The notes beneath the pieces were generated by a model. The model ran no database searches. It was given only the letters and a program-made list of their open reading frames with translations, and was not told where the DNA came from. Made by a program: the position numbers and the translations under genes. A DNA stretch of 39,279 bases, taken from positions 1 to 39,279 of the IMG/VR virus record IMGVR_UViG_3300010368_000032; one strand, 5' to 3'. Source of the stretch: a virus. Shown here piece after piece: positions 1 through 39,279 of this stretch; position 1 is the stretch's first letter; each line of letters starts with the position of its first letter.

Positions 1-1
1 G

Positions 2-202
2 AAACTTTCAGATCAAGCAGTCGGAGCCGTTATGATGGCTCTTCAAAAGAGCCTTTTGGAGCAATCAGACATTGTTCCAGTTATTAAAGGGTTCGAGTTT
101 GTTCCAGCAGCAGACAAAGAAGGGGACGAAGCACAACTCTTTGTAAAAAACCCTCCTCTTGTTAAACTTGGAAACGAAGATACAGTACAAGAGGGTGAAT
201 AA
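2..202 (+). CDS. Conserved small phage protein, 3' part only
   Basis: The window opens inside this gene: frame 2 is open from the first bases to a TAA at 200-202, giving 66 residues of a C-terminal part. The visible sequence begins with a helical stretch (KLSDQAVGAVMMALQKSLLE) followed by SDIVPVIKGFEF and an acidic tail. I recognise this style of short protein (a few dozen residues beginning LSD..LG..MMALQKSL) from large myoviruses but know no function for it. Its last base is shared with the ATG of the next gene (taATG), so the two are probably translationally coupled and co-transcribed. The true start lies upstream of the window. Confidence 0.75.
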   Translation, partial: KLSDQAVGAVMMALQKSLLEQSDIVPVIKGFEFVPAADKEGDEAQLFVKNPPLVKLGNEDTVQEGE

Positions 203-444
203 TGCCCAGTTATGTGTATGAATGCTCGAAATGTAGCGACGTTACAGAAGTTTTTCACTCTATGAGCGAAGACAGAACTGACTGTGAGGCTTGTGGAGAG
301 CAGAATACACTAAACAAAATACCAGAAGTGCCGATTTACTTAAAATCAAACACTGCTGGTAAGGTTGTTAAGCAACACATTGAAGACGCCAAACAACAAG
401 TTCGTGAAGACAAAGAACAAATGAAAAAGGATTACACAGGTTGA
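202..444 (+). CDS. FmdB-type zinc-ribbon protein
   Basis: An 80-residue protein that begins MPSYVYECSKC and carries two CxxC knuckles at Cys8/Cys11 and Cys28/Cys31, the layout of the FmdB/CxxC_CxxC_SSSS zinc-ribbon family (MP.Y.Y.C..C...E..). The pair should bind one zinc ion. The C-terminal 35 residues are charged and helical (VKQHIEDAKQQVREDKEQMKK) and probably form a helix. The family is described as regulatory in bacteria, but its role in phages is not known; a position one gene before a membrane protein and two before a sigma factor would fit a transcription accessory role, which is inference. The start is supported by an AGAGGG ribosome site 7-8 bases upstream and the taATG overlap with the preceding gene. 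Confidence 0.85.
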   Translation: MPSYVYECSKCSDVTEVFHSMSEDRTDCEACGEQNTLNKIPEVPIYLKSNTAGKVVKQHIEDAKQQVREDKEQMKKDYTG

Positions 445-743
445 CTTTACTTATTTTCTTTTTAATAGTTTCCGTCGCTTTAAACGGACTTTTGCTTTGG
501 TACATTAGAAAAATGCTATCCAAACTACTTTATGTTTCAGATAGCATCGGATCTTTATTGGTAACGGCAAAGAACTTTTCTAATCACTTAGACGGGTTAC
601 ACGCTATGGAAATGTATTATGGAGATGAAACTCTTGGGTCTTTGATTAAGCACTCAAAGCAAGTTATAGAAGACATAAAAGAGTTTGAAGATATCTATGA
701 GCTAACCAATGAAGGGCTATTAGAAGATGAAGAACAAGAATAA
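441..743 (+). CDS. Small membrane-anchored phage protein
   Basis: A 100-residue protein with an N-terminal hydrophobic segment (residues about 2-22, TLLIFFLIVSVALNGLLLWY) followed by a positively charged turn (IRKML) and a soluble acidic helical part. This predicts a single membrane anchor with the bulk of the protein in the cytoplasm. The start is TTG at 441, overlapping the TGA of the zinc-ribbon gene (TTGA). I prefer it because it alone preserves the whole membrane segment and because AAAAGG lies about 10 bases upstream. The last codons overlap the ATG of the sigma factor gene by one base. I know no function. The fixed order zinc ribbon, membrane protein, sigma factor suggests a regulatory cassette, but this is inference from neighbourhood. 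Confidence 0.75.
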   Translation: MTLLIFFLIVSVALNGLLLWYIRKMLSKLLYVSDSIGSLLVTAKNFSNHLDGLHAMEMYYGDETLGSLIKHSKQVIEDIKEFEDIYELTNEGLLEDEEQE

Positions 744-1426
744 TGGCGAAACCAAAAAAGAAAAATCTATACTTTACCCAAGAGCACGAAGATGCAATCG
801 TCAACTATGCTAATACTACTGATATCAAAATAAGAACAGAACTTTATGTAGAGTTTATCGAGCCAGCCTTCAATGAAATGGTCGATAAGATTATCTATAC
901 TTACAAGTTTACAAACCTTCCAAATATCGACGTTCTCAAAGACGAATGCAAAATCTGGCTTACAACAATCTTGGATAAGTATGATCCAGAGAAAGGATCC
1001 AAAGCCTTTTCTTACTTCTCAGTCATTACAAAGAACTGGTTTATTCACAAGGTAAAGAAAACAACCTTGGAGAATAAAAGAGAAGTTCAACTAGATCAAA
1101 TCCCAAAAAACGTAGAGATTAGACAGTTCACTGTTGTAAACGAATATGAATCAAAAAGATTAGAAAAAGAATTCTGGATGAACTTTTGGGAAGAAGTAAA
1201 CTCTTGGGAAACAACCAATATGAAGCCCAACGAAGAGAAAGTCTATGAAGCAATCAGGCTAATCTTTTCCAATCCAGATCGTATAGATATTTACAACAAA
1301 AAAGCAATCTATTTTTACATCAGAGAAATCACAGGTCTCAATACAAAACAAGTCGTTAACAACTTAAATAAAATGAGAGTAAAATACAAAGTATTTAAAA
1401 GAAGATGGGATCGTGGCGATTTATAA
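743..1426 (+). CDS. gp55-like late RNA polymerase sigma factor
   Basis: A 227-residue protein resembling the reduced sigma-70 relatives of T4-like phages (T4 gp55, about 185 residues). Residues 64-106 (LKDECKIWLTTILDKYDPEKG, then SKAFSYFSVITKNWFIHKVKK) match sigma region 2: the 'DPEKG..F..Y....' block and following aromatic helix are the part that contacts the core polymerase and melts the -10 element. Residues about 185-215 (YFYIREITGLNTKQVVNNLN) look like a helix-turn-helix, which T4 gp55 is not known to have, so this protein may contact promoter DNA differently. In T4, gp55 works with the sliding clamp and gp33 to read a -10-only late promoter; the CTATTTAT octamers at downstream gene starts are the likely targets here. 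Start: ATG in a taATG overlap. Confidence 0.8.
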   Translation: MAKPKKKNLYFTQEHEDAIVNYANTTDIKIRTELYVEFIEPAFNEMVDKIIYTYKFTNLPNIDVLKDECKIWLTTILDKYDPEKGSKAFSYFSVITKNWFIHKVKKTTLENKREVQLDQIPKNVEIRQFTVVNEYESKRLEKEFWMNFWEEVNSWETTNMKPNEEKVYEAIRLIFSNPDRIDIYNKKAIYFYIREITGLNTKQVVNNLNKMRVKYKVFKRRWDRGDL

Positions 1427-1444
1427 TACTTTTTTTGTCTTCAA

Positions 1445-1452
1445 CTATTTAT
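1445..1452 (+). promoter_or_regulatory. Putative late promoter, CTATTTAT
   Basis: CTATTTAT lies in the 33-base gap after the sigma factor gene. The ATG of the next gene starts 8 bases after the octamer ends (7 bases between). The same octamer stands before three other gene starts. If it behaves as a late -10 element, transcription would start at or within a base or two of the ATG. No ribosome site is visible between the octamer and the ATG (ttttgct). The assignment is inferred from recurrence and position. Confidence 0.6.
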
Positions 1453-1459
1453 TTTTGCT

Positions 1460-1750
1460 ATGAAAGACTTGGAAACATATATTGACGAAGCAATCAAAAA
1501 CATAAGAAGCGACAGGGCTATTACCACAACTCTGCTAATGGAGTTGATGGAATATATGAAGAAAGACGACGAACGCAAAGAAAAGGTCGGTGTTGTCGCT
1601 GCTAAATATGTAGAAACTTTACAGAGATCAAACGAACAACTTGTTAAAGTCAGTGCTCTTATTCAAAAGAAAACTGAAGGACAAGAGGGTCTAACCGATG
1701 AAGATAAGAGTGAATTATTTGATCTTATAAAGGAAACTAGCAATGGCTAA
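1460..1750 (+). CDS. Small helical protein of unknown function
   Basis: A 96-residue, highly charged protein predicted to be nearly all helix (KDLETYIDEAIKNIRSDRAI ... LLMELMEYMKKDDERKEKVG ... VETLQRSNEQLVKVSALIQK). It has no cysteine, signal peptide or membrane segment. It could be a small coiled-coil adaptor or chaperone. Its gene is first in the unit that carries the tail hub genes, and its last 8 bases overlap the start of the hub gene. Small helical proteins beside hub genes can be assembly factors in T4-like phages (gp26, gp28 and gp51 are examples), but no residue-level similarity to these is visible, so the function is left open. The ATG has no Shine-Dalgarno sequence and sits 7 bases after a putative late promoter, suggesting a leaderless message. 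Confidence 0.7.
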   Translation: MKDLETYIDEAIKNIRSDRAITTTLLMELMEYMKKDDERKEKVGVVAAKYVETLQRSNEQLVKVSALIQKKTEGQEGLTDEDKSELFDLIKETSNG

Positions 1751-3530
1751 ACCCGGAGATTCAAATTGGGCTATATTGAATGTTGGCGCAGGGGTTTTAA
1801 ATCCAATTGGAAGCCCTCTTACTGGAAAAGTTTATAATCCTAATGATGCCGGTTTTTTTGCTATGGCAAGACAAACCACAATTGAAAACTTTTCTCCAAA
1901 AGGTCTTGATGGTCAAGGTCCTATGATTGGCATAGTTCTAAGAGTAGATGGCAAAATGAATATTGAAGGACCAGATAATCCAACATCTTGGCCTAATAGA
2001 TATGCTCAATTAGTTGATCAAAGAAGTGGTATAGCCCTACACCAAATAAAAATAAGAGTACCAGAACTACACGCACACTTACCAGTGCCAAAAGATTTAC
2101 CAGATAAAGAAACTAAAAGTGCAGATCACAGTATCATAAATTTGTACCCTACATTCATTGGGCAGTTTGATACGATTGATGATGGTAGAGAACCAAATCC
2201 GGGTTCTTTAGTGTGGGTAGATTTTCAAAATAGAGAAACCTTACAAGGACCAATTTATCTTGGAGCGGTTGAGGCTAATAAAACATATATGCCAAATGTA
2301 CAAGATACATCTGCTACAAATTGGGATGCTATATGTAATAGCCCGGAAGTGTTAGGAACTGCCACGGGTGGAGGAACCGGCGGTACCGGAGGAACTGGCG
2401 GTACCGGAGGTGGAGGACCTGCTCTTAACGCCGCTGGTATACCAATTGTTGCTGGTGGTGGTCCTCTTGGTACAGGTGGTCCTCTTGGTGGTATACCTAC
2501 CACTCCAACAGAGCTTCTAAAAGCGGCAACAAAACTTTTAAATAGCAAAGCTATTAAAATATATTGTGATAATTTAAGAAAACAAATGATCGAGGAAGTC
2601 AAAAGTATTAATGACATGGGGCTTGATATACCATTTCCTTCAGGATATAACACATGCACTGAAAGTGAAGCTAGAGCATTAATAATGGAACATTTTTCTC
2701 CCGGAGGAGCAAAGTTCAATAGCAAAGATGGCATGTTGGCTGGCACGGGAAATGGGGGGCTACAAGAAGACTTCTGGAATACAAATTCTACAAGGGTGGA
2801 GAGGGGACAAAATGCTATCAAAGTTTTTGATATGTTTGTAAGAAACGGATACACTCCTCAAGCGGCATTAGCAGTTTTGTCTCATGTTGTCGATGAGTCT
2901 GTTTATGATTCTAGGGTTGCCGGAGGGCTTCCAAACAAATCAAAACCAAAAGAAGATAATGGTTATTGGCCGGATAAAGGATTTTATCAAATTAATATTA
3001 AAGGTTCCACAGGGCAGAGTCGTAACCTAACAGAAGCAGACTGCATTGATCAAGTCACAGGAAAAAATTATTTTGATCAAATTGGTGGTGGTAAAACAGC
3101 AGCAATTGCTCCGGAGAAATATGCCAATACTGAAAATCCAGAAAGACCAAGAAAATTAATTAAAGATGTCAAAAATAGCAGGGGAGCAATAACAGAAAAG
3201 CAGTGGGAAGATGGCAATTATTTTGATGCAGGAGATATAGAAGTTTCCACCATGTTTATGATTGCAAGACTAAGAAATGCTGAAGGAAAAACTGAACCCG
3301 GTAAATTAGGTCCCGGACGAATGGGGGGATTAAGCAGACTAATGAAAAATCCTCAAGCCACAGGAGCACAAATCTATGCTCTTATGAGAAACTCAACTTT
3401 TGCTGCCGGGACAGGTCGAGGAAAAGAACAAAAGTCCACAAGAAAAAGAATGCAACACGCTGCAAAAAAAATGGGTAAATGTTACACAGGGGAAGGGTAT
3501 GTAACAAACTTCCAAGGATACCAGACGTAG
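1743..3530 (+). CDS. Baseplate hub / cell-puncturing protein, gp5-like OB fold plus tail-lysozyme-like domain
   Basis: A 595-residue protein in three parts. Residues about 60-185 (VLRVDG..., YAQLVDQRSGIALHQIKIRV, PNPGSLVWVDFQNRETLQGP, IYLGAV) look like the OB-fold domain of T4 gp5 and related hub proteins, where 'pG..V.V.f...e...p..lG' is typical. Residues about 209-255 are a Gly/Thr/Pro linker encoded by 18-base tandem repeats. Residues about 350-560 resemble the phage tail lysozyme domain: NAIKVFDMFVRNGYTPQAAL, then a helix ending VVDES with Glu385 as the best catalytic candidate, then GYWPDKGFYQIN, the usual 'G.gq' strand. In assembled virions such proteins sit at the tail tip and cut peptidoglycan during DNA entry. 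AAAGGA lies 8 bases before the ATG. The lysozyme call is from motif reading and is less certain than the hub call. Confidence 0.7.
   Translation: MAKPGDSNWAILNVGAGVLNPIGSPLTGKVYNPNDAGFFAMARQTTIENFSPKGLDGQGPMIGIVLRVDGKMNIEGPDNPTSWPNRYAQLVDQRSGIALHQIKIRVPELHAHLPVPKDLPDKETKSADHSIINLYPTFIGQFDTIDDGREPNPGSLVWVDFQNRETLQGPIYLGAVEANKTYMPNVQDTSATNWDAICNSPEVLGTATGGGTGGTGGTGGTGGGGPALNAAGIPIVAGGGPLGTGGPLGGIPTTPTELLKAATKLLNSKAIKIYCDNLRKQMIEEVKSINDMGLDIPFPSGYNTCTESEARALIMEHFSPGGAKFNSKDGMLAGTGNGGLQEDFWNTNSTRVERGQNAIKVFDMFVRNGYTPQAALAVLSHVVDESVYDSRVAGGLPNKSKPKEDNGYWPDKGFYQINIKGSTGQSRNLTEADCIDQVTGKNYFDQIGGGKTAAIAPEKYANTENPERPRKLIKDVKNSRGAITEKQWEDGNYFDAGDIEVSTMFMIARLRNAEGKTEPGKLGPGRMGGLSRLMKNPQATGAQIYALMRNSTFAAGTGRGKEQKSTRKRMQHAAKKMGKCYTGEGYVTNFQGYQT
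2370..2490 (+). repeat. 18-base tandem repeats coding a Gly-rich linker
   Basis: Two copies of GGAGGAACYGGCGGTACC (2370-2387, 2388-2405) and, after a short gap, two copies beginning GGTGGTCCTCTTGGT (2457-2471, 2475-2489). Both sets keep an 18-base period. They encode the flexible GGTGGT and GGPLGT stretches between the OB-fold and lysozyme-like domains of the hub protein and are much richer in G+C than the surroundings. Codon-length repeats of this sort expand and contract by slippage, so linker length may vary between relatives. Confidence 0.8.
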
Positions 3531-3561
3531 ATAAATTAGTATACGAATATAAGGAGTGATT

Positions 3562-4536
3562 ATGTCGGCATCAGATAATTTTATATCAATAGACAATAAA
3601 GAACTAGAAATATTAGATGAACAAACAAGGGTAATGTTGGAAACAATCCCAGAAGATATTTATATAAAACAGAAAGGCTATGGTCATCGTAGAAAAATAG
3701 AAAAAGTTCCAGTTTATAATCAGCAAAAAAATGAAAAAGTTCTTCAAGGTCCGGGTTCTAATTCGTGGATTGTCTTTGGAAAAGACAAACCAGCATCTGC
3801 CGCATCTGGATATGGCTCCGTTGGAGCAACACAAGCTTCTGCAATTGATATTTGTGTTGGCAGAGTTGGAGACTGGAAAACAATAACTCAAACAAAAATG
3901 GTAAAAGGTGTTGAAAAAAAGACAACCAAGAGAGAGTTAGTGGCGGAGAATGACTTTGTTAGAGATGCCGCCAGAATATATATATCAGAAAGAACGGACA
4001 TTGATGATTATTTTGGAATTCAAGCAGGAAAAGCCGGAGGATTAAATGGTTTATCTGGAATAGTTGTAAAAGCAGATAATGTTAGGCTTGTAGCTAGAGA
4101 AGGCATAAAATTGGTAACTAGAACAGATGAAAAAAACTCTAAAGGTGCAAATACGGATGTTATCATGGGTGTCGATATAATTGCTGGAAATGATGCTAGC
4201 GGATTACAACCTATGGTAAAAGGTGAAAATTTAAGAGATTTACTTAGGTATATGGTTGAAGATATAAGAAACATTACCTCTATGTTACATTCTATAACAC
4301 TAGCACAAGCATCGCTTGAAACTATGTTAACAGCACATTCCCACCCATCCACGGGTGGGGTAGCTTTTCCGTCTATAGAGTTGGGTGTATATTGTAGCGT
4401 TAGTCAAATAAGAAGGTTGGTTTTTGATGTCCCAGCACAAATTAAAAAGACTTTTGAAAATGTTCTCGAAGAGATAGAATATTTAAAGCCTTATGGTACT
4501 AAGTATATAAATAGTATGTCAAATCATGTAAACTAG
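3562..4536 (+). CDS. Beta-rich baseplate spike-like protein
   Basis: A 325-codon gene (324 residues) following the hub gene. The start is taken as ATG 3562, because AAGGAG at 3551-3556 is a ribosome site with the right spacing; an in-frame GTG at 3556 overlaps that site and is unlikely. The middle (about residues 110-235) has short alternating strands: AARIYISERTDIDDYFGI, SGIVVKADNVRLVAREGIKL, VIMGVDIIAGND. It is followed by LQPMVKGENLRDLLRYMVED and a conserved-looking AHSHPSTGG. This pattern of 'A.ri.i..r.....G....ad.v.i.ar.gi.l.t' recalls the beta-structured ends of gp5/VgrG-type spikes, and 'VKGenL...L' is common in such phage proteins. I infer a place at the tail tip with the preceding hub protein. 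The exact family is not certain. Confidence 0.6.
   Translation: MSASDNFISIDNKELEILDEQTRVMLETIPEDIYIKQKGYGHRRKIEKVPVYNQQKNEKVLQGPGSNSWIVFGKDKPASAASGYGSVGATQASAIDICVGRVGDWKTITQTKMVKGVEKKTTKRELVAENDFVRDAARIYISERTDIDDYFGIQAGKAGGLNGLSGIVVKADNVRLVAREGIKLVTRTDEKNSKGANTDVIMGVDIIAGNDASGLQPMVKGENLRDLLRYMVEDIRNITSMLHSITLAQASLETMLTAHSHPSTGGVAFPSIELGVYCSVSQIRRLVFDVPAQIKKTFENVLEEIEYLKPYGTKYINSMSNHVN
4506..4513 (+). promoter_or_regulatory. Possible T4-type late promoter, TATAAATA
   Basis: An exact copy of the T4 late consensus TATAAATA ends 30 bases before the ATG of the 2,917-residue gene, inside the last codons of the preceding gene. The same octamer also occurs inside genes (for example 14067-14074 and 31167-31174), so chance in AT-rich DNA is a real alternative. 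Recorded because its position is suitable. Confidence 0.25.
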
Positions 4537-4543
4537 GATTGTT

Positions 4544-7500
4544 ATGTCAGATACAGAGTTTTATTTTAAGCGAAATCCCCCTAATAAACCAGTAACCGTT
4601 AGGTCAACGGTTGTTATTAGATTGCCTCTATTTAATGAGAGTCCGTTTGGACCTGATAATAACAATTATCCATCATTTCAATCGTTGATGCATAATGGTA
4701 CGCCTGAATCTTTTGCAACGCTTCTGACTGACGGTGCTTTGAATAAGGCAATTAAGAATGCCTTGTTGTATAATTATTTTGGATATCCAGTAACCAACAT
4801 CAAATACGAAAAAAGCCAAAAAGATTATAAAGAAGGATCTTTACAATTTTCTAGCCAAAACAATAATCATCTTAAATTTACTCAATTTGAAGTTAAAGAC
4901 GGTCAATATGGTAAGTGGATAGACACTCTCCAAACCGTCCAAGGCATACTTTATCGTGGATATGTATCAACAAAAGGGTTTTATCAATATGGCTTGCTGA
5001 AACCATTACCAGATTTTAAAGATACAGAACTTGATCTTTATAATTATTTTGATCAAAGTGGTGATCAACAAACTTTTTCTTTCAAAGAAATACAAGAAAA
5101 TTCTGGATTAGAAGTTGATTTTATAAAAGACATATATATGTGTTTGCATGGTTCCAGTGATGGGGTGAACACCCCTCAATCTGTTGGCGGTTTTAATTCC
5201 TTTGTTGAGCCAATCGGTGTCTCTCCAAGAGGCTCTTTGTTTTACGCTGGAACAGGAGATCCAACTGGACCAGACGTTGAAAAAATTGCAAAGTTTGGGT
5301 TGTATGAGAAAAGTTCTGGTGGAAAAAGCTTTGTAGAATACGAAGCTGGAGGAGAAATATCCGATTTTATAAATGATTTTGATTATTTATCAGCCATGGC
5401 TTCATGGAATAGCCCTTACAATCCTTCTGATAAAACATATGCTAGAGCATGGCTACCAACTGGACCAATCGAAGGGTACTTAACATACATTACTTTGCAG
5501 CCTTCAAACCCACTTATAAATTACAATCCAAATGAAGGATTTATAGATCTTGCTGCCGGTGTTGATGATGGAGAGGTTATTGGTGATGAATCAATTGGGC
5601 TGTACGAGGCATCACAAATATCAGTTTCGGACTTTGCACAGGGCTTAGACTTAACTTGGAAAGCACCATATAATCAGCTAGATTCCCTCGCTTTTTTACT
5701 GGGAGAATATCAAAAAACGGATTGGTTTGTTGCATTTCCCGGATACGGTAATAATGGTGCTTCACTTGAAAATAATTATTCAGTAGAGTTTGGAAAATAT
5801 AATATTGCATCGATGTATAAATTATCTCCACAAATAGAAGATTTGTTAAAAGTTGACAACTTAGACATCAATCCTCTTGGTGGATTGCAATATTATCTAG
5901 ATGATCCCGCTAGAACATTAAACGCAATATATCCCAGAATATTCAAATATGTTAATGATATTGTACCAACTGCCCCATTACCATCTGTATTGCAGGAAGG
6001 ATCAGTAAAAAATGTTAATATAATTGACCCCAGTAAAATCGGTGGACAACAAATAAAATTCTCAGATATTTTACCAAAATTTAGAATAAGCGCAGATGAT
6101 TATTCAAAAAAGTTATACTATAATATACCAGAAAAAACATCTATAGGCTACACTCATGTTATCGGCGATTATAAGATATCTGGTCAAGAACTGATAGAAA
6201 CTATAGGCGAAGATAATAGCATTGACCCAGCAGTTTTGGAGGCTAAAAATAAATTTGTTATTGTTACAAAGACAAAAGAGCAGAGAGATTTTTTATTAGC
6301 TTCAAAAGATGAGTTTGGTAAAGCAGATATAACATATTCTAGTGATCCTAATTTTTTATTTAGATCACTACCCTCTCCTTTAAGTGAAGATTTTAGGAAA
6401 TCACTTATTCAAATAATGGATTCCGGAGCCAACGGTTCCGGTTACCCAGAGGGAGAATTAGACGAGTTACAAAAAGTATATAAATTTTCTGATTATTTAT
6501 GTGCGGCACTTTATTTTAGACTACCGCCTCATTACTCAAACGCAAATAAAGACGAAGGAGTTGGTTCACAACTTATTAAACATCAGCCAGCTACATTAAA
6601 GCAAAGGGCAAAAGTTCACCCCAACATTTGGAATGCTGAACCTAAGCTTAGATTTCTAGAAGGAGTGCAGGCTGATATAGAAGGCATATATGGCGGTCCT
6701 ATAGAGGCTGGACAAATGCCATACATTATGTTTTTAGGATCCTATATAAATTCAACATTTGAGAATACAAATATCACCAATACCGCAGAAACTTTTGAAT
6801 ATACTACTGGTAATGGGTGGAATGAAAGCACTGTTAATGTACCTTATATAGAAATAGAAACTAATACAGCATCTAATTTTGCTTTTCCTGTTTGGAATTA
6901 TGATTATAAAGCTTTATACGAGGTAGGCTGGAAAGACCTGTCTGACTATGATGAATCCAAAAATCCAGAATTGTCTCAAGTATTCGCATCAAATCCATCA
7001 GTGAAATACATAAAAGACAAAGGGATCCCTGATTGGGTTAGGGGTTTAAGAATATATCCCACACTTGATAATGATACAGTCCTCACAAGACCAGATAAAA
7101 ATTCTATTACAGGCACCAGCGATGCTGACTATATTTTAACAGATGAAGATATTGATGAGGCTGTAAATGGTGCCACTTCAACAGGCGATTCAATTGTAAC
7201 AGGATATAAAAACGCAAACACATCATTAGCTAACATAGCGGAAGTTAGTATTGTCAAAAAAATGATGCCAGCAGTGACTTTGGTTATGGAGCCAAATATT
7301 GATGCGGTTTCTCCCGGAAATACTCCATTTAGTATAGAAACATTTGATTCCGAAATTGAAAACTTGTCCTCTAATAATAAAGCGTATGTTGACATTCGCT
7401 ATGCTGTAGAAATAGATATTGATGAAAAAGACTTGATTTTGGATATGGTTGGTCAAGGTGTATTTGCTTTAGCGGGAGAAGTAGGAGATTATGAAAAGCT

Positions 7501-10500
7501 TGGCTTTGATATTGAAAAATTGCTTTTTAAATCTAATGGAAATGTAACATCCCCTAGTTTAATAGACGCTTATGGAGCTTCTGGATTTACCTTTGAGGGT
7601 GTTTATGGATATGATTTTGGTTCATTTGAAGATTATCTTGGAATAGATGCTGAGTTTTGCCCGACTTTTCCACCCAGTGAAGCAGAACAAAAGGCAATTC
7701 AAGTTTTAGAAAATAGCACTGATGAATATGCCTGCACAAGTTATATTTGTTTGGAGGGAGAAAATGTGGTCTCTGTTCAATTAAAACAGGGTCCCGGAAA
7801 AGACGCAGAAAATTTAGGATACTTAAAAAACAACACAGTTGTAAAAGTGTTGAAAGAGTGGGTAAATGGAAAGGGAGAATTTAATAAAATATTAATAGTT
7901 GATGAAACTAGTACTTTGAATGGTCAAGAAGGATACATACATCCAAAATATTTGAGACCAATATATCCAACATTAAGTGTGGATAAGAAAATATTTTTTA
8001 ATCAAATTTTCGATAATACAGACCCAACTAAAAAGTTAACTCTTGCAAATACAAATGTTGTTGCTATGGGAGTATTTGCAGAAACACTAATACCTGACTG
8101 GTGGAATGATACCAAGATGCTAGAGGGTCAACCATATGAATACAGGCAAGAGGGAGAATATTGGTGTACTGTTGAATTAGATTATGACTGTATTGTAGAC
8201 GAGGCAGATCTTAAGACAAAAATCTATGAAGCAAAAATAAAAGGAGTGAAACAGTTATTAGGGTTCTATGGAAAACAATACACTGAAGAAGACGTAGAAA
8301 AGTTAATTAATACTTATTTGGCTGTTAGGGTTGATTATAATTTAGAAGGCACAGAAATGGAGAATGGCTTTCACATTAGTGATAGACCCGGAGACCCATT
8401 AATGTTTTTGGTCAAGGCAGGTGGAATCTACATTAACGCTTTCCCAGATAGGCAAGATTCTTTACAGGAATACAAAAAGAATTCTAATAAAATAATATCA
8501 TTAAATACTAAATGGTACCAAACACACTTGCAACAATCAATATATGCTTTAAATAGCTTATATTATGTAATTCTATCATCTGACTATAGAGTACCTACTT
8601 TTAATTTCAAAAAGGAAGCAGATAGAATTTCCTATATTGTTCCTTACTTAAAGAGAATTCTTCTTGCAAATGGATATGAAACGGATTCACAGGAAGAAAA
8701 CATAATAAATATTGGCTTTGACAGCCAGTATAGAGTAACTTTTTTCTCATACAAAGAAAAAGATAAAGAAGAAAAACTGCTTCGCATAGGATTTGATTAT
8801 TTTTCATCTCAAGCACCATTTGTTTTTAAAAACACTATGGCTTTGCTTTATAGACATAGGCAAATAAAAGATCCAACTTTGAGAACAAGTTGGAAGAAAT
8901 TGTTTAATCAATGGCTACCAGACCCAAAACCAAAGATTGTTCCAAAATCAGAAGGTGGCGGAGGATACCCATCAGATTCCAGATGTAGTCCAAGTTTAAA
9001 TTGGAACCCACCACCGCTCAGTCAAATATGGGAACAAGTCGCTGCTCGACTAGATGAAATTTTAGATCTAGATCCAAGATATGATCTAGGGTCTTTTAGG
9101 TTTAATTTGTTAGAGTATTTCCCACCATGCCCTAAGCCCCCTGCCGGTCGTGGCTTGACAGTGATGAGGTTACTATCAGAAATCGAAGGGGAAACTAAAG
9201 TTTTTGATAATTTAGATATATTAAATAGCGTCCAAGCTGAAGTTGATAGAATAGGACAATATGTCGGAGATTTTATGTCCTCTCAGCAAGCAATGGATGA
9301 AATAAGGTCTAAAATATTTACTTTAGATGATTTGTATACATTTTTATTAAATTATATCTCACCAGAACTTTTGTACAGCAAAATATGTAAATGTTTCCTT
9401 GATTTACTTGACATTGATTCTATTGGGGTCCCAAATCTCGAAATTAATGCAACAGGTGGTTCTGGCGGATTAAATCTAAAACCCTCTAATATAGGTAAAG
9501 ATCCAAAAGAATTGTATGATGTACAAGGACCAGAAGCAGAAGCTAATCTCTTTGAAGAAAGAGAACAAATTCAAGCTGAAGACTTGTTTTGCTCTTTTTG
9601 TTTCAGAGTACCCAGTGTTTTTCTTAGATTACCATCAACAGATATCTTGAGTGTTTTAATAGATGCATTTAAAAAATTGTTAGAATTTGCTCTAGCACAA
9701 ATTTTGCTGCAACTAATAGCCTCCTTGCTGGACATTCTTCTTACTTGCCCTGATTTGGAATGCGCCCCCGGAGCAAGTAAGGTCAGGGATTATGGGTCAC
9801 AAGACATAGGAAATCTTTTTGATAATAATACGCCAGATAATCTACCAGATTTTTTAACAAATTGTGGTTTGCTGATAGACGGTACAAATATCACAGAAGA
9901 AGATGCAACAAATATGCTCAAAGAAGTTTCTGATAAATTAACAACGTCAGAAGTTTTAGGCTTAATAAGTGGAACACCTACTTCAAAATCTTTAAAAGTT
10001 GTTAAAAGAGTTGTGTCAAATTATCCAAACATTAATGACATTTTTACAGACATCGGAGTTATAGAAAACTTTTTTGCATGCGCTGGAGATAAATTAGAAC
10101 CAACTGTTTTTGATGATTTGGAAAACGACAATCTTGAAAATGTTGCAGACCCACAAATATGTTTTGATTTTAATGAGTTGTCTAGGAACAATATCTTGGA
10201 TAAATGTGGTAGTTTACCAAACCAACTAATAAACATTATTAAAGACAGAAATTTAAATCACGACATTCAAAAATATAAAGAAATCGCAAAATTTATTAGA
10301 GATAATGACAATCTATCATCGCAAATGCCATCTTTGTTTGAAGACGGAAAAGGAACACAAGGGCTACTTTCTTCGTTAAGTACCCCAACAGTTGATAAAA
10401 TAATTGAAGAAACTATTGATACAATCTCTATCCCAATTGCAACCGAACTAACAAAGGAAAGTGTAAATTTAACCAGACCAGAAGGACAGGTGCTTGTCAA

Positions 10501-13297
10501 ACAAAATGCAAGATTAAATATACTTTACGAGAAAGGAATATCGGATTTTATTGCAACTGCACCATTTAGAGAAAATGGTGCAGACAATTTTACAGGCTTA
10601 TATGAAAAGTTAGAAGAGCCAATTGTTAACCCTGATACTAAAAAAGAGGAATATCAAAAGCAGCTACAAAACATTAAAGATATAATGTCAAATATATACA
10701 ACCATATATATTTTGACCCAAATAATTTTAGAGTGAGTATATCTGTTGGCGAACAATCAGAACCCTCGTCAACAGCCATGATAAAGTTTAATCCACCAGC
10801 AGAAGACCAAACTACTGGGGAACCAGTATACACAAACAACTACCAAGTCTATGTTTATAATAATGTACCATTTTATTCAACTCCGATAGAGCTTAGTATA
10901 AACGGCGGAGCAAATACAATACCAGAAGAAATTAATAATTATATTCAAAATTTTGAGCTAAAAAATACAGACATCCCAGAGCAAGCACAGGTGTTTGGAA
11001 ATATAATTACTAATGGCATTAAAAAAATTATAGAAGAAGCAAACTTAGAAGAATCGGAAGTGAGTGAGCAATTAGAAAACTTAAAATCAATATTTGAAAC
11101 AGATTTATATATTAACTCTTTGGGTTCAATTATCGGAGGGATTACCGATGTTGTTTCAACTGGAAATATAATGAGCGAATATACGCTTGATCGCCAAAAT
11201 GAAGCGTTATCTTCTCCGGTTTTTGCAGGACTGGTCCTAGCAACAGCATACGCTTTTGCTGCTAGTCCACTTGGGCAGGCTGTTTTTGGTCCCCTTGGCG
11301 TGGCAGCAATTGCTACTATGTCAAATGAAGATATCTTTGAGAAAATGTACCCAAATTATACAAAAAAACAACTTCAGCATCTAAAATTAGCTCCAAAGGT
11401 TGTAAAAGAAAATAATGGCACTGCAAAAGTTCATGGTCTTATAGATTTTGATAAAGTAAAGGCTGCTGCAAAAGAATATTATAATTTTGCAAAACAAACA
11501 GATGAAAATTCGGAGGCATTAAACATGGGGCAACTTGCCATACTTAATGGGCTAATATCCGCAGTTTGTCAACTTTTTGCTGGAGAAATATATTCTAAAA
11601 GCGTTTTTACATTAGCTCATTATCCAAAAGAGTTGTTTGCAGAAGAATTAAACGGAAGTCTGATATCAAAATATGCTACACAATTAATGGTAAGATATTT
11701 TAATAATACTGTTGTGGAAGCAGGTGTTATAAACGAAGATTTAGACTGGGAAGAGTGGAATCAGTTTTCCGCTGCATGGCAAACTGTTATTTCTAGGTTA
11801 ATATCTGAAAAATCAGAATTTACAAATTTTAATACAAATGGTGCTCTTCCCGGTCTTCCGGGAGAAAGCACATCAAAGGGAGATAATGTTGTTGGGGCTG
11901 GCGGGGTTGATGGAAAAATATATGATGTTGTAACTGGAAAAGAGGAAGTAATTAATTCTTGGATTAAAGCAACAGAATATTATGTAAAACAAAATGCGTA
12001 TGACCCACTAAAGTTTGTTAAAAGTAGATTAAAAAATATAAAATATTACAATGAGTTAGCCGCAGATCCAGAGACAAATCCGTTTGATACAATAGCATAC
12101 CCAAAGGTTTTAGAAGTTCACGATGGAATAACTAGTGATTTTTCTTTTACAGATGAAAGCAATTTAGATGAATTAACTGGGGAAGAAATTCAAGAAATAT
12201 ACGATATTTTACCAACAATTCAGCCAGATCAAATTAAAAACTATTTCAACACTAAAAGCGACAGTTCACTCTTTTCAGCAGGTGTTACAGTCACTGACCC
12301 CCTCGCTCCCATAAAAAGTCATTTTGCAAATGGAAAGTTTTTCTATCAATATTATTTTAGAATAGAAGACTGGGAATCAGAAGAGGAAGCAGCAGAAAAT
12401 GATGGTATATATGTAGAAAATTTAGTTCTTAGAAAACCTAAAGGTAGTGCTGAAAGTGACTATAATCTGATGGGAGTTGTTAATAGGGACGGCTTATTAA
12501 AAATAATTAATAATATGTACCCAGCCGGAGAAAACTATGGCTTGACTGATTGGCAAACAAAAGAGCCTATAAATCGATTTTTTAAGTCTATCAAATATGG
12601 TATAAGATTTTGCTATGGATCAATTCAATCAGTTAATACAGAAATTGCTGGTCAAACAAATAAAACAAAAGAATTGAACAATAGTATTAATACTATTTTT
12701 AACACTATGCACCAAAATCAAAAATTGAAAGAGTTTTGTAAAAAAGAAAAGGTGTTTAAAATTACAGAATTAGATGTTAATTTGACAGAATACACAGAAG
12801 AAGATATTCCATACTTATTACAACAAAAAAGAATAAGTCACATTATACCGATTAATTCACAAGAAACAGCTAATATCAAAGATTTTGATGAATTTAGTTT
12901 TTCCCCTGCTGCTTTTTTTGAGGAAGATGGTGCTGGCGAAGCTTTAATTATAGATTGGTCGCAAAACAGAAAACAATTAACTACTATTCTTTTTTCAAAA
13001 ATTAATGGCACAGAAGAAAATTCACAAAATTTGGAATTTAAAACTATGTTCTTCTATTGTCTTCCGGTGCCACTACTTATTAGCTTGTTCTTAACGTTTA
13101 ATGCTTCAATTGTATCAACTGATAGAAATGTTGAACAAGCGTTTTCCAGCACAAAGGAAGTAATAAAAGATATTTTTATGTCTATTTATAACACTAGGGG
13201 TCGTGAATATTGGAAACAAACGCCAAAATCAATTGCCAAAAAAGGTGGACCAATTGGCATGGCCGTATCATCAATTCCTGATAAAAATGATTTATAA
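4544..13297 (+). CDS. Giant virion-associated protein of unknown function (2,917 residues)
   Basis: One uninterrupted 8.75-kb frame between tail-tip and wedge genes, so very probably a structural or ejected virion protein. I recognise no full-length family. Visible pieces: residues about 1062-1140 look like a bacterial SH3-like module (VSVQLKQGPGKDAENLGYLK, VVKVLKEW, QEGYIHPKYLRPI); residues about 1525-1745 hold a cysteine cluster (CKC near 1612, CSFC near 1683, CPDLEC near 1733) and a long hydrophobic helix-rich stretch at 1701-1735 (VLIDAFKKLLEFALAQILLQ LIASLLDILL); further hydrophobic segments lie at about 2225-2259 (VFAGLVLATAYAFAASPLGQ...) and 2834-2856 (MFFYCLPVPLLISLFLTFNA). The C-terminus is basic. 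Three membrane-like segments in a tail protein could mean insertion in the host envelope at infection, which is inference. It does not look like a coiled-coil tape measure. AGGA lies about 6 bases before the ATG. Confidence 0.75.
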   Translation: MSDTEFYFKRNPPNKPVTVRSTVVIRLPLFNESPFGPDNNNYPSFQSLMHNGTPESFATLLTDGALNKAIKNALLYNYFGYPVTNIKYEKSQKDYKEGSLQFSSQNNNHLKFTQFEVKDGQYGKWIDTLQTVQGILYRGYVSTKGFYQYGLLKPLPDFKDTELDLYNYFDQSGDQQTFSFKEIQENSGLEVDFIKDIYMCLHGSSDGVNTPQSVGGFNSFVEPIGVSPRGSLFYAGTGDPTGPDVEKIAKFGLYEKSSGGKSFVEYEAGGEISDFINDFDYLSAMASWNSPYNPSDKTYARAWLPTGPIEGYLTYITLQPSNPLINYNPNEGFIDLAAGVDDGEVIGDESIGLYEASQISVSDFAQGLDLTWKAPYNQLDSLAFLLGEYQKTDWFVAFPGYGNNGASLENNYSVEFGKYNIASMYKLSPQIEDLLKVDNLDINPLGGLQYYLDDPARTLNAIYPRIFKYVNDIVPTAPLPSVLQEGSVKNVNIIDPSKIGGQQIKFSDILPKFRISADDYSKKLYYNIPEKTSIGYTHVIGDYKISGQELIETIGEDNSIDPAVLEAKNKFVIVTKTKEQRDFLLASKDEFGKADITYSSDPNFLFRSLPSPLSEDFRKSLIQIMDSGANGSGYPEGELDELQKVYKFSDYLCAALYFRLPPHYSNANKDEGVGSQLIKHQPATLKQRAKVHPNIWNAEPKLRFLEGVQADIEGIYGGPIEAGQMPYIMFLGSYINSTFENTNITNTAETFEYTTGNGWNESTVNVPYIEIETNTASNFAFPVWNYDYKALYEVGWKDLSDYDESKNPELSQVFASNPSVKYIKDKGIPDWVRGLRIYPTLDNDTVLTRPDKNSITGTSDADYILTDEDIDEAVNGATSTGDSIVTGYKNANTSLANIAEVSIVKKMMPAVTLVMEPNIDAVSPGNTPFSIETFDSEIENLSSNNKAYVDIRYAVEIDIDEKDLILDMVGQGVFALAGEVGDYEKLGFDIEKLLFKSNGNVTSPSLIDAYGASGFTFEGVYGYDFGSFEDYLGIDAEFCPTFPPSEAEQKAIQVLENSTDEYACTSYICLEGENVVSVQLKQGPGKDAENLGYLKNNTVVKVLKEWVNGKGEFNKILIVDETSTLNGQEGYIHPKYLRPIYPTLSVDKKIFFNQIFDNTDPTKKLTLANTNVVAMGVFAETLIPDWWNDTKMLEGQPYEYRQEGEYWCTVELDYDCIVDEADLKTKIYEAKIKGVKQLLGFYGKQYTEEDVEKLINTYLAVRVDYNLEGTEMENGFHISDRPGDPLMFLVKAGGIYINAFPDRQDSLQEYKKNSNKIISLNTKWYQTHLQQSIYALNSLYYVILSSDYRVPTFNFKKEADRISYIVPYLKRILLANGYETDSQEENIINIGFDSQYRVTFFSYKEKDKEEKLLRIGFDYFSSQAPFVFKNTMALLYRHRQIKDPTLRTSWKKLFNQWLPDPKPKIVPKSEGGGGYPSDSRCSPSLNWNPPPLSQIWEQVAARLDEILDLDPRYDLGSFRFNLLEYFPPCPKPPAGRGLTVMRLLSEIEGETKVFDNLDILNSVQAEVDRIGQYVGDFMSSQQAMDEIRSKIFTLDDLYTFLLNYISPELLYSKICKCFLDLLDIDSIGVPNLEINATGGSGGLNLKPSNIGKDPKELYDVQGPEAEANLFEEREQIQAEDLFCSFCFRVPSVFLRLPSTDILSVLIDAFKKLLEFALAQILLQLIASLLDILLTCPDLECAPGASKVRDYGSQDIGNLFDNNTPDNLPDFLTNCGLLIDGTNITEEDATNMLKEVSDKLTTSEVLGLISGTPTSKSLKVVKRVVSNYPNINDIFTDIGVIENFFACAGDKLEPTVFDDLENDNLENVADPQICFDFNELSRNNILDKCGSLPNQLINIIKDRNLNHDIQKYKEIAKFIRDNDNLSSQMPSLFEDGKGTQGLLSSLSTPTVDKIIEETIDTISIPIATELTKESVNLTRPEGQVLVKQNARLNILYEKGISDFIATAPFRENGADNFTGLYEKLEEPIVNPDTKKEEYQKQLQNIKDIMSNIYNHIYFDPNNFRVSISVGEQSEPSSTAMIKFNPPAEDQTTGEPVYTNNYQVYVYNNVPFYSTPIELSINGGANTIPEEINNYIQNFELKNTDIPEQAQVFGNIITNGIKKIIEEANLEESEVSEQLENLKSIFETDLYINSLGSIIGGITDVVSTGNIMSEYTLDRQNEALSSPVFAGLVLATAYAFAASPLGQAVFGPLGVAAIATMSNEDIFEKMYPNYTKKQLQHLKLAPKVVKENNGTAKVHGLIDFDKVKAAAKEYYNFAKQTDENSEALNMGQLAILNGLISAVCQLFAGEIYSKSVFTLAHYPKELFAEELNGSLISKYATQLMVRYFNNTVVEAGVINEDLDWEEWNQFSAAWQTVISRLISEKSEFTNFNTNGALPGLPGESTSKGDNVVGAGGVDGKIYDVVTGKEEVINSWIKATEYYVKQNAYDPLKFVKSRLKNIKYYNELAADPETNPFDTIAYPKVLEVHDGITSDFSFTDESNLDELTGEEIQEIYDILPTIQPDQIKNYFNTKSDSSLFSAGVTVTDPLAPIKSHFANGKFFYQYYFRIEDWESEEEAAENDGIYVENLVLRKPKGSAESDYNLMGVVNRDGLLKIINNMYPAGENYGLTDWQTKEPINRFFKSIKYGIRFCYGSIQSVNTEIAGQTNKTKELNNSINTIFNTMHQNQKLKEFCKKEKVFKITELDVNLTEYTEEDIPYLLQQKRISHIIPINSQETANIKDFDEFSFSPAAFFEEDGAGEALIIDWSQNRKQLTTILFSKINGTEENSQNLEFKTMFFYCLPVPLLISLFLTFNASIVSTDRNVEQAFSSTKEVIKDIFMSIYNTRGREYWKQTPKSIAKKGGPIGMAVSSIPDKNDL
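13182..13189 (+). promoter_or_regulatory. Intragenic CTATTTAT, possible late promoter for the wedge genes
   Basis: The octamer followed by A (CTATTTATA) lies in the last 40 codons of the giant gene, about 134 bases before the gp25-like gene. It could start a transcript for that gene, which lacks a closer copy. A second intragenic copy at 15340-15347 has no obvious downstream start, so chance occurrence is also possible. Confidence 0.3.
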
Positions 13298-13306
13298 TAC
13301 GACACT

Positions 13307-13316
13307 AAAAGGAGGT
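13307..13316 (+). promoter_or_regulatory. Full-length Shine-Dalgarno site AAAAGGAGGT
   Basis: A near-perfect complement of the 16S rRNA 3' end, 7 bases before the ATG of the gp25-like gene. It is the strongest ribosome site in the window and fixes the start at 13324. Strong initiation here would fit a wedge protein needed in several copies per baseplate. Confidence 0.85.
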
Positions 13317-13323
13317 ACTAAAA

Positions 13324-13719
13324 ATGGCTAGTCTTTCACCAGCACTGCCTTTAACTCTGGATAAAAAAGACGGATATAAGATGAATAAAAACATCAAAGA
13401 TGTTATCAAGCAAAATTTTAAAATGTTAGTTCTAACTTCTCCCGGAGAAAGAATAATGCTTCCAAATTTTGGTGTTGGTTTAAGAAGGTTCTTGTTTGAG
13501 CCAATGACAACAATTCAATTTGGAAAAATAGAATCTAGAATTCAAAACCAAATAGAACAATATATGCCTTTTTTAAGCTTAATTGAGGTAAAATTTCTAA
13601 CTCAAGAGCAGGACCCATCTGTATTGTTAAATGAGGTATCTGTTTCTGTTAGATATGCAATTCCATCTATTAATACAATAGATGAAATAAACTTAAGATT
13701 ATATAATAAAGAATTTTAG
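13324..13719 (+). CDS. 25: Baseplate wedge protein, T4 gp25 / GPW family
   Basis: A 131-residue protein with the gp25/GPW/IraD signature. After a helical N-terminus (NKNIKDVIKQNFKMLVLTSP) comes GERIMLPNFGVGLRRFLFEP at residues 41-60, the family's hallmark 'pGER.m.p.fG..l....fe', then a helix (KIESRIQNQIEQYMPF) and two to three strands (SLIEVKFL, EVSVSVRYAIP, INLRLY). In T4, gp25 sits at the top of the baseplate wedge and links the wedge ring to the first sheath layer; homologues occur in all contractile injection machines. Its length matches T4 gp25 (132 residues). It is followed, after a 74-base gap, by the gp6-like gene, its direct partner in the wedge core. Confidence 0.92.
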   Translation: MASLSPALPLTLDKKDGYKMNKNIKDVIKQNFKMLVLTSPGERIMLPNFGVGLRRFLFEPMTTIQFGKIESRIQNQIEQYMPFLSLIEVKFLTQEQDPSVLLNEVSVSVRYAIPSINTIDEINLRLYNKEF

Positions 13720-13750
13720 TTTAGATTGGTCAGCTAAAATAAGTTTTTAA

Positions 13751-13758
13751 CTATTTAT
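13751..13758 (+). promoter_or_regulatory. Putative late promoter, CTATTTAT
   Basis: The octamer stands in the 74-base gap before the gp6-like gene, 35 bases before its ATG. This leaves room for a short leader with an AAGAGAAC ribosome-site-like stretch near 13780. Just upstream is a weak inverted repeat (TTTTAG 13714-13719 with CTAAAA 13734-13739), too AT-rich to call a terminator with confidence. Confidence 0.55.
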
Positions 13759-13793
13759 TACATATATTTCTGTTAAATTAAGAGAACTGAAAA

Positions 13794-15605
13794 ATGCCGA
13801 TAAAAAAAAATAAAAAGATAATTCCAATTGATTACACTAGTAGAGATTTTGACTCGATCAAAACAGAACTTTTAAATTATACAAAAAGATATTATCCTGA
13901 TTCGTTTCAAGATTTTAGTGAAGCATCTTTTGGGTCTTTAATGTTAGATACCGTAGCTTATGTTGGGGACGTTTTATCTTATTACCTTGACTATCAAGTC
14001 AACGAGTCTTTTTTAGACACAGCAACAGAATATCAAAATGTAGTCAAATTATCTAGACAATTAGGTTATAAATACAAAGGTGTTCCCATCTCAACTGGAA
14101 TTGTGTCTTTTTATATTACTGTTCCTTCAAATTCCGATGGAATATCTCCAAATTTAGATTACGCCCCCATACTAGAAAGGGGAACAAAAGTAGCTACACA
14201 GGGTGGTGTAGTATTTACATTAAACGAGGATGTAGATTTTTCTGGAGATGAAGCAGAGTACATTGTTGCAAGTGTAGATTCTGTAACTGGTGTGCCCAAT
14301 AGATATGCTGTAAAAGCATATGGACAAGTTATTTCTGGAGAAATTGCAGTACAAACCATACAGGTTGGAAACTATGAAAGGTTTCCAAGATTTAGATTAA
14401 ACGGCAATAATATAGTTAATGTCATCTCTGTTTTTGACTCTCAAGGTAATCAATATTATGAAGTAGAAAATTTATCTCAAGATGTTATTTTTAAAAAAAT
14501 AAAAAACCCAAGTCTGTCAGATAAAAATCAAGCTCCATTTTTAATGAAGCCAGTATCTGTACCAAGAAGATTTATAACAGAATCAACTGGTCAAGATTAT
14601 TTTATACAATTTGGTCATGGATCTGTAACTAACATACAGTCTGGAAAAATCGTAGAGCCTAGCAAAGTAGTGTTAAACGTACATGCTAGGGATTATGTTA
14701 CTGATGCAACCTTCGACCCTAGTAATCTTGTCGAATCTGATAAGCTTGGAATAGCTCCGTCTAACACAGCTTTAACTGTTTTATACAGAATTAATGGGTC
14801 AGAAAATGTTAATGCAAGTGCTAGGAGCATAACTGAAGTCGTCGATACTTCCTTTGCTTTTGCAAACCTTTCCACACTTCAGACAAGTGAAGTTCAAAAA
14901 GTGATTGCTTCTTTAAATGTACAAAATGAATCGCCAATTAATGGAGACAGTTCTGTTGACACAGTTAGAGATTTAAAAAATAGAGCGTATGGTATGTTTT
15001 CTTCACAGGGCAGAGCGGTTACAGAGCAAGACTATATATCCTTATCATATGCCATGCCGCCTGAATTTGGATCAGTTAAAAGAGCCGCAATTGTTCAGGA
15101 TAAAAATTCTTTTAAAAGAAATTTAAATTTATATGTTGTTGCAGAAAACGTAGCAGGAAATTTAAGCTCGCTAAACCAAAGTGTTAAGCAAAATTTAAAA
15201 ACATGGCTAACAAACTATAAAATGGTTAATGATACAATTGATATTTTAGATGCGACAATTGTTAATATTGGAATTGAGTATAGTATTGTTACAGATGAGG
15301 AAGTTAATTCTTACAAAATATTAAACGATGCAAACGTTGCTATTTATGAAGCTGTGGGTGCTACAAAATTATATATTGGCGAATCTTTAAGATACAGCGA
15401 TATTTTTAGAGCGTTGAAAAATGTTGATGGAGTGCTTGATGTTGTAGAGGTTAACTTTGTTACAAAATACGGAGATAGCTATGCAACCTCTGCTTTTAAT
15501 ATTGAACAAAATACTACCCCCGATGGAAGAGCCTTATTAGCTCCGGAAAATGTAATTTTTGAAATAAGATTTCCAAATCAAGACATAATAGGGACAGTTA
15601 AATAA
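13794..15605 (+). CDS. 6: Baseplate wedge protein, T4 gp6 / baseplate J family
   Basis: A 603-residue protein (T4 gp6 is 660). The N-terminus has the strongly conserved start of this family: IIPIDYTSRDFDSIKTELLN (residues 9-28), then FQDFSEASFGSLMLDTVAYV (39-58), GDVLSYYLDYQVNESFLDTA (59-78) and VVKLSRQLGYKYKG (83-96). The C-terminal half carries the baseplate-J features (DLKNRAYGMFSSQGRAVTEQ followed by DYISLSYAMPPEFGSVKRAA), and the extreme C-terminus FEIRFPNQDIIGTVK is also typical. In T4, gp6 dimers form the inner ring of the baseplate and clamp the gp7 and gp25 subunits; the ring opens on infection to trigger sheath contraction. The stop overlaps the next gene's ATG region (TAAtaatg spacing), so the two are co-transcribed. 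Confidence 0.92.
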   Translation: MPIKKNKKIIPIDYTSRDFDSIKTELLNYTKRYYPDSFQDFSEASFGSLMLDTVAYVGDVLSYYLDYQVNESFLDTATEYQNVVKLSRQLGYKYKGVPISTGIVSFYITVPSNSDGISPNLDYAPILERGTKVATQGGVVFTLNEDVDFSGDEAEYIVASVDSVTGVPNRYAVKAYGQVISGEIAVQTIQVGNYERFPRFRLNGNNIVNVISVFDSQGNQYYEVENLSQDVIFKKIKNPSLSDKNQAPFLMKPVSVPRRFITESTGQDYFIQFGHGSVTNIQSGKIVEPSKVVLNVHARDYVTDATFDPSNLVESDKLGIAPSNTALTVLYRINGSENVNASARSITEVVDTSFAFANLSTLQTSEVQKVIASLNVQNESPINGDSSVDTVRDLKNRAYGMFSSQGRAVTEQDYISLSYAMPPEFGSVKRAAIVQDKNSFKRNLNLYVVAENVAGNLSSLNQSVKQNLKTWLTNYKMVNDTIDILDATIVNIGIEYSIVTDEEVNSYKILNDANVAIYEAVGATKLYIGESLRYSDIFRALKNVDGVLDVVEVNFVTKYGDSYATSAFNIEQNTTPDGRALLAPENVIFEIRFPNQDIIGTVK

Positions 15606-17146
15606 TGGCTATTAAAAGATATACAGCAACTTCAGACAATACAATCACCAATGCTTTTCAAATGGATTTGCGAACAAGGGGAACTGGATCAAATATGGGT
15701 TCGGCGGATACTCTTGAGGCATTCTATATTTATGGTCAGGTTAGTTCTTCTGCTGGGACAACTGCTGAAAAATCAAGAATTCTTATCCAATTTAATACAG
15801 ACAAGATCAATACAGATAGATCGAACGGATTAATTCCAGCTAGTGGAAATGTTGCTTGGTATCTTAATTTATATAATGCTCCCCACAGTTTTACATTACC
15901 AAAAGACTTTACTATGTCGATTTTACCAATTTCTTCTTCATGGCAAGAAGGGTATGGATTAGACATGGAGAATTATACGGATCAAACTTATGAAGGAACT
16001 GGATCAAACTGGATTAGAAGAGGAGCCAGTGGAGACGGATATGTTGCTTGGACTGCTGAAGGTGGAGATTTCCTAGAAGTTAGACAAGTAATTACGGCTA
16101 GTGAGTTCCCTTCTTATACAGCCACGTTTGTTGATGGTACAGAAGATTTATCTGTAGACGTATCTGAAGTAGTTGAGAAATGGCTTGAAGGAGCAACAAC
16201 TAATTATGGATTTGGCGTATATATGTCAGCAAGTTATGAAACTGGCTCACATTCCTACTATACTAAAAAGTTCTTCGCAAGATCAAGTGAATATTTTTTC
16301 CTTAGACCAAACTTGGAAGCAAGGTGGGACAGCACGACAAAAGATAGTGCAGCAAACTTTGTAAAAAGTAGTTCATTAGCTACGGCAGAAGACAACCTTA
16401 ATACTCTGTATCTATACAATTATGTAAGAGGTCAATTACAAAACATTCCAGCCAATGCTTCTCATGCTGATCCAGCAGTTGATATGAAAGTTAGTTTATA
16501 TTCTAATTCTGCTGGAAATGTATACGACAAGCTTCCTCTACCTGCTGGTGGTGACGTTGCTGCTACTGACGATACTGAAGCTGTAGGAGGAATTGTTTCC
16601 ACAGGGATATATACAGCTTCTTTTGCAATGAGTCATTCTTTAGATTCTGTGTATGCTGTTTGGCACTATGATGATTTGATCACATATCACACAAGTTCAG
16701 AAATAGTAGTTAACACTATTAATGCTTCCAACTATAATCCAGATCCAGATTATGTTACAACTATAGATAATTTAAAAGCTGTATATTCTAGAGAAGAACA
16801 AGCTAGATTTAGACTATTTGTTAGATCTAAAAATTGGAATCCGAATAATTATACAGTAATGCAAACAGAGCTTCCAAGTGAAGTTGTAGAAGACGCATAT
16901 TTTAGCTTGTATAGAATTGTGGATGATTACGTTGTAATTCCTTTCGGCACCGGCTCTGCAATACAACCCCAAGCAACTGGGTCGGCAGGGTCATATACGA
17001 GATTATCTTATGATATTTCTGGCAATTATTTTGATTTAGATATGAGTTTGTTACAAGCAGGATATCAATATGGTTTAAAGTTTGCTTATTATCAAAATGG
17101 ATCTTATAGAGAACAAAAAGAAGTTTTTAAATTTAAGGTAGAATAA
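15605..17146 (+). CDS. DNRLRE-like beta-sandwich virion protein
   Basis: A 513-residue protein. The N-terminal two hundred residues follow the pattern of DNRLRE/carbohydrate-binding-like modules: YTATSDNTITNAFQMDLRTR, GSADTLEAFYIYGQ, KSRILIQFNTDKI, then a strand-rich part with W-containing loops (SSWQEGYGLD, SNWIRRG, VAWTAEGGDF), and ending in VDVSEVVEKWLEG, where DNRLRE domains typically place a 'vDvT..v..W..g' element. The rest is strand-rich with many Ser/Tyr, as in fibre and wedge-surface proteins. It lies between the gp6-like gene and the giant LamG protein, with taATG-type spacing on both sides, so it probably belongs to the wedge complex, perhaps as a fibre attachment or sugar-binding piece. 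The function is inferred; only the fold resemblance is seen. Confidence 0.65.
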   Translation: MAIKRYTATSDNTITNAFQMDLRTRGTGSNMGSADTLEAFYIYGQVSSSAGTTAEKSRILIQFNTDKINTDRSNGLIPASGNVAWYLNLYNAPHSFTLPKDFTMSILPISSSWQEGYGLDMENYTDQTYEGTGSNWIRRGASGDGYVAWTAEGGDFLEVRQVITASEFPSYTATFVDGTEDLSVDVSEVVEKWLEGATTNYGFGVYMSASYETGSHSYYTKKFFARSSEYFFLRPNLEARWDSTTKDSAANFVKSSSLATAEDNLNTLYLYNYVRGQLQNIPANASHADPAVDMKVSLYSNSAGNVYDKLPLPAGGDVAATDDTEAVGGIVSTGIYTASFAMSHSLDSVYAVWHYDDLITYHTSSEIVVNTINASNYNPDPDYVTTIDNLKAVYSREEQARFRLFVRSKNWNPNNYTVMQTELPSEVVEDAYFSLYRIVDDYVVIPFGTGSAIQPQATGSAGSYTRLSYDISGNYFDLDMSLLQAGYQYGLKFAYYQNGSYREQKEVFKFKVE

Positions 17147-17148
17147 TA

Positions 17149-20100
17149 ATGGCAAATGTACCACCAATAATAATACCACCACCACAAGTAAAGTCAAAAA
17201 TTCAGCAGGATTTGGTAAAGCAGATAGCTGCTTATAATGCTGATATTTCTGCAAAATCTCAAATAATTTCAAACACTAGTGTAGATAAAGTTGGAAGAAA
17301 GATAGAATCTGCCGGATACCTTCAGGAATTTTTTGAAGATCAGAAAAGGTTTTTGCCAGATACTGACTTTTCTGATCCATCTAATTTCGCTTATTTTGGG
17401 TCTGCCGAAGAATATTATTTAAATGCAGCAGAGAATATATATCGTTTTTACCCATATGATGGATCTTTAAAAGAAAAATATGAATGGCATAATAATGCTT
17501 CTTTTTTGGATAATTATATATTTGAATATGAATATCCTCGAACAAATGGAAATATTTTAATTGGAGAGACATGGGGATCTGTTGCGGCAACAAAAACTGT
17601 AACAGACGATTCTTACAGTATTTCAGACGCACCGCAGTATATTTTTACAAAAGGTGGTCCAAATGCTCCATCAATACCTTCTTTTGCGACATCTTCCTAC
17701 ACTAAAATATTAGACTACAAAGAAAAAGAACAAAAAGCAAATATTTTTGATACAGAAATAGAGCAAATACAAAACTTTTCAGTAAATGGCAATGATGGTA
17801 ATACTGTTGAATTTTGGTTTAAGTTTCCAACAAATCCTTTGGCAGATCAACAATCAAAGCATTTTTGCTATTTTGATTTATGGAATGGGCAAACAATTGA
17901 TTCTGTAGTACCCGGATCTGAGTATGGTCGCTTAATGATTGAGACTAAGCTTGATGCATCATCAGAGTTTCAAGAGACATGTTTATTTAACGTAACTTAT
18001 AAATCTGGATCTTCTGGTGTCCTCGGTGCTAAAATTGGGGCTTTAACCTCCAATGTGCTAAGTTCTGTAAGCACAGATTATAACATTCAGCTGACAGACT
18101 GGAACCACTTTGCGTTTTCTATGGAAAACAATTTAACGGGTTCTGATCACTTATTAATTAACCTTTACATAAATGGTTATTTGGTTGAATCAACACATAC
18201 GGGATCTCAAATCGGTGAAGTAAAAGAAGGTCCTTTCAATTCAGCAATTGGAGCTTATAGAACTGGTCCAAATGCAGCAGCGGTTGCTGCTGGTGTTACT
18301 GAAGGATACGGATCCATTTCTGGGTCATTTGATGAATTTAGGTTTTGGAAAAAAACAAGAGATTCTTCTCAAATTGCATTTAATTGGTTCAAGCAAATAC
18401 AAGGCGGCACAAACACGGATTATGGAACACATGATTCCAAATATTCTGGATCTGCTAACCCTGTAGATCTTGGAGTATATTACAAATTCAACGAGGGAAT
18501 AACACTGTCTTCCTCTATAGACAGAATTGCATTAGATTATTCTGGTCGTGTTTCTAATGGTTTTATTAAAAATTATTCAACTAACATGAGATCGACATCC
18601 TCTGCTATTGTTTTGGCAAATGCAGCACAATCAGAATTTAAAGATCCAATCGTATATAATTTTCATCCGTCTGTTGTTTCATATCTTGAAAATGTTCAAT
18701 ATAAAGGAATGGAATATGACTTAAGAAATTCGATGTATCTTTACAATACTCTACCAGATTGGATAATAGCTGATGATGAAGATAAAAGTACATTTAATGC
18801 TAAAAAACTACTCCAAATAATGGCTAGCTATTTTGATGATCTTTTTCTACAAATAAAATCAGTCCAATCCCTTAAGGAACCAAAATATCTTAGTGGTTCA
18901 TTGTCTGGGAGTTATTTGAAGCCTTTGCCTTTTGCGAAAAGGTTGTTAACGAATTCAGGATTTCCTGCGCCGGAGATTTTTACAGATGGCACCGTATTTG
19001 AGCTTTTAGCTGATAGAAATGATGAATTTGAATTTAAAAGAAAACTAGCAGATGTAAAAAACCAAATTTATACAAATGTTTATAACAATTTGATAAACAT
19101 TAATAAAGCAAAGGGAACAGAGAAATCAATTAGAAATATACTTCATTGCTTTGGGGTCAGTGATGATGTATACAGCATAAACTTTTATGCAAACAATGCT
19201 AAAATAGATTTAGCCCAATCTCCTCTACCTAGAACAATAAGAAAAAGCTATGCAGATTTTAGTGATGCTAGTAGATTTGCTGCTACAGTTTTTCAAATGA
19301 CAGCATCTTCAAACTCGAATAGCGTGTCTTTTATCACAGGGAGTAATGGCTATGAGTATGCAACGATAACTGAGGAATTACCATTTACAATAGAAACAGA
19401 GGTTATCTTTCCTAAAAAGCCAGCATATTCAGACCCAGCGTTTAAAGACAAGGAATATATTAATTTATCCGCATCTTTGTTTGGAATGCATACCGTTGCT
19501 TTTTATGAAAATTCTTCAGATGCTGCAAAAGATACATCGTGGAATGACTTGGACAAGGCAAACTTTCAGGTTTATGCAGTTAGAGAAAAGAGAGGATCCC
19601 TAAGTTCTCAATATGATGATGTACATTTCATCCTTACATCGTCTCAGGCTTTCCCTTCAATTGAGGGAGTTATACCTGTTCTTACTAGTCCAATTTTTAG
19701 GGATACATATTTCAATGAAAAATGGAATTTTGCAGTAAAAATAAAACCGTCTAGATATCCAAATGTAGGAGTATTAAGTGGTTCAGAGCTTTCAGATTAT
19801 AAAGTAGAATTTATAGGATACAATGCTGTTGGGGACACGATACAAAACAGCTTTCATTTAACTGGAACTATCGATAGAAACGATGGTCTTGATATTGCTA
19901 GGTCTAGTAAAAGGGTGTATGTTGGAGCACATAGGGAGAACTTTACAGGATCTTTACTAACCCCAACAGATGTGAAAATATCTTCATGTAGGTTTTGGCA
20001 GTGTGATTTAACAACAGAAGAAATACAATCTCACGCAATAGATCCAACAAATTATGGCGTTTTTACACCAGAAAGATCAACATTTATGTTGCTTGGTAAA

Positions 20101-23100
20101 GATGATTATACTGGTTTTAGTGCAGATGATTTTCCTGTTGAAATACCAAGAATAAAAACGCTTTTGATGAATTGGGACTTCGATACTATCACAGGATCAA
20201 ACAAGGCTAATAGGGAAGGGGAATCGGTTGGAGAATTTATTGTAGAAGACTTTTCTTCTGGATCGAACACATCGATTTATACTGGATTTTTTAATGATTT
20301 ATTGACAAAGCAACACACAGGTAGGGGCTATTATTTTCCAAATATAGACAATTACACCGGCTCAATATCCAGAGAATATGTTTATGGAATGAAGCAACAA
20401 GTTCCAGAGAATTTTAACAATGCTGCAACTGTACAAATATTAGAAAGAGACGATGAATATTTTACCAGAAGAACAAGACCAATAACATTTTCTTTTGCAA
20501 TAGAAAAAAGTATGTATCAAGCAGTGTCTGAAGAAATGCTTAATTTTGTAGCAGCTTCCAAAGAGGCATCGGGTCTGGAAAATGCAATCGGCGATCCTGT
20601 AAATAGATATAGGGAAAGATACAAAGACTTAGAATTCTTAAGGCATATATTCTTTGAAAAAGTTTCCAATACTCCAGATATAGATAAATATTTGGAATTT
20701 TATAAATGGCTTGATGAATCAATAACGGAAATGGTGAGACACATTGTGCCTGTTTCTTCTAATTTTAGAAATGTAAGCAACGTTGTAGAAAGTCATGTTT
20801 TGGAAAGGAATAAATATAGAAATAAGTTTCCAATTATTACTGATGTAGCTAAAGGAAATCCACACACTGAAGAGGTTACAGAGATTGTATATGATGTTGA
20901 TTCGCATCAAACACAGGAAGAGACTTTTAGGACTGTATCACTTGATGGTCATGGAAGAAGCAAAATTGATATAATTGGAGATATAAGAGTTACAAATCGA
21001 ACTCCACCTACGTCTGAAATCGCAGATAGTAGACCAAGTTATATTCCCGCATATAGCCCAAACACTCCAACAGCAGACTATATTAGAACGCCAGCAGTGG
21101 ATCTTGGTTCCGCAACGCCCGAGGTAGATCAAAGTGAGAACCCGGATTATCACGCTGATATAGCTGATCTGACTCAGCCAGAATATTCAAGTGGTGACAC
21201 AACCATTGATTTACAGAGAGCTATAATACAAGCCGTTGTCAATAAAGATATAAGTGGAACAGGGAAGCATTCAACGGAAGCTGCCGGTGAAGGCTGGGTC
21301 ATCGGTGGTGGATCTGGTGTGGCATCCGGACAAGTATCCAGTCAATTTAATCAAGATCAAAGTAGGTCTAGACCAAAACATGGTAAAAACAAGCGTGGAT
21401 TTTTACTGAATTATTTTGAACCGGGATCTGGAAAAACAATGGTTTTTAACACTGGAGATCTAGTACCGGCTAGAACAATAAACTGGGATCGACTAAATCC
21501 ATCCAGAACATATAAGCCAGAATACAGAGTTGTTTTATCTGGAGATTCGGACGGCCGTGGATATCCCGGCAGACTTGTTTCGCCATATGCATTTTTCAGC
21601 GGAACGTTCCCAACTAGTCAAGTAACTGGATATCAAATAGATTCTCAACATCATAGAGATTATTATTTAGAAACAAAAGACGTTTCTTTGCAAGGACCAT
21701 TTACTGCACAGAATGTCGGAGGATATGCGTATAGGCATGGTGGGTTAAGGGTAGACGTTAATGCTCCGGGGATGGGTTATAATTTTAAGCCAGAAGCATG
21801 GTATGCATACAGATCTATTCTTCCATCTGGAGAAATTCAGTTTACTTTATATAACCCATTTGACTTACCGGGAACCGGAAATGGCTATCCAAGAGCACCT
21901 TATTTGAGAGATGAAGTTGCAAAAAGACCGTTTAATATTAAGAATATTAAATCAACAATAGATAGTTATTTACCACAAAGAACAGAATTACCACCAGTTA
22001 ATGATCTTGGTAATTCAAAGCCATATGTTGGTAATTATGAAAAAGATTATCAAATAATGTCTTTTAGGCAAAGAGACATTAATAATAGATATTTAATAAG
22101 AAGTGGTTCTGTTTCAACTGCTTCAGTTGGTTCTACTGGCATACCATCAATATCTGGAGCATATGATTGGGAAGTCCCAAACATGGGCAAGTCAGAACAC
22201 ATAATTGTTAGTAAATTTTCCGCTCCCGGAGGTCCAGAAACCGCTGGCAAAGCTTTTAATGACTATACATCTGACACATATAGTCCCTATAATGCTATAC
22301 CGTTTAGAAATTTATCTGTAAAACAGCCCCTTTATACTCTTTTGACATCTCATGCATTATTCGGGGGATATAGTAGTGATTATGGCGCACCATCTGCATC
22401 ATACCATAAAGTTCAAAGAAATGGCAAAAAATATGTAAAACACTCAGACATTTTTGAAACAGTAGTAACTGCCGCAGTATACGATAATTATTGGCTACAA
22501 CACATGATCCCGCAAAGCGATTTACAATATGCTTGGATTACAGCATCTGCAACAAATGTTATTTATGGCTATGAGCAGCCAGATTATGAAAATGCCAGCT
22601 ATGCATCAACTGATATTCAATTCGTTAGCGAGAGCCAACACGCATCGGTGTTGAGTTCATTCGGTGGCTTTTTCGGCGGAGATGTTGTCCAAGTGTTTGG
22701 AGTGTCTCCGGGCAACCTGTACTCGCAAGAGGGTAGAATTACAACAGATTTTGTTGGGCTAAACTACAATGTTTTAACAAGTATTACTGAATCCTCAAAC
22801 ACGATTGGAGCCTCTCTTAATACGACTCTTATAGATGATGGGTTTGTCGAAGATGGTCCCGGCTATGGACCATCTTTTCTGGCACAAGGTGCAATTGGAT
22901 ACCCTGCTTTCTTAAATGCAATCAACTTAAATAGAAACGGAGCCGGTGGCTTCTCATCTTGGAAACAAATAAGACAAGCAGATAATCCTATTGTAAAAGA
23001 CATGAGAAAATACAATAGGTTATCAATACTAACTCAAAGTATTGATAGCGAGACTGGCAATCCTAAACTACAGCATTTAGTAAAAAATGGCTTCAAAAAT

Positions 23101-26100
23101 TTCTACGAGCCGTCTGTATATTTTAAATATAAGCCATTAGAACACACCCTTAATTTAAAAGCAGGCACTCAGATTTTATTAAAAAATAGCTATTCTAATA
23201 ATTTAGTCACATTTTCAGATAAAAAAATTAATGAACTATTAGATTACTATGGGAACGATCCAAAGGATCAAATATATTCAAAACTTAAAAAAGTTTATGT
23301 TGATGGAGAAATAGCAAAAGAATTTAGTGCTATAGATAATTTGGATAATTTAACTTACAGAGAAGTTGTTTATCCTCGTGAAAGAAACACAGGCTTTGCT
23401 AAGGTAAGGGGTAGAGAAAATTATACTGTATCTAGTGGATCTGCTGAATTTAATGTAAGAATGGGAGACTCTAGGGCTTTCTGGAAAAATAATATCAACG
23501 ACAGACTAAGAAGTGATGCAGAAGCAAGAAATGCTCAGGGATTGATTATTGCAAGTGGGTCTTCTTATTTTGGCTTGACAGATATGAGTATTTGGCCGCT
23601 TGACGCAGAAGAGCCGTTTTATGACTTATACGCTGTATCTTCATCCGACAACGCCGACGGAGGATATGATCCTTACTTTTGGTGTCCAATTTCTCCGTCT
23701 GCTTCTTCTGGTCAGCCTCTCGGCGGTCTAGATCCCGCATCTTCTACCAGAATTGCAAACCTAAACAAGAATGGAGAATTATCTTATGCTGGCTGGATTT
23801 ATGGTCTTTTAGGTATTAATATTCAAAGCAAGGTAAGAAATGAGAATGCCCCAACGGGATCGGGTCCATTGCCAAACTTTTTAGGAAATGGAACTGCCGA
23901 TGATGGCTTGAACTATGTTCCAACTGCTTCTTTCCAATTTGAATATCCAAACATGATGATGTCTGGGGCACAAATAACAAGAGGCACAGCAATGCCAACT
24001 GCTTCTCTTCACTTGATTGCGCCATACAGAACAGATGTTCTCAGTGGCAAAACCCCTTGGTTTAATTCATACGAAGATTATTCAGAGGACATTAGAAGAA
24101 TTGCAAAAGATTATACAGTTATACCTGAATTTAGAATTACAGATCACATTGATCATTATTTAAATGAAGGATTTTTTGCAGATAATAACAAGTTTTTAGA
24201 TCTTATCGGTGCCTCTTTGGAAAATACTGCAAGTGCCACCTCTGAAACCGGAGAATTTCAAAGAGAATTCTTTAAAATTTATTCACATTCAGATTTTATG
24301 AAGCATTTCTCTGTGATTCAGGAGGACCATAAGAAAAATGATACGGCATATGCATCAAAGATTAGATTAGAGGCAAATGCTGTAAAGAAACTCTTGCCGT
24401 ATCAAGGATTTTATCCTGCCCTAAGATCTGTACAACTTGGGCAATTATTTTCTGCTTCTTATGGACCATATATAACAGGATCAAATGTTAGAGATGGAGC
24501 ACAGGAAAGACTGGCGGCTCTTTATCAGCCTTTCTTTGCTCCGGGTATTTTCTTTAACACTATCAAATCTGGTATTGCTGTGTCATACCCAGTACATACG
24601 GCATCAGCACCAGATGTATATACTGGCGCAGGGTCTCCTGCTGCAAATGCATCAACGACAGGATCCTTGTATGTCTCTAATCAGTACAAAGATGTTCCAA
24701 ATTACATGTTCCCGTTTGAATCAATTTTAGATCCAGATCAGTTTTTGCCTGTGGCTTCTTCTAGAAACCCTTTAACTTCTAGTGTTTTCTTTGTGTATCC
24801 TAACTTTACAGGATCAGCTAGATCAGACGATTTAGACGGATTTTATGCAGCACAAACAGTCGATTTCCCTTACGATACAACTGTTGGAACTAATAGAAAT
24901 CAGCCTGATATCTTTTTTCAATGGAAAGGACAAAGCAATCCAAAATATAGTTTAGCAACAAGCAATTTCTTTGCAGAAGCAGTCGATTTCTTTTTGGAAA
25001 GAGGAACTCTAACAAGTTTTATTTCCAAAGCAGAAAAAGATTTTAAGTCTATGACATCTGGATCAACTTACTACATGGATGTGTTGCTTTACAAAACAGA
25101 TAATTTTGTCTCCTATGAGGGACCACCATCAGGAACATTTGAGTATCGTGGCGGCTTAGTAAGTTCAGCCTCATTTGCGACCGACTCTTGGCATGGTCGT
25201 GTTAATAATGGTTCTTTAGCGCCCGGATCCCTCCCATATGGAGATGGGCTAGTGAACACCTCAATTAGCGCAAGAGGTATGCATTATGGACCATCTTACA
25301 AGGCTAGTCAATATATTTGGGGATCTAGTGGTACTGGCTCTGTGCCATATGCTGCTTTTAGGGCACAAGATCCAACTTATGCCCCACATACTCCGCCTTA
25401 TTTTTATGGCACTTCAAGAGCAAGAATTGCTTTCAAGCCCCACAATGTTAGAGACATGCAGGCAGGAGAAGCAGCCAAGTTTACTTTAGAAGAAATCTTG
25501 TCAAATGCTAAAGTAGAAACAGTATATGAAAATGACAATGAATTGGCAAAGACATTACAAGATGATTCATATAGAAACAATAATCCTGCCGGTCAAGCGC
25601 AGATGCAACTTAGCTCTTCTGTAAATCTTTTTGGTCAAATTACGCTAAAAGAAGTTGAATACGGGACGGAAAGAAACCCAGACGGAACATATAAAGCAAC
25701 AAGAGCGACAACACCAGTTGTTCAGGGCACAAATGACGCTTGGATTATTGAAACTAAGTTTGAATGCCCTTCAATTAATATGGCTGATATGGATACTGCT
25801 TCTCTTGGCGCAGGAATTGGCGACGGCAAAGAAAAATATTATACAAGAGGTATCTGGAAAGGCTATGGATTACCTCCTACAGGCTCAGAAGGCTTGTTCT
25901 TGCAATTGAAAGAAAGTTATCCACAAATAATCAATAGCATTAGTGGTCGCATAGATATCTCTGCTGAATTAACTGGATCTCTCATTGATATTTGTGGTTT
26001 TAAAGCTTCCAAAGAAAGAATTGGAAAGATTAGAGCAAAAAAAACCATTTCAGAAGCTATTGTAGCTGTACCAATCGATGAAAAAGGAAATTTCTTCTCA

Positions 26101-26706
26101 ATCGACCCATTGATGTTCCAAAAGCAGAAATCAAATTATGAAACCAACAACAAAGCTCTTATGGCTGGTGATTTTGGTGTAGCTACTGATATTGGAGAGA
26201 CATCGATCACTGATATGATCACTAAGATGAAGAAGTTTTCACTTCCACCTCAAATGGATTTCTTGAACAATCCAAATATTGATCCATTTGTTATGTATAT
26301 GTTTGAATTCACACACTCTCTTAGTAAGCAAGACCTTGCTGACATTTGGCAAAACTTAATGCCTGAAATTTCTAGAACAGCAGAAAGACAATCTGTTGCT
26401 ATTGAACATCAAGTCGGTGTTAATTATGAATTTTTTGGTCAATATGGCAAAGGAAAGCTCCCAGACAATATTAGATGGATGGTATTCAAAGTAAAGCAAA
26501 AAGCAAGAAATAACTTCTTTAATGTAACACAGCAATCAGAGGTGGCAAAAGGCTTTACATTCTCTGCTCTAAAGGAACTGCAAGGCATTTCATCAAACCC
26601 AGAAGCAGAATTGCCATACAGCTATAACTGGCCGTATGATTTCTTCTCGCTTGTTGAATTAGCGCAGGTAGAAAGTGAAATTACTTTTGAGCCACCAAAA
26701 GAATAG
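17149..26706 (+). CDS. Giant baseplate wedge-like protein with two LamG-like domains (3,185 residues)
   Basis: A 9.6-kb uninterrupted gene, third after the gp6-like gene where T4 has gp7 (1,032 residues). A proline-rich start (NVPPIIIPPPQV) leads to a helical N-terminus. Residues about 210-480 look like a LamG/concanavalin-type sandwich (GNTVEFWFKFPTNP, WNHFAFSMENN, FDEFRFWKKTRDSSQIAFNW, YYKFNEG). Residues about 655-690 contain KGTEKSIRNILHCFGVSDDV, a motif style common in phage baseplate proteins. A second LamG-like unit follows at about 740-975 (PFTIETEVIFP, KWNFAVKIKPS, SCRFWQCDLTTEEIQSHAID). Residues about 1375-1420 are Gly/Ser/charged and likely flexible. The last 250 residues, with LPPQMDFLNNPNIDPFVMYM and PYSYNWPYDFFSLVELAQ, look like a compact conserved end domain. 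I infer a greatly enlarged gp7-type wedge arm carrying sugar-binding modules. The gp7 equivalence rests on gene order only. Confidence 0.72.
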   Translation: MANVPPIIIPPPQVKSKIQQDLVKQIAAYNADISAKSQIISNTSVDKVGRKIESAGYLQEFFEDQKRFLPDTDFSDPSNFAYFGSAEEYYLNAAENIYRFYPYDGSLKEKYEWHNNASFLDNYIFEYEYPRTNGNILIGETWGSVAATKTVTDDSYSISDAPQYIFTKGGPNAPSIPSFATSSYTKILDYKEKEQKANIFDTEIEQIQNFSVNGNDGNTVEFWFKFPTNPLADQQSKHFCYFDLWNGQTIDSVVPGSEYGRLMIETKLDASSEFQETCLFNVTYKSGSSGVLGAKIGALTSNVLSSVSTDYNIQLTDWNHFAFSMENNLTGSDHLLINLYINGYLVESTHTGSQIGEVKEGPFNSAIGAYRTGPNAAAVAAGVTEGYGSISGSFDEFRFWKKTRDSSQIAFNWFKQIQGGTNTDYGTHDSKYSGSANPVDLGVYYKFNEGITLSSSIDRIALDYSGRVSNGFIKNYSTNMRSTSSAIVLANAAQSEFKDPIVYNFHPSVVSYLENVQYKGMEYDLRNSMYLYNTLPDWIIADDEDKSTFNAKKLLQIMASYFDDLFLQIKSVQSLKEPKYLSGSLSGSYLKPLPFAKRLLTNSGFPAPEIFTDGTVFELLADRNDEFEFKRKLADVKNQIYTNVYNNLININKAKGTEKSIRNILHCFGVSDDVYSINFYANNAKIDLAQSPLPRTIRKSYADFSDASRFAATVFQMTASSNSNSVSFITGSNGYEYATITEELPFTIETEVIFPKKPAYSDPAFKDKEYINLSASLFGMHTVAFYENSSDAAKDTSWNDLDKANFQVYAVREKRGSLSSQYDDVHFILTSSQAFPSIEGVIPVLTSPIFRDTYFNEKWNFAVKIKPSRYPNVGVLSGSELSDYKVEFIGYNAVGDTIQNSFHLTGTIDRNDGLDIARSSKRVYVGAHRENFTGSLLTPTDVKISSCRFWQCDLTTEEIQSHAIDPTNYGVFTPERSTFMLLGKDDYTGFSADDFPVEIPRIKTLLMNWDFDTITGSNKANREGESVGEFIVEDFSSGSNTSIYTGFFNDLLTKQHTGRGYYFPNIDNYTGSISREYVYGMKQQVPENFNNAATVQILERDDEYFTRRTRPITFSFAIEKSMYQAVSEEMLNFVAASKEASGLENAIGDPVNRYRERYKDLEFLRHIFFEKVSNTPDIDKYLEFYKWLDESITEMVRHIVPVSSNFRNVSNVVESHVLERNKYRNKFPIITDVAKGNPHTEEVTEIVYDVDSHQTQEETFRTVSLDGHGRSKIDIIGDIRVTNRTPPTSEIADSRPSYIPAYSPNTPTADYIRTPAVDLGSATPEVDQSENPDYHADIADLTQPEYSSGDTTIDLQRAIIQAVVNKDISGTGKHSTEAAGEGWVIGGGSGVASGQVSSQFNQDQSRSRPKHGKNKRGFLLNYFEPGSGKTMVFNTGDLVPARTINWDRLNPSRTYKPEYRVVLSGDSDGRGYPGRLVSPYAFFSGTFPTSQVTGYQIDSQHHRDYYLETKDVSLQGPFTAQNVGGYAYRHGGLRVDVNAPGMGYNFKPEAWYAYRSILPSGEIQFTLYNPFDLPGTGNGYPRAPYLRDEVAKRPFNIKNIKSTIDSYLPQRTELPPVNDLGNSKPYVGNYEKDYQIMSFRQRDINNRYLIRSGSVSTASVGSTGIPSISGAYDWEVPNMGKSEHIIVSKFSAPGGPETAGKAFNDYTSDTYSPYNAIPFRNLSVKQPLYTLLTSHALFGGYSSDYGAPSASYHKVQRNGKKYVKHSDIFETVVTAAVYDNYWLQHMIPQSDLQYAWITASATNVIYGYEQPDYENASYASTDIQFVSESQHASVLSSFGGFFGGDVVQVFGVSPGNLYSQEGRITTDFVGLNYNVLTSITESSNTIGASLNTTLIDDGFVEDGPGYGPSFLAQGAIGYPAFLNAINLNRNGAGGFSSWKQIRQADNPIVKDMRKYNRLSILTQSIDSETGNPKLQHLVKNGFKNFYEPSVYFKYKPLEHTLNLKAGTQILLKNSYSNNLVTFSDKKINELLDYYGNDPKDQIYSKLKKVYVDGEIAKEFSAIDNLDNLTYREVVYPRERNTGFAKVRGRENYTVSSGSAEFNVRMGDSRAFWKNNINDRLRSDAEARNAQGLIIASGSSYFGLTDMSIWPLDAEEPFYDLYAVSSSDNADGGYDPYFWCPISPSASSGQPLGGLDPASSTRIANLNKNGELSYAGWIYGLLGINIQSKVRNENAPTGSGPLPNFLGNGTADDGLNYVPTASFQFEYPNMMMSGAQITRGTAMPTASLHLIAPYRTDVLSGKTPWFNSYEDYSEDIRRIAKDYTVIPEFRITDHIDHYLNEGFFADNNKFLDLIGASLENTASATSETGEFQREFFKIYSHSDFMKHFSVIQEDHKKNDTAYASKIRLEANAVKKLLPYQGFYPALRSVQLGQLFSASYGPYITGSNVRDGAQERLAALYQPFFAPGIFFNTIKSGIAVSYPVHTASAPDVYTGAGSPAANASTTGSLYVSNQYKDVPNYMFPFESILDPDQFLPVASSRNPLTSSVFFVYPNFTGSARSDDLDGFYAAQTVDFPYDTTVGTNRNQPDIFFQWKGQSNPKYSLATSNFFAEAVDFFLERGTLTSFISKAEKDFKSMTSGSTYYMDVLLYKTDNFVSYEGPPSGTFEYRGGLVSSASFATDSWHGRVNNGSLAPGSLPYGDGLVNTSISARGMHYGPSYKASQYIWGSSGTGSVPYAAFRAQDPTYAPHTPPYFYGTSRARIAFKPHNVRDMQAGEAAKFTLEEILSNAKVETVYENDNELAKTLQDDSYRNNNPAGQAQMQLSSSVNLFGQITLKEVEYGTERNPDGTYKATRATTPVVQGTNDAWIIETKFECPSINMADMDTASLGAGIGDGKEKYYTRGIWKGYGLPPTGSEGLFLQLKESYPQIINSISGRIDISAELTGSLIDICGFKASKERIGKIRAKKTISEAIVAVPIDEKGNFFSIDPLMFQKQKSNYETNNKALMAGDFGVATDIGETSITDMITKMKKFSLPPQMDFLNNPNIDPFVMYMFEFTHSLSKQDLADIWQNLMPEISRTAERQSVAIEHQVGVNYEFFGQYGKGKLPDNIRWMVFKVKQKARNNFFNVTQQSEVAKGFTFSALKELQGISSNPEAELPYSYNWPYDFFSLVELAQVESEITFEPPKE

Positions 26707-26723
26707 AATTTTAATAACGAAGG

Positions 26724-26731
26724 CTATTTAT
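26724..26731 (+). promoter_or_regulatory. Putative late promoter, CTATTTAT
   Basis: The octamer sits in a 32-base gap, with exactly 7 bases (aggtatt) between it and the ATG at 26739. This is the same spacing as at the 1445 copy. The expected start of transcription falls at or near the first base of the gene. An AGG four bases from the ATG is too weak and too close to count as a normal ribosome site. Confidence 0.6.
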
Positions 26732-26738
26732 AGGTATT

Positions 26739-27842
26739 ATGGAATTTTTTGATAGAAAAGAAGAAGTACTAGATATTGAATTGACCCAGTATGGAAAGTA
26801 TCAGCTTTCTATTGGACAATTTAAGCCAACATACTACGCTTTTTTTGATGATGATGTCATATATGACACGCAATACCAAGGTGATCCTCCAAAGGATGAT
26901 GATACTGGCATAGCCGGTCCAACTGAAAATCAAAAAGATTCAGAAGACAGAATTAAAGAAACACCTAGAATTAAGGTTCAGCACAACTTTAAGACTGTTG
27001 AGAAAACATCTTCTCAAATAGCCGATGATATCTTCTATGAGCTAAAATATTTTACACCTACGGCACAAGAAGCGTTTTTGTATGGAGTGGAGCCGGGAAC
27101 AAAGATCCTGATTACTGAAAGTCCATTTTTATACAAATTCCCGTACCCAAAAAATCTAAAAGATGAGATGTTTGGTTATGCATTGCCCCTCGGTACATCA
27201 AAATACAATTCTGTTTATGCTCCTGCATTTCAAGCTAATTTTATAAAAGGCAAAGTAATCCCAAAGCAATCTATCTATTATGATAGTGGCTCTTTTGGTA
27301 TCAAAAGAATACCACAAGTAGAAATGGAAGTAATTTACCAGACGAGCATAGAGCAAAAAAAAGAAAATGCAGCAGATGCTATTCCAATTCAAGACCTAAC
27401 AACTTATATTGACAATAATCCAACTGTGACAGTGGGAATTAATGGACCCCCCGGAAATCCAGTTTTAAGCAAAGTTTATGAAAATGGAACTTTTGTAAAA
27501 ATTGTTGAAGATTATATACTTTTGGATCTTCAAGAATTAAATAGCATTGTCGCAAAAGACGGATTTGAATTAGAAGTTTTTGAAATTGAAAATCCAGATA
27601 CTGCAAACGAAAACTTAAAAAGATTAAAATTTACAAATTTTGAAAAACAAAATTATGCCAGTCCTTTAGTGGATTTAGAATTTGTTGGTCAAAATTCTGT
27701 TGTTTCAAATCCAAATCAAGTAGAATATTACTTTTTACCAAGACTTGATCAAGAAATAGAACAAATACTTGTTACACAGGGCTACAATCAAAATCTTGGT
27801 CAATCAACCTTAGAGCCTTGTGAAGATGATATAGATGCTTAA
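26739..27842 (+). CDS. Probable virion structural protein; shares its N-terminal domain with the 35392 gene
   Basis: A 367-residue protein, not assignable to a named T4 gene. The first 45 residues (MEFFDRKEEVLDIELTQYGK, then YQLSIGQFKPTYYAFFDDDV) closely follow those of the protein at 35392-36306, with shared M.F.D, LD, LT..G, L..G, FK, YAF.DD and Y positions. The rest is mixed helix and strand with no membrane segment. The gene begins right after a putative late promoter and ends by overlapping the start of the next gene (ATGCTTAA), so it heads a unit of three large genes. Its position among late genes argues for a virion part. The function is unknown. Start: ATG 26739, supported by the similarity of the N-terminus to its relative. 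Confidence 0.7.
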   Translation: MEFFDRKEEVLDIELTQYGKYQLSIGQFKPTYYAFFDDDVIYDTQYQGDPPKDDDTGIAGPTENQKDSEDRIKETPRIKVQHNFKTVEKTSSQIADDIFYELKYFTPTAQEAFLYGVEPGTKILITESPFLYKFPYPKNLKDEMFGYALPLGTSKYNSVYAPAFQANFIKGKVIPKQSIYYDSGSFGIKRIPQVEMEVIYQTSIEQKKENAADAIPIQDLTTYIDNNPTVTVGINGPPGNPVLSKVYENGTFVKIVEDYILLDLQELNSIVAKDGFELEVFEIENPDTANENLKRLKFTNFEKQNYASPLVDLEFVGQNSVVSNPNQVEYYFLPRLDQEIEQILVTQGYNQNLGQSTLEPCEDDIDA

Positions 27843-30800
27843 TTATAGTTTAAAAGATATTGATTCTAAATTATTTAATGTTTTTATAACCTCTATAGAA
27901 CTTTCTGAGGGTCATGAAAACGATAAAGGGACTGACCCTCACGGACTTTTCTATGGATTCAAGGATCAGGCTAGTAGCTTAACATCAAAAAGATCTAAGC
28001 CAATGAATGTTGATATCTATATGTGTATCAAGCATCAAAATCCTCTGTTTTTGGCACAAAACAAAGAAATTTCTAAAATGAAAATCGCTGTCGTGCAAGT
28101 GACAAGTTTGGATACAAAAAGTAAGATTGATCAAAAACCATTTTCATATTTGCCGGTATCTAGGCATGATAAATTACAACCCAGCATGCAAGTGAAATTT
28201 TATTCTTTATTAGATTTACTTCCAAAAAGTTTAACTTATGATAGGGTTGGAGGTTCTTTTGGACAAAGAAATCCCTTTGCTCTTTCCGATTATAGAAAAA
28301 TACCATTTTTTAACGAAACAAATGTTGATGGTGCAAAGGTTTATAATATTCCAATAAAATCAAATTTTACTATAAGATCAGACCAAGGAGGGCAGAGTGT
28401 AAATAATCTTTGTTATTACGCTTATGTATTTATAGATCATGAAAGCTTATCAGAGAACAATTCTTTTTCATTTTTTGCAAAAAATAGAAGGAAGTTAACT
28501 GATGTAAGATCTTATTTTGGTCCAATAACGGCAGAAAATGTTATTGAAAATAATTTAACAGTCAAAAAAAGCTATGTGTTTAAAACGCAGTCTGGTAAGA
28601 TTTGGGCTGGCGATGCACACCAGATGGACAATGGATCATGGATGTCTGGTGCTACTCACAACAACTCCAGCGAGCCATTAAACAGGATTACAATAAATAA
28701 TTCAAAAATAAAAGATAATAGAATTTTTGAAAAATTATCTAGGGTAAAATTTCTCTCCGGGTATCAAAACTCATTTATATCTCCTCTTCAAAAAATTAAA
28801 AGTGAAAAAGTTAAAGACGGCATGCAGAATGCGTTTGTTAAAAAACCCCAAAGTATATCAGAAATTTACCTTTCTAGAGACAAAAGCGGAAATTGTAGAT
28901 TCTTTTTTTCTATAGATATTGAGAAAATATTAAAACAAAATAGCAATTATCCTCAAATTATTGAAAATATTAAACAAACAGACTTAAAACAATATCACTC
29001 TTTACTAAGGAGGACAAAAATACAAGAATTAGTCATAACTAGAAAAAGAGTTTTATCCAAAGAAAACGCAACAACTTCGGTCAGCTACTTAAAATATCCT
29101 GTAACAGAAGAGGAGCAGATAGTTGTAAAATCTAAAGATTCTAATACAAGAAATAAATTAGAAGACAATATATTCTCAACAAATACAGAGTTTGGTGGAG
29201 TTGGAAACGTTTCTCCAACAAAAATTGGGTCTATATTAGAAATTCAACCACTTTCTCCTACAAGGAATATTGGGATTAGGCATTTTACTGGAACAGATTA
29301 TGGCGTTTCTAGACAAAAGGATGTAATGTATGAATATTCCATAAAGGTTAGTATCACAGATCCCTTGACTAGTCATATACAAAACATAATTGATCAAATA
29401 GATAATATGATTGATTCAAACAGCACTTCTTTGAACTTCAATATGTATTATAAGGATGCAACTAGCGAAAATGGAAACTTTGATAGTTATTTAAATCGAT
29501 TTGATGAAAGCTTTATAACTTCTTTTAATAGAAAATATGTAATAAGTGATAACAATTACATATTTTCAAGTATTAGAGATTTCGTACAAATGATTTATTC
29601 TGTTTCAAATTACACAAACACAGGAAATGTACCTATGGTGGATGCGGTTAATTATTTAATTACCATCTCTAGTCCAAACACGGGAAGCCCAGAGGGGATT
29701 TTAAAGGTAATCCAACTAATGAAACGTGTTAAGAATTCTCTTCTTACTGTTCTAAATTCATCCAAAAGTTATACAAAATCTAGAGAAAGCAATACTGAAG
29801 CTACAAGCAAAAATTCTAATTTAGGTCAAGGAAGAAGATCAAGAGTTTTTGTAGTTGAAAAGTCTTTTAATAATCTATATGAAACAATGTCTTTGCAAGA
29901 TACTGGGTTTGATTATTTGTTTATGAAAAGCGATTCTAATTCTCAAAACAGTGAGGGGTTAACTTTAGTTTCAAAAAATACAATGACAAAAAGATTTGAC
30001 TTAGAAGTGGAAAAATATTTTAACACATCTAAGCCAATTATTGAGATAAAAAATTCAAGAGGCGATGTTTTAAATCGTGGAGACAATATTGAGTTTAGTA
30101 AATATTCTTTTTTATCTCCTTCTAATATATTTTTGAAGACTAACGATAGAGAAACGACATTTGAAGCTTTGTCTAGTGCATATGTTTCTTCAAACAGAAA
30201 AGAAATGAACGAGTTAGTTTCAGATATTATTATATATAATAAAACAAAAAATCTAAACTACTCAAAATCCAGCAATTTAAATGATAAAGATGAAACCACA
30301 TCTTCTATGTTGCAGGACATTTTGCAGGGACAGGGAGTGACTATTGAAATTCCAAATGAAACCAGAAAACAAAAAGAAAGAAAAGTTAAAATATTTAATA
30401 ATCAATCTTTGAGTGAAAGAATAGATAAGGAAGAAAATTTATTTGTCGAAAATCAACAAATAGAAGCTCAAAAAGCAATATCTTCTAAAGATCTATTAAA
30501 CTCTATATTACAAATTACAGAGACAGATTTTTTACAAGAAAATAATTCTATAAAAAATTATCTATTTAATGATGACGACTCTGCAACGAAGTTGAAAAAA
30601 CAATTATCAAATTCAATTTTAAGAAATAGAGTATTAAATACAAATAGGTCTCCAAATAACAGATCCTTTAATTATGCACCGATTCACACTAAGGCTTTAA
30701 TTTTGTCTGTAAATAATTCATCAGAAGTTAAACAAAACAAAGCTTTTAATGAAATAAAATCTCAGGGTCAAGACTATTTTAGAAATCCAGAAAATTATGG

Positions 30801-31503
30801 TTTTTTGTGGCTCAATTATAGGAGCATTAAAATGATTGAAGTCTTGATAGGATTTGATGATTCAAAAACAGATTCTAGAATAAATTGTCCAATTTGGACT
30901 AGGCTAGATAAAATACATCTAGAATCAACAAAAAATAATACCTTAATATGTAGATTGGTCGATTATGAAGATGATCATAGTGGAATAAAGAAAAACAAAT
31001 CTTTAGAATTACCAGTTTTTAATGAAATATTTGCTATAAATTTAGCAGAGAATAAAAATTCATCTAGAGCAATCACAACAACTTTTGTAGATTTTAATAA
31101 TCGTGAATTTGAAAGTGTATATAAAGAAAATAAGTTTTCTGATGATGCAAAAGAGGTTTTGGATTATATAAATAATCGTATACAAAATCTGGATACAAAT
31201 GCGGGGTTAATTAATCTTTTGCGAACCGATTTTTTAAAAACAAACATGGTTAATCACAAAAATGGAAAAACAACAAACTATCAGTCGAGAGCGGAGATTA
31301 AAATAAAATATTCAAAAAACCAATATCAACTAAATAAAAACATGGATTTAAATAAAATTAAAGACATGATAAAATCAAGAGGACTGCAATCATATTTGCC
31401 AAAGGGCGTTATGAATAGCTCCTCAAATTCTGGTGTTACGAGAGGAAGAACTGGTGGAACGAGGGGCACAAGTGGTACCAGCGGTGGCGGATCTACCTAT
31501 TAG
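27835..31503 (+). CDS. Large probable virion protein of unknown function (1,222 residues)
   Basis: I do not recognise a family. The start ATG at 27835 overlaps the stop of the preceding gene by 8 bases, so translation is probably coupled. The N-terminal third is strand-rich (MNVDIYMCIKHQNPLFLAQN, MKIAVVQVTSLDTK, YYAYVFIDHE) and contains a histidine- and tryptophan-bearing stretch at about residues 255-285 (KIWAGDAHQMDNGSWMSGAT). The middle and C-terminal parts are Lys/Asn/Ser-rich with many polar helices, without membrane segments. The final 23 residues form a Gly/Thr/Arg tail (RGRTGGTRGTSGTSGGG), similar in style to the hub-protein linker. Amino acid use is strongly driven by A+T content. 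Location in a late structural operon makes a tail or baseplate component likely. No catalytic motif is visible. Confidence 0.65.
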   Translation: MLNYSLKDIDSKLFNVFITSIELSEGHENDKGTDPHGLFYGFKDQASSLTSKRSKPMNVDIYMCIKHQNPLFLAQNKEISKMKIAVVQVTSLDTKSKIDQKPFSYLPVSRHDKLQPSMQVKFYSLLDLLPKSLTYDRVGGSFGQRNPFALSDYRKIPFFNETNVDGAKVYNIPIKSNFTIRSDQGGQSVNNLCYYAYVFIDHESLSENNSFSFFAKNRRKLTDVRSYFGPITAENVIENNLTVKKSYVFKTQSGKIWAGDAHQMDNGSWMSGATHNNSSEPLNRITINNSKIKDNRIFEKLSRVKFLSGYQNSFISPLQKIKSEKVKDGMQNAFVKKPQSISEIYLSRDKSGNCRFFFSIDIEKILKQNSNYPQIIENIKQTDLKQYHSLLRRTKIQELVITRKRVLSKENATTSVSYLKYPVTEEEQIVVKSKDSNTRNKLEDNIFSTNTEFGGVGNVSPTKIGSILEIQPLSPTRNIGIRHFTGTDYGVSRQKDVMYEYSIKVSITDPLTSHIQNIIDQIDNMIDSNSTSLNFNMYYKDATSENGNFDSYLNRFDESFITSFNRKYVISDNNYIFSSIRDFVQMIYSVSNYTNTGNVPMVDAVNYLITISSPNTGSPEGILKVIQLMKRVKNSLLTVLNSSKSYTKSRESNTEATSKNSNLGQGRRSRVFVVEKSFNNLYETMSLQDTGFDYLFMKSDSNSQNSEGLTLVSKNTMTKRFDLEVEKYFNTSKPIIEIKNSRGDVLNRGDNIEFSKYSFLSPSNIFLKTNDRETTFEALSSAYVSSNRKEMNELVSDIIIYNKTKNLNYSKSSNLNDKDETTSSMLQDILQGQGVTIEIPNETRKQKERKVKIFNNQSLSERIDKEENLFVENQQIEAQKAISSKDLLNSILQITETDFLQENNSIKNYLFNDDDSATKLKKQLSNSILRNRVLNTNRSPNNRSFNYAPIHTKALILSVNNSSEVKQNKAFNEIKSQGQDYFRNPENYGFLWLNYRSIKMIEVLIGFDDSKTDSRINCPIWTRLDKIHLESTKNNTLICRLVDYEDDHSGIKKNKSLELPVFNEIFAINLAENKNSSRAITTTFVDFNNREFESVYKENKFSDDAKEVLDYINNRIQNLDTNAGLINLLRTDFLKTNMVNHKNGKTTNYQSRAEIKIKYSKNQYQLNKNMDLNKIKDMIKSRGLQSYLPKGVMNSSSNSGVTRGRTGGTRGTSGTSGGGSTY

Positions 31504-31512
31504 GATTAATAA

Positions 31513-34500
31513 ATGGCAAAGTTAAACGACTATAATCAAAATAAAATGGGTACGTCAAACGGAACTATGTTCTTTGAAAGACCTTATATATTAAAGGATA
31601 AAATCGGAGACAACTTTCCATCAAGCCAAGAAGAACAAATAGCGATTGCTGATAATATAGATACTTTAAATTATGCCGATCTTTTCTCGTATCAACATAA
31701 TGTACTACTTCCAGAGGGAATAATTTATCATGTTGATGGATCTTATTATGAATATTCTCTCTCTGAGGGTATGTATGCTCCAAGCCCCGTTAAACAATCG
31801 CTCGGAGGAATATATGGCTATGTTAATAAGAAAAACCCCGCAATATTAAGAGGGTTTACAGGACCTTCTGCCGCTGGCACAGAAGGTGGAGAAATACCAC
31901 AAAGTGTCCTCCCGGCCCAAAGCGGTCAAATATACAGCATTCGTAAAGATCCAGTTCCTCTCGCTCCGAGATATCAAATTCAAGGATTGACGGATATTCA
32001 GTTCACAAACGATTATTCCCTATCCTCTCTAAGCCAATACAACGATGATATATTCAATAATTATTATAGACAATATATGCTTTTGTATGGAAACATCGGC
32101 ATATTTGGAGAGACAGTTACTGCTGACACATGGGACCTAACTGATCCTTTCAAGACTGGCTTCCATCAATTACAATTAGCATTTTTATCTTTGTTTTATA
32201 CAATAAACCAAAAAAAGAATCAGTGGACTTATTATTATCCAGTCTCTACTTTGAACCAGAATGTATTTACAAATGTAAAAAATATACAATTTCCTGCTTC
32301 TCAAAATCCCTTATCATGGGACAGGACAATAGATGATAATAATTTTAATTTTATCAGAACCCTAATAAAAGAAGACCCGGATCAGTATGCAAGACACCTA
32401 TATGCCATCGCTTATCAGCTATTGCAAGGCGGTCAAAGCGATGTTTTAAATTCAGATGTAATAAATTATGATACTCTTCCGCCCGGAATTTCAGGCAAAT
32501 TATTCAGAGATTTTAATTACTCTTTGAACATACCAGTGTCTGAAGAATCAGTGGCTCTCTTGGAGAATACATCTGCTGGAAATGTAAATGTGGGGCAAGA
32601 AACTCTAATAGCAGATATAAAGCCTGTTTATAATTTTACCATAGCAAATTATGAAAAAGCGATATCATTAGTTCCTGAAATAAGGATGCCAAACATATAT
32701 GAAGTTGCTAAAAATGGAATACAGTCTGTTTTTCAAGGCTTAAAAATTGATGACCCAAACGATGCAGCGATAAACAGTGGCAATTACAAGTCTATTCCTA
32801 TTTTTGAAAAAATAGCAGAGCAATTTTTAAACTGCGACGAAGATGAAGCTTCAGTTTATTCAAATCCTGAATATATCAAACAATTAAATATTGTGTTTGA
32901 ACACTCCCAACTTTCAGAAAACAGTCAAATTGAAGATCTTAAAGACAGCTTCCCTTTTTATAATTTGATAGAATTTGAAGTTGGCACCAATATGGGAGTT
33001 GTGGGTAATGAACTGCTCAATACACTATATGATAATCAAATAATTCAAGAATATGTTAGAACACACCTTTCTTCGTATTATGGGCTTGGTGCTCCACTTT
33101 TAATAGCAGGCAAGACAGGAGAGATTTTAACCGAAACAGTGTTTGCGGTGGCTTTAGAAGCTGCTAAATTTGCAGATTTGGGGATTTTTGAAAACACAGA
33201 AGACATTACAGTAGAAGCAATAACTAAGAACTTTTCAAATAATATAGTTAATGATACTTTTTTGAGAGTAGGTAACGCAGCCATCAAAAGTCCGAGAATA
33301 TATAATTTTAATAATTGGTTAGAAGTATATAAAGAAAGCCCAAACGAAGTCATAAGGCAAGACATATATTCAGCTTATACTTCTTTTTATGGAGACATTA
33401 ACGAAGGATATACTTCTGGGTGGCCTCAACAAAATGCCTCACAAGTTCACTATACTGCAATAAAAGAAGTGTACCCTGAAATGGTAACTCTTCTTAGAAG
33501 GACATTCGATCAAATATTGAATGGTGGCAAGGCAGCAAAAATACCCCTCTTCTATACCATAGAGAAAAAAGATTTAGACGACAATGTTATACAATACATA
33601 ATAGTGCCAGCCCCGGACAGGATTGCATCGTCACAAAAATCAAAAGTAAGATATATCGATACTCAAGTAAAATACGGAAAGCCCTATACATATTCAATTA
33701 AAGCACAGTGTCTCGTGATTGGAACAGATTATAAATTTAGATTTGTAAATGACAAAGAAACACTGGATGTAGTCGAGCAAGCTGGATATGGATCAGTTAA
33801 AAAAGAAGATATTATTTTTTCAACGCTCACAACCTTTAATGGTGCCCAATTGGTCAATTTGGGTGACCCTTTCAACTTGTCATCAAATTATGTGTTCTCT
33901 CAGGGGAACCTAGAAACAAGTGGGCAAACAACGCTATCCGAGCAACAAATCCAATTTTATGGAGGAGCGACAGGCGGCACAAACGTTGTGCAAGGGGGAC
34001 TTTTGTCTACATTTACGGCAGAAGATTACGAAGCTTTGGGTCTCTCGGCACCCGAAGAGGGTCTCGATTTGATTCCGGAATTAGCAGCGGAATTGAGTGA
34101 AGATGGAACACAGAAAGTAGTAATCAAAAACTTTTATGCTTACACCGAGTCTTCTTTATTGAAAACACCTCCTTTTTTGGGTCCAAAAACTGAATATGAA
34201 ACAACCGAAACTGGGGAAAAAATATGGTATATTTTTGATGAAGCCCACGGGACGGTGTACATTAATCCAGAGACGGGCATGCCCTCTGACCAATTGGACT
34301 TCGGTAACAGCGTAAAGTTACAAACTAATAGCGAGGGGCAACAGTATTTTCAATTCAATGGCAAAACTTATTTTGTCACAGTTTCTGGCAATAAGGCAAA
34401 GCTGATTACTTCAGTTGATGCTGAACCCACCGCCACTGTTATTGAAGAATCAGCAAATAAATTAATTGCCGTAGGGATCAACATGTTCCAAAAGTGCAAA

Positions 34501-35319
34501 ACATTTGAAACTCCATATTTTGAAGAAAAAGGAGTAACAATATTAGACAATCCTCCGATTTCTCCAATTGTAAATTTTTATCCTTATGGGAACACAAGAA
34601 GCAAATTGTTATTAACTTTTGAAAATCAAACAGGTATGTACGATGCGACCCCTATTAGCATCTTGCCAGAAGACGAGCAGATCTTCAAAAACATAAGATT
34701 AGCGCAAAAAAAACACAAAAAAGATCAGCAAGGAAATTACATAACACCATATATCACATTTAAATCTGATGATTTTGCTTCTGAATATCAAGTATTTAGA
34801 ATTGAAGGAACTAAACCATCGTCATATGCTGACTTTAGTAATGCTTTATATAATATTGTTGATGTAAGGGAAAGAACCGCTTTCGTAGAAACTCTTGCTA
34901 ACAACACAAAGTATTACTATATATTTAGAACTGTTGATCTGCACCAAAATCTTTCTAATCCGTCTGCATTGTATGAAGTTGAAATGGTCGAAAATTCTGG
35001 TGTCACTTATCCAATTATTAGTGTTGTTGAGTTTGCGACACCACCAAAAGATTTAAACTCTAGGTTTTTTGATAGATATTTAAAGATTGAACCAGCTTTA
35101 GGACAAAAGGTGATCAATGAACAACAATCCGGAATATCCTCCACTGGTGCTGGAATTGAAAACTCAACACCTGTTTTGGGGATTAGAGACGAAACTATAT
35201 GGAATCAAAAAAAGTTTAAATTTAGAATAAAATCAGTTAATACTGGTAAAGCAATTGATTTGAATATAAGGTTTAAAACAAATCACAAGCAGCCTGAGCC
35301 AATAGATTCTTGTGAGTGA
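31513..35319 (+). CDS. Large probable virion protein with fibronectin-III-like segments (1,268 residues)
   Basis: A 1,268-residue protein with a ribosome site AGGA 6 bases before the ATG and only 9 bases after the preceding gene. Most of it is unfamiliar. The N-terminal half is rich in Tyr, Asn and Gln (YYEYSLSEGMYAPSP, SQYNDDIFNNYYRQYMLLYG). Two places look like fibronectin-type-III folds: about residues 690-740 (SQKSKVRYIDTQVKYGKPYT, YSIKAQCL) and about 1015-1180 (SEYQVFRIEGTKPSSYADFS, VETLANNTKYYYIFRTVDLH), with the 'Y.Y.v...d..gn.S.ps' strand pattern. Such modules are common surface decorations on phage tails and may bind loosely to cell surfaces. The gene is followed by a 72-base gap containing the next promoter. 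Its exact place in the virion is unknown. Confidence 0.68.
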   Translation: MAKLNDYNQNKMGTSNGTMFFERPYILKDKIGDNFPSSQEEQIAIADNIDTLNYADLFSYQHNVLLPEGIIYHVDGSYYEYSLSEGMYAPSPVKQSLGGIYGYVNKKNPAILRGFTGPSAAGTEGGEIPQSVLPAQSGQIYSIRKDPVPLAPRYQIQGLTDIQFTNDYSLSSLSQYNDDIFNNYYRQYMLLYGNIGIFGETVTADTWDLTDPFKTGFHQLQLAFLSLFYTINQKKNQWTYYYPVSTLNQNVFTNVKNIQFPASQNPLSWDRTIDDNNFNFIRTLIKEDPDQYARHLYAIAYQLLQGGQSDVLNSDVINYDTLPPGISGKLFRDFNYSLNIPVSEESVALLENTSAGNVNVGQETLIADIKPVYNFTIANYEKAISLVPEIRMPNIYEVAKNGIQSVFQGLKIDDPNDAAINSGNYKSIPIFEKIAEQFLNCDEDEASVYSNPEYIKQLNIVFEHSQLSENSQIEDLKDSFPFYNLIEFEVGTNMGVVGNELLNTLYDNQIIQEYVRTHLSSYYGLGAPLLIAGKTGEILTETVFAVALEAAKFADLGIFENTEDITVEAITKNFSNNIVNDTFLRVGNAAIKSPRIYNFNNWLEVYKESPNEVIRQDIYSAYTSFYGDINEGYTSGWPQQNASQVHYTAIKEVYPEMVTLLRRTFDQILNGGKAAKIPLFYTIEKKDLDDNVIQYIIVPAPDRIASSQKSKVRYIDTQVKYGKPYTYSIKAQCLVIGTDYKFRFVNDKETLDVVEQAGYGSVKKEDIIFSTLTTFNGAQLVNLGDPFNLSSNYVFSQGNLETSGQTTLSEQQIQFYGGATGGTNVVQGGLLSTFTAEDYEALGLSAPEEGLDLIPELAAELSEDGTQKVVIKNFYAYTESSLLKTPPFLGPKTEYETTETGEKIWYIFDEAHGTVYINPETGMPSDQLDFGNSVKLQTNSEGQQYFQFNGKTYFVTVSGNKAKLITSVDAEPTATVIEESANKLIAVGINMFQKCKTFETPYFEEKGVTILDNPPISPIVNFYPYGNTRSKLLLTFENQTGMYDATPISILPEDEQIFKNIRLAQKKHKKDQQGNYITPYITFKSDDFASEYQVFRIEGTKPSSYADFSNALYNIVDVRERTAFVETLANNTKYYYIFRTVDLHQNLSNPSALYEVEMVENSGVTYPIISVVEFATPPKDLNSRFFDRYLKIEPALGQKVINEQQSGISSTGAGIENSTPVLGIRDETIWNQKKFKFRIKSVNTGKAIDLNIRFKTNHKQPEPIDSCE

Positions 35320-35334
35320 TTTTAAAATAACATA

Positions 35335-35342
35335 CTATTTAT
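35335..35342 (+). promoter_or_regulatory. Putative late promoter, CTATTTAT
   Basis: The octamer (followed by A, so TATTTATA on this strand) lies 49 bases before the ATG at 35392, in the 72-base gap after the 1,268-residue gene. It would give a leader of about 40 bases that contains a small hairpin and a good ribosome site. Confidence 0.6.
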
Positions 35343-35363
35343 AACAAATTGCTAATTATGTAG

Positions 35364-35377
35364 GGCACATAAGTGCC
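35364..35377 (+). other. Leader hairpin GGCAC-ATAA-GTGCC
   Basis: A perfect 5-base-pair stem with a four-base loop lies between the putative late promoter and the ribosome site AGGAG (35381-35385). No run of T follows it, so it is not a normal terminator. As RNA it would fold just upstream of the ribosome site and could protect the 5' end of the message or tune initiation. Confidence 0.55.
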
Positions 35378-35391
35378 AAAAGGAGATTAAA

Positions 35392-36306
35392 ATGGGGTTT
35401 TTAGATAATAGTGGAGATATTATTTTAGATGCAGTTTTAACAGATGCTGGCAGAGCAAGACTTGCCGCTGGAGATGGATCATTTAAAATTGTAAAATATG
35501 CATTTGCTGATGACGAAATTGACTATACAAAATGGGATGGCGACAACCAAAAAGGTACGCCATATTACGATATAGAGATTTTAAAAACACCCATATTAGA
35601 AGCCTTTACAAACAATACTTCACTGATGAAAAGCAAATTAATTTCCATTTCTAGAACAAATTTATTATTTTTACCTGTTCTTAAAATAAACGAAACAGAT
35701 GGCGAAGCTTTAAACGGACAAGCAAATCAGGCAGCAAATTCTTTTTCAGTTCTTGTTGATGAAACAACTGACGATGTATTTGAAGCTCTATCTTCTGACA
35801 ATACAACAGGTGTTTTTTATGCTACAAAAAATACTGCTAAATATATACAAATTGATCAAGGGCTAGATACAACAGAGATAAGCAAAAATCAAGCATTAGC
35901 ACCTGCTTTAGTAGAAACACATTTTATTATTGAAATGGATAATCGCCTTGGAACTTTATCTAGTCCGGGAAATGTAGTACAATCATTTTCGTTTTTAGAT
36001 GACGACAACATCGCAGCTTATAACATTGCAAATGTTAATGATACTCAGGGATTTTTCGCCGCAATTAATGGAAATACAGTAGGGTCTCCAATTGCAGGTC
36101 CAAGAGGTACAGCCTTTAGATTTAAAATCAAACCAAGCTTAGAGTTGCAGACCAGCACGTTCTTGTTCACAAAATTGGGAACTTCTGGAAATACTTGGAA
36201 TGGTGCTTCTGGAACTTATTCTTACATTGACTCTATTGTTAAGGTTACTGGGGCTACTACTGGATATTCTATCAATATACCAATCAGATATGTAAAACAA
36301 GACTAA
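35392..36306 (+). CDS. Conserved virion structural protein (MGFLDN-type)
   Basis: A 304-residue protein starting MGFLDNSGDIILDAVLTDAG, followed by LAAGDGSFKIVKYAFADDEI. I have seen this type of N-terminus in proteins annotated as structural in large myoviruses; the exact role is unknown to me. The same N-terminal pattern is present in the protein at 26739-27842, suggesting a shared attachment domain with different C-terminal parts. The C-terminal third (FRFKIKPSLELQTSTFLFTK, VTGATTGYSINIPIRYVKQD) is strand-rich and ends in a short charged tail. AGGAG at 35381-35385 precedes the ATG by 6 bases, and a promoter and leader hairpin lie upstream, so this gene begins its own transcript with the two genes that follow. 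Confidence 0.75.
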   Translation: MGFLDNSGDIILDAVLTDAGRARLAAGDGSFKIVKYAFADDEIDYTKWDGDNQKGTPYYDIEILKTPILEAFTNNTSLMKSKLISISRTNLLFLPVLKINETDGEALNGQANQAANSFSVLVDETTDDVFEALSSDNTTGVFYATKNTAKYIQIDQGLDTTEISKNQALAPALVETHFIIEMDNRLGTLSSPGNVVQSFSFLDDDNIAAYNIANVNDTQGFFAAINGNTVGSPIAGPRGTAFRFKIKPSLELQTSTFLFTKLGTSGNTWNGASGTYSYIDSIVKVTGATTGYSINIPIRYVKQD

Positions 36307-36320
36307 CAAGGATTATAAAA

Positions 36321-37472
36321 ATGGCTACCACTTTTAAAAGTTTTTTAAACAATGATGTAACATCGACTAGGACGCTGTTGCACGAATCGATCCCAATTAC
36401 CGGATCAATTGTTTCCGGTACTTACAACGAGGGAAACACAACTACTGAAACAAATATAAAGAATTTCTCTCACGGACTTTTTCAGTCAGTTTATGATTAT
36501 CCATATTTGAGTTCTTCTGCTAATCACATCTTTGATCTGACTGTTGGATATTCTAATGATTCAGGGCTTTCGGGGTCGTCAAATGAGCAAAATGCAGATA
36601 AAATTAATATATATAATCAAATGGCTCAAATTCTTATGGGTCATGATGCAACTGGTGCTATTAGGCAATTTGATGAGGATGGAGATTTAAGTTCTGGTGG
36701 AACTAAATTAAAAGAGGTTTTCTTTGTTAACTTTGCAAGACTCTTGAATAAAGATGAAATTAAGAAAGGTAGCTTTTCTATAGAATTTGGCATCACCGGA
36801 TCTGTAGGGACTCCGGCAGCATCAGCGTCTTTTGACGGACGAAATTTTATTAGTAGAGTTAAAGCCTCGGATTTAAGTGGGTCAACTTCTTATCTTGTAA
36901 ATTCCCCAGCAGGAGATTATGGAGTGCTTTATGCTACATCCTCAACTACAGATGGGTCCACTTATTTGACTAATGATCGAGTTCCTGTTGGACTCGTTTT
37001 TTATCAGGCTGGGATTGCTGTTATTTCTGGGTCCATATTTAACGACTCAGATGCTGGCGGTGTTTTATCAACTGCTACAAGTGTCGGAACTTCAGTTCTA
37101 GGAAACCCATTGAACAAGCTAGCAGGTCAAACTGGCTTTCAATTTGTCTCTGGATCATCTATTTCAGGGTCTTGTGACGCTATTAGAAATAGGATCTATA
37201 ACATTTCCTTTAACAACACCACAGAATTAAATTCAACAATTTATTATTGTAGAGCAGCACACAATGAATTTAATTATAGCTCAAACCCATCATACCTAAA
37301 CCAAAGTAAAATAAGGGTTAAAGATACATCTTTGGATCAGCCACTTTCTTATATTACAACAGTTGGTCTATATTCTGCAAACAATGAGCTTTTGGCTGTT
37401 GCTAAAGTTTCTGAACCAATCAAGAAGACTCCAGACACTGAATTAACTTTAAGAGTCAGATTGGACTACTAG
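36321..37472 (+). CDS. Virion structural protein, first of two tandem paralogues
   Basis: A 383-residue strand-rich, Ser/Gly/Thr-rich protein with AAGGA 8 bases before the ATG. It resembles its downstream neighbour along its length: FLNNDVTSTRTLL at the start, KKGSFSIEFGITGS in the middle, GLVFYQAGIAVISGSIF, then AHNEFNYSSNPSYL near residue 320 and the closing ELLAVAKVSEPIKK...TLRVRLDY. The conserved closing element, a polypeptide that ends in 'LrvrLDy', suggests a defined C-terminal contact in the particle. I recognise the family only as recurrent among large-phage structural proteins. The tandem duplication and the sharing of a promoter with the 35392 gene imply that all three are late virion parts, possibly tail-tube-end, neck or fibre-base components; this remains open. 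Confidence 0.72.
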   Translation: MATTFKSFLNNDVTSTRTLLHESIPITGSIVSGTYNEGNTTTETNIKNFSHGLFQSVYDYPYLSSSANHIFDLTVGYSNDSGLSGSSNEQNADKINIYNQMAQILMGHDATGAIRQFDEDGDLSSGGTKLKEVFFVNFARLLNKDEIKKGSFSIEFGITGSVGTPAASASFDGRNFISRVKASDLSGSTSYLVNSPAGDYGVLYATSSTTDGSTYLTNDRVPVGLVFYQAGIAVISGSIFNDSDAGGVLSTATSVGTSVLGNPLNKLAGQTGFQFVSGSSISGSCDAIRNRIYNISFNNTTELNSTIYYCRAAHNEFNYSSNPSYLNQSKIRVKDTSLDQPLSYITTVGLYSANNELLAVAKVSEPIKKTPDTELTLRVRLDY

Positions 37473-37486
37473 GAGTTTAAAATATT

Positions 37487-38710
37487 GTGTCTTATTTTTC
37501 TTTTGGTCAAGATGATTTAATTCATAATACTCTGGTTTCTTATCCGAGATCAGAGTTTTACATTTACCAAAAAAGATCAGGACAAATATTTTATAATAAT
37601 GAGACACGCCTCTCTGGAGCATTTACTAGCTCTGTTGGTAATGTTCCCAATGGGTACATAAGCCTCTTTGAATATAACGTTGATAGAACAGATCAGGAAA
37701 CTTCTATTCCCGGAGGTACAGGATTTATAAAACCCTACATTGTAAAAAGCGGGGATTTTGTAGGAATTAAATCTGTAATAGATCAAGATTGGGTTAGCCA
37801 ATATGAGAATGGAGACGTTGTTTACGGGCATTATCCTTTAACTGCAAGTATTACAAAAAGGTTTATGCAAGCTCAAGATGCACACCATGCCATCACAGCT
37901 TCCTCCCTGCAAAATACGCTGAATTATTATTCTTATTTAAGCCCACATTATCAATATAAAAGCACAGGAAAGTGGAATAAAAACCAACAAGACATAAATT
38001 TAATTGACATACCATCTATATTTTATGGAAGCTCTATTAAAAAAGGAACAGTTGAGCTAAACTTTTTTATTTCAGGGTCATTATTTGCCCAACTGAAAGA
38101 TGTCAACAAAAACGGAGAACTAATACAGGTATCTGGGGCAGCCAACGACTTGGGGGCAGACTATGGATCCGGAGCAGTTGCGGGGGTTGTATTATATAAT
38201 GAAGGATTTATAGTGCTAACTGGAAGTTGGGATTTGAGCAACGTACATAAGGAACCATATCTGCCCGGATCTTCGACAAATTTTTCTCCAAAATGGAGAT
38301 TGTTTGGTACTGGTATTGATGTTAGAGCCGACGCTAACAACGATATCCCTTCTTCAAGTTTTGGAATAAAATTCTCCGGATCGAATGAAACTCAGGTTTT
38401 AACAATGTTTGCTCATGCCCCACGGGGTTTGTTAAATCATTCAAATAATCCAACTTACATACAATACTCGCAGAGTCTTGATCCATTAACTGGATCCCAA
38501 TTTTATTCTGAACAGAGCAAACTAGCAATTAAAAATATTGTTAGTGGTAATTTTGGTGATGTACCAGAAGATTTCCAAAAGCAGACTTACATTTCAAAAA
38601 TTAAAATCTACGATGATGAGATGAACTGCATTGGAATTGCAAAAGTTGCAACACCTGTCAAGAAAGTTGCAAATAGAGATCTCACCTTCAAACTAAAACT
38701 TGACATCTAA
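37487..38710 (+). CDS. Virion structural protein, second of two tandem paralogues
   Basis: A 407-residue protein. The start is GTG at 37487 (MSYFSFGQDDLIHNTLVSYP) with AGGAG 11 bases upstream, a somewhat long spacing; no in-frame ATG lies nearby. It follows the preceding gene by 14 bases and matches it in several blocks: KKGTVELNFFISGSLF, GVVLYNEGFIVLTGSWD, AHAPRGLLNHSNNPTYI near residue 318, and the closing CIGIAKVATPVKK...LTFKLKLDI. It is longer mainly because of insertions between the NNPTY block and the C-terminus. The last codons contain the -35 element of the resolvase promoter (CTT GAC ATC). The function beyond being a probable virion protein is unknown. Confidence 0.72.
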   Translation: MSYFSFGQDDLIHNTLVSYPRSEFYIYQKRSGQIFYNNETRLSGAFTSSVGNVPNGYISLFEYNVDRTDQETSIPGGTGFIKPYIVKSGDFVGIKSVIDQDWVSQYENGDVVYGHYPLTASITKRFMQAQDAHHAITASSLQNTLNYYSYLSPHYQYKSTGKWNKNQQDINLIDIPSIFYGSSIKKGTVELNFFISGSLFAQLKDVNKNGELIQVSGAANDLGADYGSGAVAGVVLYNEGFIVLTGSWDLSNVHKEPYLPGSSTNFSPKWRLFGTGIDVRADANNDIPSSSFGIKFSGSNETQVLTMFAHAPRGLLNHSNNPTYIQYSQSLDPLTGSQFYSEQSKLAIKNIVSGNFGDVPEDFQKQTYISKIKIYDDEMNCIGIAKVATPVKKVANRDLTFKLKLDI

Positions 38711-38728
38711 TATTTTATCTGCTATAAT
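38700..38728 (+). promoter_or_regulatory. Consensus sigma-70 promoter with extended -10, before the resolvase gene
   Basis: TTGACA at 38700-38705 and TATAAT at 38723-38728 are both exact consensus hexamers, separated by 17 bases. A TG at 38720-38721 one base before the -10 adds the extended -10 element. The expected transcription start, about 7 bases after the -10, is at 38735, the A of the resolvase ATG, so the message would be leaderless. This is a host-type promoter in a region otherwise carrying CTATTTAT motifs, consistent with early expression of a DNA-processing gene. It overlaps the end of the preceding coding sequence. Confidence 0.88.
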
Positions 38729-38734
38729 AACTAA

Positions 38735-39274
38735 ATGATTTTAGGATTAGATATTTCTACTAGTATTATTGGACTAACTATTATAGACAATGGTTCTATA
38801 ATAAAAACAGACGCAATAGATCTAAGAAATAAAAATAAATACAAAGACATTTTCGCTAAATACAACCAAGTTCAAGGCGAACTAATGGACATTCAGCGAG
38901 AATACAACATAACCCACATTTTTATTGAGCAATCCCTTCAAATGTTTCGCTCAGGCTTCTCATCAGCCAAGACACTCTCAACCCTTTCTTCGTTCAACGG
39001 CGTTGTATCTTACCTTTGTTATAGAGAACTCAGCCTAAAGCCAGAACACATAGCAGCAACTTCTGCTCGTAAGGCTTGCGGCATTTCTATCCCAAAGGGT
39101 CAAAAGGCAAAAGAAGTAGTTATCCAGTTTTTGCTTGACAACGAACCCAACTTTGTTGTAGAATACACCAAAACAGGCAAGATTAAGCCTCAATACTACG
39201 ACATTGCCGACAGTATTGTAATAGCAAAAGCAGGATGGGAACTTGTCCAACAACGAGAAAACAGCGGTTCTTAA
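38735..39274 (+). CDS. RuvC-like Holliday junction resolvase
   Basis: A 179-residue RNase H-fold nuclease of the RuvC type. The acidic residues expected for two-metal catalysis are visible: Asp6 in the first strand (MILGLDISTSIIGLTII), Glu65 in the fourth-strand motif (HIFIEQSL), and Asp156/Asp159 in the C-terminal helix motif (YYDIADSIVIAK). The conserved 'aRk..gi..pkgqkaK..v' stretch (residues 111-128) precedes them. The length is near that of E. coli RuvC (173). In phages, such enzymes cut branched replication and recombination DNA before packaging, the task done in T4 by gp49 endonuclease VII, which is of a different fold. No Shine-Dalgarno site precedes the ATG; the promoter places the transcript start on it. 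The stop at 39272-39274 is within the window, so the gene is complete. Confidence 0.88.
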   Translation: MILGLDISTSIIGLTIIDNGSIIKTDAIDLRNKNKYKDIFAKYNQVQGELMDIQREYNITHIFIEQSLQMFRSGFSSAKTLSTLSSFNGVVSYLCYRELSLKPEHIAATSARKACGISIPKGQKAKEVVIQFLLDNEPNFVVEYTKTGKIKPQYYDIADSIVIAKAGWELVQQRENSGS

Positions 39275-39279
39275 AGAAA

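Follow-up and report, generated by a model that had tools for sequence, protein, structure and literature searches.

The minimal contractile baseplate is considered well defined, comprising a spike, a hub, and three or four wedge proteins. The largest wedge protein of phage T4 is gp7 (BW3), a multi-domain protein of 119 kDa (PMC3004832). The centre piece and BW4 (gp53, with a LysM fold) are baseplate "glue" proteins, and fusions of parts are known (PMC10811340). The baseplate of phage Milano is locked by disulfides, with cysteines spread over the sheath, tube, and wedges, and its gene numbers run through the centre piece, hub, spike, wedge 1 (gp25-like), wedge 2 (gp6-like), and wedge 3 (PMC10811340).

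The window analysed here is a 39-kb viral contig fragment of 39,279 bases (IMG/VR record IMGVR_UViG_3300010368_000032). It shares with Milano the order spike, gp25, gp6, with one very large gene, referred to as the giant, inserted between the spike and wedge 1. A literature search for comparable proteins returned analogues only. T4 gp7 is similar in its large size, its multiple domains and several cysteines, and its place in the baseplate, where it forms the wedge with gp25, gp6, and gp53; unlike gp7, the giant is encoded before gp25, and the T4 protein is about one-third of its size and has no match to it in sequence or fold. The centre piece and BW4 resemble it in the proposed joining of the central assembly to the wedge, in their helical parts, and in a small LysM-type domain, whereas the giant has an SH3b domain instead of LysM, has no tube domain that could be found, and is far larger. 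Milano shows, as a precedent, that cysteines can be functional in the baseplate of a contractile tail, but there they are distributed over many proteins, whereas gp25, gp6, and a 513-aa protein neighbouring the giant have none.

Gene and locus

The giant gene is a single open frame (4544..13297) encoding 2,917 aa with zero stops, and 24 aligned relatives are likewise free of internal stops. It occupies 8,754 of the 39,279 bases (22% of the window), as the initial annotation of this sequence had described, and an identical copy is carried by a second contig. Coordinates of the giant, its parts, and the four flanking genes are on the + strand. The gene is preceded by a hub-like ORF of 595 aa (1743..3530) and a spike-like ORF of 326 aa (3556..4536), and is followed by genes for a gp25-like baseplate wedge (13324..13719; PF04965, E = 7e-14) and a gp6-like baseplate wedge (13794..15605; phrog_219, baseplate wedge, E = 2e-23), which places it between tail-tip and wedge genes as had been proposed. 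The gp6-like protein has full-length matches to the Mel-JY01 and immuto phages.

The 595-aa protein is probably an OB-fold hub, judging from its sequence character and position, and has a C-terminal muralytic-type domain (weak match to PF18013, E = 0.018). At the related loci aligned for this protein (alignment A7), the N-terminal part is conserved and the C-terminal wall-hydrolase domains are interchangeable (VanY, Amidase_2, Peptidase_M23, M15_4, M74, Phage_lysozyme2, SLT, and DUF2272). Across relatives it carries peptidoglycan hydrolases of at least six kinds, and passage through the wall would therefore be served by the hub. The 326-aa protein is conserved in 14 loci and appears spike-like from its position and repeat-like strands; a PDB search with it gave no match.

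Several other genes in the window and its relatives were noted. At the left end, an 80-aa zinc-ribbon protein is encoded at 202-444 (PF09723, E = 1.6e-10). Upstream of the hub gene, a 100-aa protein (441-743) has a clear transmembrane-like helix at its N-terminus (KD19 2.52) and is the window's strongest candidate for a membrane protein. The 227-aa protein at 743-1426 occurs at the same place in cultured relatives (E 1e-22 to 1e-27) and had no match in a Pfam search; judged by eye, it resembles a late sigma factor (gp55-like). Downstream, a second giant of 3,185 aa (17149-26706) has a Laminin_G_3 domain at residues 215-410, and the frame at its position in a 146-kb relative is 4,178 aa. At L121-L128 (G001, reverse-strand coordinates 105448-107514), a 688-aa protein has repeated Cys/Asp-rich motifs of the CDGxDNDCDGxxDE type, which are unusual in a phage.

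Distribution and phylogeny

Relatives were gathered from IMG/VR using gp6 as bait and then using the giant itself. Many contigs were recovered with a homologous giant in the identical position, giving a large family in which the gene order sigma-like, hub, spike, giant, gp25, gp6 is maintained. Where gp6 was ≥42% identical to that of the window, a long frame stood directly upstream of gp25 in 51 of 51 loci, including some frames cut at contig ends and two that are split. Among the 34 sister loci with gp6 ≤35% identical, which include those of cultured phages of Microcystis and Flavobacterium, 33 carried a frame of 81-223 aa before gp25, with L045 as the lone exception. Descent of the giant from this small ORF was considered and rejected, as there was no profile similarity (hhalign probability ~0.1). 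In a gp6 tree with an inferred root and polarity, a 100/100 branch separates the giant-bearing phages from the rest. Since the giant is present in all near loci and 33 of the 34 sister loci have an unrelated small frame, it marks one clade, and it is a real, conserved protein family confined to that clade of uncultured contractile-tailed bacterial viruses.

Within the clade, five short giants (1,551-1,685 aa) are without residues 1 to ~1065 and group together with 100/100 support inside the long ones in the gp6 tree, a pattern most simply explained by loss of the N-terminal region. Two sister contigs (L017 and L020) carry the gene as two frames, broken at comparable positions, which suggests that the C-terminal 566-612 residues may function as a chain of their own. 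The giant of L116 is divided by a stop that may be an assembly fault.

Outside this family, the giant had zero matches in PHROGs, INPHARED, and PDB sequences, and a tblastn search of 50,697 phage records with the giant and three divergent members returned nothing. One scan of genome contigs for giant relatives found none. Profile searches of PHROGs, Pfam, and PDB with N-terminal, middle, and C-terminal alignments found SH3 alone, and no profile or fold match connected the giant to gp25, gp6, gp7, gp53, gp27, or gp48/54. The claim that no known family covers the protein thus stands for nearly its whole length, the part to be amended being residues 1078-1137, which match SH3_3. With no known baseplate homologue by sequence or fold, the role is therefore assigned from gene position, and the place of the gene in the baseplate cassette is conserved.

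Domain organization and cysteines

Identity to near relatives is 19-30% for residues 1-944, 39-51% for residues 945-1960, and 24-30% for residues 1961-2917. AlphaFold models were obtained for the latter two regions. The model of residues 945-1960 had a pLDDT of 66, with good parts at ~1045-1474 and 1745-1914 and a poor part at ~1470-1745. It includes a bacterial SH3 domain at residues 1078-1137 (7775..7954; PF08239, SH3_3, E = 3.6e-7), which scored 30.7 bits against a curated cut-off of 27 and was matched by Foldseek to the SH3b structures 2krs/2kt8 (probability 1.00, E ~0.08), so the SH3-like module named in the initial annotation is borne out. The SH3_3 match was obtained in 8 of 24 family members. 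It is followed by an alpha/beta core at residues ~1185-1470 (8096..8953; pLDDT mostly 70-93) with no PDB match at E < 0.001 in Foldseek, and a PDB fold search with the entire 945-1960 model gave SH3b domains only. The C-terminal region (residues 1961-2917; 10424..13294) was predicted as one compact unit (pLDDT 76.6, pTM 0.77). Its model matched nothing in the PDB fold search, and in BFVD it had two matches below 0.001, A0A516M7H3_2 and A0A516LBU8_2 (E = 1.6e-8 and 6.4e-6). Together with the weaker A0A516MAR9_2 and A0A1B1IUR6_2, these are viral giants that align with the C-terminal half in predicted fold across 700-1,180 columns (probability 1.00, E 1.6e-8 to 3.8e-3), with low TM-scores (0.2-0.3).

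The cysteine cluster is stronger than had been claimed. Twelve cysteines between residues 1481 and 1888 are invariant in 18 of 18 long members and are, in the alignment, the best-conserved feature of the giant. Eight of them (1481, 1529, 1615, 1617, 1683, 1686, 1735, and 1740; 8984..9763) belong to a region of which the short forms are without most of the cysteines. The other four (C1774, C1846, C1873, and C1888; 9863..10207) lie in a helical region with pLDDT mostly 66-88 and are invariant in 24 of 24 members, with C1873 also present in many of the distant ones. Natural readings of such conservation are a structural metal site or disulfides, and the absence of cysteines from the neighbouring proteins suggests that these sites would be inside the giant itself.

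From these observations, we infer that the giant is a multi-domain baseplate structural protein of an uncultured T4-like (gp25/gp6-bearing) myophage clade, present in the virion and acting as a scaffold, a reading to which a probability of roughly 0.55 is given. Most likely, it is a metal- or disulfide-stabilised scaffold joining the spike/hub to the wedge. It would anchor the spike/hub on the wedge ring or occupy the gap between the two, with the Cys-rich helical middle as a core stabilised by metal or disulfides, the SH3b as a module binding peptidoglycan or protein, the long N-terminal region as a dispensable accessory part, and the hydrophobic stretches as packing helices. A more specific version, put forward tentatively, is that of a candidate clade-defining giant (~325 kDa) with new folds, whose 12 cysteines would form a metal centre (zinc or Fe-S) or a redox switch and which would link spike and wedge, with no T4-type counterpart.

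The N-terminal accessory region (residues 1-944; 4544..7375) bears on a different placement, in which the giant would sit on the baseplate rim as a peripheral platform for adhesion or receptor binding and touch the host through a fast-evolving N-terminal region. This region is the least conserved part and is lost in one nested clade, and SH3b domains are commonly cell wall binders. However, profile searches found no lectin, fibre, or adhesin domain in it, and the large downstream ORFs (such as that of 3,185 aa with Laminin_G_3) are better candidates for the fibre side; we regard an adhesion platform as rather unlikely.

The large size, the hydrophobic stretches, and the variation in length from 926 to 3,205 aa (complete, unsplit frames) would also suit a tape-measure or ejected (pilot) protein in the tail lumen. 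Against this, the related 146-kb contig with a homologous giant encodes its own sheath, tube, and hub elsewhere, and beside the tube and hub it has two large proteins, judged TMP-like on sequence character only, so that the giant is not the sole TMP candidate in that genome. The giant has no PHROG match, its SH3b and alpha/beta domains and compact C-terminal unit are unlike a long coiled coil, and its length halves in a nested clade. A tape-measure identity was rejected on the separate TMP-like genes of the 146-kb relative, and the wider lumen reading is improbable.

Hydrophobic segments

Three membrane-like segments had been proposed to form an envelope channel. All three are present: segment 1 at residues 1701-1735 (9644..9748), segment 2 at 2225-2259 (11216..11320), and segment 3 at 2834-2856 (13043..13111), with the hydrophobic stretches themselves located at about 1715-1733, 2226-2260, and 2839-2857. 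A fourth stretch, which the initial annotation did not list, is a conserved helix with polar residues at 2331-2349 (11534..11590). Their number does not exceed chance, as four Kyte-Doolittle windows at ≥1.6 were observed against 2.28 expected in residue shuffles (P = 0.17), and the best KD19 of 2.15 is inside the shuffle range (1.93 ± 0.25). Identification as a membrane protein by hydropathy was rejected on this chance level.

Two of the three segments are not conserved as hydrophobic. Segment 2 is an insert that the short forms do not have and that several of the long forms replace with polar sequence, and segment 3, hydrophobic in the giant of the window, scores 0.3-1.6 in most relatives. 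Both are confidently predicted short helices within the compact C-terminal model (pLDDT 76-84 and 88-91). Segment 1 is a single predicted helix of low confidence (pLDDT 34-48) and alone is hydrophobic across the near family, with a KD19 of 1.7-2.5 in 24 of 24 members and a Wimley-White octanol value of -7.9 kcal/mol in the giant of the window. E1714 and Q1719 within it are invariant in an 11-member alignment, and the helix aligned to it in distant members (for example L034, L018, L100, and L095) is charged along its length. This pattern would fit an amphipathic or bundle helix, and segment 1 is unlikely to have a membrane role; the judgement is no firmer because the model of the segment is poor.

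The proposal that the hydrophobic segments enter the host inner membrane once the tip opens the wall, delivering DNA through an envelope channel, could draw on the family-wide hydrophobicity and low-confidence model of segment 1 and on Gly/Ala-rich stretches at its site in some short forms, but the chance-level window count, the confidently folded and unconserved segments 2 and 3, and the charged distant homologues and invariant E and Q of segment 1 make it very improbable.

Discussion

The gene, its position, and its cysteines were confirmed, and the excess of hydrophobic segments and the channel were not. Homologues were found beside the gp25/gp6-like genes in all 51 near loci, and of the suggested undescribed DNA-delivery component, the part that stands is a conserved protein of the tail-tip/baseplate cassette whose position is fixed and which annotated phages do not have. 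The giant is a real, undescribed, clade-specific member of the baseplate cassette, and the evidence favours a folded baseplate scaffold over a membrane channel. With its invariant cysteines and with predicted folds that have no counterpart in the PDB, it is a concrete structural target. The clade retains the standard gene order yet adds a single protein that equals several wedge proteins combined in size. If the scaffold reading is true, the baseplate cores of uncultured myophages can hold large undescribed parts.
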